This document shows positions 1 to 64,000 of a DNA stretch of 64,000 nt, one piece after another. The notes beneath the pieces were generated by a model that saw only the letters and a program-made list of their open reading frames with translations, was not told the DNA's origin and searched no databases. Location: contig NZ_JAAATY010000041.1 of NCBI RefSeq assembly GCF_013280595.1, positions 1-64,000 on the forward strand, in the 5' to 3' direction. Position numbers and translations under genes: made by a program. The DNA comes from Kibdelosporangium persicum. Lineage in GTDB: Bacteria; Actinomycetota; Actinomycetes; Mycobacteriales; Pseudonocardiaceae. Position 1 is the first letter of the stretch, and every line of letters starts with the position of its first letter.

Positions 1-134
1 CTCAAAGCGACCAGAAGGACCAAGAGCCACAACCCAAGGCAACCTGAAGGACCAAGAGCCACAACCCAAGGCGACCAGAAGGGGCAAGAGCCACAACCCA
101 AGGCAACCTGAAGAACCAGGAACCACAACCAACC
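1..134. repeat. 32-bp tandem repeat (minisatellite-like), cut by the left edge
   Basis: About four copies of a 32-bp unit run from base 9 (9-40, 41-72, 73-104, and a degenerating copy from 105). The common core is CAAGAGCCACAACCCAAGGC. The first ten bases alternate between GACCAGAAGG and AACCTGAAGG, so there is a 64-bp higher-order period. The unit is not a multiple of three, so it cannot encode a constant peptide repeat. It lies 3' of the SARP gene, which ends at 171. The array probably continues to the left of the window. Confidence 0.85.
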
Positions 135-170
135 CACGGCGTTTCGCACCGGATTGGACCACCGGAAACG

Positions 171-3100
171 TTAAGCCTCATCCAATAACGACTGCATCTG
201 CCGGGCACGCTGCTCAGTCAAACGCTGCCCACGTTCCTGCGCGAGCCGGACAGCGTGCGTGATGTAAACCCGTGCCTCATAACGGTGTCCCAGCGCGAGC
301 TGCACGTACGCCAACTCGGTCAACGCTCGTGCTTCAAGCAAGAGTTGCCCACCGGTACGCAGCTTGATCAGTGCCTGCTCGCTGTACGTCAAGGCCAGCT
401 CCGCGTCACCTGCTTCGCGGTGGGCGCCCGCCAGCCCGATCAGGATGGACGTTTCGCCGTACCGGAAGCCGATTCGCCGGGCCAGGCGCAGCGCCTCGGT
501 GTAACCGGTGATCGCGCGCAGGAAGTGGCCTCGTCTGCTGTGGACGGTCGCGATGATCTCCAGCGCGCCGGTTTCGCTGCGCCGGTCGCCGATCTGGGTG
601 CTCAGGCGCATCGCTTCGTCGGCGTGGGCGAGTGCCGTGTCGTAGTTCTCCCGGTCGCAGTGGATTTCGGCGAGGCAGACCAGCGTGATGAGTTCGCCGA
701 AGCGTTCGCCGATCTCCCGGCAGTAGTCGAGCACCTGGTGTTGCAGCCGGACCGCCTTGTCGAGTTCGCCGAGGTTCCAGTAGGCGATGCCGAGTCCGTT
801 CAGAGCACGGAAAGCCGCCGCCTGGTTTCCGGTTTCCCGGCTCAGCGCAAGCGATTGCTCGTGCCATTCCAAGGCGGTCGCCGGACGTCCTGACGACGTG
901 TGCGCGACGCCGATGTAGTTCAGCGCGAGGATTTCCGCCAGCTGGTTGCCGGTCCTGCGGCTGGCGTCCAGTGCCTTACGGTGGCAGTCCTCGGCGAACT
1001 GGGGCCGGCCTTGCTGGATGTGGATCCGGCCGAGGTTGTGCAACGCCTGCGCGGCGGCGTCCAGGTCCGCGATCTGTTCGGCGACCGCCAGCGCCTGCTT
1101 GTGGTAGTCGATCGCCCGCTCGTAGTCGCTCAGGTTGTACGCCATCAGGCCGAGTACGTCCAACATCGAGATCTGCGCGGACGGTTCCCCGGCTTCTTGT
1201 GCCGCGCGGAATGCGGCTTCGAACGCGGTGAGTGCTTCCCGGGCGTAGCCACGAGCCTGCAGATATCCGCGCAGCACGTCGACAAGCCGCCATGCGTACG
1301 GGCGAAGCACGGGATGGGACGCGGCCCAGGTCACGACGGCGACGAGGTTGTAGCGCTCCTCGTCCAGCCACCGCAACGCGGTCGTCTCGGTCAACGGCGC
1401 GGGGTGGACGGTGGGATCGGGCAACGGCAATCGCGGTGTCGTCGGGTACAACAGGCGTGCCGCGGCATTCGCCGTGTGCAGGTAGAAGTCCGCCAGCCGG
1501 GTCAGTGCTTCGGTGGAGTCCGGTACGCGCTGCTGCGAGAGCGCGTACTCACGGATCAGGTCGTGGAACTGGTACCGCTCACCGGATTCCCGGTGCAGCA
1601 ACGCGGCCGCCGTCAACCGGTCGAGCGCACGGCTGGTCTCCGGCACCGGTTCGCCGAAGAGGGCGGCGGCCGCGCCTACTCCGATGTCCGGGCCTGGGGC
1701 GAGGCCCAGCAAGCGGAACAGCACCTGGTCGGATTCCCTGAGCCGCAAATAGGAGTGGTCGAACGCGACGCGCACCGCGGACGCCTCGTCGCCGTCGATC
1801 GCGAGTTCCGGGAGCCGCCCGGACTGCTTCATCTCCTCGACGTACTCGGCGATTCGCCGATGCGGGTTGGCGGCCAGGTTGGCTCCGGCGATCCGCAGGG
1901 CGAGCGGCAGGTTCGCGCACGCCGTCACCAGGTCCAGCAGCGCGTCCGGTTCGGCCTCGGCTCGCTGGGTCCCGACCAGTTCGGTGAGCACCGCGGCCGA
2001 TTCCCAGTCCGTCAGGACATCCAGCGGCAGATGGTCCGCTCCCGGGTTGACGACCAGGCCACGCAGGTCGCTGCGACTGGTGATCAGCACGTGGCAGCCG
2101 GGGTCGGCGGGCAGCAACGGCCGCACCTGCTCGGCGTCGACGGCGTTGTCAAGCACCACCAACATCCGCTTGTCGGTGAGCAGGCTGCGGTACAGCGCCG
2201 CCTGGTCCTGTAGGTCGGCCGGGATCTCGTCGCGGCCGACGCCCAGTGCGCGCAGGAAACGGCTCAGCACGGTGGCGGGAGCCAACGGCGGGTCTGCCGC
2301 GTAGCCCTGCAGGTTCACGTACAGCTGGCCGTCGGGGAAACGGTCTCGCACGATATGCGCGAAGTGCAGGATGAGCGCGGTCTTGCCGATTCCGGGCGGC
2401 CCGGACACGACCGTGATCGGGCCGCGCGTCTCCATCAGCCGGTCGATCGTGTCCTGCCTGCCGACGAAGTCGCGCAGGGCCGCCGGGAGCTGGTTGATCG
2501 GCGCGGTCGTGGCGGGCTGTCCGTCGCGGTCGATCACCGGCTGGTCGGCCAGGATCGTGCGCTGGATCTGCTGGAGCCGTGGCCCCGGGTCGATGCCCAG
2601 CTCGTCGCGGAACTTCCGGTGCACCGTGCGGTACGTGTCCAGCGCGTCGGCCAGCCGGTCGGAGCGGTGCAGCGCCTGGATCAGCTGCACCCAGAACTGT
2701 TCCTGCCAGGGGTGTTCCTTGGTCAGCTGGACCAGTTCGCCGATCACTTCGCGGTGCCTGCCCAAGTCCAGGTGCACCTGGATACGCCGCTCCACGGTGC
2801 GCAGCCGGTCCTCCGCGAGTTCGGCGACGGCCTCCCGCTGCAACGACTCGGAGGGCACGTCGATGAGTGCCGGGCCACGCCAGCACGCCAGCGCGTCGTC
2901 CAGGTTGGTCAGCTCTTCGAGCAGGTCGCCGGACCGGGCTGCCTGCCGGGCCGCCATCGTCAGGTCCCGGAACCGCAACAGGTCGAGCTGGCCGGGCCGG
3001 ACGTTGATCAGGTATCCGTCCGGGCGGGTCTCGATCAGTGAGTCGTCACCGAGGATCCGCCGCAGCCGCATCACGTACAGCTGGACGCTCTTGCGCGCGG

Positions 3101-3278
3101 TGGCGGGCGGACGCTCGCCCCACAGCCGCTCGCCGAGCTGGTCCATCGACACCGTGGCGTTGGCCTGCAGCAGCAAGGTCGCCAGCAGAACACGCAGCTT
3201 GGGCCCGTTGACCGCGACACGTTCGCCGTCGCGGACGACCTCGAGCGGGCCCAGTACCCCGTAACGAAGTTCGGTCAT
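171..3278 (-). CDS. AfsR/SARP-family transcriptional regulator (OmpR-type wHTH, BTAD, NB-ARC, TPR)
   Basis: About 1035 aa. Residues 1-95 are an OmpR-like winged helix typical of SARP activators (ELRYGVLGPLEV start), followed by a bacterial transcriptional activation domain to about residue 245. Next is an NB-ARC ATPase with P-loop GPPGIGKT near residue 295 and Walker B VVLDNAVD, then C-terminal tetratricopeptide repeats from about residue 640 to the end. The order is that of Streptomyces AfsR, a cytoplasmic regulator that activates secondary metabolism genes. Two adjacent ATG codons lie at the start; I chose the second because GGGG sits just before them. The target genes are not visible here, since no biosynthetic cluster is present in the window. 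Confidence 0.9.
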   Translation of the reverse strand: MTELRYGVLGPLEVVRDGERVAVNGPKLRVLLATLLLQANATVSMDQLGERLWGERPPATARKSVQLYVMRLRRILGDDSLIETRPDGYLINVRPGQLDLLRFRDLTMAARQAARSGDLLEELTNLDDALACWRGPALIDVPSESLQREAVAELAEDRLRTVERRIQVHLDLGRHREVIGELVQLTKEHPWQEQFWVQLIQALHRSDRLADALDTYRTVHRKFRDELGIDPGPRLQQIQRTILADQPVIDRDGQPATTAPINQLPAALRDFVGRQDTIDRLMETRGPITVVSGPPGIGKTALILHFAHIVRDRFPDGQLYVNLQGYAADPPLAPATVLSRFLRALGVGRDEIPADLQDQAALYRSLLTDKRMLVVLDNAVDAEQVRPLLPADPGCHVLITSRSDLRGLVVNPGADHLPLDVLTDWESAAVLTELVGTQRAEAEPDALLDLVTACANLPLALRIAGANLAANPHRRIAEYVEEMKQSGRLPELAIDGDEASAVRVAFDHSYLRLRESDQVLFRLLGLAPGPDIGVGAAAALFGEPVPETSRALDRLTAAALLHRESGERYQFHDLIREYALSQQRVPDSTEALTRLADFYLHTANAAARLLYPTTPRLPLPDPTVHPAPLTETTALRWLDEERYNLVAVVTWAASHPVLRPYAWRLVDVLRGYLQARGYAREALTAFEAAFRAAQEAGEPSAQISMLDVLGLMAYNLSDYERAIDYHKQALAVAEQIADLDAAAQALHNLGRIHIQQGRPQFAEDCHRKALDASRRTGNQLAEILALNYIGVAHTSSGRPATALEWHEQSLALSRETGNQAAAFRALNGLGIAYWNLGELDKAVRLQHQVLDYCREIGERFGELITLVCLAEIHCDRENYDTALAHADEAMRLSTQIGDRRSETGALEIIATVHSRRGHFLRAITGYTEALRLARRIGFRYGETSILIGLAGAHREAGDAELALTYSEQALIKLRTGGQLLLEARALTELAYVQLALGHRYEARVYITHAVRLAQERGQRLTEQRARQMQSLLDEA

Positions 3279-3380
3279 CATCCCCAGCATCGCTCTTGAC
3301 CCGGAAAAACGTTCACCACGCTGCGTGTTCTCGCTAGGCGGAGGGTAACGGCCGAATGGCGGAGCAGGGCGGAGATCAAC

Positions 3381-3407
3381 GCAACAGCCGTGCAGTCGTG
3401 CTGTTGC
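3381..3407. terminator. small hairpin between two convergent-spaced regulator genes
   Basis: GCAACAGC (3381-3388) pairs with GCTGTTGC (3400-3407) across an 11-nt loop. It lies just past the stop of the NB-ARC gene that ends at 3438 on the minus strand, so it may terminate that transcript. There is no T-run, so this is a weak call. Confidence 0.35.
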
Positions 3408-3437
3408 CCGCTGGAAACCGGCGCGTTGACGGTGGCA

Positions 3438-5720
3438 CTACGCGCGCACTGTGGCCAGCCACTGTCCGGGCGTCGTCGTCGCCAGCTCGGCCGATTCGCG
3501 GGCTTCGGTGCCGTCGATCAGCTGCCGGGCTTCGGCCCAGTGCGCCTCGGCCGTGGCCGGGTCGTCGGTGACGGTCGCGGCGGCGAGGTCACGCAACGTC
3601 CGGGCCTGCCACAACGGCAGGTCCAAGGCCGCCCACAGGTCCAGCGCCGAGCTCAGGGTCTGCCGCGCCGCGGCCGGATCGCCGGACGCCAGGTGCAGTT
3701 CGCCGAGGGTGCGGGTGATCAGTGCGACGCCGAACCGGTCCTGCCTGCGGGTGCACGTTTCCAGGGCTTCGGCCAGCGTCTTGGCCGCCTCGGCGTGCTT
3801 GCCGATCCGCAGGGCGGCCTTGGCCCACGACTGACGCGCGTACGCGGCTCCCAGGTCGTCGCCGAGCTCGTCAAGGATGGTCACGGCCTGGGCGGCGAGA
3901 TCCGCCGCGGCGGCGTACTCGCCGACAGCACGGTGGCAGAGGCTGAGGCCACGCAACGACAACGCGGCACCGCGTTGGTCACCGGCCTTCTGGTACACCT
4001 CGATGCAACGCTGGAACTGGGCTGTCGCCGCGGCGATGTCGCCCTTGTCGCGGCTGATCGCGCCGAGACCGTAGTTCGCGACCGCCACGACGCCGAGGTG
4101 GTCGATCTCCTCGCCCAACACGGCCGCCGCACCCAGGTCGATGACGGCGGCGTCCGTCACCGCGAGTTCACGGTTGACGGTGCCCATGCCCACGAGGGCG
4201 GCGGCCAGCGTGGTGTCGTCGCCGATGACCGCGGCGAGTTTCGCGGCCCGCCGGAAATGGGTGAGCGCCGCGGGGAAGTCGTCCTTTTCCGCGTGCAGCT
4301 GGCCAAGCCCGGCGAGCGCGGCCGCTTCGGCCTGCTGGTCGCCCACCGCGCTGGTCACCTCAAGAGCGACCTCCTGGGTGCGCTGCCATTCGTCGAACTC
4401 GTTGCGTGCGGAGAAGGGCGTGGCCAGCGACGAGACCAGCGAGACGATCGTGTTGTAGTTGATCCGCAGCTCGTAGGCGCGTTCCACCATGCGCACGACC
4501 GCGGCGGACTCCGACTTGAGCCACTCCGCCGGATCGGCCCGGACCTCCCGCACCAGCGCCGGGTCGACCGTGATGTCCGGCAACGTCACCGGGCGCAGGG
4601 ACACCGTGATCCTGGGCAGGTCACGGCCGCACTCGTTGATCAACATCATCCAGGTGGCCATCGTGCGGGTCACCGCGGCGGCCATGCCGACACCGGACTC
4701 GTGCTGCTCGGCGCCGAACAGCTGGACCAGGTCGTGCAACCGGTAACGGACCCGGCCGATCGCGTCGACCCCGGCGACTTCCAGCAGCCGCAGGTCGACC
4801 AGGTGCTCGACGATGTCCTCGGCTTCCCGCGGGGACACGTCCAGCAACGGCGCCACCGGCCACCAGCCGAAGTCCGGCAGGTCGAGCACGGACAACAGGT
4901 GGAACGCCCGGCGTTGCCGCTCGTCGAGTTCGGCGTAGTTCAGCCCGAGGCTGGACCGGATCGCCAGGTCGCCGACGGTCAGCTCGTCCAGCCTGCGGTG
5001 CTCGTCGGACAGCCGGACGACCAGCGACTTCAGCGGCCAGTGCGGCCTGGCCAGCAGCTTCGCCCCGGCCGCGCGGACCGCGAGCGGCAGGCCGCCGCAC
5101 AGTTCGACGATGCGCTCGGCCTCGGCGCGCTGGCTTTCCACCCGCTCGGCGCCGATGATCAGGCTGAGCAGCTCGATCGCCGAATCCATGGCGAGGAAGT
5201 CCAGTTCGAGGGACTCGGCGTTGTCCAGCCCGGTCAGCCGGGACCGGCTGGTGACGATGACGAGGCTGCTCCGGTCGCCCGGCAGCAACGGGCGCACCTG
5301 GTGCTCGCCGCGTGCGTTGTCCAGCACGATGATCAGCCGGCGGCCGGCGGCCCTGGCTCGGTACTGCTCGATGCGTTCGTCCGTGCTGACCGGGACGGCG
5401 GACGCGGGCACCCCCAGCGCCTGCAGGAAACGCCCGAGCACTTCGTGGGCGTCGACCTCACGGCCGGTGGCGCCACGCAAGTCGGCGAACAGTTGACCGT
5501 CCGGGAACTGGCCGGTCAGCTTGTGCGCGGCGTGCACGGCGAGCGCCGACTTCCCCACGCCGCCGAACCCGGAGACGACCACCGTGCGCTTGCCCTGCTG
5601 CGTGCCTATCCGCAGGATCGCGGCGACGTCCGCGTCGCGGCCGGTGAACTCGCCGACGTCGGGCGGGAGGTTGCGCGGCAGGAGGTTGTCGTCCGGCTGG
5701 ACGCCAGTCGGGGTCTCCAC
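3438..5720 (-). CDS. NB-ARC/TPR STAND protein without an obvious DNA-binding domain
   Basis: 760 aa. After a short N-terminus the NB-ARC P-loop GFGGVGKS lies at residues 51-58, with Walker B-like LIIVLDNARG and the GLPLAVRAAG (GxP) motif of the ARC region. The C-terminal half, from about residue 430, is TPR-like helical repeats. No wHTH, XRE, TIR or other effector domain precedes the ATPase, so it is either a scaffold/sensor or works with a partner. The GTG start at 5720 has no strong ribosome site. It shares strand and architecture with the SARP regulator 160 bp downstream, and the two may form one regulatory unit (inference). Confidence 0.82.
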   Translation of the reverse strand: METPTGVQPDDNLLPRNLPPDVGEFTGRDADVAAILRIGTQQGKRTVVVSGFGGVGKSALAVHAAHKLTGQFPDGQLFADLRGATGREVDAHEVLGRFLQALGVPASAVPVSTDERIEQYRARAAGRRLIIVLDNARGEHQVRPLLPGDRSSLVIVTSRSRLTGLDNAESLELDFLAMDSAIELLSLIIGAERVESQRAEAERIVELCGGLPLAVRAAGAKLLARPHWPLKSLVVRLSDEHRRLDELTVGDLAIRSSLGLNYAELDERQRRAFHLLSVLDLPDFGWWPVAPLLDVSPREAEDIVEHLVDLRLLEVAGVDAIGRVRYRLHDLVQLFGAEQHESGVGMAAAVTRTMATWMMLINECGRDLPRITVSLRPVTLPDITVDPALVREVRADPAEWLKSESAAVVRMVERAYELRINYNTIVSLVSSLATPFSARNEFDEWQRTQEVALEVTSAVGDQQAEAAALAGLGQLHAEKDDFPAALTHFRRAAKLAAVIGDDTTLAAALVGMGTVNRELAVTDAAVIDLGAAAVLGEEIDHLGVVAVANYGLGAISRDKGDIAAATAQFQRCIEVYQKAGDQRGAALSLRGLSLCHRAVGEYAAAADLAAQAVTILDELGDDLGAAYARQSWAKAALRIGKHAEAAKTLAEALETCTRRQDRFGVALITRTLGELHLASGDPAAARQTLSSALDLWAALDLPLWQARTLRDLAAATVTDDPATAEAHWAEARQLIDGTEARESAELATTTPGQWLATVRA

Positions 5721-6045
5721 TGGTTACCCGAGCCCATGCGGCCGGGTGGGACGCCGTTCCCCACTGCTCGAGCGTGTGGACACGGCCCTCACGATAGCCC
5801 TCCAGCGCTCGTGCCGACCGCGGTGGCTTCGTCGAAGTTGCACACGTCGTCATTCCCCCAAGCCGGAACCTGACGCGGAATTGTCCCACAACTGGCCGCC
5901 TCGGCAACCTCCCGGTCGCGGGCGTCCGTCCGTGTATATGTACCTGACGAAAGCGTCGTGCGCCGATCTGTCGCTGACAGTTCCGGATGACGGTGGCGTT
6001 GCGTGCGCGTAAACGTTGACACATCGGTCTTCGACCATGATCCTA
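5721..6045. other. intergenic region with no recognisable gene
   Basis: This stretch separates the minus-strand NB-ARC gene from the plus-strand glucanase gene and should hold both promoters. I see no convincing reading frame, hairpin or repeat in it apart from the palindrome that begins at 6046. Confidence 0.5.
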
Positions 6046-6059
6046 TGAGAGCGCTCTCA
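6046..6059. promoter_or_regulatory. LacI-family operator-like palindrome upstream of the glucanase
   Basis: TGAGAGCGCTCTCA is a perfect 14-bp palindrome 110 bp upstream of the glucanase start. It has the GAGCGCTC core bound by LacI-family repressors such as CebR and BglR, which control glycoside hydrolases in actinomycetes. No LacI-type repressor gene is in the window, so the regulator would act in trans. Confidence 0.7.
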
Positions 6060-6169
6060 CGTCACTGACGGGAAAAGCGCACGTCAGCGCCCTGGAAGTA
6101 CCTGCCCGGTGCCCGGCACCGCCCCTGCAGAGGGCGCTGACGAGGCTCCGACCCTGAGGAGAACAGCAG

Positions 6170-7339
6170 GTGCTCAACAAACGGAAAGTCATGGCGATTC
6201 TCACCGCGGCGGCGTCCGTCGCCGCCGGAATGACAGCCTTGGTCACCAGCGCGCAGGCCGTGCCGGAGACCATCCCGCTTGTCATCCAGAACAGTTCCGG
6301 GCGCAGCGATCCGGTGTACATCTACAACCTCGGAACGCAACTGTCGTCCGGGAGGCAAGGCTGGGCCGACGCGAACGGCACGTTCCACGCGTGGCCGGCG
6401 GGCGCGAATCCGCCGGCGCCCGCACCGGACGCGGCCATCCCCGGGCCGGCCAACGGCCAGACGAAGACCATCCAGATCCCGAAGTTCTCCGGCCGGATCT
6501 ACTTCTCCTACGGCCAGAAGCTGGTCTTCAAGCTCGCCACCGGCGGCCTGGTGCAGCCCGCCGTGCAGAACCCCGGTGATCCCAACGTGAACATCCTGTT
6601 CAACTGGTCCGAGTACACGCTCAACGACTCCGGCCTGTGGATCAACAGCACTCAGGTGGACATGTTCTCGGCGCCGTACGCGGTCGGCGTGAAAGGCGGC
6701 GACGGTCAGGTCCGCACCACCGGCCACCTGAAACCAGGCGGGTACGCGGCCGTGTTCAACGGCCTGCGCTCGCAGGGATGGGGCAGCCTGATCCGCGACA
6801 ACGGCTTGCGTGCGTTGTCTCCCGGCCATGGTGTCGGCGTCGGTGCGTTGCCCGCCAACGTGATGAGCGACTACATCGATCGCGTCTGGTCGCACTACAC
6901 GACCAACACGCTGACGGTCACGCCCTTCTCGAACCAGCCGAACGTCAAGTACTACGGCCGGGTCTCCGGCAACACCATGACGTTCACCAACTCGTCCGGC
7001 GGGGTCGCGACCTCGTTCCAGAAACCGGACTCGGACAGCGTCTTCGGCTGTTACAAGCTGCTGGACGCACCGAACGACCAGGTTCGCGGGCCGATCTCGC
7101 GCACGCTGTGCGCCGGGTTCAACCGCTCCACCCTGATCGTCAACCCGAACCAGCCGGACCCGAACAACGCGAACTTCTACCGGGACTCGGTGACCAACCA
7201 CTACTCCCGGCTGATCCATTCGCAGATGGTCGACGGCAAGGCGTACGGCTTCGCCTTCGACGACGTCGGCGCGCACGAATCCCTTGTGCACGACGGCAAC
7301 CCGCAGCAGGCCTCCATGACGCTGGACCCGCTGAGCTAG
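6170..7339 (+). CDS. secreted glycoside hydrolase family 64 beta-1,3-glucanase
   Basis: 389 aa. A Sec signal peptide ends in the AQA cleavage site at residue 30. The rest matches the GH64 laminaripentaose-producing endo-beta-1,3-glucanases, which degrade fungal or plant beta-1,3-glucan outside the cell. The catalytic pair appears as Glu148 (NWSEYT) and Asp164 (TQVDMF); their 16-residue spacing equals that of the two catalytic residues of the Streptomyces matensis enzyme. The family usually spans about 370-400 aa, so the protein is complete without an extra carbohydrate-binding module. The GTG start follows GAGGAGA with 7-nt spacing. A LacI-type palindrome at 6046 suggests sugar-responsive repression, and a strong hairpin follows the stop. 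Confidence 0.88.
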   Translation: MLNKRKVMAILTAAASVAAGMTALVTSAQAVPETIPLVIQNSSGRSDPVYIYNLGTQLSSGRQGWADANGTFHAWPAGANPPAPAPDAAIPGPANGQTKTIQIPKFSGRIYFSYGQKLVFKLATGGLVQPAVQNPGDPNVNILFNWSEYTLNDSGLWINSTQVDMFSAPYAVGVKGGDGQVRTTGHLKPGGYAAVFNGLRSQGWGSLIRDNGLRALSPGHGVGVGALPANVMSDYIDRVWSHYTTNTLTVTPFSNQPNVKYYGRVSGNTMTFTNSSGGVATSFQKPDSDSVFGCYKLLDAPNDQVRGPISRTLCAGFNRSTLIVNPNQPDPNNANFYRDSVTNHYSRLIHSQMVDGKAYGFAFDDVGAHESLVHDGNPQQASMTLDPLS

Positions 7340-7344
7340 CCGGA

Positions 7345-7371
7345 ACCGGCGGCGGCCTGGCCGCCGCCGGT
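7345..7371. terminator. bidirectional hairpin terminator
   Basis: ACCGGCGGCGGC (7345-7356) and GCCGCCGCCGGT (7360-7371) form a perfect 12-bp stem with a 3-nt loop. It sits between the convergent glucanase gene (ends 7339) and the membrane protein gene (ends 7383), so it can end both transcripts. There is no T-run, as is common in actinomycetes. Confidence 0.75.
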
Positions 7372-7382
7372 CCGTGTCGACC

Positions 7383-7931
7383 TCACTGGATGTCCGCCGT
7401 CAGCCTGGTTGAGATCGCCTTCACCGCGGCATGCGGATCGTCGGCCCGGAAGCGGATCGTGGTCACGCCGTCGACCGGCTCGCGGAGCACGAGCGTCACG
7501 TCGGTCTGGTTGCCGATCACGATGTTCAGCGTGTCGTCCGTGCGGTCGATCGTCGGTCCATTGTGGTCTTTTCGATGCACGCGCGCGGACCCGATCGACG
7601 ACAGTGGCACGCGCAGCTCGAACATCGAACCCTCCCGCAGCACAAGGGTGTCGCCGGTCAGGTAGTGCGGCCAGGTGACCATGACCGCGCCGATACCCAC
7701 GACCTGCAACAGCGTGAGCACGTCGATGACGTGGATCCACCACCATGGCACCAGCAAGCCGACCACGGCCGTTTCCAGAGTCAGCGCGCCTGTCAGCACG
7801 ACGATCATCGGTATCTGCTCGCGGGCGTATCCGATCTCGACGTCCGACGGGCCCAATCCCTTCCTGCGCCGCCTGATCCACCACCACAGGCTCGCCAGGC
7901 CGTGCCACTGGGCCAGCAGAAGCCTTCTCAT
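7383..7931 (-). CDS. small membrane protein with PH-like domain
   Basis: 182 aa. Two hydrophobic segments (about residues 39-62 and 65-90) follow a basic N-terminus with a Trp-rich stretch. After them comes a beta-rich region (about 95-180) that resembles bacterial PH-like domains, which usually face the cytoplasm. Its start overlaps the stop of the MerR gene by an ATGA, so the two are almost certainly co-transcribed and translationally coupled. The function is unknown; a role in membrane or envelope stress under MerR control is only inference. Confidence 0.6.
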   Translation of the reverse strand: MRRLLLAQWHGLASLWWWIRRRRKGLGPSDVEIGYAREQIPMIVVLTGALTLETAVVGLLVPWWWIHVIDVLTLLQVVGIGAVMVTWPHYLTGDTLVLREGSMFELRVPLSSIGSARVHRKDHNGPTIDRTDDTLNIVIGNQTDVTLVLREPVDGVTTIRFRADDPHAAVKAISTRLTADIQ

Positions 7932-8620
7932 GACCGCATCGCCTGCCGGAGCACCTCGGCCTGCGCGGGCTTCAACGCCTCCAGCACGGCGACGCTGAAC
8001 GGATGGTCCAGGTCCACCTCGGCGGGCATCAGCCCGGCCGGGATGGCACGGGCCAGGTCGGCCGCCAGCGGGGCGACGCGGGGATCGTCGGCCGGGGCGT
8101 CCGCCAGTTCCTCCAGCCGCCGGGCCAGTTCGGCGCCGAGCCGGGCGTCCGGGGCGTGGTCCCGCAACGCGGAGACGACTTCCGCCCGTTCGGGTGCCAT
8201 GTCCAGCAGCGCGAGCAGTTCGCGCTCGAGTGCGGCGATCTCGCCGGGCGGTGCGGGCATCCCGGCCAGCAACGCGGTCACCTCGGGGGAGACGGTCGAG
8301 GACTGGTCGATCAGGACAGCGAGCCGGGCCCGGCGCTCGCGGATCGCCGCCTCCTGGCGAGCCAGGTCCGCGTCCAGCGCGACGAGGAGTTCGTGCAGGT
8401 CACGGCCCTGCTCGTCGGCCAGGGCATCGCGTACCTCGTCCAGGCTCAGGCCGAGTTCGGTGAGCCGGCGGATGCGTGCCAGCACGATCACGTCACGCAG
8501 GCCGTAGTCGCGATAGCCGTTCGCGCGCCGCGCGGGTTCCGGCAGCAGGCCGCGGTGGTGGTAGTGCCTGATCGCCCGCGTGGAGAGCTGGACCAGGTCA
8601 GCGAGTTCCCCGATGCGCAT
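7928..8620 (-). CDS. MerR-family transcriptional regulator
   Basis: 230 aa. The N-terminal 70 residues are the MerR winged helix: MRIGELADLVQLSTRAIRHY, then the HRGLLPEPARRANGYRDY signature. A helical coiled-coil region follows, and then a C-terminal domain (about 120-230) rich in Ala, Leu and acidic residues that may sense a ligand. No Cys-rich metal site is seen, so it is not of the metal-sensing branch. A dyad operator (8633-8655) lies just upstream of the start codon. That places the promoter so close that the transcript may be leaderless. It overlaps the PH-like membrane gene by 4 nt. Confidence 0.85.
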   Translation of the reverse strand: MRIGELADLVQLSTRAIRHYHHRGLLPEPARRANGYRDYGLRDVIVLARIRRLTELGLSLDEVRDALADEQGRDLHELLVALDADLARQEAAIRERRARLAVLIDQSSTVSPEVTALLAGMPAPPGEIAALERELLALLDMAPERAEVVSALRDHAPDARLGAELARRLEELADAPADDPRVAPLAADLARAIPAGLMPAEVDLDHPFSVAVLEALKPAQAEVLRQAMRS

Positions 8621-8632
8621 GCGGCCAGTAAA

Positions 8633-8655
8633 GACCTTGACGCTACGACAAGGTC
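8633..8655 (-). promoter_or_regulatory. MerR-type operator/promoter dyad
   Basis: GACCTTG and CAAGGTC form a perfect 7-bp dyad separated by 9 nt, 13 bp upstream of the MerR start codon. Position and layout fit an autoregulated MerR promoter, where the regulator binds between the -35 and -10 elements. Confidence 0.65.
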
Positions 8656-8718
8656 AAACCGCCCGTCAGGCATTACCGTGGAGGAATCCATGCACCAGCG
8701 TCGGTGGTGGAGGTGCCG

Positions 8719-9177
8719 ATGGGACTGTGGCGACTGGGACCGCGGCGAAAGGCCAGGGCGGCCGAGCCGGCAGGCGACCTGGCCGGTCGCTTGGCGGCCT
8801 TGATCGATCTGGTCGACCAGGGCATCAGGGCCCAGCCCAACGCCGAGGAGACGATTGCCGAGTGCTGCCGCCCTGGCACGCCACCGGCTGACGTCGCCCG
8901 TCGCGGCGGCCGGATCGTCAGCGAGTACGCCCGGCTGCACCGCGACGCCACGGACCTCGGCTGCGCTCCCGGCTCCTTGCAGGAGCGTGTCGCCGAGCTG
9001 TTGCTCTACCACGCCACGACTGTCGAGGACTGCATCAGGCTGGCGTTCTCCAAGTTCTGGAGCCCACATGCCCCGCGCCACGGCCACTCGCACAGCGGCC
9101 TCGGCGAGCCTGCTCGCACGCTGCGTGAATCCCGTGTCGCGCTTCAGATGTGGCTCGACGAGGTGCGAGCCGGTTGA
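8719..9177 (+). CDS. hypothetical protein
   Basis: 152 aa, predicted soluble and helical, starting with a basic stretch (MGLWRLGPRRKARAA). It has two separated Cys residues (TIAECCRPG and DLGCAPG) and an HHATT-like helix, but no motif that I recognise. ATG 8719 is preferred over the upstream GTG because GGAGG precedes it with a 5-nt spacer. It is divergent from the MerR gene, so the dyad at 8633 could influence both. Confidence 0.55.
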   Translation: MGLWRLGPRRKARAAEPAGDLAGRLAALIDLVDQGIRAQPNAEETIAECCRPGTPPADVARRGGRIVSEYARLHRDATDLGCAPGSLQERVAELLLYHATTVEDCIRLAFSKFWSPHAPRHGHSHSGLGEPARTLRESRVALQMWLDEVRAG

Positions 9178-9188
9178 CGGGCAGCCGG

Positions 9189-9986
9189 TCAGGATCGCGG
9201 GCGTGCACCGAGGAAGTCGGCGGTCCGCCCGGTCCACGTCTGGATCTCCGGCACCGAGGTCGCGATGTGCAGCCGCGAGCCGGGGATCAGCTCGTGCAGC
9301 CGCCGTGCGGTCCCCACCGGGTGCAGCGGATCGGTCTCCCAGGTCGTGATCAGCGTCGGGATGCGCAGCCGCGCGACGAGCTCCTGCGGTGGCAGGTCGG
9401 ACTGGCCGATGCCGCGCAGCACCGACGGCAGCAGCTCGTCCGGGATCTGCGGGGTGAGGTCGAACTTGGGGTAGTCGGCGAAGATCGGCAGCGGATCGGC
9501 CTCGGCCCACGCCGTGCGCCAGGCAGGCCCGCCCAGCCGCTCGATCTCGTCCGCGGTGTCGGAGTACCACTGCCGCGCGAGGACCGGGCCGTCCTCCCAG
9601 GCCACCGGCGGGATGATCAGCACGAGGCTGCGGAACCGTTCCGGAGCGATCACGGCCGCGTGTAAGGCCATCGCCGCGCCCCAGGAGGACCCGGCGAAGT
9701 CGATCGGCTCGTCGATGCCCGTTTCGTCCAGCAGCCCCAGCAGATCCAGGGCGACGTTGGCGAACGTGTAGTCGGCGGCGACCGGGCGGCCGGTGGATTC
9801 GCCGTGGCCGCGCTGGTCGAACGTGAGCAGGCTCCGACCGGCTGACAGGGTGTCGAAGTCGAACAAGTGCATGCGCCGCACGGCATCCCGGCTGAGGAAC
9901 ACGCCGTGCGCGTAGCCGAGCGGCGTGCCCTCGCCGGTGTGCTCGTAGGCGATTGTGGCGCCGTCGCGGGTGAAGTAGCGGTCCAT
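9189..9986 (-). CDS. alpha/beta-hydrolase fold protein
   Basis: 265 aa. It has the oxyanion-region HG near residue 27, a DQRGHGES strand-4 motif and the nucleophile elbow GSSWG (Ser101), as in small-molecule esterases or hydrolases of the alpha/beta fold. The acidic residue is probably the Asp in TTWETDPLHP. The usual late catalytic His is not obvious, because the segment after the last strand reads HIATSVPEI. Activity is therefore uncertain. The start is set by AGGGAGGA just upstream of ATG 9986. The substrate cannot be predicted. Confidence 0.72.
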   Translation of the reverse strand: MDRYFTRDGATIAYEHTGEGTPLGYAHGVFLSRDAVRRMHLFDFDTLSAGRSLLTFDQRGHGESTGRPVAADYTFANVALDLLGLLDETGIDEPIDFAGSSWGAAMALHAAVIAPERFRSLVLIIPPVAWEDGPVLARQWYSDTADEIERLGGPAWRTAWAEADPLPIFADYPKFDLTPQIPDELLPSVLRGIGQSDLPPQELVARLRIPTLITTWETDPLHPVGTARRLHELIPGSRLHIATSVPEIQTWTGRTADFLGARPRS

Positions 9987-10285
9987 CGGTTCCTCCCTGT
10001 TTGTTGTCATCCCATCGTCCCCAGAAAGTGGCGGGAAATCAGTGGGCGATCGGGACCATCGACGGTCAGCGGGCAGGAATTGAGACGTCCATCCTGTTGC
10101 ACGATGCGGCGTTTCATGGCCTGTGCGGGTGGAGTTGGCCCACTGCCGGCGCTGTGACCTGCGGTGGGTCACCTTCGGTGGTGGACCGAGTGCGCGACTT
10201 CGTCGGTACAAGTGGCCCGTTCGGTCTCCCTGTTGTGCGAACCGGAATTTCGTGTCCTCTGTGGCAGGTCGATAGCTTCGGATTC

Positions 10286-11737
10286 ATGGAGTGGAGCTTT
10301 CAGACGGCCGAAGAACTCGTTGCCGCGTTGCGCGCCGGTGCGGTGACATCGGTGGAACTGACCGACGAGGCGATTGCCCGTATCGAGCGCGACGACAAGG
10401 TGATCAACGCGATCTGCGTGCCGGACTTCGACCGTGCGCGGGCCGCCGCACACCATGCCGACCAGGCCCGCGCGCGTGGTGAGGACCGGCCGCTGCTCGG
10501 CATTCCGGTGACGGTCAAGGAGTCGTACAACATCGCCGGGCTGCCCACGAACTGGGGCATGCCGCCGCACCGGAACTACATGCCGGCCGAGGACGCGGTA
10601 CAGGTGTCGCGGCTCAAGGCCGCGGGCGCGGTGGTGCTCGGCAAGACCAACGTGCCGTTGGGGCTACAGGACATCCAGAGCTTCAACGAGATCTACGGCA
10701 CCACCGTCAACCCGTGGGATCACGGTCGCACGCCGGGCGGATCCTCCGGCGGGTCGGCGGCGGCCCTGGCGTGCGGGTTCGGCGCATTGTCCATCGGCTC
10801 CGACATCGCCGGCTCGCTGCGCACCCCGGCGCATTTCTGCGGCGTCTACGCGCACAAGCCGACGGTCGGGCTGGCGGCGAACCGCGGTATGGTCGCGCCG
10901 TCCGAACCGGCATTGCCGGTCGACCTGGACCTCGCCGTGGTCGGTCCGATGGCGCGCACCGCCCGCGACCTCATGCTCCTGCTCGACGTGATGGCCGGGC
11001 CGGACCCGCTGACGCTCGGCGTGGCGCACCGTTTGGCACTGCCGCCCGCCCGCCACGAGCGGCTCTCCGATTTCCGGGTCCTGGTCCTCGACGAGCATCC
11101 GCTCATTCCGACCGGGGCCGCCGTGCGGGCGGGCGTGAACCGGGTGGCCGACGCGCTCGTCGACGGCGGCGCCCGCGTCGAACGGCACAGTCCGCTGCTG
11201 CCCGATCTGACCGAAGCCGCGACGCTCTACATGCAGCTGCTGATTTCGGGCTCTGTCGCGCGTTTTCCCACCGAATCGCACGAGCAGTTGCGGACCCGCG
11301 TCGCCGGGCTGAGTGCGGACGACCAGAGTCTCAGCACGACGCGACTGCGCGCCATGGTGTTCAGCCACCGCGACTGGATGGACGCCAACAACCGCCGCGA
11401 GCTCCACCGCCACGCCTGGCGGCAGCTGTTCACCGAGTTCGACGCCGTGGTGTGCCCGATCACGCCGACGCCCGCGTTCCCGCACGACCACACCCCCAAT
11501 CCGTTGGACCGGCGCATCGACATCGACGGCGTCGAGTACCCGTACTTCGACCAGCTCGTCTGGGCGGGCCTGGCCACCATGCCCGGCCTGCCCGCCACCG
11601 CCGTACCCGCGGGCCGGTCCCCCGAGGGCCTGCCGGTCGGCGTGCAGCTCATCGGCCCGGCGTTCGAGGACCGCACCCCGCTGCGGCTGGCCGAACTGCT
11701 CGAGCAGAAGGTCGGCGGCTTCCAGACACCGAAGTAG
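10286..11737 (+). CDS. amidase (amidase signature family)
   Basis: 483 aa, the usual length for the family. The catalytic Ser-cisSer-Lys set is present: Lys in VTVKES, the Gly/Ser-rich GGSSGGSAAALACG signature, and the nucleophile region GSDIAGSLRTPA. Such enzymes hydrolyse amides, aryl amides or related compounds in the cytoplasm. There is no GatB or GatC partner next to it and the sequence is closer to general amidases, so a role in tRNA amidation is unlikely. No clear ribosome site precedes ATG 10286. The gene stands alone, with a 299-bp divergent gap upstream. Confidence 0.86.
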   Translation: MEWSFQTAEELVAALRAGAVTSVELTDEAIARIERDDKVINAICVPDFDRARAAAHHADQARARGEDRPLLGIPVTVKESYNIAGLPTNWGMPPHRNYMPAEDAVQVSRLKAAGAVVLGKTNVPLGLQDIQSFNEIYGTTVNPWDHGRTPGGSSGGSAAALACGFGALSIGSDIAGSLRTPAHFCGVYAHKPTVGLAANRGMVAPSEPALPVDLDLAVVGPMARTARDLMLLLDVMAGPDPLTLGVAHRLALPPARHERLSDFRVLVLDEHPLIPTGAAVRAGVNRVADALVDGGARVERHSPLLPDLTEAATLYMQLLISGSVARFPTESHEQLRTRVAGLSADDQSLSTTRLRAMVFSHRDWMDANNRRELHRHAWRQLFTEFDAVVCPITPTPAFPHDHTPNPLDRRIDIDGVEYPYFDQLVWAGLATMPGLPATAVPAGRSPEGLPVGVQLIGPAFEDRTPLRLAELLEQKVGGFQTPK

Positions 11738-12206
11738 GGCGTACTTCGACACCTGGTCCAAGATCGGAGCGGTTCGAGGTTGCCGGTGTGGCGATTCGTG
11801 ATCTGCCGGTCTTGACTTCGGGCGCGGGGCAGCCCGGGCATTGCGGAGTCCTCGCGCCGAGGGGGCGGTGGTGGTGCCGAGCGTGGTGGGGGGCGGTGCG
11901 GGAGACGTACGGGCTCCTGACGGCCGCCCTGCGCGAGCCGGTCTCGTGACCGGTTCACGATACGGGTAGTAGAACGCAGAATGATCGGATGATCAGCCGG
12001 GTTTCTTCACGGGTTTCAGCCAGACGTGAACGCCGATGCGGTGGTCACGTGATCATGGGACAATTGCGGCGGTAGCTGACGCGCCGATGTCCGCGGAACG
12101 ACAGCAACTTGTCGCCCAGCGGATATCCGCCGCCGGATCATGGCGATTATCGTTCTGCCTGCCGGCACGGGGGGTGTCGGCGCACTACTCGTGTGCAGGG
12201 GGACAA
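11738..12206. other. intergenic region without a supported gene
   Basis: The 469 bp between the amidase and the ArsR-like gene hold no convincing frame. The only structure I see is a small hairpin at 11938-11953 (CCGGTC, TCGT loop, GACCGG). It is about 200 nt past the amidase stop and is weak evidence for a terminator. The region should include the promoter of the downstream regulator. Confidence 0.4.
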
Positions 12207-13190
12207 GTGCTGCGCATCCATTTCACCGCGGACGATCTGGCCAGGATCAGGGTTCGCGCCGAACCGCATCCACTGTGGGAAGTCCTGCTCAGCATGCATG
12301 TGCTGCAGGCCGGTCACGGCGCGCTCGTGTTCGAGCCGTGGCGCAGGCAGGCACGGTCGTCGATGCGCCCGTCGGCGGCCGTTCTGGCCACGCTGGCGCG
12401 GCCGAAGGGCTATTCACCGGACTTCCTCACGCCTACTGTGGACAGTCCCGATCTGGAGGCCGCGCTGGACATCCTGCTCGGCACCGGCAAAGCGGCGCTG
12501 CGCATGGACATCCAGCGGCTGGCGAGCGAGACCACGCTGCCGACGTGGGCGGCCGGTATCGCCGACGGCGACGTGTCCGCCATGCGCCAACTGGCGAACA
12601 GCATCCGCCGTTACCACCAGGACGTCCTGCGGCCGCACTGGCAGACGATCCGCGCGCACATCCGGGCGGACCGCGACAAACGCGCCGAACTCACCACGGA
12701 CTGCGGAATCGAGAGCATGCTGACCATGCTGCACCCGTCGATGAAGTGGCGTGCGCCGGTCCTGGAAGTGGAGTATCCGGTCGACCAGGAGATCCATCTC
12801 GACGGCCGCGGCCTGACCTTGCTGCCGTCGTTCTTCTGCTGGCAGAAGCCGATCACCCTGGCCGACCCGGACCGGACGCCGATCCTGGTCTACCCGGTCG
12901 AGCGGGAACTGGGCTGGTCCGGGCCGGTCGCCGGGCAGCGGTCCGCGCCCCGGCCGGAATCGCTGGTCGCGTTGCTGGGCCGGACCAGGGCGACCGTGCT
13001 GCGCACGATCGCCGAAGCGCCGCGCGTCAACACGTCCGAGCTGGCCAAGGCGATCGGCATCTCCGTCGCGGGCGCGTCCCAGCACACCACTGTGCTGCGC
13101 GACGCCGGGCTCGTGATCACCCACCGCTCCAACGGATCCGCCGTGCACAAGCTGTCCTCGCGGGGCGCGAGCCTGCTCGCGGTCGGTTGA
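12207..13190 (+). CDS. ArsR-like winged-helix transcriptional regulator
   Basis: 327 aa. The C-terminal 85 residues are an ArsR-type wHTH (LLGRTRATVLRTIAEAP, then NTSELAKAIGISVAGASQHT). The long N-terminal region of about 230 residues begins LRIHFTADDLARIRVRAEP, which I know from a widespread actinobacterial group of extended ArsR-like regulators. Its ligand is unknown. The GTG at 12207 is chosen because AGGGGGA lies just before it and homologues begin at this motif; a longer frame upstream reads poorly. No metal-binding Cys motif is present, so a metal sensor is unlikely. It stands alone. Confidence 0.78.
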   Translation: MLRIHFTADDLARIRVRAEPHPLWEVLLSMHVLQAGHGALVFEPWRRQARSSMRPSAAVLATLARPKGYSPDFLTPTVDSPDLEAALDILLGTGKAALRMDIQRLASETTLPTWAAGIADGDVSAMRQLANSIRRYHQDVLRPHWQTIRAHIRADRDKRAELTTDCGIESMLTMLHPSMKWRAPVLEVEYPVDQEIHLDGRGLTLLPSFFCWQKPITLADPDRTPILVYPVERELGWSGPVAGQRSAPRPESLVALLGRTRATVLRTIAEAPRVNTSELAKAIGISVAGASQHTTVLRDAGLVITHRSNGSAVHKLSSRGASLLAVG

Positions 13191-13440
13191 CGTCACTCGG
13201 GAAAAACCCGCGTTCGAGTCCGGTGTCACCCACAGGGCTCCCTTGTACCCGTTGGGGTGTCATGCGTATGCCCGGACAAAACGCGGATAAACCACACATC
13301 CTGACGGTCTTGTGCTCGCCGTCTGTGGCGGTTGCGTGGGTTGCCGACAGGTGCCGGTCCCGGCCCGGTTGCGAGCCGGCGGTGCACGGTGGACTGTGGA
13401 CTTCCGAACGTTGTCCTTTATAGACACGGAAGGTGAAGCC

Positions 13441-14196
13441 ATGGGACCGCAGGAACTCGTCGGCAGCGAGGTGTACGACACCCGCGGGGAACGCGTGGGC
13501 CGGGTCGCGACGGTGTACCTGAACGAGGAGTCGGAGCAGCCGGAGTGGGTGACCGTCCATACCGGCCTGTTCGGGCACAAGGAGAGCTTCGTGCCGCTGG
13601 CCGGCGCGCAGACGGCGACCGACGGGCTGCACGTGAACTGGGGCAAGGAGAAGATCAAGGACGCCCCCCGGATCGACGCGGAGGGACGGCTGTCCGCCCA
13701 GGAGAGCATGCACCTGTACGACTACTACGGGATTCCCATGCAGCGCGCCGGTGGGCGCGGTCAGCAGCGTCAACAGGGGCAGCAGGGTCAGCAGGCGCAG
13801 CAGCGCGGCCGTCAGGGTGACCAGACGATGACCCGGTCCGAGGAACAGCTGAAGGTCGGCAAGGAACGCGTCGAGTCCGGCCGTGTTCGCCTCCGCAAGC
13901 ACGTGGTGACCGAGGAGCAGCAGGTCACGGTCCCGGTGTCGCACGAGGAGGTCCGGATCGAACGCGAACCGGCCGACCCCCGCCGGGCAGGCCAGACCGA
14001 CATCGCCGAGGACGAGCAGGAAGTGGTCCTGCACGCCGAGCGGCCAGTGATGGGCAAGGAGTCCGTCCCGGTCGAACAGGTCCGCATGCACACCGAGGAA
14101 GTGACCGAACAGCAGCAAGTCAAGGGCAAGGTCCGCAAGGAACGCATCGACGTGGACCCCGCGACCGACACGCGCGGGAGGGACACCAAGCGGTGA
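13441..14196 (+). CDS. PRC-barrel and DUF2382 (YsnF/AvaK) domain protein
   Basis: 251 aa. The N-terminal PRC-barrel (about residues 1-100, ELVGSEVYDTRGERVG start) is followed by a Gln-rich linker (about 105-128, repeated GQQ units). The DUF2382 domain (about 135-245) has the VRLRKHVVTEEQQVTVPV and EEVRIEREP segments of the YsnF family. Such proteins are strongly charged, cytoplasmic and linked to general stress in Bacillus and Deinococcus. The ATG start follows GGAAGGTGA. The Gln-rich hinge is longer than I expect for the family. It is a single gene, followed by an inverted-repeat element. Confidence 0.85.
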   Translation: MGPQELVGSEVYDTRGERVGRVATVYLNEESEQPEWVTVHTGLFGHKESFVPLAGAQTATDGLHVNWGKEKIKDAPRIDAEGRLSAQESMHLYDYYGIPMQRAGGRGQQRQQGQQGQQAQQRGRQGDQTMTRSEEQLKVGKERVESGRVRLRKHVVTEEQQVTVPVSHEEVRIEREPADPRRAGQTDIAEDEQEVVLHAERPVMGKESVPVEQVRMHTEEVTEQQQVKGKVRKERIDVDPATDTRGRDTKR

Positions 14197-14207
14197 CCCC
14201 CCAATCC

Positions 14208-14326
14208 CGTGTCCACCATTCCGGCACCATGAAATCGCACTGAGCGAAGTCGCACCGGGACGAAGCGCACTGGGACCGGCAGCCAGGAGCGGCGAGAGAG
14301 TCCCGGGTGCCGGAATGGTGGACACG
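14208..14326. repeat. 119-bp element with 21-bp perfect terminal inverted repeats
   Basis: Bases 14208-14228 are the exact reverse complement of 14306-14326; the core is TGTCCACCATTCCGG. The 77-bp interior contains two or three imperfect direct copies of a CGAAG-CGCAC-GGGAC word (near 14245 and 14261). It also has ACCGGGAC against GTCCCGGGT, so the whole piece could fold into a long branched hairpin. It could be a small non-autonomous mobile element, a structured RNA or a terminator for the gene ending at 14196. There is no obvious target-site duplication. Confidence 0.6.
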
Positions 14327-14383
14327 CGCGGGCGTGAGATGCGACTTATTGCCAAATAGTGGCTACTAGGTTGAGATGGCCGT

Positions 14384-15952
14384 ATGCGTACGGTCGTCGG
14401 TCTTGTCCTGCTCGCCGCACTGGCGGTGGCGGGGTGTTCGGTTCCGCAGCAGGGGCCCGCCGGGCCGCCTTCCATCGTGATCGGCGCCGGTCAGGAGCCG
14501 GACAACCTCAACCCCATCCTCGGCTACGCGCCCGACGGCGCCGCGAAGGTCTTCGACGGCCTGGTCGACCGGGACGCCGGGCTCAGGCTGACACCCCGGC
14601 TGGCCGAGCGGCTGCCGGAGGCCACGGCCGACGGGCTGACGTGGACGGCGAAGCTCCGCCAAGGGGTCAAGTTCTCCGACGGCACGCCGTTGTCCGCGCA
14701 GGACGTGGTGTTCACGTACAAGTCGGTGCTGGACCCGAAGGTCAACTCGACGATCGCCTCCCGGTACGACGCACTCGCCGAGGTCAGCGCGCCCGACGAC
14801 AGCACGGTCGTCTTCCGGCTGAAGTACCCGTACGCGCCGTTCGGCCAGTTCCTCACGCTGGGCATCGTGCCGCGCAAGGCATTCGACGGCCAGGACATCA
14901 ACTCCGCACCGTTCAACACCGCGCCGATCGGCACCGGGCCGTACACGGTGGACCAGTGGCGCAAGGGCGACCGGATGGTGCTCAAGGCCAACGAGGGCCA
15001 CTGGGACAAGGCCCCGGCCATCAAGACCGTCACGTTCGTCTACGTCACCGACGACAACGCCAGGGCCACCAGGATGGCGTCCGGCGAGTTCGACGCCACC
15101 GTCCTGCCGCCGAGGCTGGCCGGGACGTACACCGGCAAGGCCGGGTACAAGCTCGTGCGCAACCCGTCCGCCGACTACCGCGGCCTGGGCATCCCGTCGG
15201 CGCTGCCGTTCACTTCGGACCCCAGGGTCCGGGTCGCGATCAACACCGGGATCAACCGGCAGGCGATGATCGACACCGTGCTGGCCGGGGCGGGCAAGCC
15301 CGCCGCGACCCCGATCTCGCCCTATCTCACCGAGTGGTACGACCCGGCGGCCAAGTTCGACTTCGACGCCGGGAAAGCGGGGGCGTTGCTGGACGAGGCC
15401 GGATGGCGGCTCGGTTCGGACGGCAAGCGCGCCAAGGACGGCCGGCCCGCGCGGCTGCCGATCCTGTATCCGGCCGAGGATTCGCTGCGCAAGGACCTGG
15501 CGCTGGCGGTCGGCAGTGACCTCGCCAAGCTGGGCATCGACGCGCCGGTCGAGGCGACCACGTTCGAGCTGATGTTGCAGCGCCAGAAGGAGACCGCTGC
15601 GGTGTGGGGCGGCGGCGACCCGTACGACCCGGACAGCGCCGCCTACACCCTGCTGCATTCCCGCTACAGTGGACAACCGGGTTACGTCAACATGACTCTG
15701 TACAACAACTCCCAGGTCGATGCGGCGCTCGACACCGCACGCAGGAACCTGGACCCCGGGGTCCGCAAGCAGGCGTACCGGGACTTCCAGCAGGCGTACA
15801 TGGCCGACCCGGCGTGGGCGTTCCTGGTCTTCCTCGACCACACGTACGTCATGCGCGACAAGTGGAACGGCATCGAGGAACAGGTCGAGCCGCACGACCA
15901 CGGCACGGTGCACGCCGTGTGGTGGAACATCGAGCACTGGTCGCCGAAGTGA
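14384..15952 (+). CDS. peptide/nickel-type ABC transporter substrate-binding lipoprotein
   Basis: 522 aa. A lipoprotein signal peptide has lipobox LAVAGC (Cys18), so the protein is tethered outside the membrane. The mature part is a family 5 (OppA/DppA/NikA-like) solute-binding protein with the typical LTPRLAERLPEATADGLTWT and VKFSDGTPLSAQDVVFTYKS segments. It heads a five-gene importer operon and overlaps the next gene (GTGA). The substrate is probably an oligopeptide or similar solute; the sequence alone does not tell which. Confidence 0.9.
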   Translation: MRTVVGLVLLAALAVAGCSVPQQGPAGPPSIVIGAGQEPDNLNPILGYAPDGAAKVFDGLVDRDAGLRLTPRLAERLPEATADGLTWTAKLRQGVKFSDGTPLSAQDVVFTYKSVLDPKVNSTIASRYDALAEVSAPDDSTVVFRLKYPYAPFGQFLTLGIVPRKAFDGQDINSAPFNTAPIGTGPYTVDQWRKGDRMVLKANEGHWDKAPAIKTVTFVYVTDDNARATRMASGEFDATVLPPRLAGTYTGKAGYKLVRNPSADYRGLGIPSALPFTSDPRVRVAINTGINRQAMIDTVLAGAGKPAATPISPYLTEWYDPAAKFDFDAGKAGALLDEAGWRLGSDGKRAKDGRPARLPILYPAEDSLRKDLALAVGSDLAKLGIDAPVEATTFELMLQRQKETAAVWGGGDPYDPDSAAYTLLHSRYSGQPGYVNMTLYNNSQVDAALDTARRNLDPGVRKQAYRDFQQAYMADPAWAFLVFLDHTYVMRDKWNGIEEQVEPHDHGTVHAVWWNIEHWSPK

Positions 15953-16938
15953 GCGGCACCGGAGTGACAAGCGGCATCGGCAAGCTGGTCCTGCGGCGGC
16001 TGCTGTTCGCCGTCCCGGTCCTGCTGGTCGTCAGCTTCGGCCTGTTCGTGCTGGCCAAAGCGTCCCCTTTCAACCCGGTCGAGCGGTACTTCGGGGTGCG
16101 GATCATCGGCGCCGATCCCGAGCGGGTCGCGCAGATCCGGGAGAACTGGGGCGTGGACAAGCCCGTGGTGGAGCAGTACACCGCCTGGCTCGGGCACGCG
16201 GTCACGGGCGACTTCGGCGATTCGCTGTCCCTGCAGCAGCCCGTCGCCCAGGTGATCGGTGATCGCCTGGGCTGGTCGATGTTGTTGCTGGCGGTCAGTT
16301 TCGGGCTGGCCCTGCTGCTCGGGCTGGCGCTGGGCACGCTGGCCGCGTGGCGGCAGGGCGGCTGGCTGGACCGGGCGATCACGTCCGGCTCGTACGTCCT
16401 CGAAGCCGCGCCGGTGTTCTGGCTCGGCCTCGGCGCGCTGTTCATCTTCGCGCAGCAGTTGCAGTGGTTACCGGGCGGCGGGCTCACCGACGCCGACCAA
16501 GCGCTTGATCTGGGGCAGTTGGTCCGGCACCTGGTCCTGCCCGCGGCCGTGCTGGCGATCTCGCAGGCGCCGTGGTTCGCGTTGTTCGTCCGGCAGAACC
16601 TCCTGGAGTCACTCACCCAGGACTACGTGACCGGCGCGCGGGCACGTGGTCTGCCCGACCGGACCGTGGTGCTGCGGCACGCGCTGCGGACGTCCCTGTT
16701 GCCGTTCATCACGTTGCTCGGTGCCCGGCTGCCCGAGTTGATCAGTGGCGCGCTGCTGGTCGAGACGGTGTTCTCGTGGCCGGGGATCGCGAAGGCCACT
16801 GTGGACGCCGCGCTGAACGTGGACTTCGCCCTGCTGGGCGGCCTGACCTTGCTGGCCACCGCGGCGGTTCTGCTGGGCAACCTGATCGCCGACGTGCTCT
16901 ACGCGCTGGCCGACCCGAGGGTGGGATTCGATGGTTGA
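15949..16938 (+). CDS. peptide ABC transporter permease (DppB/OppB type)
   Basis: 329 aa with six predicted membrane helices. The C-terminal inner-membrane component signature is seen around DYVTGARARGLPDRTVVLRH and FSWPGIAKATVDAA. The GTG start overlaps the TGA of the binding-protein gene, and its own stop overlaps the next start, so it is translationally coupled on both sides. It forms the channel with the next gene product. Confidence 0.9.
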   Translation: MSGTGVTSGIGKLVLRRLLFAVPVLLVVSFGLFVLAKASPFNPVERYFGVRIIGADPERVAQIRENWGVDKPVVEQYTAWLGHAVTGDFGDSLSLQQPVAQVIGDRLGWSMLLLAVSFGLALLLGLALGTLAAWRQGGWLDRAITSGSYVLEAAPVFWLGLGALFIFAQQLQWLPGGGLTDADQALDLGQLVRHLVLPAAVLAISQAPWFALFVRQNLLESLTQDYVTGARARGLPDRTVVLRHALRTSLLPFITLLGARLPELISGALLVETVFSWPGIAKATVDAALNVDFALLGGLTLLATAAVLLGNLIADVLYALADPRVGFDG

Positions 16939-17815
16939 CACGACTTGGCGGCGGGTCGCGCGATCGAGGATCGCGGTCGCCGCGGCGCCCGGATCGCCAC
17001 GGGTACGCCTGCTTTCCTCGGCCGTCATCCTGGGCGTCATCGTGCTGGCCGTGATCGTGGTTCCGGCGGTGGTCAACCTCAATCAGCAGTTCGTGGATCT
17101 CGCGGCGGCGAACCGCCCGCCGAGCCTGGCGCATCCGTTCGGCACCGACGAACTGGGCCGGGATGTGTTGCTGCGCTGTATCTACGGGCTGCGCGTCTCG
17201 CTGATGGTCGGCATCGTGGCCGCGGTCGTGTCGACGGTCCTGGGCACGCTGGTCGGCGTGCTCGCCGGTGCCGCGGGCGGCTGGGTGGACCGGTTGCTGA
17301 TGCGCGCGGTCGACACGGTCGCGTCCGTGCCGCACCTGCTGCTCGGCGTGGTGATCGTCGCGGTGCTGGGCCCGAGCCTGACCTCGGTGGTCATCTCCAT
17401 TTCGCTGACGCACTGGCTGTCGTCCGCGCGGATCGTCCGGTCGGAGATCCTTTCGTTGCGCGGCAGGCCGTTCGTCGACGCCGCGATCGCCGGCGGTTCG
17501 TCCCGGCTGCGCGTGATGGGCAGGCACCTGCTGCCCAACGTGGCCCCGCAGGTGCTGCTGGCCACGACGTTGATGATCCCGCACGCGGTGTGGCACGAGA
17601 CCGCGTTGTCGTTCCTCGGACTGGGGATGCCGCCGCACATGGCCAGCATCGGCAACATGATCAACGACGCTCAGCGTTCGCTGCTGACCGGAGGCTGGTG
17701 GATGTCCCTGGCGCCCGGGCTGATGCTGGTGGTCGCCACGCTGGCGATCTCCGGGCTCAGCGGGGTCTGGCGGGACCGGCTCAACCCACGACGTCGTTCG
17801 GAGTTGTCATGGTAG
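16931..17815 (+). CDS. peptide ABC transporter permease (DppC/OppC type)
   Basis: 294 aa. It carries the DppC hallmarks HPFGTDELGRDVLLRCIYG and the EAA loop region GGSSRLRVMGRHLLPNVAPQ, with about six membrane helices. It starts at the ATG overlapping the previous stop and overlaps the ATPase gene by 7 nt. It is the second half of the membrane channel. Confidence 0.9.
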   Translation: MVDTTWRRVARSRIAVAAAPGSPRVRLLSSAVILGVIVLAVIVVPAVVNLNQQFVDLAAANRPPSLAHPFGTDELGRDVLLRCIYGLRVSLMVGIVAAVVSTVLGTLVGVLAGAAGGWVDRLLMRAVDTVASVPHLLLGVVIVAVLGPSLTSVVISISLTHWLSSARIVRSEILSLRGRPFVDAAIAGGSSRLRVMGRHLLPNVAPQVLLATTLMIPHAVWHETALSFLGLGMPPHMASIGNMINDAQRSLLTGGWWMSLAPGLMLVVATLAISGLSGVWRDRLNPRRRSELSW

Positions 17816-18729
17816 GTCTGACCGTCGACTCGTTGTCCGTCCGGTTCACGCTGCCCGACGCCCGGGTCGCCGCGGTGAGCGACGTGTCGTTCTCGCTCGC
17901 CCCAGGCGAATGCCTCGCTCTGGTGGGCGAAAGCGGTTGCGGCAAGTCCGTTCTGGCGAGCGCGTTGCTCGGGTTCCTGCCGGGCAACGCGGAGGTCGCG
18001 GGCAGCGCGATGCTCGGGCCGCTGGACCTGCTGGCCGCGTCCGACCAGGTGCTCAGCCAGCAGGTCCGTGGCAGGCAGATCGGGCTCGTCCCGCAAAGCC
18101 CGGCCGCACACCTCACGCCCGTGCGCACGGCCCGCGCCCAGCTCGACGAAGCTCTGCGCCACCTGCACCCCGCGGAAACCCGGCCGTCCGCGGACGAGGT
18201 CGCGAAACGGGCCGGGCTCCAGCCCGCGGACCTGGACCTGTACCCGCACCAGCTGTCCGGGGGAATGGCACAACGAGTGGCCACGGCGCTGGCACTGGCC
18301 GGCGACCCGTGGATGATCATCGCCGACGAACCGACCACCGGCCTCGACCGCGCGTTGGTGGACGCCTTGGTGGCCGAACTGCGGCTGCTGGTCGCCGACG
18401 GCCGGGCAGTCCTGCTCATCACGCACGACCTCGCGGCGGCCCGGCGCGTGGCCGACCGGATCGCGGTGATGTACGCCGGCCGTCTCGTGGAAGTCGGTCC
18501 GGCGCACGAGGTTCTCGACTCACCGCGGCACCCCTACGCCCGTGGCCTGGTCGATTCGTTGCCCGACCGGGCCTTCACCCCGATCCGAGGACTGCCTCCC
18601 GTGCTCACCGACCTGCCGCCAGGCTGCGCCTTCGGTCCGCGCTGCGACCGTGTCACCGCCGAATGCTCCGACAGTCCACAGTTGACCGTGCTGAACGGTC
18701 ACGCCGTCGCCTGCCACAACCCATGCTGA
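17809..18729 (+). CDS. peptide ABC transporter ATPase (DppD/OppD type)
   Basis: 306 aa. Walker A GESGCGKS lies at 40-47, the signature LSGGMAQR near 150, and Walker B MIIADEPTTGLD near 170. The C-terminus has the oligopeptide-transporter extension (PRHPYARGLVDSLP) with Cys residues (PGCAFGPRCDRVTAEC), where many DppD/F proteins bind an Fe-S cluster. It overlaps its neighbours by 7 nt on both sides. Confidence 0.9.
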   Translation: MVGLTVDSLSVRFTLPDARVAAVSDVSFSLAPGECLALVGESGCGKSVLASALLGFLPGNAEVAGSAMLGPLDLLAASDQVLSQQVRGRQIGLVPQSPAAHLTPVRTARAQLDEALRHLHPAETRPSADEVAKRAGLQPADLDLYPHQLSGGMAQRVATALALAGDPWMIIADEPTTGLDRALVDALVAELRLLVADGRAVLLITHDLAAARRVADRIAVMYAGRLVEVGPAHEVLDSPRHPYARGLVDSLPDRAFTPIRGLPPVLTDLPPGCAFGPRCDRVTAECSDSPQLTVLNGHAVACHNPC

Positions 18730-19376
18730 CCGCTTCCGGGATCACGGCGGGATACCATCCGCGCCGGCCAGTGATCACCGACGTCGACCTGACCGTCGAG
18801 TCCGGCGCGACCGTGGGCCTGGCGGGCCCGAGCGGCAGCGGGAAGTCCACTCTGGCCAGAGTGCTGTCGTTGCTGCACAAGCCTTTCGCCGGATCGGTCA
18901 GCATCGACGGGACCGTCGTCGGCGGGTTCCGGTACCGCGCGCCCCGGCAGTACCGCACGAAGATCGGCGTGCTGTTCCAGCAGCCCCGGCTGTCGGTCGA
19001 CCCCCGGATGACCTTGCGCCAGGTCATCGCCGAACCGAGTCGTGCCAACGGCAAACCCGACCGTGTCGACGAGCTGTCCGGCCTGGTCGCCCTGACACCG
19101 GATCTGCTCGCCCGGCGAGCACACGAGGTCAGCGACGGCCAGCTGCAACGGGCATGCCTGGCCCGCGCGTTGGCGCTACGCCCGGCCTATCTCGTGTGCG
19201 ACGAGATGACCACCATGCTGGACGCGTCCACGACAGCTGCTCTGGTGGCGGTGATCCGGGACTACCAAAGCGAGACAGGCGCGGGCGTGCTGGCCATTTC
19301 CCACGACACGGTGCTGCTGGAGCGCTGGGCCGACCGTGTCGAACAGATGCGGACCGAACGGATGCCTACCGGCTGA
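18723..19376 (+). CDS. peptide ABC transporter ATPase (DppF/OppF type), short
   Basis: 217 aa, clearly shorter than the 300 or more aa of usual OppF proteins; it lacks the C-terminal oligopeptide extension. Walker [10 protein letters not shown] lies at 35-43 and Walker B YLVCDEMTTMLD near 155. The signature is degenerate (VSDGQLQRACLARAL in place of LSGGQ), so its ATP site may be the weaker one of the heterodimer with the preceding ATPase. The last 11 nt overlap the end of the convergent hemerythrin gene. Confidence 0.82.
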   Translation: MLTASGITAGYHPRRPVITDVDLTVESGATVGLAGPSGSGKSTLARVLSLLHKPFAGSVSIDGTVVGGFRYRAPRQYRTKIGVLFQQPRLSVDPRMTLRQVIAEPSRANGKPDRVDELSGLVALTPDLLARRAHEVSDGQLQRACLARALALRPAYLVCDEMTTMLDASTTAALVAVIRDYQSETGAGVLAISHDTVLLERWADRVEQMRTERMPTG

Positions 19377-19905
19377 TCGCGTCCCTGACCAGGTCGCGGA
19401 CCCGGTCCATGATCGCGGTCGGCGGGCCGAGCAGCAGGTTCTGTGTGGCGCTCTCCACCCCGGGGTGCGGCCTGGTCGGCGCGACCTTCTCGGCCAGCTG
19501 CGCGGCGGTGCCCATGGTGTTGAGCCGCTCCTGGCTGAGTTCCTTGCGCAGCAGCGGGAACTCTTCCCGTTCCTCGTGTTCGGCGTGCGCCAGCACGTCC
19601 TCGCGCAGCTGCACGAGCAGGGTGTCGAAGCCTTCCCTCTCCGGGCCGACCTTGTCGAGCGTGGACAGCAGCTCCTTGGCCCGGTGCTCCTCCGCGATCC
19701 GTGCCTCCGCCACCGCCTGCCCACCCTGGAGCCGCCGGACCTCGGGGTGCACGACGACCTCCTCGGCCGCCTCGTGCACCGCGAGCAGCCGGATCAGGTC
19801 ATGGAACAGCTCCTTGCGCCGCTTGTCGTCCGTTGCCGACTCGATCTCTCCGAACAGCGTGCGGATCTCGGCGTGCTGCCGCTGAAGGAATTCGATGACG
19901 TCCAT
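19366..19905 (-). CDS. hemerythrin HHE cation-binding domain protein
   Basis: 179 aa. The metal-ligand pattern is visible: an early His (QRQHAEIRTLFGEIE), His and Glu in LAVHEAAEEVVVHPE, EEHRAKELL, and HAEHEEREEFPLL. These fit a four-helix bundle that holds a di-iron site for oxygen or nitric oxide sensing or protection. The C-terminal 50 residues are an unassigned tail. It is convergent with the ABC operon and divergent from the glycosyltransferase. Confidence 0.85.
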   Translation of the reverse strand: MDVIEFLQRQHAEIRTLFGEIESATDDKRRKELFHDLIRLLAVHEAAEEVVVHPEVRRLQGGQAVAEARIAEEHRAKELLSTLDKVGPEREGFDTLLVQLREDVLAHAEHEEREEFPLLRKELSQERLNTMGTAAQLAEKVAPTRPHPGVESATQNLLLGPPTAIMDRVRDLVRDAISR

Positions 19906-19970
19906 ATGGCCCGAGTACCCAGCGGAAACGGGCTCGAACGTGGGTGTGAGTCTTCCTATGCTGTGCGGCC

Positions 19971-22588
<2,618 letters not shown>

Positions 22589-22640
22589 TCAGGACGGTGA
22601 CTCCCATCTTATCCGCCACACAGAGCGACTTCGGGGGGTG

Positions 22641-25600
22641 TCAGGGCGGCCAGTGGGCCGCGCCACGCCGCAAACCGATCATTCCGGACACCAGCCGCAT
22701 CCCCTCGATGTCCCGGATGTCCGCCTGCACCAGCTTGGGTGAGCAAATCAGCACCGCCAGGGCCTGCGCACGGGACAAAGCGACGTTCAGCCGGTTGCGG
22801 GAGAGCAGAAAGTCCAGGCCTCTCGGCACGTCGACCGCGGCGGACGAGGTCATTGTGACAAGCACCACCGGCGCCTCCTGGCCCTGGAACCTGTCCACGG
22901 TCCCGGCCCGGGTCTCGGTGAACCCGGCGTCGTCCAACGCCCGGCGGACCACCCTGACCTGGAGGTTGTACGGCGCCACCACGAGGATGTCCGCGTCGGT
23001 CAGCGGCCGGCTGTGCGCACCGTCGACCCACGTCCGGCCGACGAGCGTCCGGACCGCCTCGACCACGGCCTCGGCTTCCTCGGGCGAGCTGGTGATGTTG
23101 TGGCTGTGGTCGACGTAGTGCGCGTACAGGCCGGGTTCGATGCCCTCGACGCGCCTGCCTTCGGCGGTCGGGTGCGCGTGCAGCAGTCCCGCGTACGACA
23201 GCCGCGACACCGGCTCGCACACGCCAGGGTGCATGCGCCGGGTCTGGTCCATGAAGTAGCCGAGGTGCGGCGGGATCACGTCGGCCTCGCCGAGAAGGTG
23301 CCCCAACGCGGACGCGTCCGCGCCCGCCGGGTGCGTGCCCTGCACGACCTGCGGCAACTGTTGCGGGTCGCCGAGCAGCACGAGGTTACGGGTGCACGTC
23401 GACACGGCGAGCGCGTCGGCCAACGCGAACTGGCCGGCCTCGTCGATGATCAACACGTCGAACCGGTTCTCCCGCATGGCCGCGTTCGAGAACGTCCACG
23501 CGGTGCCGCCGACCAGGTACCCGCCGCCCTGGTCGGCACGCCAGCGCACGAGCGACGGGTTGTCCTTCGGCTGATCCCACTCGCAGTCCTTGGCGGGCAC
23601 GCCTTTCGCGCGTTTCGCGCACGGGATGGGCACACCGAGATCACGTCCCGCCGCCAGGGCGGAGCTGAGCACGTTCTCCACGGCCTTGTGGCTGTTGGAC
23701 GTGACCGCGACGGACTTGCCCTTGCCGATCAGGTGCGCGATCAACCGGCCCGCGAGGTACGTCTTGCCGGCTCCGGGCGGGCCCTGTACGGCCAGCGTCG
23801 AGCCGTCCAGCGCGTCCACGGCGGAGATGACCGTGGCGACAAGGTCTTCGCCTTGCGGCAGGTCACCGCGGATGGTCTGCGGCGGCAGCCTGCGCAGCAG
23901 GTCGATTCCGGGATGCGCGGGCAGCATCGGCAGGATCTCGACCACGCCTTCGGCGAGCGCGTACACCGCCTCGTCCTTCGGCGTCGGTTTCACCGGATCG
24001 CCTGGCAGCACCGCGATCGGCACGTCGCCCGAGGTCTCGTCCGGTTTGGCGCTCTCCTCCAAGATGATCGACTCGGCGGTCTCCTCGAGGACCTCGGCAT
24101 TGCGGGTCCAGTTGACCGGCGTCCCGGCGTACAGCACACGGACCTGCTCACCTGGGGCGAACGGGTGCGGCCGGTCGGGATCGCACTGGGCGTGCAGGAG
24201 GCGTTTCGCGTTGCGTACCCGGCCTTTGGGCTCCGTCCACTCTTCGGCGCGCACGGAGACCGGGACCGTACAGGCGGTGTCGGACTCCAGGTCGGACAGT
24301 GGCGCGCCGACCTGACGGAAGAAGTCCCACCACGCCGGGTTGGTCTCGCGCCGGTGATACCCGACCGCGGCCGCGAGCAAGGCGCGTGCCTGCTCGTCTT
24401 CCGTTGCCTGCGCCGGATCCTCGGGCAGGCCGGCCAGCAACGGATCGACCACGGCGGCGATCCTGGCCGCGCGTTCGGCCCGGCGTTCGGCGGCCTCGGC
24501 CTCCGCGGTCTCGTTGATCAGGACGTCCAGTTCGGACTCCTGCGGCTGGTGCGGCTCGATCCCGGCCTCGGCGCGCACCTGCAACAGGAAGCGGTACAAC
24601 CGGTGCGTGGACACGCAGTCGTACTCGTTGTAGTCCTTGATGCCGTCCAGCACGGCTTCCGCTTCGGCGAGGTCGTCAGCGGCGAGCAGTGTGAGGTACT
24701 CCTCGTACGCCTCGATGCTGGACACGGCGTTGACCACGTCACCGTCCCGCTTGTCCGGCATGTACAGCGGTTCGAGGTACTTGATCGAGTACGACCGCTG
24801 CGAGACGCGAAGTCCTTTGCGTACAACGGCATACAGGTCGACCAGCGCGCCCGTCCGCAGCAAGGTGTCCACTGCTTCCTCGCGGGTGCCGTGCAGGGCT
24901 GCCAAGCGCTTGAGCGCGTTCACTTCGTAAGGCGCGTAGTGGTAGATGTGCGAGCCCGGATACTTCGTCGTGCGGTCGAGTGCGAAGTCGACGAAGTCCT
25001 CGAACGCACGCTTCTCCTGGGCCCGGCTGTGCGCCCAGAACGGCCGGAACTCCTCTCGGCCGTCGGTGACGGTGACCGCGCCGAACAGGTACTCCAGCCC
25101 TTGGCCCGCCAGGGCGAACGGGTCGCCCTCCATGTCGAAGAACACGTCACCGGGACCCGGCTCCGGCAACGTGGCCAGCACTTCGGCGGACAGCACCTCG
25201 AAGGCCACCTTGCCGACCGGGTCGTCCGGGGTGCGGGACGCGTCCTGGATGACCTGGATGGCGGCCTGCGAGCGCAGCCCGGTGAACGTGGCCGCCGACA
25301 TGGTCGACGGCCGGTCCATCGCGGTCGCGTTGGCCAGGTCGTCGATCGTCGTCATGCCCGCGGCGACGAGCTTGCGCCGCTGGTCGGCACGGATGTTGGC
25401 GACCAACGACAGGTCACGGTCGTTCTCCCGGCCGCTCGCGCAGTGCTTGCCGAACTTGCAGGTGGCGCACGCCGCACGTTCGTCCGCCCACAACCGCACG
25501 GGCAACGCGGCCGGTTTGGCCAGCCGTTCCGCCAGCCGTGTCCGTAGGTCTTCCACCAACGGCAGGAAGTCGTGGACACGGTAGGTGTGGGTGGTGCCGT

Positions 25601-26105
25601 CGCCCAGGATCAGGTGCATGTCCGGACCCGCGGGATATCCGGCGTCCCGCAGGGCCGCTGCGTACGTGGTGAGCTGCAGGACAGCCGACGGCTTGGGATG
25701 CCGGGTGAGTTTCGTGTCGTGCGGCTCGTAACCGCCGTTGGAGTCCCTGATCAGGAAGTCCGCGCGGCCGTAGAACCGGCCGTCGTAGAACACGGCCTGG
25801 TAGATCACGGGCGCGCCGGACTCGACCGCGCGCCGCGTCTGCTCGGCGGCCTGCGTCAGCGCCTCGGGCTGCGGCGCGGGCAAATTGATCCTGACGACCT
25901 CGTGGCGCGCCGCCAGCCGTTCGAGAACCGCCTGCTCGTGCGCGATGCCGTGCTTGGCGACCAGCAGGTTCTGCGGTTCCTCCAAGTGCGGGGCGCCGTC
26001 GAGCCGCATCGCCAACGCGTGGTCGAGAACGCTGCGGTGCTCACATTCCAGCAGGTCGACAAGATCACCAGGGGAGATCACCAGACCGGCCGGAGTGACA
26101 AGCAC
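22641..26105 (-). CDS. TM0106-family RecB-like nuclease fused to a DNA2/NAM7-type helicase
   Basis: 1154 aa. The N-terminal part (to about residue 320) resembles RecB/Cas4-type PD-(D/E)xK nucleases, with Cys residues at LLECEHR and CATCKFGKHC that may bind an Fe-S cluster. An RNase H-like exonuclease region follows (VFFDMEGDPFALAGQG; EYDCVSTHRLY). The C-terminus is a superfamily 1 helicase: Walker A GPPGAGKTYLAG near 775, DEAGQF Walker B, and late motif VDRFQGQEAPVVLVTMTSS. The GTG start follows a TAATAC box at close range, so the message may be leaderless. The predicted role is DNA repair or nucleic-acid processing; the exact job is unknown. Confidence 0.85.
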   Translation of the reverse strand: MLVTPAGLVISPGDLVDLLECEHRSVLDHALAMRLDGAPHLEEPQNLLVAKHGIAHEQAVLERLAARHEVVRINLPAPQPEALTQAAEQTRRAVESGAPVIYQAVFYDGRFYGRADFLIRDSNGGYEPHDTKLTRHPKPSAVLQLTTYAAALRDAGYPAGPDMHLILGDGTTHTYRVHDFLPLVEDLRTRLAERLAKPAALPVRLWADERAACATCKFGKHCASGRENDRDLSLVANIRADQRRKLVAAGMTTIDDLANATAMDRPSTMSAATFTGLRSQAAIQVIQDASRTPDDPVGKVAFEVLSAEVLATLPEPGPGDVFFDMEGDPFALAGQGLEYLFGAVTVTDGREEFRPFWAHSRAQEKRAFEDFVDFALDRTTKYPGSHIYHYAPYEVNALKRLAALHGTREEAVDTLLRTGALVDLYAVVRKGLRVSQRSYSIKYLEPLYMPDKRDGDVVNAVSSIEAYEEYLTLLAADDLAEAEAVLDGIKDYNEYDCVSTHRLYRFLLQVRAEAGIEPHQPQESELDVLINETAEAEAAERRAERAARIAAVVDPLLAGLPEDPAQATEDEQARALLAAAVGYHRRETNPAWWDFFRQVGAPLSDLESDTACTVPVSVRAEEWTEPKGRVRNAKRLLHAQCDPDRPHPFAPGEQVRVLYAGTPVNWTRNAEVLEETAESIILEESAKPDETSGDVPIAVLPGDPVKPTPKDEAVYALAEGVVEILPMLPAHPGIDLLRRLPPQTIRGDLPQGEDLVATVISAVDALDGSTLAVQGPPGAGKTYLAGRLIAHLIGKGKSVAVTSNSHKAVENVLSSALAAGRDLGVPIPCAKRAKGVPAKDCEWDQPKDNPSLVRWRADQGGGYLVGGTAWTFSNAAMRENRFDVLIIDEAGQFALADALAVSTCTRNLVLLGDPQQLPQVVQGTHPAGADASALGHLLGEADVIPPHLGYFMDQTRRMHPGVCEPVSRLSYAGLLHAHPTAEGRRVEGIEPGLYAHYVDHSHNITSSPEEAEAVVEAVRTLVGRTWVDGAHSRPLTDADILVVAPYNLQVRVVRRALDDAGFTETRAGTVDRFQGQEAPVVLVTMTSSAAVDVPRGLDFLLSRNRLNVALSRAQALAVLICSPKLVQADIRDIEGMRLVSGMIGLRRGAAHWPP

Positions 26106-26182
26106 CGACGCAGTATTACGCCATCAGTGGCCGAAACCCGGGACCGTCAACGGGCGTGTCCACCACTCCCGGCGCTGGCCCC

Positions 26183-26228
26183 CTCGTGAGCGTTTATCCG
26201 TGTTCTAACCCTGATAAACACTCACGAG
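26183..26228 (-). terminator. hairpin terminator of the T7SS-like operon
   Basis: CTCGTGAGCGTTTATC (26183-26198) and GATAAACACTCACGAG (26213-26228) pair over 16 bp with one mismatch around a 14-nt loop. The structure overlaps the last codons of the minus-strand gene ending at 26222. It separates that operon from the helicase gene. Confidence 0.7.
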
Positions 26229-26968
26229 GACGCCCAGACCTGCGGCGGGATCCGGTCGAGGATGTCGCAGCGCAGGTCGAGCGCGGCCAGCAGCGGCCCG
26301 GGGTCGCGGTGATCGTTGACCACGTCCCGGACCACCTCCAGTTGCCCGCCGCGCATCCAGAAGCCGTCGAACGGACGCGGGTCGGTCAGCAGGAAGTCGA
26401 CCAGCTGCGGGCTGAGCACGGCACGGGCGAAGTCCGCGTTCTCCGCGGTGACCTGGTAGCGGGCGTCGAACTCCCGGTGCCCGATCTTCAGGTCACCGGT
26501 GCCGGTCGCCGACCCCACGGCGCTCTGCAGCTTCGGCACGGCCCGGACGTCCAGCGTGGGCCTCGGTGCCGGCGTACGCACCCAGATCGCGTACTCGGGA
26601 CGTGGCCCGCCCGGCCCACGGGTGTCCATCGGCTTGTCCACCCAGAACCGGGCGGCGAGGAACGGCCTGCCACGGTGCTCGCCCGTGACCACGTCGTGCG
26701 CCTCCAAAGCCTTGGGGGACGCGGCGAAGCCGACGATCGGCTCGGACAGCTTGGGGTACCGCTCGACGTCGTCGTAGACCTGCGTGTACTGGTCCGCGCG
26801 TTCCTCGTACCGCCAGCCCAGCCGGGGCGCTTCCGCCCGCAGCCTGCCGAGGACGTCCTGCTCGGCCTCGGCGTTGGACCTGTTCAGCCAGATGATCATC
26901 CATGTGAGCCCGCCACCGACCACGATCAGGCCACCGACCACGATCGCGATGATCGCCACCGGGCTCAA
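26222..26968 (-). CDS. membrane-anchored protein of the T7SS-like operon, unknown function
   Basis: 248 aa. A single N-terminal membrane segment (about residues 3-27) is followed by a soluble domain of about 215 residues with no family I recognise. It begins with an acidic helix (NAEAEQDVLGRLRAEAPRLG). The gene is the last of five and overlaps its neighbour by ATGA, so it belongs to the same unit as the secreted-protein genes upstream. It could be a membrane partner or immunity-like protein (inference). Confidence 0.65.
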   Translation of the reverse strand: MSPVAIIAIVVGGLIVVGGGLTWMIIWLNRSNAEAEQDVLGRLRAEAPRLGWRYEERADQYTQVYDDVERYPKLSEPIVGFAASPKALEAHDVVTGEHRGRPFLAARFWVDKPMDTRGPGGPRPEYAIWVRTPAPRPTLDVRAVPKLQSAVGSATGTGDLKIGHREFDARYQVTAENADFARAVLSPQLVDFLLTDPRPFDGFWMRGGQLEVVRDVVNDHRDPGPLLAALDLRCDILDRIPPQVWASS

Positions 26969-27462
26969 CGGCGCATTCCCTGGTAGATGTCGAAACCGTC
27001 CTCGTAGTCGTCGTACGTCGTGGCAGGCTGCCCCGGGACCGGAACGGGTGCCGCGCGCCGCAGCGAATGGGCGCCGGGGTCAGGCGTCGGGGCGTCGCCG
27101 AACACCTTCTCCTCCTCCGCCAGCACCCGGTCGAGCAGCTCGGTGCTGCCCAGCCCGCGCCGCACCACCTCGGCCTGCGCCCGGGCGGCCTCCGCCTGGG
27201 CCCTGGCGATGGTGTGCATCACCGTCTTGGACAGCAGTGCCGGATCGGTCGTGCGGGTCGCGTCGCTGAACGTGATCGACTTGACCGAACCGCCCGCCCC
27301 GGCCACGACGGTCACCATACCGTCGGGGGACGTCGCGGTGCCGTCGACCGCCTTGAGCTCCTCGGTCATCTGCCGGTACGACTCGGCGCGCAGCCGGTTG
27401 TCCGCCGCGGCCTGGTCGATCGCCTCGATCCGGCTGGCCAGCCGCTGCGACCACTCGGTCAT
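26965..27462 (-). CDS. YbaB/EbfC-like protein of the T7SS-like operon
   Basis: 165 aa. Helical ends flank a small beta sheet (GMVTVVAGAGGSVKSITFSD), the pattern of the YbaB/EbfC family. Relatives of this family sit next to WXG100 and ESX genes in many actinomycetes, where their role is probably chaperone-like rather than DNA binding. The C-terminal tail is Pro-rich. It overlaps both neighbours by 4 nt or fewer. Confidence 0.78.
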   Translation of the reverse strand: MTEWSQRLASRIEAIDQAAADNRLRAESYRQMTEELKAVDGTATSPDGMVTVVAGAGGSVKSITFSDATRTTDPALLSKTVMHTIARAQAEAARAQAEVVRRGLGSTELLDRVLAEEEKVFGDAPTPDPGAHSLRRAAPVPVPGQPATTYDDYEDGFDIYQGMRR

Positions 27463-27971
27463 CACAAGCCCCCGTTGGTGTTCAGAGCCGCTTGATCCGG
27501 CTTCACGGTGGTGAGGAACTGCTGGAAGTCGGTGATCACGCGCTCGAACTCGTCGGCCTCCGCCGACAGCACGATGTGCAGCACGGCCTGCCGCCGCGGA
27601 TCCCGCACGTCCTCCATGCCGATGTAGACCTGCAGCTGCGCCACGTCGACGGGGCGGCCCCGGACGTTGATCAGCATCCGCACGGCCTGGGTCAGCCCGG
27701 GGTTCTGCTCGGTGCCGTACTCGCCGCGGTTGCCGATCTTGATCTGGCCGACCTCGTTGCGCAGCCGGGCGATCGCCTCGTCGGCGATCTGGCCGAGCGG
27801 CACGTCCGGCCGGATCTCCCCGGAGATGGTGATGTTCGAGACGAACCCGTTGACCGCGGGCGGTTTCAACGCGACGAACGCGACGTGCGGCGAACCGACC
27901 TCGTCCGGCGGGGCCGCCCGCCAGCCCTCCGGCAGCGAGAACTCGATCGGCACCGGAATAGTCGTTGCCAT
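27462..27971 (-). CDS. LpqN/DcrB-like protein of the T7SS-like operon
   Basis: 169 aa, predicted soluble with no signal peptide or lipobox. The fold pattern (PIEFSLPEGWRAAPPDEV start, VAFVALKPP, repeated strands, then ERVITDFQQFLTTVK) resembles the LpqN/LpqT and DUF1795 group, but I am not certain of the family. It lies 20 nt after the stop of the large secreted-protein gene and overlaps the YbaB-like gene. A chaperone or secretion accessory role is likely from context. Confidence 0.6.
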   Translation of the reverse strand: MATTIPVPIEFSLPEGWRAAPPDEVGSPHVAFVALKPPAVNGFVSNITISGEIRPDVPLGQIADEAIARLRNEVGQIKIGNRGEYGTEQNPGLTQAVRMLINVRGRPVDVAQLQVYIGMEDVRDPRRQAVLHIVLSAEADEFERVITDFQQFLTTVKPDQAALNTNGGL

Positions 27972-27991
27972 CCTTCAGATCTCCATCCGCT

Positions 27992-29365
27992 TCACAGCCC
28001 GAAGAAGTCCTTGACGCCCTTCGCGGCGTCACTGACCGTGTTGTCGATGGCCTTGCCCGCGCTGCTGATGCCGTCGCCGACCGCACCGGCCACATCGGAC
28101 ACCGTGTCGACGACCTTGCCCGGGTCGACGGAGAAGTCGAAGCCGACCTTGCCGCCGTAGCCCAGACCGATGCCGAACGAGCCACCGACGTGGAACTTAC
28201 CGTCGTCGCCCATGCCCAGCTGCGCGTCGGCCTCGATACCGGCACCGGCCCACGCCTCACCGCGGACACCGGCGCCGATCCCGCCGACCTCGGCGCCGAC
28301 CTCGCCTTCGGCCCGGGCACCGGCGAAGGCGCCGACGCTGGCCTCCGCGCCGCCCCAGCCGATGTTGGCCTCGGCCTCGGCCCGGGCGCCGACGAAGACC
28401 TCACCCTTGCCGGAGACGCTGGCGTGCTCGCCGAAGTCCAGCTTGCCCTCCGCGCCTGCCTTGGCCAGGTACGCCTCGGCGTGCGCGCCCGCGGTCAGGC
28501 CGTCGGGGCCCCATCCCGCCTTGGCCTGCGCCTCGGCGCCGAGCACGTCGAGGCTGGCCTTGCCCTCGCCCTTGACCCAGCCGGAGTCGAACTTGCCCTT
28601 GCCCTCCCAGCCCCAGACCTTGGCCTCGGCCTTGCCGGAGTCCCACTTGCCCTTGGGGATCTCGATGCCGAGCGCCTTGAGCGCGCCCTGCATGATGCCG
28701 CCGAACATGTCGCCGAGGTTGCCCTGCGGCTGGCTGCCGAACTCCCGGCCGCGGAAGCGCCCGCCCGGCACCCGCTGCCAGCCGCCGCGGTTGTTGGGGT
28801 TGGCGTTCTCCAGGCCGAAGCCGACCTCGCGGCCCTGGTGGGTGTACTTGCCCTCGCCGTCCGGCTGCATGCCGAACATCTGCGCGATCGTGCCGCCCGC
28901 GGACGCGAGCTGGTCACGGGCGTTCTGCAGGACGGTCTGTGCGTTGTGGAACGCGTCGGCGGCCGGGTCGAAGAACGGCCCGACGACACCGTTCTGGGCC
29001 TGTTCCAGGGCGCTCGCGGCCGCCGCGCGGGACGCCGCCATCGCCTCGGTGTACATCTCGATGGCCTTCTGGGCCTCGCCCTGGGCCCAGGTCAGCATGT
29101 CGCCGAAGTCGGCGAGCGCGTCGCCGGCGATGCCCATGTCCTCGACCGCCTGCATCCACTTCGGCGGTTCCTGGCCGAACATCTCCAGGAACGAGGACGC
29201 GGCCTGGCCGGTCCACTCGACGACGTCGACCGAGCCGAGGCCCTGGCCGACCGTGGCGACCTGCTTGACGTTCTCCACCAGGGCACGCAGGTCGGTGGAG
29301 ATCGCCTCGGGCAACCCGGGGATCAGCTCCCGGGGGTCCATGGTCTGTCCGAGTTCGGCGGCCAT
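27992..29365 (-). CDS. putative type VII-secreted effector with beta-repeat C-terminal region
   Basis: 457 aa. Residues 1-150 form a WXG100-like helical hairpin with the Trp-x-Gly turn WTGQAASSFLEMFG near residue 51, the usual T7SS substrate domain. A linker follows (NPNNRGGWQRVPGG), then about 220 residues of short alternating strands rich in Ala, Glu, Lys and Gly (for example AEGKLDFGEHASVSGKGEVF). The end is a set of amphipathic helices (GAVGDGISSAGKAIDNTV). No known nuclease or deaminase motif is visible. The beta region may form a barrel or roll, so a pore-type effector is possible (inference). The start overlaps the preceding gene. Confidence 0.7.
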   Translation of the reverse strand: MAAELGQTMDPRELIPGLPEAISTDLRALVENVKQVATVGQGLGSVDVVEWTGQAASSFLEMFGQEPPKWMQAVEDMGIAGDALADFGDMLTWAQGEAQKAIEMYTEAMAASRAAAASALEQAQNGVVGPFFDPAADAFHNAQTVLQNARDQLASAGGTIAQMFGMQPDGEGKYTHQGREVGFGLENANPNNRGGWQRVPGGRFRGREFGSQPQGNLGDMFGGIMQGALKALGIEIPKGKWDSGKAEAKVWGWEGKGKFDSGWVKGEGKASLDVLGAEAQAKAGWGPDGLTAGAHAEAYLAKAGAEGKLDFGEHASVSGKGEVFVGARAEAEANIGWGGAEASVGAFAGARAEGEVGAEVGGIGAGVRGEAWAGAGIEADAQLGMGDDGKFHVGGSFGIGLGYGGKVGFDFSVDPGKVVDTVSDVAGAVGDGISSAGKAIDNTVSDAAKGVKDFFGL

Positions 29366-29772
29366 CAGAACACCATCCGTCCGGGGCCGCCCGCCTCACC
29401 GGCGGAGCCGGGGTCGAGGCGTGAGGAGATCGACGGCGCGATGCCGATCGCGCCACCGGTGAGCCCGGTGCCGGAGTCCTCGAACAACTGGCCCACCTTG
29501 CCCAGCAGGTCGCCGACCCCGGTCTCGCGCTCCAGATAGGACGTGGCGGCGGTGATCAGGCCCTCGCCGTGACCGTCCGCCTTGGACCGCAGATCGTCGA
29601 TCTGCTTCTTCATGTCCTCGATGAAGACCGACCAGCCCTGCTGGACGCCGGGGTGGCCGTAATCACCACTCGGCGGCTGCCAGACGGCGCTCGCGACCTT
29701 GCCGACAACGTCCCCGATCTTGCTCGCGGCATTCCGCAGTTCGTCGGGAACGGTTCCAAACCCGTTGGGCAT
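29365..29772 (-). CDS. EspC/WXG100-like small secreted protein
   Basis: 135 aa. It is helical with a central Trp (VASAVWQPPSGDYGHPGVQQGW) and a following helix (FIEDMKKQIDDLRSKADGHG), as in EspC-type or WXG100-type T7SS partners. The start is ATG 29772, with GAGGGG 5 nt upstream, rather than the in-frame ATG 12 nt earlier. It is the first gene of the operon and its stop overlaps the effector start. The pair probably dimerise for export. No EccC-type ATPase is in the window. Confidence 0.7.
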   Translation of the reverse strand: MPNGFGTVPDELRNAASKIGDVVGKVASAVWQPPSGDYGHPGVQQGWSVFIEDMKKQIDDLRSKADGHGEGLITAATSYLERETGVGDLLGKVGQLFEDSGTGLTGGAIGIAPSISSRLDPGSAGEAGGPGRMVF

Positions 29773-30044
29773 GACGCCCCTCACCCCAGTCGTGTCCAGT
29801 GCCCGTGCGTTGGCTCCGACGCAGACCGCCTGCCCGCGGTTCCATCGAAGTTTCCGCCCGTAACGGGTGCTGTTCTACCAGACTGCGCTGCGTGGTGAAG
29901 GGCCCACCAGCGGGCCCACAACCGCCAAATGGCGGCTGACCTGCTGGTTTCATTGGAGGATGAAGCAACTGTGTCGGTGTTGTCGGACCTTTCCGGTTGA
30001 CGGGAGATCAGGGGCTGCCTGCCGGCGGGGTTTTGTCGTCCGGG

Positions 30045-30197
30045 TCAGCCGCTGAGCTCGTCCTCGTCGCGTTCGAACGGCTCGACGTCGCGTGCCTCGT
30101 CCGCCCTGGTCGGACGGTTGGCGCGGAGCGCGCCCTCGATCTCTTCCTTCATCTCGTCGTCGACGAGTGGACTGTGCTTGTCGCTCTCCCTGTTCAT
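30045..30197 (-). CDS. small acidic conserved protein
   Basis: 50 aa, strongly charged (RESDKHSPLVDDEMKEEIEG, ending FERDEDELSG). I recognise the HSPLVDDEM-type start from small proteins of unknown function common in actinomycetes. It is shorter than most of them and its ribosome site is weak, so the exact start is uncertain. It lies downstream of the operon promoter region at 29.8 kb and 3' of the OsmC gene. Confidence 0.55.
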   Translation of the reverse strand: MNRESDKHSPLVDDEMKEEIEGALRANRPTRADEARDVEPFERDEDELSG

Positions 30198-30367
30198 GGC
30201 AGTGGCGTACCCACCGAATCCGGGCCGAATCAGCGTGATCCCCCGGGCTTGGTGGCCTGATCGCGGACCTGCGACGGCAGAGCTGGTCAAAACGTGAGCT
30301 GTCACGGCCTGGGCCTGTACAGTCCGCATAGGTCGCTCCAGGTCGAGCAGTACCTCGCGCCTGGGCC

Positions 30368-31561
30368 TCAGTCGGTGGTCCTGATGTCGATTTCGGAGTG
30401 CAGCGTGCGGTGCACCGGGCACTTGTCGGCGATCTCCAGCAGGCGTTGCCGTTGCCGGCCGGTCAGATCGCCCACGAGGTGGATCGTGCGGTCGATCCGG
30501 TCGAGCATGCCGGTCCTGGTCTCGCAGCCGGCACAGTCCTCGGCGTGAATCCGTGAGTGGTGCAAGTGGACCGAAACGTGCTTGAGCGGTAACTGCTTGC
30601 GTTCAGCGTACATCCGTATCGTCATCGAGGTGCACGCGCCGAGCGCGGCCAGGAGCAAGTCGTACGGCGTCGGCCCGCTGTCGTTGCCGACCGGCACAGG
30701 CTCGTCGGCGACGAAGACGTGTTCACCCACAGTGACACGCTGCTCGAGCGGACCGTCGCCGTTCTCCGACACCACCACCGTGCCCTCGGTCGGCTCGTCG
30801 GTCTTCACAGCGTAGCGGGTCACCCACGCCCCGAGCATGTGCGCGACGTAGTCGGCGTCCTCGCGTCTGGTGAGCAGGTGATTGGCACCGTCCAGGGCGA
30901 CGAACGATTTCGGGTGCCGCGCCGCCTCGAAGATCCGCCTCGCGTTGGTGATATCGACGTATTCGTCCGTCGGCGAATGCATGACGAGCAGCGCGGCGTC
31001 GAGCTCGCTGATCCGCTCGGCCTGCGGCTGCTCGGCGATGTCGTCGAGGAACTGCTTGCGGATGCAGAAGGTCCGCCCCGCCAGCACCACGTCGGCCTGG
31101 CCCGTCCGCTCGATCTCGGCCGGGCTCTCGCCGAGCAGATGCCGGACGTGCGCCGGGTCGGCGGGCGCGCCGATGGTCGCCACCGCCCGCACCTCCGGCA
31201 CCAGACGCGCGGCGGCGAGCACCGCGGCGCCGCCCAAGGAATGTCCGATCAGGACAGTGGGAGCGCCGGAGCCGGTCCGCAGATGGTCCGCGGCGAGCAC
31301 CAGATCCTGGACGTTGGACGTGAAGGTGGTGTTGCCGAAGTCCCCGCCGGACCCGCCAAGCCCGGTGAAGTCGAAGCGCAGAACGGCAATCCCGTACTCG
31401 GTGAGCGCCCGCGAGATCCGCGTCGCCGCCACCACGTCCTTGCCGCACGTGAAGCAGTGCGCGAACAAGGCGTACGTCCGGATATCGCCTTCCGGCAGTT
31501 CCAGCCGCGCCGCCAGCGTCTCCCCGTGCGACCCGGTGAACTCGACCTTCTTGCTCCGCAT
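30368..31561 (-). CDS. alpha/beta-hydrolase fused to an OsmC-family domain
   Basis: 397 aa. The N-terminal half is an alpha/beta-hydrolase with nucleophile elbow IGHSLGGAA. It also has an unusual early Cys ([11 protein letters not shown]), which is typical of this fusion family. The C-terminal half (about 275-397) is an OsmC/Ohr-type peroxiredoxin domain with both reactive Cys residues ([12 protein letters not shown] and DKCPVHRTL). The pair suggests a thiol peroxidase or organic hydroperoxide detoxification enzyme with a linked esterase. Start ATG 31561 is favoured by GAAGGG upstream. It stands alone. Confidence 0.85.
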
Positions 31562-31582
31562 CCCCCAGCCCTTCGCCAATGG

Positions 31583-32860
31583 TCACCCAGTATGCCTGAC
31601 CTGTCCACAGATCTTCGCCACCGCGGCGCTGGCGCTGGCGGCGACCGTCGGCACGCTCGGGACGACAAAAGTCGTGTCGGCCGGATCACTGCCGAGCACG
31701 TGCACTGGTCCAGTCGCCCCGGAGTCCGGGTTCACGGCGTTCAGCACGACGTCCGCGGTCAACTCGCCGGACCCGCTGATGTGGAATCCCCTGCTGGTGG
31801 CCTCGATCCCGGGAATCCCGGCGAGCAGCCGCAGCTGCCCGGAGTCGAGCAGCCGCAGGACGATCTCGGCGTTGACGGGGACCATGGGGGAGGCCAGGCT
31901 GGTGATGGCCCGGAAGTGGCCGGTGCGCAGCATGTCGCGGTCGGCGTCGGGAAGCCGTCGCCAGGCCGCCGGTCCGAGGGTATGGATACCGACCGCCAGC
32001 ATCCGGCGGCCGAGGTAGTCGGAGTCCACCTCGGACAGTTGCCGCCGAAGCCGCTCGACAGGATCTTCGGTCCGGGTGATCTCGCCGGCCAGCGGTGCGA
32101 GGTCCTGTCCATGCGTCGCCAGTTCAGCCCGCAGCAACGAGGCCAGGCCGTCGAACGTTCCCGGCAAGTTCTCCGCGATGAGGTGCTGGAATTCGAGTTT
32201 GACCGGCGTCTGTTGCACGGAAGGCAGCACGCCGTTGCGGGACAACAACGTGATCGGTCCACTGTGCCCTGTGGCCGCCAGTGCGACCGCGATGTCGACC
32301 GCGGTCAACCCACTACCGATCACGACGACATGACTGTCGGTGGGAACACCGTCCAAGGTCCGCGCGAGCGGATACGGCTCGAGCACGAAACCTTCGCGCC
32401 CGGAAAGCCCATAGTGGTCGGAAGGCGTTCCGCCGCCCACGCACACCAGAACGTGGTCCATCGTGGTCTGTAGTGCCGAGTAGTCAGTCACCCGGTCGTT
32501 GACGACCTTGACCTCAGTACCTCGTTCCCGCAGCCGCCTGATCGCAGTCAGGGCCGTAGCTTCCAGATACTCGCCATACACGGCACGCGGCACAATCGGC
32601 ACTCCCAAGGATGTGTCGAGATACCCTTCGCGGTCTGCCAACCACCGCCAGTAATGCTCCCGATCACCGTGGCGGATCGACATGAGGGCTGGCGGCGCGT
32701 TCACGCGCACCGCCTCCAGGTCCGGCTGGTATGCACGCCCACGCCACATCCACGGCGAGCTCTCGAACACGGTGATGCCACTTGGTGTTGGCTCGGCCAG
32801 GGACAAGGCGTCGAGCACACTCACGCCTGCCGCCCCGGCTCCGATGATCCCGATCCGCAT
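31583..32860 (-). CDS. FAD/NAD(P)-binding protein
   Basis: 425 aa. It has two dinucleotide-binding motifs: MRIGIIGAGAAGVSVLDAL at the start and VVIGSGLTAVDIAVALA near residue 180. The layout (NAD_binding_9-like) is that of FAD-dependent oxidoreductases whose substrate is unknown. ATG 32860 puts the first Rossmann strand at residue 2; an upstream in-frame ATG (32950) would add 30 residues of poor coding character. It is divergent from the LuxR gene and could be its target (inference). Confidence 0.75.
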   Translation of the reverse strand: MRIGIIGAGAAGVSVLDALSLAEPTPSGITVFESSPWMWRGRAYQPDLEAVRVNAPPALMSIRHGDREHYWRWLADREGYLDTSLGVPIVPRAVYGEYLEATALTAIRRLRERGTEVKVVNDRVTDYSALQTTMDHVLVCVGGGTPSDHYGLSGREGFVLEPYPLARTLDGVPTDSHVVVIGSGLTAVDIAVALAATGHSGPITLLSRNGVLPSVQQTPVKLEFQHLIAENLPGTFDGLASLLRAELATHGQDLAPLAGEITRTEDPVERLRRQLSEVDSDYLGRRMLAVGIHTLGPAAWRRLPDADRDMLRTGHFRAITSLASPMVPVNAEIVLRLLDSGQLRLLAGIPGIEATSRGFHISGSGELTADVVLNAVNPDSGATGPVHVLGSDPADTTFVVPSVPTVAASASAAVAKICGQVRHTG

Positions 32861-32948
32861 GCCGGAAAGGTTCACCCGCGCCGGCGGCCGGTTCCATCCC
32901 CCGTTCTCGGGGTTGTCGACCGTGGTGTCGAAGACGAAGATCGAGGTC

Positions 32949-33998
32949 ATGAGGGCACCGGACGCGCTTACACTGTTCGCCCAAGCATCCGCGGGATTAC
33001 GCCGTCAGGTGCCGTTCGACGCAGCGATCTGGCAGGCCACCGACCCGGCCACCGGACTGGTCACCGCGCCGATGCGCGCCGAGAACCTCGGTGAGGACGG
33101 CTGTGCGACCTACTGGGACTGCGAGTTGCTGACGGAGAAGGTGAACCTGTTCCGTGACCTCGCCCGTGCTGAGGTCCCAGTCGCCGCACTCCGTGAAAGC
33201 ACAGCTGACGCACCGGAACACAGCACCACATACCGCCAGTTCCTCCGGCCACGCGGCTTGGACGATGAACTACGAGCCGTGTTGCGTGTCGACGGCCAGT
33301 GGTGGGGCCAGGTCAGCCTTTTCCGTGCCCGAGGACGGAAACGCTTCAGCCGTAAGGAGATCACCACCGTCGCGGACCTCACGTCGCCCCTCGCCGAGAG
33401 TCTCCGGTCGTTCGCCTTGCCTGCACCGGGACCGGCCTGCCCCGCTCGCGGTCCCGGCCTGCTCCTCTTCGACGCCACCGGCACGTTGCTGTCGATCAAC
33501 GACGAGGCCCGCGAGTTCCTGGAAGCCATGCCGCCAGGTCCGTCATCCCCGGCCCAGCTGGGCATCCATGTCCCAGCATGGATCCACAGCACCGCAGCCA
33601 ACGCCCTGATTGAAGACGGCACACGCATCCGTGCCCGCGACCGCGCAGGCCGTTGGCTGGTGTTCCACGCTTCCTGCCTGCGGGACGCGAACGGAACGCC
33701 CGCCCAGACAGTGGTCGTGATCGAACCCGCGAAGGCCACCGAGGTTGCCTCACTGCTGACGGCGGCGTACGGCCTGACAGACCGCGAGGTGGAGATCACG
33801 CAGCTCATCGCCCGCGGCCTGTCCACCGCCCAACTCGCCAGCAGCTTGCACCTCTCGCAGCACACCGTCCGTGACCACGTGAAGGCGATCTTCGCCAAGA
33901 CGAGCGTCAGCAGCCGTGGCGAACTCGTCGCCAAGCTCTACACCGAGCACTACAGGACACTGAACCCGGACGCCCGTCTGCGAGTCTGGCACGAATAG
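32949..33998 (+). CDS. LuxR-family transcriptional regulator
   Basis: 349 aa. The C-terminal 65 residues are the LuxR HTH (YGLTDREVEITQLIARGLST, then HTVRDHVKAIFAKTSV). The first 160 residues look GAF-like, and a PAS-like strand-helix region (DATGTLLSINDEAREFLEAM) lies at about 180-275. This points to a sensor of a small ligand or redox state. ATG 32949 has GAGG 2 nt upstream; a GTG 24 nt earlier is also possible. The 3' end abuts the convergent hydrolase gene with no gap. Confidence 0.82.
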   Translation: MRAPDALTLFAQASAGLRRQVPFDAAIWQATDPATGLVTAPMRAENLGEDGCATYWDCELLTEKVNLFRDLARAEVPVAALRESTADAPEHSTTYRQFLRPRGLDDELRAVLRVDGQWWGQVSLFRARGRKRFSRKEITTVADLTSPLAESLRSFALPAPGPACPARGPGLLLFDATGTLLSINDEAREFLEAMPPGPSSPAQLGIHVPAWIHSTAANALIEDGTRIRARDRAGRWLVFHASCLRDANGTPAQTVVVIEPAKATEVASLLTAAYGLTDREVEITQLIARGLSTAQLASSLHLSQHTVRDHVKAIFAKTSVSSRGELVAKLYTEHYRTLNPDARLRVWHE

Positions 33999-34868
33999 TC
34001 AGGTGTTGATCCAGTCCAGGACGATCCTGGCGACCTCGGCCGGCTGGTCCAGCTGCATGAAGTGCCCCGCTCCGGGAATGATCCGCACGGACGAGCCAGG
34101 CGCAAGCCCGGCCTCGGCATCAGCGAAGTACTCCGGCGGAATGCACCCGTCGTCCTCACCGGCAAGGACAAGCAGCGGAATGTCCGCGGGCACCTCACTG
34201 CGCGCGGCCAGTGGCCCCAACTCCGGATCGTGCAGCGCCCGGTCGAAGTTCCCCCGGTAGATCCGCAACGCGTTGCGAAGCAGCCGAGGATCGCCGTACA
34301 CGGCGTGCACCCGCTCCCGGTGCTCGCCGGGGTCAAGCCCAGGCGACCACGTCGACCACAGATAGTCGACCAGGCGCCGATCAGTCTCCAGGACGGCCTC
34401 GGCGATGTCCGGCAACTGGAAGAGCCACATGTAGAACAACCTTTGCTGCTGGGCGGGATCGCTCAGCATCGCAGGCAACGTCCTCGGCGGCGGAACCGCC
34501 ATGGTCACCCCACGCCGCAGCCGCTCGGGCCAGACAGCCGCCAGCCGCCCGACAATCCCGGCACCGATGTCGTGCCCGATCATGTCGACAGGAGCATCCG
34601 GCGACAACGCCTCGGCGACCGCGGCGCCGTCCGCCGCGAGCGTGAGCCCGTCCCCATAGGGCATCTGCTCCGCTGTCGCCGGATGATGCCCACGCAGGAA
34701 CGGCGCCACCACTCGCCGCCCCGCGGCGACCAGATGCTCCGCGAGCGGCCCAAACGTGGCAGGGTGGTCGGGAAAACCATGCCAGCAGACGACAACAGGC
34801 CCGTCTCCGGCGACAAGGGCGGGAAAGTCGAGCCGGTCCGTCCGGATCACGATCTCTTCGAAGTCCAC
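33999..34868 (-). CDS. alpha/beta-hydrolase, epoxide hydrolase/haloalkane dehalogenase-like
   Basis: 289 aa. The nucleophile elbow reads GHDIGAG (Asp100) instead of GxSxG. Asp here is typical of epoxide hydrolases and haloalkane dehalogenases. The HG oxyanion motif is at residues 30-31, and the late acid and His are in EDDGCIPPEY and GAGHFMQLDQP. The GTG start lacks a ribosome site. The substrate is unknown. Confidence 0.8.
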   Translation of the reverse strand: MDFEEIVIRTDRLDFPALVAGDGPVVVCWHGFPDHPATFGPLAEHLVAAGRRVVAPFLRGHHPATAEQMPYGDGLTLAADGAAVAEALSPDAPVDMIGHDIGAGIVGRLAAVWPERLRRGVTMAVPPPRTLPAMLSDPAQQQRLFYMWLFQLPDIAEAVLETDRRLVDYLWSTWSPGLDPGEHRERVHAVYGDPRLLRNALRIYRGNFDRALHDPELGPLAARSEVPADIPLLVLAGEDDGCIPPEYFADAEAGLAPGSSVRIIPGAGHFMQLDQPAEVARIVLDWINT

Positions 34869-35134
34869 GATCGAAATCTAGCGACATTCGGCTGTGGCCG
34901 TCGCGGTTCCCGCCGACTCGGCGGCCACCGGTCCCCGGGCCGATGGCCGCCGCCGAGGTCGGCCACCGCGTCCTGAGTGGTCAATTGATGGTCAACCCGG
35001 TCATTTTCGTGACTCTGCGAAGTTCTTGGCAGACAGGGCATGGACGATCATGCCAGGTTCTGCGCGGCGGTCACGACAAGACCGCTGTGCCGCGCTGACG
35101 GCATGTCGCCATCACGAAGGACAAGAGAGCCACG

Positions 35135-36574
35135 ATGAGTGGACCCCACCACACCCAGTACAACAGCAGTAACGGCGGACCGGTATACGCCAGCCAGGGT
35201 ATTCAGAACATCTACCTCAGCGAGGTGATCGATCACTTCGAAAAGGGCAGCCGTGCGTTGAAGGGCAAGCTGTACCCGAACGCGGTCGCGGAGTTCGAGG
35301 AGGCCGTCACCACGGCCGCGCGGGCCGGGCTCGAGAACGATCCAGCCGCTCAGGCCAAGATCGCGCAGGCGCACTTCTTCGCCGCCTTGGCCCTGCTGGG
35401 CGGACGCAACCCCGGTGACCGGGGGCCGGAGGAGATCCAGCGCATCGAACGGCACCTGGAGCAGGTCATGAACTACGCCGATGAGTCGTCGGTGTGTCAG
35501 GCCAAGGTGCTGTGGGCGATCGTCAACGAGGACTACTACGCCGCCTACGGCATGCATCCGGTCAAGGAGGAGGCCGCGGACTTCGGGCAGAGCCTCGAGA
35601 ACCTTTCACCCGGCGACCTCGAACCGTTCGTCACCCACCTCACGCGGGTCACCGGGGCGACGTGGAACTCATTGTGTGACAGGGCAGTCGCCTACGGCAT
35701 GATGCCGCCGCCCGTGGTGCAGACGGAAGTGCGGCGCGTTGTCGATCCGCATCGGCCCGTGGCTGTGAAGAAGTACTTCACCCACACTCCCCGCCACCGG
35801 AGTAGTGCCGGGTACATCGCCGCGTTCGCCGGTGCCGGGGTGCTGATCGTCGCCGGCCTGGCGATGCAGAACTTCGGGACGTTGTTGTTCGTCGTCGGTG
35901 GTGGCTGGCTGGCGAAGTGGGGATTCGAGGAACTCGGGCGGTACCGCGAGTACCTGCGCAGGTTCCGTGAGGCTGAGCCGAAACCGAGCGACCGGCAGCT
36001 CGACGAGTGGCTGCGGGAGGACATCGCGGTCATATCCCGGCGTGCCGGGGAGCGTGTCCGGCTCAACGCCGAACTGACCGCGCAGGGTGGTGACCTCGTC
36101 TACCCGATCCAGGTCGTGGTGGGAATCCCGTCCGGCAACCAGGCGGTCAGTCACCGCCTCCGAGTCCGGCCGGGCGCGGACGGAATGGTCCGTGCGAACA
36201 CCTACGACGTTCTGATCATGTTCCTGACGAACAACCTGATCAGCATCTACCGCTGCATTCTCGACAACCACACGGGCGAGGCGGTGTACGAGGAGAACAC
36301 CGAGTATCACTACCGGGACATCGTCGGCGTCTCGTCCCAGTCCATCCCGATCCCCGAGGTGCTGGCGGATCTGCTCGCGGAGATCGACGAGAACTACAAG
36401 AACGTGCCGCTGGCCCAGACGTTCCGGCTGTCGATCACCAGCGGTGAGTCGCTGTCGGTGGCGACCGGCTTCCGCCGTCCGGAAGACGGCCTGACCGGCG
36501 ACATCGCCTGGGGCAACAACGCCAGGTCGCTGGACGTCATCAAGAAGATGATCAGAGCGAGGCACACGGCATGA
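35135..36574 (+). CDS. membrane protein with N-terminal amyloid-signalling-like motif and helical domain
   Basis: 479 aa, no family recognised. Residues 9-28 carry an N-terminal motif (NGGPVYASQGIQNIY) shared with the next gene and with the convergent SEFIR gene. Residues 30-190 are TPR-like helices (YPNAVAEFEEAVTTAARAG). Two membrane segments lie at about 226-264 (AGVLIVAGLAMQ and GTLLFVVGGGWLA). The last 190 residues are a mixed soluble domain. The layout suggests a membrane-bound sensor or effector recruited through the motif. ATG 35135 has AGAGAG upstream. It overlaps the next gene by ATGA, forming a two-gene operon. Confidence 0.7.
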   Translation: MSGPHHTQYNSSNGGPVYASQGIQNIYLSEVIDHFEKGSRALKGKLYPNAVAEFEEAVTTAARAGLENDPAAQAKIAQAHFFAALALLGGRNPGDRGPEEIQRIERHLEQVMNYADESSVCQAKVLWAIVNEDYYAAYGMHPVKEEAADFGQSLENLSPGDLEPFVTHLTRVTGATWNSLCDRAVAYGMMPPPVVQTEVRRVVDPHRPVAVKKYFTHTPRHRSSAGYIAAFAGAGVLIVAGLAMQNFGTLLFVVGGGWLAKWGFEELGRYREYLRRFREAEPKPSDRQLDEWLREDIAVISRRAGERVRLNAELTAQGGDLVYPIQVVVGIPSGNQAVSHRLRVRPGADGMVRANTYDVLIMFLTNNLISIYRCILDNHTGEAVYEENTEYHYRDIVGVSSQSIPIPEVLADLLAEIDENYKNVPLAQTFRLSITSGESLSVATGFRRPEDGLTGDIAWGNNARSLDVIKKMIRARHTA

Positions 36575-36948
36575 CGAACCCGATGCGTGCGGCCGCGCAA
36601 GCTATCGCCGGTGAACTCGAATCCGGCGCGTGGCACGCGATTCAAGCGGATGTCGTCCGGTTGTTCCCGGACGTCCCGGCCTTCGGCAGCCAGCTACGGG
36701 CCGACGCGGACGTCCTGGCATCCACGGCCGGTGGTGAGCGGCAGCGCCTGATACGCGACGTCGCGGCGGCATGGGAACACAGGCTCGCAATGGTGGTGAG
36801 CCGGAATCCCGCGCTGGAGGCCTCGGTCATGAAGCTCGCCGAGCGCGCGGCGCCCCGGACGGCCTTCACCCAGAACAACACCCCGGCGAACGGCGGCATT
36901 GTCTTCGCCAACCAGGGCGGACCGCAGAACGTCTACCGAACACCGTGA
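36571..36948 (+). CDS. small helical adaptor with C-terminal amyloid-signalling-like motif
   Basis: 125 aa. A helical domain (about 5-92, with ESGAWHAIQADVVRLF and AAAWEHRLAMVVSRNP) resembles small Streptomyces-type proteins that end in repeat-like signalling motifs. The C-terminus (101-123) is NGGIVFANQGGPQNVY after QNNTPA. It matches the N-terminal motif of the preceding protein and the C-terminus of the SEFIR protein at 37092. It fits an adaptor that relays homotypic assembly (inference). It is translationally coupled to the upstream gene and followed by a strong hairpin. Confidence 0.7.
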   Translation: MTNPMRAAAQAIAGELESGAWHAIQADVVRLFPDVPAFGSQLRADADVLASTAGGERQRLIRDVAAAWEHRLAMVVSRNPALEASVMKLAERAAPRTAFTQNNTPANGGIVFANQGGPQNVYRTP

Positions 36949-36951
36949 CAG

Positions 36952-36991
36952 CACTGGTGGCCTTTGTGCCTGACCACAAAGGCCACCAGTG
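36952..36991. terminator. 17-bp perfect hairpin, bidirectional terminator
   Basis: CACTGGTGGCCTTTGTG (36952-36968) and its exact complement (36975-36991) enclose a 6-nt loop. It begins 4 nt after the adaptor stop and lies 100 nt past the end of the convergent SEFIR gene. It should therefore end transcripts from both sides. Confidence 0.85.
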
Positions 36992-37091
36992 GGTTGACGC
37001 GCCACGCCCCGGAACGCCGGCCTTGCCCCACTGTGCCAACGGGACCGTCGCGGACGTTCGATTCCGCTGTCCGACAGGGCCTTCTGTGACT

Positions 37092-37751
37092 TCAGAGGCA
37101 GGAGGGATCCGGATCGTCCGGCCGGTCCGGCCGGACTTCCGGCCGGCGCGAGAAGTGCAGGTCACCAGCCTGCACAGCGAAGACAGTCCCGCCCGCGGAA
37201 GCGTTGTTGACCTGTGTGGCTCCGTGGGGCCGTGACGTGGTTGGCGGACGCTCCGGACCGGAGGCGGAACCGGTCGCGGCCGTGACGGGTTGCTGGGTCA
37301 GTACTCTGATCAACGAGGCCGCGCCGGCGGTCGTGATGTCCTTGATCTCGTAGTGGTCCGCTGTGCGTGGCTGGAGGAAGAAGGGGATTTCGTCGGCTGT
37401 GTGTCCCGGCAGCAGCACCGGGAGGACCCGACGTGTCCAGTGTGGACGGTCCTGTTGGAACATCTCCCGCAGCGCGGTGACTTCCGCCTGGGCTCCACGG
37501 TTCTCATCGGCCGCGACGTCGCCGTCGCCCACCTTCTTGTACCGTGCCGAAGCGACTACGACTACGTAGTCCGCCAACGTGATCTGGCGCTGGCCCCAGA
37601 CGTACCAGTCCTTGCGTTCGTGGGTGTCCCACGCGTCGAGCCGCACGTCGAGTCCGTGCGCCCGCAGGAGGTTGGCCAGGGCGAGCACTTGGTTCTTGTG
37701 CTCTTCCGAGTCGTGGGTGTACGTCACGAACACCCGGGTAGGTCGAGCCAT
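37092..37751 (-). CDS. SEFIR/TIR-like protein with C-terminal amyloid-signalling-like motif
   Basis: 219 aa. Residues 5-150 are a SEFIR (TIR-related) domain: RVFVTYTHDSEEHKNQV, LDVRLDAWD, DYVVVVASARY, and NRGAQAEVTAL with a possible active-site Glu90. A Pro/Ser-rich linker precedes the C-terminal motif GGTVFAVQAGDLHF (187-200). This effector-linker-motif order is what is known for effectors activated by templated amyloid assembly in NLR systems. A GAGGA ribosome site precedes the ATG, and it lies 13 nt downstream of the Crp-type regulator gene on the same strand. Confidence 0.78.
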   Translation of the reverse strand: MARPTRVFVTYTHDSEEHKNQVLALANLLRAHGLDVRLDAWDTHERKDWYVWGQRQITLADYVVVVASARYKKVGDGDVAADENRGAQAEVTALREMFQQDRPHWTRRVLPVLLPGHTADEIPFFLQPRTADHYEIKDITTAGAASLIRVLTQQPVTAATGSASGPERPPTTSRPHGATQVNNASAGGTVFAVQAGDLHFSRRPEVRPDRPDDPDPSCL

Positions 37752-37764
37752 GCACAGTCCTCGT

Positions 37765-38469
37765 TCAGCAGGAATGGTGGTTCGCTGGTTGGGCGATCGA
37801 GCGGAGGCGGTCCGGGTCGATCACCCGGCACACCGCCCGGTGGATGTCGATGATCTTCTTGTCCCGGAACTCGTGCAACGCTTTCGCGACCGACACGCGG
37901 GAGGCTCCGACGGCTTCGGCGATGTCTGTCTGGGTCAGGTGCACAGCATATCCTGGTCCGGTGCCGGATCGTTCGCCGTATGTGGCGGCGTCGAGCAACC
38001 AGCAGGCGGTGCGGGTTCTGACGTCGTATACGCCGGATTCCAGGCGTCGCTGGTCGGATTCGCGCAACCGGCTGATCAGGATGTGGATCAGGTCGGCCGC
38101 CACTTCCGGCGTCCGGCCCACCAGTCGCGCGAATTCGGCGCGGCTGACCGAGACCGCCTCACCGTCCGACAGCGCCGTCACCGTAGCGGACCTGCCGTGA
38201 CCGTCGATCGCGGCGGACTCGCCGAGCAGGTCGCCGGGGCCTCGGATGGCCAGGATGACGCTTTTGCCGCACGGCGCCGTCACGGTGACCTTCACGTGTC
38301 CTCTCGTGATCAGCAGGACCGTCGCGGCGGCTTCCGCCTCGCGGAACAGCTTCTCGCCGCTTGACCACGTAAGACGTGTCCCGGCGGCACGTAGCCTCGC
38401 CTGCACGTTCGGGATGTCGGGATTTCCGGCCAAGGACGGTGACTCCTCTTCACGACCCGGTGTACTCAC
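37765..38469 (-). CDS. Crp/Fnr-family transcriptional regulator
   Basis: 234 aa. A cyclic-nucleotide-binding beta-barrel (about 30-140, GDLLGESAAIDGHGRSATV) is joined by a long helix to a C-terminal wHTH (TQTDIAEAVGASRVSVAKALHE). The phosphate-binding cassette GESAAIDGHGRSA is close to the GExA...RSA pattern of cAMP-binding CRPs, so it may bind a nucleotide. The start is uncertain; GTG 38469 gives a normal N-terminus, and a GTG at 38532 would add 21 residues. Placed before the SEFIR gene, it may sense a nucleotide signal that controls that effector (inference). Confidence 0.8.
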   Translation of the reverse strand: MSTPGREEESPSLAGNPDIPNVQARLRAAGTRLTWSSGEKLFREAEAAATVLLITRGHVKVTVTAPCGKSVILAIRGPGDLLGESAAIDGHGRSATVTALSDGEAVSVSRAEFARLVGRTPEVAADLIHILISRLRESDQRRLESGVYDVRTRTACWLLDAATYGERSGTGPGYAVHLTQTDIAEAVGASRVSVAKALHEFRDKKIIDIHRAVCRVIDPDRLRSIAQPANHHSC

Positions 38470-38728
38470 CTGAACGGGTGAACAGCGGTGGAGTGTGTGA
38501 CATGCAAACGATGTGTGGGAATTCGTCCTCACGATTCGTGCGCCGCATGGTCGCTTTTGGCCGGTGAACGGTAGATCGAGTTCATCCGGAACGATTGTCG
38601 GACGGCGTTCGTGTGACGAATCCGTGCCGCACGGCAGTGTGTCGTGTATCTGTCAGCTTTCCGGCAGTTGCCTTCCCGGTGTGCCTGGGGGAATCGTGGC
38701 AGACGTCTGGCACGCGGGCAGGAGGGTG

Positions 38729-41503
38729 ATGAACGACCCGGCGGTTTTCCTGAGTTACACCTGGACCGACGAGGCGGCAGCCGACCTCGTCGAGCAGGCT
38801 CTGCGCGCCAGAGGACTGACTGTGTTGCGCGCGAAGGACATCCGCCTGTTCGACGGGATCACCGAGAAGCTCCGGCGCGAGCTCGGCTCGGCCGCCGTGC
38901 TGCTCGCCTTCTACTCCCGGCGGTATTCGATCCGGTACGCCTGCCAGTGGGAGCTCACGAAGGCTTTGCTGGCCGCGCGGCGGATCGGTGACCCGGACGA
39001 TCGTGTCCTGGTGATCAATCCGGAGCCGGACGATCTGCACATCGCACCGGTCGAACTCGCCGAGGCCGGCTGCCTGCCTTGGCGCGGCGAACCCGACATC
39101 GATCGGATGGCCGATGCGGTGGCGGACAGGGTGAGGCGAGCGGACACTCCGTTCGGCGAGGTGACCGGCGACGAGCCACATCGTGGCGTGCCACGGAGGT
39201 TCGTGGGGCGGTACCCGGAGATGTGGGCGATCCACAGCAGACTGCTCGGTGGCCGGCCACCGCGGTCCCACTCGGTGGTGGTGATCGAGGCTCCGGCCGG
39301 AATGGGCAAGACGACGCTCGCGGAACAGTACGCGTCCGTCTTCCGGGACGCCTACCCTGGCGGTGTGGTGTGGACGAGCCTCGCCGAAGCGGATGGAGTG
39401 CCGGCACGATTCGCCGCCGCGGTCAACGAGCTGGCCCGTGAGCGTTTCGGTGTGGACCTGTCGGATATGAACGCACGGCAGGCCAAGGCGACAGTCGCGG
39501 GCAGGATCGTCGACGACACGTTGTGGGTCGTCGATGACGTCCCGGACGGACTCGACCGGGACACGCTCGAACAGCTCGTCATTCCGTCGCCAAAGGTGCA
39601 TACCTTGATGGCTATGCGGACCGTGCCGTCGCAGTGGCCGTGCTCGCAGGTACGGATAACCGGGTTTTCCGTGCGGGAGGCCGAGGAACTGTTCCGGGCG
39701 AACTGGACCGTGCTCAGCCGTGACGAACGCCGGGCGATCGGCCGCCTTGTCACCCGCAGCCAGGGGCATCCGCTCACGATCTTGCCGATCGTGGACCGGC
39801 TTCGTGACGCTCAAGGCACGGGCGCCGTGGAGCGGATGGCCGACGAGCCGGTGCTGAAGCTGGAAGACGGGCTGACCGGCCTCGTGCGTGCCCGCAGCGC
39901 GCACGCCCGTGTGGTGCTGGGTTTCCTGGCCGTGCTGGGCCGGGCGCCGATCAGCGGTGACCTGGTGGCCAGGGGGATTTCGGAAGTACTGGGCGGGCGA
40001 ACCCCGATTCTGGTCGCCGAGGCGCTGGACGAACTCGACCGGCACCGCCTCATCCAGCGGGCGGCCGGAAACCGGCGACAGGCGTGGCGGCTACACGCAC
40101 TCGTGGCCGACGCCGTGACCGACGATCTGGATCCCACACTCCTGAGCTCGCTGGCGAGGCACGCGGCGGGAACTCTGCTCGGAAGCCTCGCGAACGCCTC
40201 GATGGATCTCTGCGCGCACGCGTTGCGGGTGGCGAAGAACGCGGCGGTTCCGTCGGCCGACAGGCTGGCGCTGATTCGCGGGGTAGTGATGGCGCACGAG
40301 GCACGCGGTGACATCGCCGCCGCCCGGGACGCCGGGCATCTCGTGATCAGAGTGGCGGCGGGGGACTGGCAGATCAGTGACGTCGCGACCGCGGCACGGC
40401 TGGCGGTCGTCGTCGGCGATGCGCTTGACGCCCTGGGGCATACGGACAAGCTGATCGACCGGGCTCAATGTCGGCGAGACGTCCGGACCGAGTTCAAAGC
40501 ACGCCAGACCGCGGCCACCGCGTATGACATGCTGGGTGACTACGTCCATGCCGACGCACTGTTCCATCAGCACGACCTCCTCCGCGAGCACGGGGCCGTT
40601 CCGGTCTGGCTGTCCGAAGTGGAGCGTCAACAGGCCGAACTGGCCCGGCTGAAGGCGCTGATCCTGCGGGGCGACTACGAGGCCGCGAGGAGAATCGCCG
40701 ACGGCGTCCTTCCCGCGCTCCGGCTCGCGCACCCGCATGGCGCACACAAGGGACCGTGGCCGTTCGCGACCGTGGAGCTGGCCCGGCTCCAGCTGTTGTC
40801 CGGCGAGCTCGCGCACGCCTGCGGCACGGCGAGGAAAGTGCTCGATGTGTTCGGCGCAGCCGGTCTGGTTCGGCATCGGCTGGCCCGTGAGGCCGTCGTG
40901 ATCCTCACGGAGGCTGAGCTGACCATGGCGTTGACCGAGATGCGCGTCAGGCCGGAGCAGTGGTCGCACGCGACGAAACGACTCCAGGAGGCACTCGACG
41001 AATCGACGGAGTGGTACGGCCCGGATGACCCGCTCACGCTGGAGTTGATGGTCTTGCGTGGCCGGACGTTGAGCAGGGACGAAGAGCATCGGAAAGCGGT
41101 CGCGGTTCTGGCGGACGCGCACCGGCGGGCGTCCGCGGCGCTGGGCGAGGATCACCCGCTTTCCCTGCGGGCCCGGCAATGGACCGGCCTGGTGACGATG
41201 GGCAGTCAGCGGTGGGAGGCGGCCGCGGACCTCTTCGAACGCCTGTTGCCACGCCAGGACGCCGTTCTGGGACGGTGTCACCCCGAGAGCCAGTTCACCC
41301 GGTTTCACCTGGGGGCCTGCCTGCTCAGGCGGAACGACCTGAAAAAGGCGAGGCTCCTGCTCGACGAAGCGGTGCCGGTCCTGCACGCCCACCAGGGCCC
41401 GCTGCGGCAGTGGACGGTGATCGTGACGGGCGGCGACGCCTGCACCCGTGTGCCGAATCCGTTGCGGAGATTTGTCAACTTCCTGGACAAGAGCGTGGGC
41501 TGA
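38729..41503 (+). CDS. TIR-NB-ARC-TPR STAND protein
   Basis: 924 aa. Residues 5-110 are a TIR domain (AVFLSYTWTDEAAADLVEQA; FYSRRYSIRYACQWEL) with a likely catalytic Glu75 in the CQWEL motif known from NAD-cleaving TIRs of this type. The NB-ARC follows, with P-loop APAGMGKTT (188-196), VVDDV Walker B and GHPLTILP. Helical repeats of TPR type run from about 560 to the end. This is a full NLR-like layout: sensor repeats, switch ATPase and TIR effector in one chain. Start ATG 38729 has GGAGGG immediately upstream. Its 3' end overlaps the convergent next gene by 29 nt. Confidence 0.85.
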   Translation: MNDPAVFLSYTWTDEAAADLVEQALRARGLTVLRAKDIRLFDGITEKLRRELGSAAVLLAFYSRRYSIRYACQWELTKALLAARRIGDPDDRVLVINPEPDDLHIAPVELAEAGCLPWRGEPDIDRMADAVADRVRRADTPFGEVTGDEPHRGVPRRFVGRYPEMWAIHSRLLGGRPPRSHSVVVIEAPAGMGKTTLAEQYASVFRDAYPGGVVWTSLAEADGVPARFAAAVNELARERFGVDLSDMNARQAKATVAGRIVDDTLWVVDDVPDGLDRDTLEQLVIPSPKVHTLMAMRTVPSQWPCSQVRITGFSVREAEELFRANWTVLSRDERRAIGRLVTRSQGHPLTILPIVDRLRDAQGTGAVERMADEPVLKLEDGLTGLVRARSAHARVVLGFLAVLGRAPISGDLVARGISEVLGGRTPILVAEALDELDRHRLIQRAAGNRRQAWRLHALVADAVTDDLDPTLLSSLARHAAGTLLGSLANASMDLCAHALRVAKNAAVPSADRLALIRGVVMAHEARGDIAAARDAGHLVIRVAAGDWQISDVATAARLAVVVGDALDALGHTDKLIDRAQCRRDVRTEFKARQTAATAYDMLGDYVHADALFHQHDLLREHGAVPVWLSEVERQQAELARLKALILRGDYEAARRIADGVLPALRLAHPHGAHKGPWPFATVELARLQLLSGELAHACGTARKVLDVFGAAGLVRHRLAREAVVILTEAELTMALTEMRVRPEQWSHATKRLQEALDESTEWYGPDDPLTLELMVLRGRTLSRDEEHRKAVAVLADAHRRASAALGEDHPLSLRARQWTGLVTMGSQRWEAAADLFERLLPRQDAVLGRCHPESQFTRFHLGACLLRRNDLKKARLLLDEAVPVLHAHQGPLRQWTVIVTGGDACTRVPNPLRRFVNFLDKSVG

Positions 41504-42485
41504 CGTGGTCCGGGGCGTCGCAACGAGGCCGCCAGCCGATCCCGTACGAGGTCGAGGGAACCAGGTCGCGGAACGTCGCCTGCACCTCACCGGCGCTGTC
41601 GGCGTGCAGCGTCTTCCGGTGTGGCACCGGGTCACTCGCTTCGAGGGGCAGCTCGCCGTCGATCAGCCAGACCCGCTCGGGAACCCGGTCGCGGCCGAAC
41701 CTGATCCGCAGGCGGAACTCGTCGCAGGCGAACCGGGGAGTGCACGCGTAGAACGGCAGCAGCGACGGGACACGGACGCGGAAGAAGAACTCGTGATGAT
41801 CTCCGATGGCCAGTGGCTTCGGTGGTTTCAGGACGATCTCGACCCGGTTGGAGGACAGCAACCGCGGCGGCGTGGCCATGTCGCCACCGCCCAGCACCGC
41901 GATGCCGAGGTCGGAAAGGTCGAGCGGGACCGGCGGGTTCTCGACCGGCGCGATGGTGAGCCAGTGCCGGATCTCGGTCAGGCCGTCGGCGTGGCTGACG
42001 ATCCTCCGCGTTTCGAACACCTCGATCTCCGGTTGGTCGAGGATGAGGTCCACGCGCAACAGTTCGGTGTGCCACGGGTTGCCGTCCACGGGCTCCACGG
42101 CCTTGCCGGCAGGCGGCGACTGGGTCAGGGTCATCTCGGCGATCCGGTAGATGACCCGGTCGGCCCGGCGCTGCATCGTGCGGACCTCGCGGTCGACGAC
42201 CTTTCCGAGATGTTCGAGCCGGGCCAGGTAGGGCAGATCGCCGGAGCCGCCGAAGCCGAACGCCGTCCGGGCGATCGTGGCGATGGCCTCGGGCAACCGT
42301 GAGATCGTGGCCGCCAGCCAGTCCGTGATCTTCTGGCGCACGATTCCGGGTGAATCGCCGTCGGTCACACCGCTCACCTGCCTGACGGCCGGGCCCGCGC
42401 GCGCGACAAGATTCGGATCCTCGACTCCCAAACCGGTGCGCAGCACTTTCAAGTCGCCGATGAGATCGTCGATCTTGGCCGGCAT
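41475..42485 (-). CDS. protein of unknown family in the conflict island
   Basis: 336 aa, predicted soluble. The first 110 residues are helical (MPAKIDDLIGDLKVLRTGLG) with a short Gly-rich insert. The C-terminal 200 residues are beta-rich with many aromatic residues (HHEFFFRVRVPSLLPFYACT). No catalytic motif is clear. ATG 42485 follows GAAGGTGG. It converges on, and overlaps, the TIR-NB-ARC gene end. It is divergent from the micropeptide and the XRE-NB-ARC gene. I cannot assign a function. Confidence 0.6.
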   Translation of the reverse strand: MPAKIDDLIGDLKVLRTGLGVEDPNLVARAGPAVRQVSGVTDGDSPGIVRQKITDWLAATISRLPEAIATIARTAFGFGGSGDLPYLARLEHLGKVVDREVRTMQRRADRVIYRIAEMTLTQSPPAGKAVEPVDGNPWHTELLRVDLILDQPEIEVFETRRIVSHADGLTEIRHWLTIAPVENPPVPLDLSDLGIAVLGGGDMATPPRLLSSNRVEIVLKPPKPLAIGDHHEFFFRVRVPSLLPFYACTPRFACDEFRLRIRFGRDRVPERVWLIDGELPLEASDPVPHRKTLHADSAGEVQATFRDLVPSTSYGIGWRPRCDAPDHVSPRSCPGS

Positions 42486-42558
42486 GGCGCCACCTTCGTG
42501 TCCCGTCATCGATCAGCGAGTCTACCCATCAACTCGGTGCTCCCGGCAGGACCGGCCG

Positions 42559-42639
42559 GGGGTTTCCGCTGGTTTCCACCCAGGAGGAAACCCCGCAGGA
42601 TATCCGGGTCCGACCTGTTTCCGCGGAGCGTGAAACAGG
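42559..42639. other. two hairpins with repeated GTTTCC in the divergent intergenic region
   Basis: GGGGTTTCC (42559-42567) pairs with GGAAACCCC (42586-42594). CCTGTTTC (42614-42621) pairs with GAAACAGG (42632-42639). The word GTTTCC occurs three times within this 80-bp stretch. It lies upstream of both the micropeptide ORF (plus strand) and the unknown-family gene (minus strand), so it could be an operator or a structured leader. Confidence 0.45.
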
Positions 42640-42765
42640 CAACCACTGTCCACTCCAGGAATGCGGATCGACGATGAGTTCGCCGAAATCATTCGGCAGG
42701 GCACATCAGCCGATAACGAGGCCGGATCGGGTTTCGTGAACGATTCGCGAGAGGGGTGGAGTTTC

Positions 42766-42819
42766 ATGCACACGCACATCATCGTGGTACTGGGCCAGCT
42801 GGTCGCGCTGTTCGGCTAA
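42766..42819 (+). CDS. 17-residue hydrophobic micropeptide ORF
   Basis: The peptide is MHTHIIVVLGQLVALFG, with a GGGGTGGAG-type ribosome site 5-13 nt upstream of the ATG. A strong hairpin follows ten bases after its TAA, and the XRE-NB-ARC-TPR regulator starts 81 nt further on. It could be a signal peptide for that regulator, a leader peptide for attenuation, or a small toxic peptide. The coding call rests only on the ribosome site, the compact layout and the hydrophobic sequence. Confidence 0.45.
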   Translation: MHTHIIVVLGQLVALFG

Positions 42820-42828
42820 CCGGTTCAT

Positions 42829-42865
42829 GGTCCGGCCGGTCGCCGAGGGGGCGGCCGGCCGGGCC
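42829..42865 (+). terminator. terminator or attenuator before the XRE-NB-ARC gene
   Basis: GGTCCGGCCGGTCGCC (42829-42844) pairs over 16 positions, two of them G-U, with GGCGGCCGGCCGGGCC (42850-42865). The loop is GAGGG and TTT follows. It separates the micropeptide ORF from the regulator gene (start 42901), so read-through would decide expression of the regulator if they share a promoter. Confidence 0.75.
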
Positions 42866-42900
42866 TTTCCTCGGCACGGTCAGGAAGGGAAGATCACCTC

Positions 42901-45090
42901 ATGTCGGAGTTCGGGTCGGAGCTGAAACGCCTTCGCGAGGCCGCGGGACTGTCACTGGCGGCGCTGGCGTCGGCCATCCCGACGTCCAAGGGTTATCTCA
43001 GCAAGATCGAGAACGGCAAGGCCAACGTCAGCCGTGTCATCGCCGATGCGTGCGACAAGGCGTTGCAGGCGAAAGGCCAGTTGGCCGCTCTCGCGGCCAA
43101 ACCGGCTGTTCCCGACGGCGGGTCAAGCCGTGGCTCGATCGGGCTCCCGGTCGGTACGCGGCATTTTGTCGGCCGGGTGGCCGAATTGGACAGATTGTCG
43201 TTCATGCTGTCACGTCAGGACGCCGTCGGGGTATGTGTCGTGCACGGAATGGCTGGTGTCGGCAAGACGACTGTCGCTATCGCCGCCGCCCGAGCCGCGG
43301 CGGCGGATTTCCCTGACGGCTGCCTGTTCTTCGATTTCCGCGGCCACACGCCGGGCGCGCCGCTGCTGACGCCCGCGGACAGCCTGCGCTGGGTACTCGG
43401 CTTGCTGGAGGTGCCGGGCGAAAAGATTCCGACGGACGTCAACGGCATGGCCAACCTTTATCAGTCGCTGCTGCACGGACGGCGGATCCTGCTGGTCTTC
43501 GACAACGTCCGCACCGCCCAGCAGGTCAGGCAGCTGCTCCCGGCCGAGCCGGGCTGTCGCGTGATCATCACCAGCCGCGGGCGGCTTCCCGCGCTGGACG
43601 ACGCGGCGCGCATCCCGCTCGACGTGCTGTCCACTGAGGACTCAGTTGATCTTTTCCGCTCTGTGGCAGGGCACTCGGTGCCCATCGACGACGACCAGGT
43701 GCCCGTCATCGTCAAGCACTGCGGGATGCTGCCGTTGGCGATCCGGATCATAGCCGCGAGATTCGTCGCGGGCGGGTGGACCACAACGGGGCTCGCCGGC
43801 CGGCTCGCCGACGAGAACACCAGGCTGGGTTCTCTTGACGACGGTGAACGCAGCGTGGCGAGCGCGTTCTGGGTGTCCTATGACATGTTGCCGCTTGATC
43901 AGCGCTGGTTCTTCGGTTTGCTGGCACTGCTTCCGACCGCGTCGGCCGAGACGTCCGCCGTGCACGCGATGGCCGGCCTGCCGCCGGAGCAGGCGGACCT
44001 GCTGCTGGATCGGTTGCACGACGCCAATCTGCTCACGCGGGATGAGCGCGGGTTCGTCGAACTGCACGACCTGATGCGCACGTTCGCGGCCAGGTACGCC
44101 CTGCCTGAGATCAGCGCGGAGGAGCAAGCCGCGGCAGCGGGGCGGCTGGTGGACCACGCTCTGGCCAAGGTGTACGCGGCGGACGAGCTCCTTGAACCGT
44201 ACCGTTTCCGGCCCGGTGTGGACCTCCCAGCGGCACGTGAGATGCCTTTCGGGTCCGTCGGCGCGGCCCTGAGCTGGCTGCGCCGGCAGTGGCCCGCGCT
44301 CGCCCAGCTGACCGAGCTGGCGTCGAAGTACGGCTGGCATCGCCGATGCTGGCAGCTGGCCTACATCCTGCGCTCGTTCTTCTTCCGTGAACGGCTCCTG
44401 GAGCCGTGGATCAGCACACACAAGCGCGCCCTCGCGTCGGCCGAGCGGAACGGCGACACCGATGGCGTCGGAATGATCTTGAACAACCTGGGCATGGTCT
44501 ACCTTGAACTGGGTGACGTCAGCGGGGCGGTCGAGTGCCATGACCGTGCGGAGCTGTGCTGCAGGCAAGCTGGTGACTCGCGAGGCGCCACTGACGCGGT
44601 GTCCAGCCGCGCATGGGTGTCCCTGTCCGTGGGGGACTATGCCGCGGCGGAGCGTGACCTGACCAGCACACTGGCGACGTACCGAGAGGCGGGGCGGACC
44701 CGCAACGTCGTGATAGCACTACGTGGTCTCGCTTTTGTGCTCACCGCTACGGGCCGGTTCGACGAGGCGCTCGGCCATGCGCATGAGGCGCGTGCGCTGG
44801 CGCAACTGCCGCGCGAGGTGCTGGTGACGATCAACTGCATCGCGTGGATCCACTACCGGGCCGGCCGGCTGGACCAAGCGGAACGCCAGTACCAGGCGGC
44901 ACTGAATCTCGCCGAACTCGTCGACAGTGACTACGAACTGGCGCGCGCCTTCCTCGGAATGGGAAACGTCGCCGCCCGCCGGGGCGAAGACGACACCGCC
45001 AAGACCCTGTGGGCCCACGCCGACGATCTCGGAGTGATGGTCAATCCGATCGTGCTGGGAGAGGCTCAAGCTCGTCTCGAACTCACGTGA
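42901..45090 (+). CDS. XRE-NB-ARC-TPR regulator
   Basis: 729 aa. Residues 1-65 are an XRE-type HTH (LKRLREAAGLSLAALASAIP, KGYLSKIENGKANVS). The NB-ARC P-loop GMAGVGKTT lies at 116-124, with VFDNVRTAQQVRQLLP and GMLPLAIRI motifs. A TPR domain runs from about 500 to 729 (NNLGMVYLELGDVSGAVECH). HTH plus TPR resembles the peptide-sensing RRNPP regulators, with a switch ATPase added. AGGAAGG precedes the ATG. It is preceded by a micropeptide ORF and terminator, and its 3' end is 33 nt from the convergent SEFIR gene. Confidence 0.88.
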   Translation: MSEFGSELKRLREAAGLSLAALASAIPTSKGYLSKIENGKANVSRVIADACDKALQAKGQLAALAAKPAVPDGGSSRGSIGLPVGTRHFVGRVAELDRLSFMLSRQDAVGVCVVHGMAGVGKTTVAIAAARAAAADFPDGCLFFDFRGHTPGAPLLTPADSLRWVLGLLEVPGEKIPTDVNGMANLYQSLLHGRRILLVFDNVRTAQQVRQLLPAEPGCRVIITSRGRLPALDDAARIPLDVLSTEDSVDLFRSVAGHSVPIDDDQVPVIVKHCGMLPLAIRIIAARFVAGGWTTTGLAGRLADENTRLGSLDDGERSVASAFWVSYDMLPLDQRWFFGLLALLPTASAETSAVHAMAGLPPEQADLLLDRLHDANLLTRDERGFVELHDLMRTFAARYALPEISAEEQAAAAGRLVDHALAKVYAADELLEPYRFRPGVDLPAAREMPFGSVGAALSWLRRQWPALAQLTELASKYGWHRRCWQLAYILRSFFFRERLLEPWISTHKRALASAERNGDTDGVGMILNNLGMVYLELGDVSGAVECHDRAELCCRQAGDSRGATDAVSSRAWVSLSVGDYAAAERDLTSTLATYREAGRTRNVVIALRGLAFVLTATGRFDEALGHAHEARALAQLPREVLVTINCIAWIHYRAGRLDQAERQYQAALNLAELVDSDYELARAFLGMGNVAARRGEDDTAKTLWAHADDLGVMVNPIVLGEAQARLELT

Positions 45091-45123
45091 CACGACGCGA
45101 GCTGGTGGCGCACCTGACCACCA

Positions 45124-46086
45124 TCAGTACAGACTTGGATCTCCCCACGCGAGTTCGGGTAACGCCACCGCGCCCTTCGAATCTGCCAGCAGAGGAGAAG
45201 CCGCGGCACCCGGACGGGACATTTCCAACCGCAGCCGTTGTGCGCCAGTGACGTCCACTTTGATCGTGGCGGACTTGCCCAGCGCCACCTTGCCTTCGTG
45301 CCGCGGGTCGCCGTCGACACAGACCCGGAAATGCCCCACCTGGAAGGTCTCGGCCGCGTCGTCGGGTACTCCGACCACCGAGGTCATCAAGCAGTAGGCG
45401 CCGCCGAGATCGATCTCCACAAAAGCGTGCGAGTCCGAGGTGGCCGGCGACGGCCGCAGAACGATGCTGTTCTCGTACCGCACACCGTCGATCTGCGCGC
45501 TGTCCGCTCGGATGTGCGGACTGGCAACGGTCCATCGCATTCCGTTGACGAACAACGTGCGCCGGTTGTTCTGGCCGCCCAACCACTCTCCACGCCGAGG
45601 CATGGGATGGCGGCCCACTCCCGTGATCGCGGCCACGAGGTCCTGTACTCCCTCGTCCGAGATCTCGTGGATCTTGAACCGCGTCGTGGAGTAGCCGGCG
45701 AGGAACACCGGCAGGTCTTCGACCGTCCTTCCGGGCAGCAGGACCGGCAGGATTCGTTCGGTCTCCCTGCGGATGTCCTTGGTGATGTTGTTGCGCATGA
45801 TCATCGCCTCGAACTGCGCGCCGCGGCCCTCGTCCGGTGGCGCGGTCCCCTCCGCCCTCCGCCGGAACTCCGGTGAGCCGACGACCACGATGTAGTCCGC
45901 TTCGGTCAGCAGGTTCATCGCCCAGATCGACCAGTCGATGCGCTTGTTGTCGGCCCATTGGTCGAACTGCACGTCCAGTCCGATCCGGGCGCGCAGAAAC
46001 GTGGCGAGACGGCGTACCTGGGCTTCGTGGTCAGGTGACTCGTGAGCGTAGCTGACGAACACCAGTGGCGCGGTCCGGTCGGGCAT
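45124..46086 (-). CDS. SEFIR/TIR-like protein fused to an NPCBM-like domain
   Basis: 320 aa. Residues 8-155 are a SEFIR domain (LVFVSYAHESPDHEAQVRRL; FDQWADNKRIDWSIW; EGRGAQFEAMIM with a possible catalytic Glu). From about 175 to 305 comes a beta-sandwich with the NPCBM pattern (HAFVEIDLGGAYCLMTSVVG; FRVCVDGDPRHEGK). This domain normally binds carbohydrate outside the cell, yet no signal peptide is present. The sandwich may sense a cell-wall or phage glycan, or self-associate. ATG 46086 follows AGGGGGA. It is divergent from the TIR-HerA operon. Confidence 0.8.
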   Translation of the reverse strand: MPDRTAPLVFVSYAHESPDHEAQVRRLATFLRARIGLDVQFDQWADNKRIDWSIWAMNLLTEADYIVVVGSPEFRRRAEGTAPPDEGRGAQFEAMIMRNNITKDIRRETERILPVLLPGRTVEDLPVFLAGYSTTRFKIHEISDEGVQDLVAAITGVGRHPMPRRGEWLGGQNNRRTLFVNGMRWTVASPHIRADSAQIDGVRYENSIVLRPSPATSDSHAFVEIDLGGAYCLMTSVVGVPDDAAETFQVGHFRVCVDGDPRHEGKVALGKSATIKVDVTGAQRLRLEMSRPGAAASPLLADSKGAVALPELAWGDPSLY

Positions 46087-46304
46087 CAATCCCCCTGATA
46101 CGTAAGGAAAGCCGGTGTGTCGCGGTGCGTAGTATTGTCGGTGATCACGCGATGGGCGTAACGGTTGTCGTCCGGATGTCATGTTTTTGACGTGTGTCCG
46201 CCACGGGCGGGAAGTGTCCACCTTTTGACATGTCCCATGTCTATTTCGGAGCCGCCTTCCCGACTTAGGATCTCCCGGCCGGGGAGACATGGTTCGAAGG
46301 AGCG

Positions 46305-46898
46305 ATGGCACGCGTGTACGAGTACGACGTGTTCATCAGCTACCAACGGGCTGGCAACACAGTTCCTCCCTGGGTGCGTAACCACTTCTACCCGCGCCTG
46401 ACCGAGCTGCTGGACGACCAGCTCGACCATGACGTGCGAATCTTCTTCGACGAGAACGTCACAGGCGGTGCGAAGTGGCCGGTCGAGCTGCAGAACGCGT
46501 TGCGGCGGACGCGCGTCCTCGTTCCGGTCTGTTCGCCGAAGTACTTCCTCAGCGAGTGGTGCATGGCGGAGTGGCACTCCATGGCCCGGCGCGAGGAACT
46601 GGTCAGCCGGACGGCGGCCACGCGCAGACACAGCCTGATCTACCCGGTGATCTTCTGCGACTCCAGGAACTTCCCCGACTACGCCCACGAGCGCCAGATG
46701 CGTGACTTCAGGAGCTGGGCCTTCCCCTACGCCCACTTCCAGGAAAGCCAGGCCTATCTGGACTTCCACAGGGAGATGATGCAGTTCGCCGAGGAACTGA
46801 CCGAGCTCATCGAAGCGGCGCCGCAGTGGCGGCCGGACTGGCCGGTCACCACGCCGGGTGCCGAGCGCCCCAGGCCATCCCACCTGCCGAGGTTCTAG
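46305..46898 (+). CDS. TIR domain protein, first gene of the TIR-HerA operon
   Basis: 197 aa. A TIR domain fills residues 5-140: YDVFISYQRAGNTVPPWVRN, VRIFFDENVTGGAKWPVELQ and SPKYFLSEWCMAEWHSM. S83, W85, C86 and Glu89 match the S-x-W-C-x-x-E active-site motif of NAD-cleaving TIR domains, so the enzyme is probably active as an NADase. The C-terminus is a short helical tail. AAGGAG lies just before the ATG. It is 4 nt ahead of the KGGVGR ATPase gene. Confidence 0.87.
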   Translation: MARVYEYDVFISYQRAGNTVPPWVRNHFYPRLTELLDDQLDHDVRIFFDENVTGGAKWPVELQNALRRTRVLVPVCSPKYFLSEWCMAEWHSMARREELVSRTAATRRHSLIYPVIFCDSRNFPDYAHERQMRDFRSWAFPYAHFQESQAYLDFHREMMQFAEELTELIEAAPQWRPDWPVTTPGAERPRPSHLPRF

Positions 46899-46902
46899 CG
46901 CC

Positions 46903-48480
46903 ATGCCGGGAACAGTGGTCACTTTCTACTCCTACAAGGGTGGTGTCGGCCGCAGTTTCACCCTGGCCAACATCGCCGTCCTGCTCGCCCGCTGGGGCCG
47001 CCGGGTGCTGTGCCTGGACTGGGACCTGGAGGCACCGGGGCTGCACGACTACTTCCAGCCGATGATCAGTACTCCACCCGCCGGCGGGGTGATCGATCTG
47101 ATCAGTGACTTCCTCGAAGGCCGGAGTCCGCCGCTGGATCACACCGTCCGGCTGTCCGGTGCGGGCGTTCTCGACTTCCTCGCCGCGGGCCGGCAGGACG
47201 CGGACTACGTCGGCCGGGTCCAGGGCATCGACTGGGATCACCTGTACGAACTGGGATTCGGCGACTACCTGGAGAGCTGCCGCGAGCAGTGGACTGCCGA
47301 CTACGACTTCGTGCTGCTCGACAGCCGCACCGGGGTGTCGGACGTGGGCAGCATCTGCACCGCCCACCTGCCTGACCGCCTTGTCGTGTTGTTCACCGCC
47401 AACATGCAGAGCCTGCGCGGCGCTGTCGAAATCGCTGAACGCGCCGGAGTGGCCAGGGATCCGATGCCGTACGACCGGGCGAAGCTCACCATCATGCCGC
47501 TGCTGTCGAGGTTCGACACCCGTGAGGAGTACGACCGCTCGGAGAAGTGGCGGCAGACCGCTCTCAGCGAGACCCGAGGGCTGTTCGACAACTGGCTCAA
47601 CCAGAGGATTCCACCCGAGCTGATCGCGCGGCACCTGACGTTGCCTTACGTGTCGTACTGGAGCTTCGGCGAGCAGCTCCCCGTTCTTTTCGAGTCCAAT
47701 CCGAGCGCGGACCAGATCGGTTTCGCCCTGGAGACGGTGGCCGCACTCATCGCGCACGACTTCGACCGGACGGATCTGCTTGCGGAGAACCGAGACGCCT
47801 ACGTCGCGGCGGCCCGTGCAACCAAACGGCAGTTCGTCCACGACCTCAGGGTGAGTACGCCGAGGTCCACGTTGAAGCTCGCGAACGAGCTCATCGCCGA
47901 ACTGGGTGCGCTGGGTGTCCGGGCCGAGCGGTCGCTGTCGGGTGACCGTTCGCTGCTCACGAAGCTGGAGGACGACGCCCGGCACTTGTGCCTCGTCATC
48001 GACGGCAAGGTGAGCCGGTGGCAGACCGCGGAGGTCGATCTGTTCCTGCACCGGACTCTTGGCCAGGAACGGCGGATCATCCCGGTGCTGACGGCCGACG
48101 CGGATCCCAACGCGCTGCCGGGCCACGTGGGCAACCTGCGGTACGTGAAGTTCAGTCGTTCGGACGGTCCCGCCGAAGTGGCCCGTGGCCTGGCCAAACA
48201 GATCAACGGTTCGGCTCCGCGCGGCGGAGACCTCCTGGACACCCTGCGGCGGGTCGCGGGCGCCTCGTTGCCGCCGCCGTTGTGGGAGATCGTCGACGAG
48301 ATCGTGCGTGCCTTGCTCGACGCGATCACAGCGCACGACGACGCGAAAGTGAGCGAGCTGGGCGACGAACTGGCCTTGGAGATCAGGCCTCGCGTCGCAC
48401 GCCGGCAGGACATGAAGGCCCCGCCGGAGACCCGGGAGGTGATCGAGTGGGTCGTCCGGCGGCTTGAATCGGTGGCATGA
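46903..48480 (+). CDS. KGGVGR-type ParA-like ATPase with C-terminal TIR-like domain
   Basis: 525 aa. The P-loop is the deviant form KGGVGRS (12-18), with FDWDLEAPGLHDYF-like strand 2 (CLDWDLEAPGLHDY). It is thus a MinD/ParA-fold NTPase of the KGGVGR variant. After a middle region, residues 315-430 look like a TIR domain (LCLVIDGKVSRWQTAEVDLF). S371, W373 and Glu377 have the same spacing as in the TIR protein encoded upstream. The last 90 residues are helical. It probably uses ATP to control assembly or activation of the TIR partners (inference). The next gene follows after 24 nt. Confidence 0.8.
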   Translation: MPGTVVTFYSYKGGVGRSFTLANIAVLLARWGRRVLCLDWDLEAPGLHDYFQPMISTPPAGGVIDLISDFLEGRSPPLDHTVRLSGAGVLDFLAAGRQDADYVGRVQGIDWDHLYELGFGDYLESCREQWTADYDFVLLDSRTGVSDVGSICTAHLPDRLVVLFTANMQSLRGAVEIAERAGVARDPMPYDRAKLTIMPLLSRFDTREEYDRSEKWRQTALSETRGLFDNWLNQRIPPELIARHLTLPYVSYWSFGEQLPVLFESNPSADQIGFALETVAALIAHDFDRTDLLAENRDAYVAAARATKRQFVHDLRVSTPRSTLKLANELIAELGALGVRAERSLSGDRSLLTKLEDDARHLCLVIDGKVSRWQTAEVDLFLHRTLGQERRIIPVLTADADPNALPGHVGNLRYVKFSRSDGPAEVARGLAKQINGSAPRGGDLLDTLRRVAGASLPPPLWEIVDEIVRALLDAITAHDDAKVSELGDELALEIRPRVARRQDMKAPPETREVIEWVVRRLESVA

Positions 48481-48504
48481 GTTCCACGGTGGGAGGGATT
48501 TCGG

Positions 48505-49137
48505 ATGTCCGTTGAACTGGGGCACAAGCAGATCGCGGCGATGTTCACGTTGATGAAGCTCGCGCGTGAGGTGTCCAACCCGGAGCTCGAGGAGGTGGTG
48601 GGTTTCCGGCTCACCGGCGAGGACCGCCGGAAGCTCAACAAACAAGGGCTGGTGAGCAGCCGTGAGGAACGAAGGACGCTGTATCACGAGCTGACCGATG
48701 ACGGCTGGGCGTGGTGCGCCAAGGAGTTCAGCGCCAAAGAACCGCCGGGCCCAAGGCCGCGCAGTGTCCTCGGTGTCGCGTTGTACGTTGTCCTCAACGG
48801 ACTGAACGACTACATGCTGCGCGAGAACCTGCGTCCGGCTGACGTTTTCGCGTCCACAGGCGAGCACGGGGAAGAGGACCTTGAGCAGAAGATCCGGCTC
48901 GCTTACCGAAAGCTGGCCGCCTCTCCGCAGGCCTGGGTCGGTCTGGCCGACCTGCGTCCGCTGCTCGGCGATGTGCCGACGGACGAAGTCGACGCCGCGC
49001 TGAAGGAGATGAGCCGTAGTGGCCAGGCGCACCTCGTGCCGGAGCCCAACAGGAAGACCCTTGACGCGGCCGATCACGCGGCCGCGGTTCGGATCGGCGG
49101 CGAGGACAACCACCTGATCTCCATCGAGGCGTCATGA
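48505..49137 (+). CDS. winged-helix-like protein of the TIR-HerA operon
   Basis: 210 aa. Two wHTH-like regions can be traced. One is N-terminal (VSNPELEEVVGFRLTGEDRR, then LVSSREERRTLYHELTDDGW). The other is C-terminal (AWVGLADLRPLLGDVPTDEV, ending RIGGEDNHLISIEAS). It could bind DNA and recruit the HerA motor, or act as the regulator. No named family fits. GGAGGG precedes ATG 48505 and the stop overlaps the HerA start by ATGA. Confidence 0.65.
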   Translation: MSVELGHKQIAAMFTLMKLAREVSNPELEEVVGFRLTGEDRRKLNKQGLVSSREERRTLYHELTDDGWAWCAKEFSAKEPPGPRPRSVLGVALYVVLNGLNDYMLRENLRPADVFASTGEHGEEDLEQKIRLAYRKLAASPQAWVGLADLRPLLGDVPTDEVDAALKEMSRSGQAHLVPEPNRKTLDAADHAAAVRIGGEDNHLISIEAS

Positions 49138-52100
49138 TCGACCAGCTCGCCGCGCTGGCGACTGTGCGTTTCGACTGGGCGGACACACCGGATCACGTGT
49201 GGCGTGACTCTCCGTACCATGTGGACGGTATGCACGCCGACGTGACCGTGGCGGTCGACGTGGGCATCCGTGATGCCATGGAGAGTGACGGGCCGAGTCC
49301 GATCGGGCTTGTGCTGCAGGGCCAGAAAGGCGTCGGCAAGACACACTTGCTCGGTCTTGTCCGGCGGCACGTGCACCTCGCCGGGGGATACTTCTTCCTC
49401 GACGACCTCACCGCGGGCGACGCGTTCTGGGAGAACACCGCGGAGGCGCTCCGTCGTGGCCTGTCCAGAGTAGACGCTTCGGGCGAGTCCCAGCTGACGA
49501 GTTTCCTGCGTCGTGTGTGTGAACGTGGTGCGGTCGACCCCAAGGCGGCCGAGGCGGTCCTGAGCGGATACAACCTGACGAAGTCCGATGTGGACGCCTT
49601 TGTCAACGGCGTGCGGCTGCTCGATCTCCAGCTGGCGAGGGAATGTGGCGACACAGCACGAGCCCTGGTGCTCTATGCGAGCGAGGACACGACGGCGAAC
49701 TACATCGGGGAGGCTTACCTCGGTGGGCTGGACGAGTCGAGGGCCGGTGAACGGGTCAAGTGGGGCATCCGGCCGCGGCCGACAACCGCGCTCGCCCAGG
49801 TCCGCGACATCACCCGGTTACTGGCGTTGACCGGTCCCATCGTCATCGCTGTCGACCAGCTCGACACGCTGATAGCGCGTTCTGCCAGGAAGACGAAGGA
49901 CATCGGGGACAGCGCGGACGAGGACATGCTCGTCGCGCAGATCGCCGACGGGTTGATGGGTTTGCGTGAGGTGACGCGGAGGACCGTGACCATGCTCGCC
50001 TGTCTGCCCGGCACATGGGAGCGCATCAAAGCCACGGCGACCGATTCCGTCCCGGACCGGTTCCGTGAGTCGCTGACGCTGGGCCGGGTCACCGACGCGG
50101 CCCTCGGCCGCGCCCTGATCGAGAAGCGGCTTGGCACTGTCTACGAGGCCATGGGGTTCGTACCCCCGTATCCGACCTGGCCGGTCGCCCCCTCGGCTTT
50201 CGAAGGAGAGTGGGAGGAGTTCACACCCCGCGAGCTGTTGAAGCGCATCAGCGCGCACATCGACAACTGCCTGCGCACCGGGCAGGCTCACGAGCTGACG
50301 AGCTTCGGTGACCGTGCGCCACAACCGGCGGCCGCCCCGCCGCGTCCGGCCACCACACCGGATCGGTTCGCCGAGCTGGACAGGTGGTTCGAGGAGCTGC
50401 GCGCGACCGCAGACGTCTCATCCGCCCTTGACCAGGGAGCCGAGGACAAGGTGATGCCGGAGCTGTTGTCCGCGGCTCTGCGTGCGTGGATCACCGAGGT
50501 CGGCGACGACAACATGGAATGGATGTGCGGGGCCCACGAGGAGAGCAACAACGACCTGCACGCCTGGCTCACCCACACCATCGACGAGGCAGCCGATCTC
50601 GAGGAGCACTGGGCCTTCCGTGCGATCGCCGCTCCCGATCCCCGGGCGGCGCTGAGTCGGCTCCGGAAGGCGTTGTCCGCGGCTGGGACTCGCAAAGGTG
50701 CTGACAACCGGCATCTCATCCTCATCCGTCAGCCGAGATGGTCGCCGGGTGTCAAGACCCAGGAGGCGCTGAGGAATTTCACAGCCGCGGGCGGGAAGTC
50801 GCTGAAGGTGTCGGATCCCGACCTGCGAACGTTCTGGGCACTGGACAAGATGTTCGGCCGGGGTGGTACCGAGTTGCACGAGTGGCTAGTGGACCGCAGG
50901 CCCGCCAGCAAGTCGGCGCTGTTGTCGGCCGTGTTGCCCACACCTTCGACCGGGCACCGTGAGAACGGGACACACCCGCCGCCGGTGGCCGACGCTCCGG
51001 CCGCGGGCACCGTTGCCGGTGCGATCACACTCGGTCGCACGGCCGGTAGCGGACAGCACGTTCGCATTGACCTGGCGGCACTTCGGCAGCACACCGCCGT
51101 GTTCGCCGGATCAGGTTCGGGCAAGACGGTTCTGCTTCGGCGGATCGTCGAGGAGTGTGCGCTTCAGGGCGTCTCGTCGATCGTGCTGGACCCGAACAAC
51201 GACCTGGCGAGACTGGGAGATCCGTGGCCTCAGCCGCCGGACGCGTGGGGACCGGGTGACGCCGAGCTCGCGCGGCGCTATCTGGACGGGACGGACGTCG
51301 TGGTGTGGACACCGGGCCGGTCGACCGGCAGGCCGTTGACTTTCCAGCCGTTGCCCGACTTCGCCAGCGTCGTCGACGATGACGACGAGTTCAACGCGGC
51401 CGTGGAGGTGGCCATCGCGACCCTCGCACCGCAACTGCGGCTCACCGGGAGCACGGTCAAGACGAAGATCGGGATGGCGGTGCTGCGGCAGGCCGTCGTG
51501 CACCATGCCCGGACTGGTTCACGCAGTCTGCCCGGGCTGATCGACGTCCTGGCCGATCTGCCCGGGGGAGTCAGCACGCTCAACGACGCCAGGCGGATCG
51601 CCGCGGATCTGGCGGAAGCCCTCAAGGCGGCGATGGTCAACGATCCACTGTTCGCCGGGGAAGGCGAACCTGTGGATCCCGGCATCCTGCTCACGCCACG
51701 ACCGGGCCGCGACGCCAGGGTGTCGGTGATCAGCTTTGTGGGCCTGCCGTCGGAAGAGCAGCGGCAGAACTTCGTGAACCAGTTGCAGATGGAACTTTTC
51801 GCCTGGATCAAACGCAATCCGGCGGGGGACCGCCCGTTGGGCGGGCTGTTCGTGATGGACGAGGCCCAGACCCTGGCCGCGTCCGGCACGATGACAGCAA
51901 GCACGCGCAGCACCATCGTGCTCGCCTCGCAGGCACGCAAGTACGGTCTCGGCCTGCTGTTCGCCACGCAGGCCCCGAAAGGCCTGCACAACCAGGTCGC
52001 CGGCAACGCGATGACCCAGTTCTTCGGCCGTCTCAACAGTCCGGCGCAGATCGCCGCGGCGAACGAGATGGCCCGCGCCAAGGGCAGTCCGGTTGCCGAC

Positions 52101-52244
52101 ATCTCCCGCCTGGAACGCGCGCAGTTCTACGTCTCCAGCGAGTCTTTCGGCTTCCGGCAAGTCACGACACCGCTCTGCCTTACCCACCACCCCGCTTCGC
52201 CACTGCGCGTCGAGGAGGTGATCGAGCGCGCCCGGAAAACCTGA
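49134..52244 (+). CDS. AAA-HerA double ATPase
   Basis: 1036 aa. The N-terminal AAA module has Walker A GQKGVGKT (63-70) and Walker B IVIAVDQLD near 240. A helical middle region with unknown fold follows. The C-terminal HerA/FtsK-like motor has Walker A AGSGSGKT near 660, LFVMDEAQTLA Walker B near 907, and a Thr/Gln sensor segment (LLFATQAPKG). HerA-type ATPases form hexamers that pump DNA. When paired with SIR2 (Nezha) or other nucleases they act in anti-phage defence. Here the partner effector is TIR. The extra N-terminal AAA is unusual for known HerA defence proteins. It is translationally coupled to the gene before it. Confidence 0.83.
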   Translation: MIDQLAALATVRFDWADTPDHVWRDSPYHVDGMHADVTVAVDVGIRDAMESDGPSPIGLVLQGQKGVGKTHLLGLVRRHVHLAGGYFFLDDLTAGDAFWENTAEALRRGLSRVDASGESQLTSFLRRVCERGAVDPKAAEAVLSGYNLTKSDVDAFVNGVRLLDLQLARECGDTARALVLYASEDTTANYIGEAYLGGLDESRAGERVKWGIRPRPTTALAQVRDITRLLALTGPIVIAVDQLDTLIARSARKTKDIGDSADEDMLVAQIADGLMGLREVTRRTVTMLACLPGTWERIKATATDSVPDRFRESLTLGRVTDAALGRALIEKRLGTVYEAMGFVPPYPTWPVAPSAFEGEWEEFTPRELLKRISAHIDNCLRTGQAHELTSFGDRAPQPAAAPPRPATTPDRFAELDRWFEELRATADVSSALDQGAEDKVMPELLSAALRAWITEVGDDNMEWMCGAHEESNNDLHAWLTHTIDEAADLEEHWAFRAIAAPDPRAALSRLRKALSAAGTRKGADNRHLILIRQPRWSPGVKTQEALRNFTAAGGKSLKVSDPDLRTFWALDKMFGRGGTELHEWLVDRRPASKSALLSAVLPTPSTGHRENGTHPPPVADAPAAGTVAGAITLGRTAGSGQHVRIDLAALRQHTAVFAGSGSGKTVLLRRIVEECALQGVSSIVLDPNNDLARLGDPWPQPPDAWGPGDAELARRYLDGTDVVVWTPGRSTGRPLTFQPLPDFASVVDDDDEFNAAVEVAIATLAPQLRLTGSTVKTKIGMAVLRQAVVHHARTGSRSLPGLIDVLADLPGGVSTLNDARRIAADLAEALKAAMVNDPLFAGEGEPVDPGILLTPRPGRDARVSVISFVGLPSEEQRQNFVNQLQMELFAWIKRNPAGDRPLGGLFVMDEAQTLAASGTMTASTRSTIVLASQARKYGLGLLFATQAPKGLHNQVAGNAMTQFFGRLNSPAQIAAANEMARAKGSPVADISRLERAQFYVSSESFGFRQVTTPLCLTHHPASPLRVEEVIERARKT

Positions 52245-52352
52245 CGTTCCGGTACGCCTTGGCGTCGTCATCGGAGCGACGGCGCCACCACCGAGGGCAG
52301 ACCGTACGAACTCATCGACCGCTATCTGGAACGAGCGATCGCTGAGGCACAG

Positions 52353-53375
52353 GTGCGCACTGTGCCGGAACTGAGCCGCTTCCTTTCGTTGGACCAGCCG
52401 CTGGTGGACCGGGCGGTCCGAGTACTGGCCACGATCGGGCACGTCACGTTCCCCGGAGGCGCCATCGAGCTGACTGAACTCGGCTGGCGGTCCGTTCGGG
52501 ACGGTGTCTGTTATCTCACCACCGTGCAGGACCGTCGCAAGATGTACTTCGACGCCTACCGTTCCCGCCCGTTGAGCCGCAGGTACTACGACCCAGGCGT
52601 GGTCACGTTGTTGCCACTGGAGGACGTGAACGCGGCGGCTGGAGATCGCGGGGCCTCGTTCCGGATGCTGCACAGCACGTACGGTTTTCGGAAGGAGGCC
52701 TTGGCGGAGCTCGCCGGGAACCCGGATCGGGTTCACTACAACCTCCCGGCTCGCATCGAGTATCCGGAGTCGCTCGGTGAGGAACTCGTGTACCTGCCGA
52801 TGTACGTGGTGCGCGCGATGGACGCCGGCGGCCGCCTGACTTACCTGGCATACACCCAAGCCGCTGACAGCGTTGATCCGGACCTCACCGAGTTGCTGCG
52901 CGACACACCGGAAATCGTGGCGCCGCTGGATGCCGAGTTCCGCGCGACGGACCCCGATCGCCAGGCGAACCGGATCGAACGATGGCTCGACAGGCACAAC
53001 ATGACACACTGCCGGGCCGTCCGGACCGCACACGGAACGTGGCGAGTTGTTCTTCCCGAAGCCGCGTTCGTGCCGGCTGGCACAGTCGGGCTGAACAAGG
53101 TGGGTTCCTACGTTGTGCTGGATCAGGATCTTCTGTACGTGTCGTGCGATGTGCGCAGCGTCCGGGAGCGAGCGCTGCTGGAGCGAGTTGACGCCTATGT
53201 AGCGGCTCGCAAGACCACCGCGGCGCTGGACGTCCGTGCGCACATAGCGCGGGTAGCCGCCCAGCTCGGCCTCAGTTCGGTTGGCCCGCGACAGCTCCAG
53301 CGAATGGCGGCCGCGGCCGGCATGCCGGGCCTGGCCGGTGAACTCGCGACGATCGCCGATGAGGAGAACCCATGA
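52353..53375 (+). CDS. winged-helix-like protein of the TIR-HerA operon, unknown family
   Basis: 340 aa from GTG 52353. An N-terminal wHTH-like segment (TVPELSRFLSLDQPLVDRAV, IGHVTFPGGAIELTELGWRS) is followed by a soluble domain (RRKMYFDAYRSRPLSRRYYD) and a C-terminal helical part. The frame is the same as that of the HerA gene, whose stop lies 108 nt upstream. The residues just before the GTG (RPYELIDRYLERAIAEAQ) also look like coding sequence, so the true start may be earlier or a start codon may have been lost. No family is assigned. Confidence 0.6.
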   Translation: MRTVPELSRFLSLDQPLVDRAVRVLATIGHVTFPGGAIELTELGWRSVRDGVCYLTTVQDRRKMYFDAYRSRPLSRRYYDPGVVTLLPLEDVNAAAGDRGASFRMLHSTYGFRKEALAELAGNPDRVHYNLPARIEYPESLGEELVYLPMYVVRAMDAGGRLTYLAYTQAADSVDPDLTELLRDTPEIVAPLDAEFRATDPDRQANRIERWLDRHNMTHCRAVRTAHGTWRVVLPEAAFVPAGTVGLNKVGSYVVLDQDLLYVSCDVRSVRERALLERVDAYVAARKTTAALDVRAHIARVAAQLGLSSVGPRQLQRMAAAAGMPGLAGELATIADEENP

Positions 53376-53389
53376 TCTCCGACCCGAAT

Positions 53390-53935
53390 CCGCCCGCGCG
53401 TCCGGCGCCGCACGTCTCGCCGACGGTCAGTGCTGGGGCGGGCCGAATCCTGCCATGTCGCCCGGTGACGTGGCGTTCGAGCAGGCCCGCGGCTCCGTGT
53501 TCGAGGAGCCGGGCGGTGTCGGTCGACCGGGGCAGCATCGTGTTCTCGTAGGTACGGACGGCTTCGTCGATCGTGGGCGAACCGGCCAGGGCGAGAGCGA
53601 GTTCGTAGGCGTCGAGCATGGCCAGGTTGGCGCCGACACCAAGTGGGGGCATGAGATGGGCGGCGTCGCCGAGCAGGGTGACGGTCGGTGAGTGCTGCCA
53701 GATGTGCGGGACCGGCAGGGCGAACAACGGGCGATCGACGTACGGCCCGTCGTTGTCGGTGATCATCTGGAGCATGGACGGCGACCAGTCGGCGAAGGCG
53801 TCGAGCAGCCGGGCGCGGATTCCGGCGGTGTCGTCGTTCCGCAGACCTAGCAGGTCGCGCAACTGGCCCCGGTCGATCTCCGGTCTCGACAGGGATCTCC
53901 GTGTACACCCGCACGGGTATGGAGGTCACGACTCC
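53390..53935 (-). pseudogene. FAD-dependent monooxygenase remnant (frameshifted C-terminal part)
   Basis: The frame from 53862 encodes the C-terminal part of a TetX/PHBH-like flavin monooxygenase, including VTLLGDAAHLMPPLGVGANL, the FAD-binding GD motif. The segment before it (VRVYTEIPVETG) is in another frame, and the N-terminal two thirds with the GxGxxG motif are missing. No intact gene is present. It lies between the TIR-HerA operon and the sensor kinase gene. Confidence 0.75.
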
Positions 53936-53998
53936 CAGCGGGACCGGGTCATCGAGATGGCACTGGACGGCATCAGGACTCGGAGCTGACCAGCGAGG

Positions 53999-55675
53999 TC
54001 AGGAGGGCAGCCGCAGGGTGAACGTCGTGCCTTCGCCCAGTGTGCTGGCCACGTCGACCGACCCGCCCTGCGCTTCGGCGAGCTTGCGCACGATCGCGAG
54101 CCCCAGCCCACTGCCTCCGGTGCTTCTGGTGCGTGACTTGTCTGCCCGCCAGAACCGGTCGAACACGTATGGCAGGTCCTCGGCCGCGATGCCCATACCT
54201 GTGTCCGCGACCGTGATGGCCACCTCGTGCCCCTGCCGCGACGCGCTGATCGCGACCGACCCGCCGGGTGAGTAGCGCACGGCGTTGGCAACGAGGTTGT
54301 CGAGAATCTGCCGCAACCGCAACGGATCGGCCATGACGACGAGGTCCTGCGGAGCTTCGGTCGTAAGCGCGACACCGGCTTCGGCGGCCCGAGCTTCGTG
54401 CGCCGCGCGGACCTGTGCCAGCACCGCGCCCGCCGCCAGTGGTTCGACGGCCAGCCGCAGCGCGCCCGCGTCCGCGATCGCCAGGTCCTGCAGGTCGTCC
54501 ACGACGTGTTGCAGGACCAGGGCTTCCTTGTGCAGCAACGCGATCAGCGCCGGATCGCGATCGCTGATCCCGTCCTGGGCGGCCTCCAGCCAGCCGCGGA
54601 TGTTGCTCAGCGGGGTGCGCAGCTCGTGGGCGATGTCGTTCACCATCGCCTTGCGCGCCTGTTCCAGCTGGGCACGTTTGGCGGCCATCGTGTTGAACGC
54701 CTTGGCCAGTCCGGCGATCTCGTCCTGGCCGGACACCCGGACCGGCGGGGCCTCGCCGCCGTCGGACATGTGTTGCGCCGCGGCGGTCAGCGCCCGTAGC
54801 GGCCGGGTGATGCGGGCACCGGCGAACGCCGTCACTCCCACTGCGACGACGAGCACCGCCGCCGCGGCGCCGACGACCTGCCAGCCGTTGCCTGTCACGT
54901 CGAACGCCGTGGTGGGGGTACCGGACGGGCTCATGAGATAGAGCAGAGCCGGCGGGGCCACGTAGGGCGTGAGCTGCTCCTTGCGTGAGGCCGTGACGCA
55001 TGCCGCGACGGCGGGTTTGTCGGGGCCCGGGACGCCCGTGGCCGGGGTGAAATCGAGGTTGAGCTCCACCGAGGGAAGCTGCTTGCGGGTCAGGCAGGCG
55101 TCGGCGAGATCCTCCAGGGCGAGCAGCGCGGAGAAGTCGGCCGCGGTGTCCGGCGGCAGCAGGTTCTCCTGGCAGTCCTTCGTCGGCAGGCCTTTTTTCC
55201 TGGCCCGCAGGCAGGACAGCGTTTTGCCGTGATCCTCGCGGCCGCGGAAGCCCATCGGTGTCCGGAACGGTCCGAGGACACGTTCGTCGATGCGGTCCGC
55301 GGGCGCGTCCGGCACCAGCACCGGGTCGACGGCCAGCGGGTCCACCACCGCGGACGGGGTGGCGGGCAGCGGGCCGCGGTCACCTCCCACGTCCGCGAGG
55401 ACGTTGCCGTCCTTGGCCACCAGCACGATCCGGCGGTTGCCGTGCCATTCGGCGATCGTCCGCACCACCTGGCCTGCTTCGCCCCAGTCGCGGTTCTGGG
55501 TGGCGTGGGTGAGCAGCGAGGCGTAGATCTGGTTGTCCGTGGCCAGTTTCTGCCCCTGGTCACGCTCGATCGACGTGCGGGTCAGCTGAGCGGCCAGCCA
55601 CGCGGTCGTCGCGATCGAGCAAAGCGCGACGAGCGCCGCGACGGCGAGCAGGCGGACGAAGACACTACGGCGCAT
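53999..55675 (-). CDS. sensor histidine kinase
   Basis: 558 aa. An N-terminal membrane helix (about 8-30) and a second one (about 268-292) flank a large extracytoplasmic sensor region of about 235 residues. It has Cys residues in pairs (LSCLRAR, DCQENLL, DACLTRK), a possible disulfide set. HAMP follows, then HisKA with His near 346 (NDIAHELRTPLSN), and a HATPase_c domain (LRQILDNLVANAVRYSP; GSGLGLAIVRKL). Its start overlaps the response regulator stop by 11 nt. The Cys-rich sensor may detect an envelope stress. Confidence 0.9.
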   Translation of the reverse strand: MRRSVFVRLLAVAALVALCSIATTAWLAAQLTRTSIERDQGQKLATDNQIYASLLTHATQNRDWGEAGQVVRTIAEWHGNRRIVLVAKDGNVLADVGGDRGPLPATPSAVVDPLAVDPVLVPDAPADRIDERVLGPFRTPMGFRGREDHGKTLSCLRARKKGLPTKDCQENLLPPDTAADFSALLALEDLADACLTRKQLPSVELNLDFTPATGVPGPDKPAVAACVTASRKEQLTPYVAPPALLYLMSPSGTPTTAFDVTGNGWQVVGAAAAVLVVAVGVTAFAGARITRPLRALTAAAQHMSDGGEAPPVRVSGQDEIAGLAKAFNTMAAKRAQLEQARKAMVNDIAHELRTPLSNIRGWLEAAQDGISDRDPALIALLHKEALVLQHVVDDLQDLAIADAGALRLAVEPLAAGAVLAQVRAAHEARAAEAGVALTTEAPQDLVVMADPLRLRQILDNLVANAVRYSPGGSVAISASRQGHEVAITVADTGMGIAAEDLPYVFDRFWRADKSRTRSTGGSGLGLAIVRKLAEAQGGSVDVASTLGEGTTFTLRLPS

Positions 55676-56360
55676 CGGAATTCCCCGCGGTGAGCTTGTA
55701 CCCGATGCCGTAGACGGTGACCAGGTGGGCGGGCCGGCGGGTGTCTCGCTCGATCTTGCGGCGCAGGTTCTTCACGTGCGTGTCGATCGTGCGGTCGGTG
55801 ATGTAGCGGTCGAACCCGTGCAGCCGCTCCAGCAGCTGCTCACGGGTGAACACCCGGTCCACTTCGGACGCGAGGATCGCCAGCAGGCGGAACTCGCCCG
55901 GGGTGCAGTCCACCGGTTCGCCCCGCATCGTCACCTCGTGCCGGATCGGGTCCACCACGATGGGGCCTGCCCGCAGCGACGCTCTGGGCGGCTCGATCCT
56001 GGTGCGGCGCAGCAGGGTACGCACGCGGGCGACCAGTTCGCGCGGGCTGAACGGCTTGGTCATGTAGTCGTCCGCGCCCAGCCCGAGGCCCAGCAGCAGA
56101 TCGTCCTCTGTGGACCGGGCGGTGAGCATCAGCACGAGCACGTCCGACTCGGCGCGTAGCGTCCGGCAGACGTCCAGGCCGTTGATGCCCGGAAGCATCA
56201 GGTCGAGCACCACCAGCGCCGGTTGGCGCGCGCGTGCCACGTCCAGCGCCTGTCGGCCGTCATGCGCGACCACCACGCGGTGATGGTCCTGCTCCAGGTA
56301 GCGGCGCACGAGCTCGGCCTGGTTCTCGTCATCCTCCGCGACCAGGATCAAAGTGCTCAT
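55665..56360 (-). CDS. OmpR-family response regulator
   Basis: 231 aa. The receiver domain has Asp53 (VVLDLMLPG), the acidic pair (AEDDEN) and Lys102 (MTKPFSP). The C-terminus is a wHTH of OmpR type (DRTIDTHVKNLRRKIE). It is the cognate partner of the overlapping kinase. The ATG at 56360 is divergent from the efflux operon start by 68 nt, so it probably regulates that operon. Confidence 0.92.
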   Translation of the reverse strand: MSTLILVAEDDENQAELVRRYLEQDHHRVVVAHDGRQALDVARARQPALVVLDLMLPGINGLDVCRTLRAESDVLVLMLTARSTEDDLLLGLGLGADDYMTKPFSPRELVARVRTLLRRTRIEPPRASLRAGPIVVDPIRHEVTMRGEPVDCTPGEFRLLAILASEVDRVFTREQLLERLHGFDRYITDRTIDTHVKNLRRKIERDTRRPAHLVTVYGIGYKLTAGNSDAP

Positions 56361-56428
56361 CACGTCGATGATAGGCACGCCCTCAGGCCGCACACCTGAT
56401 CCACACAAGTTCCTCACAAGTCTGCTCG

Positions 56429-57499
56429 ATGATTGCCGCGTGCAACGCAACCGCCGCCGGAAACACGGTCATCGCAGCCGGGGTGCTCGTCGTGCTCGTC
56501 GCGACAGGCGCCACGGTGGTGCTGGTCCAAGGCCGGCCATCCGACCAAGCTCCGGTGACCCAGCCCGCGGTCCGCACCGTGACCGTGCAGCGTGCCGATC
56601 TGGCCAACACCGCGTCGTTGCCCGCGAACGTCGGCTTCGGCCCGCCCCGGCCGGTGAAGGGGACCGGGACCGGGACGGTCACCAAACTGCCCGCGGTGGG
56701 CCAGGTCGCCGAGCGCGGCAAGGAACTGTTCCGTGTGGACGATCAGCCGGTGGTCGTGTTCTTCGGCGCCACCCCGTTGTTCCGCAGGCTCGAGGCACCG
56801 GGCACCACGGGCTCCGACGTCGCGGTGGTGATCGACAACCTCGCCGCGCTCGGCCATCGGGCGGGTTCCCGGCCGAAGGACGCGACCAAGGCCGAGTACA
56901 CGCCCAGCGTGATCGAGGCGGTGAAGAGGTGGCAGCGCTCGCTCGGGCTTGAGCCGACCGGCGTGATCGACCCCGGCCGGGTGTTCGTGGCAGGCGGGCC
57001 GGTCCGCGTCTCCGCGGTGAAGGCGCAGCTGGGTGTTCCGGTCACGGAGGAGCTGTTCGAGGTGACGTCCACGGCTCGGCTGGTCACCGCTCAGGTGCTG
57101 AGCACGGACGCGGGACCGGCCAGGGCACAGATGCCCGTGGTGATCGTACGGCCGGACGCCAGGGAAGTCCCCGGCAAGATCACGTCGGTGACCCATCTGC
57201 CGCCGGCACAGGACGGTGCGGGCGCACCGAAGGTCGAGATCATAGCCGTTCCGGACCAGCCGGATGACGTCTCCGACCTGGACATAGCGCCGGCACAGAT
57301 CAGGATCACCACGGAAAGCCGTGCGGGCGTGCTGACCGTGCCGCTCGAAGCGCTGGTCGCGCTCCAGGAAGGCGGATACGCCGTGCAACTGCCGAACGGC
57401 GAGCTCAAGGCTGTCCAAACAGGACTGTACTCGCAGAACAAGGTGGAGATCTCGGGCGCGGACATCGTCGACGGCATGCAGGTGGTGGCCGCGCAATGA
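56429..57499 (+). CDS. MacA/HlyD-like membrane fusion protein with peptidoglycan-binding domain
   Basis: 356 aa. A membrane anchor (about 12-34) leads into an extracytoplasmic region with biotinyl/lipoyl-like strands ([41 protein letters not shown]). Then comes a PG_binding_1 motif ([22 protein letters not shown], about 153-180) and a barrel. It likely couples the ABC transporter to the cell wall. The N-terminus is odd: the ATG lacks a ribosome site, and a different frame starting at GTG 56440 begins VQRNRRRK, the more usual anchor start. It overlaps the ATPase gene by ATGA. Confidence 0.8.
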
Positions 57500-58176
57500 C
57501 GGCCGTACTCGCGTTGCGCTCGGCCAGCAAGCACTATCCCGGTGGCGTCACGGCGCTCGACTCGGTGTCCCTGCGGATATCCGCGGGTGAACTGCTCGCG
57601 ATCGTCGGTCCTTCCGGCTCGGGCAAGTCGACGCTGCTGCACCTGATCGGCACACTGGACCTGCCGTCGTCGGGTGTCGTGGAGTTCGACGGCCACGACG
57701 TCTCCCAGCTGACCGACCGGCAGTTGTCGGCGTTGCGCGGCACCAGGCTCGGCTTCGTGTTCCAGCAGTTCCACCTGTCCGAAGGGCTCACGGCGGTGGA
57801 GAACGTGGCCACCGGCCTGATCTACGCCGGGGTGCGCCGCAAGGCCCGGCACGCGCTCGCGGTCGAGGCGTTGCGGCGCGTCGGCCTCGGCCATCGAGCC
57901 GGTCACCTGCCGCACCAGCTGTCCGGCGGCGAACGGCAACGCGTGGCCATCGCGCGCGCCGTGGTGAACGACCCGGCGCTGGTGCTCGCCGACGAACCCA
58001 CCGGCGCGCTCGACACCGCCAACGGCCGCGCGGTGCTGAACCTGCTGACGGCGCTCAACCGCCAGGGCACCACGATCGCGGTGATCACGCACGACCGTGA
58101 GATCGCCGCGTCGCTGCCGCGTCGCGTCGAGCTGCGCGACGGCCGGATCGTCAGCGACACCGGGAGCGCCACGTGA
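57496..58176 (+). CDS. MacB/LolD-type ABC transporter ATPase
   Basis: 226 aa. Walker [10 protein letters not shown] lies at 38-46, the signature [14 protein letters not shown] near 141, and Walker [13 protein letters not shown] near 162. The Q-loop segment [18 protein letters not shown] is also present. It couples ATP hydrolysis to the next gene's permease. The stop overlaps the permease GTG. Confidence 0.93.
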
Positions 58177-59372
58177 CGTTGCCGAAACCGTCCCGCCTGG
58201 CCTGGACCGACCTGATCCGCCTCGGTGCGCTCGGCCTCACCACTCGCCGGCTCCGCGCGGCGCTGTCGGCCCTGGGCATCGCGCTCGGCATCGCGACCAT
58301 GGTCGTGGTCACCGGTATCCCCGCGTCGAGCCAGCAGGCGCTGATGGACGAACTGACCGCGCTGGGCACCAACATGCTGCGGGCGCAGCCCACGCCACGC
58401 GAGGAGAACCCGGTGCGGCTGCCCGAGGCCGCCGCGGCGATGGCGGCCCGGATCGGCCCGGTCACCGCGTCCGCGGCGGTCGCGAACACCCACGTCCGCG
58501 TGCGCCGGTCAGACCGGCTCGACCCCGGCCACAGCGCCGACATCACCGTCCTCGCGAGCAGCCTCGGGCTGCTGGGAACCGTCAACGGACACGTGCGAAG
58601 CGGACAGTTCCTCAGTCCGGCGACCGAACGGTTCCCCGCGGTCGTGCTGGGCCACGCCGCCGCCGGCCGGCTCGGCGTCGGCGAGGTGTCGGCGGGCAGG
58701 AAGCCCGCGGTGTTCGTGGGGGAGCACTGGTTCACCGTGATCGGTGTGCTCGGGCCCATGCCGCTGGCTCCCGACCTCGAACGGTCGGTGTTCGTCGGCT
58801 GGGAGGCGGCGCGGGCGAAGCTCGGCTTCGACGGCCATCCGACCGTCGTCTACGTCAAGGCGCACGAGGACGCCATCGAGAACGTCCGCGAAGTGCTGCC
58901 GGCGACTTTGCACCCGGAGATCCCCGGCCTGGTGCAGGTCAGCCGCCCGTCGGACGCGCTCGCCGCCAAACGTGCCACGCAGAACTCGTACACGGCGTTG
59001 TTCCTGGGCCTGGCCGCCGTGGCGCTCCTGGTCGGTGGCGTGGGTGTGGCGAACACGATGGTGATCTCGGTCCTGGAGCGACGCCGCGAGATCGGCCTGC
59101 GCCGCGCGCTTGGTGCGACCCGCGGACACATCCGCGGCCAGTTCCTCACCGAGGCCGTCCTGCTGTCGGGCATCGGCGGACTGACCGGCACACTCCTCGG
59201 CGTGCTGGGTGTCGTCGGCTACGCCCTGCTGCACGAGTGGCCCCTGGTCATCCCTCCGGCCGTGCTGACCGGCGGCGTCGCCGCCGCCGTGTTCGTCGGC
59301 ATGGCCGCCGGTCTCTACCCCTCGATCCGCGCCTCCCGGCTCACGCCGACACAGGCGCTTGCCACACCGTGA
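58173..59372 (+). CDS. MacB-type ABC transporter permease
   Basis: 399 aa. It has the MacB_PCD/FtsX layout: one N-terminal helix ([20 protein letters not shown]), a large extracytoplasmic domain (about 60-270) and three C-terminal helices ([20 protein letters not shown] and following). The MacAB system exports antibiotics, peptides or envelope components, often against cell-wall stress. It is in an operon with the fusion protein and ATPase, under the divergent two-component pair. Confidence 0.92.
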
Positions 59373-59386
59373 AAAGGAGACGACCG

Positions 59387-59911
59387 ATGAAGAAGCTGAT
59401 GCTGGCGTGTGCGGCGCTGGTGCTGGCCGCGTGCTCCGCACAGCCCCAGGCCAGCCGCCCGGAGGTGGCGTCCCTGACCACGCCCGGCGTCGGCCCGGCG
59501 TCGGCCTCGGCCACGTCCCAGGAACAACGGCCGCGGGAGCGCCTGGACATGACGCCGGAGGACCACGCCGCGCTGATAGCGCCGTGGCTCCAGTGTCTCG
59601 CCGAGCACGGCGTGGACAAGAAGGCCCCCACACAGCCCAAGGAACTCGTCGACAAGGCGAACGCGGCGTGTGCGTCGAAGATGCCGTTGCCCCCGTGGGA
59701 GAAGGACGCCAGTAACCCGGAGGCTCTCGACTTCGCCAACCGAGTCGTGCAATGCCTGCGCCAGAAGGGCGTCCGCTACGTCGAGGTGTCCAGGGAGCCC
59801 GGCTCGGAGCAGGTCGGCGTTTCGTACGGTGGTCCCAACAACGACCAGGAGTCGATCACGCTGGGCCTGCGGTACACACAGGAGTGCGAGATCGAGGCGT
59901 CGAAGCGGTGA
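59387..59911 (+). CDS. predicted lipoprotein at the end of the efflux operon
   Basis: 174 aa. A lipoprotein signal peptide has lipobox LAAC (Cys16). The mature part has a disordered Ser/Ala-rich start and then a small domain with four Cys residues (WLQCLAEHGV, NAACASKM, VQCLRQKGVR, TQECEIEA), which could form two disulfides. It follows the permease by 14 nt with AAGGAGA at the right distance. It may be a sensor or substrate-binding helper of the transporter. Confidence 0.78.
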   Translation: MKKLMLACAALVLAACSAQPQASRPEVASLTTPGVGPASASATSQEQRPRERLDMTPEDHAALIAPWLQCLAEHGVDKKAPTQPKELVDKANAACASKMPLPPWEKDASNPEALDFANRVVQCLRQKGVRYVEVSREPGSEQVGVSYGGPNNDQESITLGLRYTQECEIEASKR

Positions 59912-59948
59912 GTACATTCATGATCCTCGACGAGCGAGGGGAATCCGA

Positions 59949-60488
59949 ATGACAACCGCCTACACCCTGCCTCCCGAAGACGTGCTCCGTGCCCGCGAAA
60001 AGCTGGTCCTGGACCACTTCCACGACGAAGTGCGCCAGGCTTGGGACGACGTCCTCTCGACGTTCCCGCACCCGCACTACGAGCTGATCGCGTCGATGAC
60101 CGTCCACGACGGCGATCACGAGGTACGCGACTACTACCACGCCACCCGTACCGCCTTCCCCGACCAGGACCACGAGATCATCGCCCTGCGCCACAGCGCG
60201 GACGCGGTGATCGTCGAGTTCTGGCTGACCGGCACGCACCTCGGGCCACTCGGCCGGATTCCGGCGACCGGAAGCCGCCACCGCACCCGCATGACGGCGT
60301 ACTTCATCTTCGACGAGCACGAGAACCTCGTCACCGAACGCGTCTACTTCGACCAGCTGACCATCCTGAAGCAACTGCTCGGCGGACTGGACCGGAAGAA
60401 CCCGAAAGACCTGGTCACGTTGGTGCGCGCGGTGCTCGGCGCGCTTGGCGAGGCGGGCGGCGAACCCGACCCCCGGCTTCTCAAGTGA
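59949..60488 (+). CDS. SnoaL-like (NTF2-fold) protein
   Basis: 179 aa. The central region (HYELIASMTVHDGDHEVRDY and RMTAYFIFDEHENLVTERVY) fits the SnoaL-like NTF2 fold, which serves polyketide cyclases, isomerases and unrelated scaffold proteins. The substrate is unknown. The ATG follows GAGGGGAA. It may be in the same transcript as the lipoprotein. Confidence 0.75.
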   Translation: MTTAYTLPPEDVLRAREKLVLDHFHDEVRQAWDDVLSTFPHPHYELIASMTVHDGDHEVRDYYHATRTAFPDQDHEIIALRHSADAVIVEFWLTGTHLGPLGRIPATGSRHRTRMTAYFIFDEHENLVTERVYFDQLTILKQLLGGLDRKNPKDLVTLVRAVLGALGEAGGEPDPRLLK

Positions 60489-60505
60489 GACCGTGCCCCG
60501 GCCAG

Positions 60506-60631
60506 TCAGTGGCGTGGTCCGCGTGGCGGCCGGGGCGGCAACATGGCCGCGCAGGTGATCACCAGGGCCGCGAGGATGAGCACGGTGGTGGCGATGTCGA
60601 TCAGGGTGGTGATGACCCGTTCGGTGAGCAT
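60506..60631 (-). CDS. 41-residue single-pass membrane peptide coupled to terC
   Basis: The peptide has an N-terminal helix (MLTERVITTLIDIATTVLIL) that spans the membrane and a basic Pro/Arg tail (PPRPPRGPRH). Its ATG lies 3 nt after the TerC-family gene stop, and AGGA inside the end of that gene serves as ribosome site. The arrangement favours co-translation with the transporter gene. It could be a small regulatory subunit of that membrane protein. Confidence 0.5.
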   Translation of the reverse strand: MLTERVITTLIDIATTVLILAALVITCAAMLPPRPPRGPRH

Positions 60632-60634
60632 GGT

Positions 60635-61648
60635 TCAGTCCTGTGGTGCGGTGGCCTTCTGGGTGGGCCGGCCGGTGCGTCGCGCGGCGCGGCGCTGAGC
60701 GCGCAGGCTGGTCAGGATGACGGTGGCCAGGACGACGACGATCACGGCCAGCGAGATCGGGGTCGGGATCTGCGGCAGGCCCGGCCAGATCCCATGGGCC
60801 CAGTGCAACACCAGTTTCACGCCGATGAAGGCGAGGATGACGGCGAGGCCGTGGTTGAGGTGGACGAGCTTGGCCAGCGCGGAGTGCAGCACGAAGTAGA
60901 GGGCACGAAGGCCGAGCAAGGCGAAGGCGTTGGTGGCGAACACGAGGTACGGGTCCTCGGTGATGCCGTAGACCGCGGGCACCGAGTCGACGGCGAACAC
61001 CACGTCGGTCGCGAAGATGGCCACTGCCACGACCGCGAGCGGGGTGAGGGCGCGTCGCCCGCGCTCCCGGACGGTCAGGCGGGCGCCGTGGTAGTGGTCG
61101 GTGACCGGCATCAGCTTGCGCAACAGCCGCACCGAGCGCATCCGTGAGATGTCCCGCTGGATGCCCGCGCCGGTCAGCGCCGCACGCAGAATCTTGACCG
61201 CGGAGCCGAACAGGATCACGCCGAAGACGAGGAACGCCCACGTTCCCGCCGCCAGCAGGGCGGCACCGGCCGCGATGAAGATGCCCCTGAGGACCAGCGC
61301 GCCGACGATGCCGTAGAGCAGCACCCGTTGCTGGACGGCGGGTGGGACCGCGAAGGCGGCGAGCAGCAGCATGAACACGAACAGGTTGTCGACCGACAGG
61401 GATTTCTCCACCACAAAACCTGTCAGGAACTCAAGCGCCTGGTCGCCGCCGACGCCGAGCCACAGCCAGCCCCCGAACACCACCGGCAGCGTGAGGTAGA
61501 AGACCGACCAGCCCACGGCTTCCCGTATCGACACCTCATGCGGGCGACGGGTGACCGCGAAATCGGCCACCAGCAGTCCCAGCAGGACCGCGACACTGAT
61601 CAGCCACAACCCCGTCGATCCGACGGATTCGGCGGCTGAGCCGGTCAT
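60635..61648 (-). CDS. TerC/Alx-family membrane protein (likely manganese exporter)
   Basis: 337 aa, about nine membrane helices. It has the TerC family acidic motifs in membrane helices (GFVVEKSLSVDNLFVFMLLL; ATDVVFAVDSVPAVYGITED), which are thought to bind metal. It belongs to the Alx/TerC group, linked to manganese efflux and to metal loading of secreted proteins. ATG 61648 has a strong GGAGG upstream. A yybP-ykoY-type riboswitch sits in the leader, which supports manganese control. A small membrane peptide follows. Confidence 0.9.
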   Translation of the reverse strand: MTGSAAESVGSTGLWLISVAVLLGLLVADFAVTRRPHEVSIREAVGWSVFYLTLPVVFGGWLWLGVGGDQALEFLTGFVVEKSLSVDNLFVFMLLLAAFAVPPAVQQRVLLYGIVGALVLRGIFIAAGAALLAAGTWAFLVFGVILFGSAVKILRAALTGAGIQRDISRMRSVRLLRKLMPVTDHYHGARLTVRERGRRALTPLAVVAVAIFATDVVFAVDSVPAVYGITEDPYLVFATNAFALLGLRALYFVLHSALAKLVHLNHGLAVILAFIGVKLVLHWAHGIWPGLPQIPTPISLAVIVVVLATVILTSLRAQRRAARRTGRPTQKATAPQD

Positions 61649-61671
61649 CAGGACCTCCTCGAACATCGATG

Positions 61672-61770
61672 TCCGAGGTCTCCTTCACCCGCCGGGGGCG
61701 GTCTCCCGGGGACATCAAGCGGGATGTCCGTCCTGACCGGGCAGACCTTTGGGAAGTACTCCCCTCGCGC
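61672..61770 (-). ncRNA. yybP-ykoY (manganese) riboswitch
   Basis: On the minus strand the leader reads GAGGGGAGTACTTCCC at its 5' side and CCCCGGCGGGTGAAGGAGAC at its 3' side. These match the two conserved blocks of the yybP-ykoY family (GGGGAGTA and GGCGGGTGA-GGAGACC). The P1 stem is closed by CGAGG (61763-61767) with CCTCG (61674-61678). It ends 16 nt before the ribosome site of the TerC gene, consistent with translational control by Mn2+. Variable loops were not checked. Confidence 0.8.
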
Positions 61771-61888
61771 GGCCAGTATCGGCCCGCACAGCCGGAATGT
61801 AAAGCGTCTGCCAGTGCCGATCTGTCCGGCTGGGACTGTCCACCATGGAAAGAACGAACGGTCACTCTTGCCGCGGAACGGTCGTTTC

Positions 61889-61903
61889 TGTCCACTGTGG
61901 ACA
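61889..61903. repeat. 15-bp palindrome in the divergent intergenic region
   Basis: TGTCCACTGTGGACA is a 6-bp dyad with a 3-nt centre. It lies 117-131 bp before the sulfatase start, on the far side of the riboswitch. It may be an operator or part of a hairpin. A related CTGTCCAC word lies upstream at about 61845. No regulator can be named. Confidence 0.35.
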
Positions 61904-62019
61904 AGATTGGTGCGGGCTGGGTGTTGGCTGGGATTTGCCTGGGAACGCGAGGAATCCGCGTTTCTCCGTGATACCTGTCGAGAAAGGGGATCAGCGAAAA
62001 CCGGAAAGGGGTTGACGAC

Positions 62020-63375
62020 ATGGCGGGGGAGATCAGCAGAAGAGGGGTTATCTCGGCGGCCGTCGGGGCGGCTGTGGTACCGGCGGTGAGCAGGGGTTCC
62101 GCCGAGGCGAGCGAACCGGCGCAACGGCCGAACGTGCTGGTCATACTGGCCGACGATCTTGGTTGGGGAGACTTGAGCTGTTACGGTTCGCCTCTCATCC
62201 GTACGCCGCACTTGGACCAGCTCGCGGCCGACGGGATTCGGTTCACCAACGGTTACTCGGCCGCGGCGGTGTGCTCACCGACCCGGTTCGCGTTGTACAC
62301 AGGCCGCTATCCGGGACGGCTGCCCGGTGGTCTGCAGGAACCGATCGGCGGACCGAACGAGCAGCACGGCATTCCGCCGGAGCATCCGGCCCTCGGCTCG
62401 TTGCTCAAGCAGGCCGGGTACACCACCGCGATGTTCGGCAAATGGCACTGCGGTTATCTGCCGTGGTTCAGTCCGACGAAGTCGGGCTGGGACACGTTCT
62501 TCGGCAACTTCGGCGGTGCGCTGGACTACTACTCGAAGATGAGCGGCAACGGGCGTGACCTCTACGAGGGCGAGGTCCCGGTGGAGTCGCTGGACTACTA
62601 CACCGACACGATCGCCGACCGGGCGGCCGAGTTCGTCCGCGCCAGGCACGACCGTCCGTGGCTGCTCAATCTCAACTTCACCGCACCGCACTGGCCGTGG
62701 GAGGCGCCCGGTGACCTGGAGGTCAGCAAGGAGCTCACCGCCCGGCTGGCGGCCGGCGACCGGCAGGCGTTGGTGCACAACGACGGCGGCACGCTGGAGA
62801 CGTACCGCAAGATGGTCGAGGCAATGGACGCCGGTATCGGCCGCGTGCTCTCCGCGCTGCGGGACAGCGGCAAGGAGCGCGACACGTTCGTCCTGTTCTC
62901 CAGCGACAACGGCGGCGAGCGGTGGTCCTACGAGTGGCCGTTGAGCGGCAACAAGGGAAGCTTGTTCGAGGGCGGCATCCGGGTGCCCACCATCGTGCGG
63001 TGGCCGGCCCACGTCCTGCCGGATCAGGAAAGTGACGTTCCGGTGATCACCCAGGACTGGACCGCCACGATTCTCCGGATCGCCGGGACGCAGCCCGTGC
63101 CGACTCATCCCTTGGACGGCCGGGATCTCGTGTCCTATCTCGTCGACACGGTTGTGCCCGGCGAGAGCGATCTGTTCTGGCGCACGAGATCCGCACGTGC
63201 GTTGCGCCGGGGACGCTGGAAGTTCCTCCGTCAGGGCACGAATCCCGACGCTTTGTACGACCTGATCACCGATCCGCGCGAGCGCGCGAACCTGGCGCAG
63301 CGTTACCCCAGGATCGTGAGCGACCTCAGCGCGTCCTGGGAGGAGATCAACCAGGAACTGTTGCCGTACCCGTGA
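62020..63375 (+). CDS. sulfatase (arylsulfatase family) with Tat-like signal
   Basis: 451 aa. The twin-arginine N-terminus (ISRRGVISAAVGAAVVPAVS) suggests export. The active-site motif CSPTR (Cys85) is the formylglycine consensus C-x-P-x-R, and DD at 45-46 supplies metal ligands. LLNLNFTAPHWPWEAP, SSDNGGERWSYEWPLSG and the late His/Lys region fit the family. The substrate (sulfate ester or phosphonate) is unknown. It depends on a formylglycine-generating enzyme that is not in the window. The ATG has AAAGGGG upstream. Confidence 0.88.
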   Translation: MAGEISRRGVISAAVGAAVVPAVSRGSAEASEPAQRPNVLVILADDLGWGDLSCYGSPLIRTPHLDQLAADGIRFTNGYSAAAVCSPTRFALYTGRYPGRLPGGLQEPIGGPNEQHGIPPEHPALGSLLKQAGYTTAMFGKWHCGYLPWFSPTKSGWDTFFGNFGGALDYYSKMSGNGRDLYEGEVPVESLDYYTDTIADRAAEFVRARHDRPWLLNLNFTAPHWPWEAPGDLEVSKELTARLAAGDRQALVHNDGGTLETYRKMVEAMDAGIGRVLSALRDSGKERDTFVLFSSDNGGERWSYEWPLSGNKGSLFEGGIRVPTIVRWPAHVLPDQESDVPVITQDWTATILRIAGTQPVPTHPLDGRDLVSYLVDTVVPGESDLFWRTRSARALRRGRWKFLRQGTNPDALYDLITDPRERANLAQRYPRIVSDLSASWEEINQELLPYP

Positions 63376-63413
63376 TTCCACGGCCTGGTTCGCCCTGATA
63401 TCACCCGTTGAAC

Positions 63414-63441
63414 CGCCCCGGGTGTCGATCCGCCCGGGGCG
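63414..63441 (+). terminator. hairpin terminator after the sulfatase
   Basis: CGCCCCGGG (63414-63422) pairs with CCCGGGGCG (63433-63441) over 9 bp around a 10-nt loop. It lies 38 nt after the sulfatase stop and before the convergent LysR gene end, so it may serve both. No T-run. Confidence 0.65.
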
Positions 63442-63499
63442 CCGTACCGGTCACCGGCACAAGCTCACCGCACGGGCGATTGGATCAGTGGCGGGCGGG

Positions 63500-64000
63500 T
63501 TATTCGGCGAGGTCGGCCGCTTGTTGGCGGAGGGCGCGGACGACGGCGTCCGTGGACGCCGTGGTCTGGCCGGGCAGGCGAACCAGGCTGACACGGCGTC
63601 GTTCGTCAGGGACGTCATCGATGGTGACGAGGCGGACCCGGGGCGGGATCACGGACAGCAGTGTCGAGGGCACGGTGGTGATTCCGGCTCCGGCCGCGAC
63701 CAGGTGCAGTTTGGTCATCCAGTCGCGGGTGGTGTGGTGGACGCGAGGCCGTCCGGGCAGACCCGGCCAGACGCCCAGCAGGGGCTCGTCGATCCCGGTC
63801 GGACTGGCGATCCACGTCTCGTCGGCGACGAACTCGGCGGTGACGCTGGTGCGGCCGGCGAACCGGCCGTCGGCCGGTACCGCCAGGACCAAGCGGTCGT
63901 CCAGCAACGGCTCCACACGCAGGGGTGGATCGTCGGTGTCCGGTGAACGGTGCGGTGGCCGGGAGGACAGCAGGGCGACGTCGAGCGTGCCGGTCCGCAG
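63500..64000 (-). CDS. LysR-family transcriptional regulator, C-terminal part (runs off the window)
   Basis: The visible 166 codons are the substrate-binding domain of a LysR regulator: LRTGTLDVALLSSRPPHRSP, DRLVLAVPADGRFAG, VAAGAGITTVPSTLLSVIPP. The HTH and the start lie beyond the right edge. The frame stays open to 64000. It converges on the sulfatase gene. Confidence 0.85.
   Translation of the reverse strand: MRTGTLDVALLSSRPPHRSPDTDDPPLRVEPLLDDRLVLAVPADGRFAGRTSVTAEFVADETWIASPTGIDEPLLGVWPGLPGRPRVHHTTRDWMTKLHLVAAGAGITTVPSTLLSVIPPRVRLVTIDDVPDERRRVSLVRLPGQTTASTDAVVRALRQQAADLAE

What the first reader, a model, noticed from the sequence alone, without database searches (positions are those of the whole stretch)
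46305..53375. Candidate new conflict operon: TIR, KGGVGR-TIR, winged-helix, AAA-HerA, winged-helix
Five plus-strand genes are tightly packed (4-nt gap, 24-nt gap, ATGA overlap, 108-nt gap). They combine an active-looking TIR, a ParA-like ATPase of the KGGVGR type that ends in a second TIR-like domain, two small wHTH-like proteins and a protein with both an AAA module and a HerA motor. HerA with SIR2 (Nezha) is an established anti-phage system that depletes NAD. I know of no described system with this exact set, so it may be an undescribed NAD-depleting defence system.
Basis: partly seen in the sequence, partly recalled or inferred. Interest (0 to 1): 0.85.

Follow-up and report, generated by a model that had tools for sequence, protein, structure and literature searches.

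The report
HerA motor operon with TIR partners
An actinomycete carries a conserved gene set that joins a DNA-pumping motor and its DNA-binding partner to two TIR-type proteins likely to destroy NAD, and relatives of the same motor pair sit beside quite different weapons instead, which suggests a virus-defence sensor with exchangeable effectors that has not yet been tested in the laboratory.

Summary
The operon is real, but its borders differ from the finding. Four plus-strand genes form the unit: TIR (46305-46898), KGGVGR-type ATPase with a TIR-like part and CATASP tail (46903-48480), tandem winged-helix WH1 (48505-49137) and an AAA+/HerA protein (49134-52244). The fifth gene (52353-53375) is a bystander, probably a 5'-truncated remnant of another gene set.

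WH1 and HerA are a near-invariant pair (129 of 129 non-redundant loci hold both). What lies beside them varies: TIR+KGGVGR (56 loci), DUF559 nuclease (32), trypsin-STAND-WD40 (12), PADLOC candidate PDC-M02 (7), AbiU downstream (4). All 27 full-length KGGVGR-TIR genes found in 397 genomes of the order lie 626-741 nt from a HerA gene. I read it as a two-gene DNA-capture core with exchangeable effectors; here probably a TIR NADase. It resembles the 'HerA/FtsK capture' systems with Orc/CDC6 ATPases (Kaur 2024), described with active nucleases; my searches met no description of this TIR/KGGVGR version. Defence and NAD loss are inferred, not tested. New variant of a known kind.

The parts
46305..46898 (+). 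TIR-domain protein, 197 aa, FxsC-like; presumed NADase effector
   Evidence: TIR_2 7.8e-13; FxsC_Nterm 69.8 bits, below cut-off 130; E89 in S-E-W-C-M-A-E invariant in 14 of 14 homologues
46903..48480 (+). KGGVGR-variant ParA/MinD-like ATPase, 525 aa, with TIR-like C-terminal region and CATASP tail; presumed switch or adaptor
   Evidence: NF047398 149.6 bits; CATASP 29.8 bits; KGGVGRS and E377 invariant in 14 of 14; 27 of 27 full-length homologues lie beside HerA
48505..49137 (+). WH1, tandem winged-helix protein, 210 aa; constant partner of HerA
   Evidence: found in 129 of 129 loci, directly upstream by gene call in 128; AF2 pLDDT 90.7, wHTH units about 7-63 and 126-207; Foldseek wHTH hits
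49134..52244 (+). AAA+ (STAND/ORC-like, Walker B D-Q-x-D) + middle domain (about 413-600) + HerA motor (about 630-1005), 1036 aa
   Evidence: DUF87 3.1e-10, AAA_22 4.1e-8; Foldseek HerA hexamers and DndH-C; Walker residues invariant in 38 of 38
45124..46083 (-). SEFIR-NPCBM protein, 319 aa, divergent; accessory effector/sensor of this subclade
   Evidence: SEFIR 42.4, NPCBM 33.8 bits; PADLOC bSEFIR 7.2e-27 over the SEFIR part; beside the unit in one subclade
46084..46304 (.). intergenic region between the divergent SEFIR and TIR genes, presumably both promoters
   Evidence: read; 23 such regions compared by 8-mers, no single motif established
52353..53375 (+). winged-helix-like protein WH2, 340 aa: NOT part of the unit, probably a 5'-truncated remnant of another gene set
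   Evidence: not adjacent to HerA in 141 of 141 other loci; one locus (L112) has a longer homologue 4.6 kb downstream in another set; 8 homologues elsewhere not beside HerA

Best explanation
A two-gene DNA-capture core (tandem winged-helix WH1 plus an AAA+/HerA double motor) coupled to an exchangeable effector. SHOWN: the constant core pair, the replacement of its neighbours, the attachment of every full-length KGGVGR-TIR found to this core, and the conserved presumed active-site Glu of the TIR. INFERRED: WH1 and the AAA+ part recognise or load on invading DNA; the HerA ring engages it; the KGGVGR protein, whose P-loop lysine is arginine, relays this state to the TIR protein through its own TIR-like part; the TIR then degrades NAD and stops the infected cell. 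SEFIR-NPCBM, read from its own divergent promoter, is a second effector or sensor. In relatives the same core would instead drive a DUF559 nuclease, a trypsin-STAND-WD40 protease, the PDC-M02 pair or AbiU.
For: WH1 with HerA in 129 of 129 non-redundant loci; of 128 junctions measured 85 overlap by 4 nt and 29 by 1 nt. 27 of 27 full-length KGGVGR-TIR genes in 397 genomes lie 626-741 nt from HerA (the search scored the best 3 candidates per genome). A TIR match accompanies KGGVGR in 55 of 55 other loci. Neighbour types, gaps and tree. Nuclease, PDC-M02, AbiU and trypsin/Trypco1 labels of the alternative partners, from representatives; D276, E287, D289 of DUF559 partners, which I presume catalytic, invariant in 14 of 14. 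DUF559-WH1-HerA also on plasmids of Tsukamurella and of Methylobacterium, a different phylum; WH1 identity there by profile comparison, probability 99.9 and 99.0. HerA fold confirmed, top hits HerA hexamers including SIR2-HerA, TdpAB and DndH-C. Window surroundings hold further TIR/SEFIR/NB-ARC genes.
Against: No activity was measured. The TIR+KGGVGR set forms one clade of the HerA tree (57 rows with the SEFIR-only locus), so its linkage rests on one origin kept over time, not on repeated gain. 17 of 129 loci have no partner that I recognised (21 'other', 4 of them with AbiU; a few are cut by contig ends or poorly called). SEFIR and trypsin-STAND genes are divergent, not co-transcribed, so they could be neighbours only. 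The second TIR-like domain scores below cut-off. Relatives were found on no viral contig and on 3 of 72,556 records of the plasmid collection, one of which is 11.85 Mb long, so mobility typical of defence islands is weakly supported. The AAA+ Walker B is D-Q, so its hydrolysis may be impaired.
Confidence: 0.6

Rival explanations
1. Defence system in which the motor core itself restricts DNA (by capture or stalling) and TIR/SEFIR are backup suicide effectors that fire when the core fails.
For: Backup-effector logic is proposed for DndFGH and related systems (PMC10853773, passages); SEFIR sits on its own divergent promoter region. One locus has SEFIR but no TIR+KGGVGR (L045).
Against: No active nuclease motif seen in the HerA protein: the middle domain lacks an obvious D..ExK in the conserved positions. 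Full-length KGGVGR-TIR was found away from the core in 0 of 27 places, which fits a primary role better than a spare one.
Confidence: 0.2
2. DNA maintenance or transfer module: ParA-like ATPase, winged-helix DNA binder and HerA/FtsK motor work in partition or conjugation, and the TIR is a regulator.
For: ParA-like ATPase plus DNA binder plus FtsK-like motor is the usual set-up of segregation (recalled); VirB4/TrwB are among the fold hits.
Against: The ATPase has Arg in place of the P-loop Lys in 14 of 14; no viral contig and 3 of 72,556 plasmid records carry the core; partners in relatives match nuclease families, AbiU and PDC-M02.
Confidence: 0.1
3. Developmental or peptide-linked signalling as in actinobacterial FxSxx-COOH clusters, from which TIR and KGGVGR parts derive, rather than phage defence.
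For: TIR matches FxsC_Nterm (69.8 bits) and the NB-ARC gene upstream matches FxSxx_TPR (94.2 bits), both under cut-off.
Against: Both scores miss NCBIfam's cut-offs (130 and 300), and the NB-ARC gene matches HaaT (272.5 bits, cut-off 1125) and AfsR models better; the shared core with nuclease partners has no place in that pathway. The peptide and radical-SAM genes were not searched for.
Confidence: 0.08

Closest known systems
HerA/FtsK capture systems with Orc/CDC6 AAA+ ATPase (Kaur et al. 2024, PMC10853773, sections 22 and 26 read)
   Same: AAA+ of the AAA_16/AAA_22 group, HerA motor and wHTH proteins in one operon; a domain between AAA+ and HerA; nuclease-family partner in the DUF559 relatives
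   Different: Partner here is TIR plus KGGVGR-TIR-CATASP and SEFIR, not an active REase; the section read mentions TIR as a fusion to related Orc/CDC6 genes apart from the HerA association; its main text does not name DUF559; its supplements were not read
Nezha (SIR2-HerA)
   Same: HerA motor plus a presumed NAD-degrading enzyme
   Different: TIR instead of SIR2; extra AAA+ half, WH1 and KGGVGR protein; HerA similarity is distant (HerA_antiphage 24.9 bits, cut-off 800)
BREX-Related Capture systems (PMC12839542, passages)
   Same: HerA/FtsK with ORC/Cdc6-type AAA+ and wHTH DNA binder
   Different: No PglZ, GNAT or TGT match among the window proteins scanned
MADS mad8 (PADLOC model)
   Same: best PADLOC match of the HerA part, 59.2 bits over residues 633-1001
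   Different: only the motor matches; no methyltransferase match among the window proteins scanned
PADLOC PDC-M28B and bSEFIR
   Same: KGGVGR domain matches PDC-M28B (1.8e-26); the divergent gene matches bSEFIR (7.2e-27)
   Different: single components; no other PDC-M28 component matched
Thoeris
   Same: TIR protein as presumed effector or messenger maker
   Different: only a 17.1-bit hit to ThcB4 (cut-off 220); no ThsA-type match among the proteins scanned

Membership tests
Orc/CDC6-HerA/FtsK capture system | HerA/FtsK motor | tested here: met
   DUF87 over cut-off; Foldseek
Orc/CDC6-HerA/FtsK capture system | AAA+ ATPase of the Orc/CDC6 family | tested here: inconclusive
   AAA_16 in 19 of 19, AAA_22 in 18 of 19, ORC-CDC6-like in 5 of 19 members at E 0.1; no PDB sequence match under E 0.04
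Orc/CDC6-HerA/FtsK capture system | inactive REase inserted after the AAA+ core | tested here: inconclusive
   model of residues 437-557 has helix-strand-strand-strand-helix-strand-helix-strand order, which suits a REase fold by my reading; no sequence support
Orc/CDC6-HerA/FtsK capture system | wHTH protein in the operon | tested here: met
   WH1 model, wHTH hits, 129 of 129 loci
Orc/CDC6-HerA/FtsK capture system | active REase in the operon | tested here: not met
   none among the window's proteins scanned; DUF559 relatives carry a nuclease-family gene
Nezha | SIR2 NADase gene beside HerA | tested here: not met
   no SIR2 hit in the 7-8 window proteins scanned
Thoeris | ThsB TIR with ThsA | tested here: not met
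   no ThsA-type hit among the proteins scanned; best Thoeris hit 17.1 bits against cut-off 220
FxSxx-COOH system | FxsC above curated cut-off | tested here: not met
   69.8 bits against 130
FxSxx-COOH system | FxSxx peptide and radical SAM enzyme | not tested
   not searched
TIR NADase | catalytic Glu in the S-x-W-C-x-x-E helix | tested here: met
   E89 invariant in 14 of 14; that this is the catalytic Glu is recalled from TIR literature
TIR NADase | NAD hydrolysis | not testable with these tools
   needs enzyme assay
anti-phage defence system | protects against phage | not testable with these tools
   needs plaque assays

The most novel reading that the evidence does not exclude
WH1-AAA/HerA is a general DNA-invasion sensor of Actinomycetota onto which chemically different effectors are plugged (NAD hydrolysis by TIR through a KGGVGR pseudo-ATPase relay, DNA cleavage by DUF559, proteolysis by trypsin-STAND-WD40, AbiU, PDC-M02), much as CBASS plugs different effectors onto one signal; the TIR form would be, as far as I know, the first HerA capture system that acts through NAD by a TIR.
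Probability: 0.45. Interest if true: 0.8.

Novelty: new variant of a known kind. Interest (0 to 1): 0.62.

Why it matters
HerA motors turn up in several defence systems, but how a DNA pump triggers killing is unclear. A core pair that stays constant while its partner changes from a TIR to a nuclease or a protease lets the sensing step be studied apart from the killing step, and swapping partners would show directly whether the core sends a general signal. It would also give KGGVGR variant ATPases, matched in 68 of 397 genomes of the order and without a tested function that I know of, a first testable role.

Tried and rejected
Five-gene operon: rejected. WH2 is beside HerA in none of 141 other loci; only L112 has it, 4.6 kb downstream in another gene set. 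An earlier count of mine looked only within 5 kb and so missed L112. HerA and WH2 as one split gene: they share a reading frame with HerA's stop between them, but HerA matches elsewhere end at the same point and the L112 homologue is a separate, longer gene, so the window's WH2 looks 5'-truncated rather than a HerA part.

Calmodulin hits for the WH1 profile: judged chance matches in an acidic stretch; the predicted fold is winged helix. PDB sequence searches with the AAA+ half and the middle domain gave nothing useful. Viral contigs: 18 pattern matches, none a relative. pPIWI-RE as an effector type: seen upstream in one locus only (L003), so not counted. MutS_V pair (L075) likewise single. Common operator in the SEFIR/TIR intergenic region: T-rich repeats are visible in several loci but no motif was established. 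HerA sought across the phylum: 6 of 396 genomes at E 1e-60, all 6 of the window's own order, against 95 of 397 within the order at E 1e-20; yet the capped named list also holds Streptosporangium, Planotetraspora and Kribbella, so the core is not confined to it. One of 141 loci (L167) shows WH1 only by gene clustering, not by tblastn; one of 129 (L068) only by tblastn. An earlier count gave 41 of 80 loci with TIR+KGGVGR and 22 with SEFIR; the right counts are 40, and 21 (a 22nd locus has SEFIR without the TIR pair).
Full report
Observation. Pfam, NCBIfam and PADLOC give: TIR (TIR_2 49.4 bits); KGGVGR variant ATPase (NF047398 149.6 bits, cut-off 90) with a weak TIR_2 match at residues 350-420 and a CATASP domain at 443-522; no family above cut-off for WH1; AAA_22 and the HerA central domain (DUF87, 41 bits) in the 1036-aa protein; nothing in Pfam for WH2; and a divergent SEFIR-NPCBM gene at 46083-45124. 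The window lies in G000, 10.35 Mb in 89 contigs; its nearest HerA relatives in the tree are from Actinosynnema and Actinocrispum, Pseudonocardiaceae.

Conservation. The genome holds a second copy of the HerA protein, 49% identical. Of 397 genomes of the order 95 have a relative at E 1e-20. After removal of copies 129 of 142 loci (window included) remain. WH1 is present in all 129; by gene call it is directly upstream of HerA in 128, the exception L068 shows it by tblastn. Of the 128 junctions 85 are 4-nt overlaps and 29 1-nt overlaps.

Partners. Of the 129 loci 56 carry TIR+KGGVGR (30 of these also SEFIR), one SEFIR alone, 32 a DUF559 protein, 12 a trypsin-STAND-WD40 protein, 7 the PDC-M02 pair, 21 something else (features within 4.5 kb). 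Trypco1 is in 10 of the 12 trypsin loci. The labels come from representatives of each cluster. Four of the 21 have AbiU (AIPR) directly downstream, with gaps of -4 to 27 nt. On the HerA tree the TIR+KGGVGR loci and the SEFIR-only locus make one clade of 57 rows with support 100; the 26 without SEFIR are one clade (99); the 30 with SEFIR need one change but with low support as an exact group; PDC-M02 needs 3 changes, trypsin 2, DUF559 10; all seven groups together need 15 against 78.6 in shuffles (FastTree, local support). So neighbours are clustered by clade and have changed several times. The DUF559 trio also occurs on a Tsukamurella plasmid and on a Methylobacterium plasmid, Pseudomonadota.

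Reverse test. Searching the same 397 genomes with the KGGVGR-TIR alignment gave 68 genomes with a match at E 1e-30. The 27 full-length matches, in 26 genomes, are all 626-741 nt from a HerA gene; the other matches cover the ATPase part or a fragment only, mostly inside reading frames of about 1300 codons or more. The search scored the best 3 candidates of each genome.

WH2. No other HerA locus has it adjacent (0 of 61; 0 of 80 within 5 kb). L112, a near relative, has a 73% identical homologue 4.6 kb downstream of HerA, last of a set SEFIR-kinase, 967 aa, 407 aa. That homologue starts 48 residues before the point where the window's sequence becomes alike; the window has no ATG there and HerA's stop lies 108 nt before the GTG. 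I take WH2 for a truncated remnant brought next to HerA by loss of the DNA between. Eight further homologues in 298 genomes are not beside HerA hits.

Protein detail. TIR: E89 in SEWCMAE is invariant in 14 of 14; that this position is the catalytic Glu is recalled knowledge. KGGVGR: the motif KGGVGRS and E377 (SRWQ..E) are invariant in 14 of 14; compared with the recalled ParA motif KGGxGK[ST], the P-loop lysine is arginine. HerA protein: P-loop residues within G63-T70 and G661-T665, D909-E910 of the motor, and D241-Q242-x-D244 of the AAA+ half are invariant in 38 of 38. AF2 models: WH1 pLDDT 90.7 with two winged-helix units; HerA protein pLDDT 79.8, Foldseek hits HerA hexamers, SIR2-HerA, TdpAB, DndH-C and VirB4/TrwB. 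The middle domain (about 413-600) has an order of elements that suits a REase fold, with no D..ExK evident; this is my reading and no search supports it. DUF559 partners keep D276, E287 and D289 in 14 of 14.

Surroundings. Upstream lie a SEFIR gene (37733-37092), a CRP-type regulator, a TIR-NB-ARC-TPR gene (38729-41503) and a HTH-NB-ARC-TPR gene (42901-45090), so the window is rich in genes of this kind.

Mechanism. I propose that WH1 and the AAA+ half recognise or load on incoming DNA, that the HerA ring engages it, and that the KGGVGR protein passes this on to the TIR, which removes NAD. The first part follows the capture idea of PMC10853773 (sections 22 and 26 read; passages); the second rests on the TIR family. 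Neither was tested.

Literature. 'KGGVGR' is in one paper of the library, on mushroom lectins (listing). No paper holds pPIWI-RE with HerA or PDC-M02; two hold DUF559 with HerA, neither on this subject by title and abstract (listing). Searches joining HerA with TIR and related terms gave lists in which no abstract shown describes TIR+KGGVGR with HerA; I did not read all of those papers. Passages were read in PMC12839542, PMC7159879, PMC8195603 and PMC11559045. PMC7159879 reports MinD/ParA-like effector-position domains, predicted inactive, in its ternary conflict systems and an inactive MinD/ParA-like domain on AP-ATPases of actinobacterial peptide-processing systems. PMC8195603 reports NPCBM domains fused to TIR and other effectors. 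Most subscription papers and preprints are not in the library, and supplements were not read, so earlier listing of single loci cannot be excluded.

Check. Holding the report against the calls changed the WH2 account (L112 added), added profile tests for the plasmid WH1 proteins (plain BLASTP for Methylobacterium gives only 28.1 bits) and exact counts.

Noticed in passing
window 37092-45090: Further TIR-type and NB-ARC genes upstream: SEFIR (37733-37092), CRP-type regulator (38433-37765), TIR-NB-ARC-TPR (38729-41503), HTH-NB-ARC-TPR (42901-45090): an immune-like island.
   Followed up: partly
window 52245-53375 and L112:11375-16952: In the near relative L112 a set SEFIR-kinase (479 aa), 967-aa protein and WH2 homologue (407 aa) follows HerA; the window keeps only a shortened WH2, as if the DNA between had been lost.
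   Followed up: partly
L003:898-12484 (G000 C35): Second WH1-HerA copy of the same genome lies between PprDinG+PprPIWI (pPIWI-RE) and AbiU; the pPIWI-RE link is seen once, AbiU in four loci.
   Followed up: partly
L173:4867-20933: On a Tsukamurella plasmid record the DUF559-WH1-HerA set lies, with a VapB/PIN pair, between ribosomal protein genes (rplN side and rpsQ side).
   Followed up: no
L174:7246-12255: Methylobacterium plasmid carries DUF559-WH1-HerA, a second phylum; this record has one annotated feature in all and none in the stretch.
   Followed up: partly
L082, L136, L143 and others: Trypsin-STAND-WD40 genes divergent from WH1-HerA in 12 of 129 loci, 10 with Trypco1; the named ones are of Micromonosporaceae genera.
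   Followed up: partly
window 46084-46304 and 22 related intergenic regions: T-rich repeats with GTC or GAC recur between divergent SEFIR and TIR genes in the regions printed; possible operator.
   Followed up: partly
window 52353-53375: WH2 has a weak PADLOC MkoB match (18.6 bits); homologues in 8 other genomes of 298.
   Followed up: partly
L046-L055 and L114-L138, downstream of HerA: In 19 of the 26 TIR+KGGVGR loci without SEFIR a d9-type gene on the other strand follows HerA directly, often with d10 and d4 beyond it; not identified.
   Followed up: no
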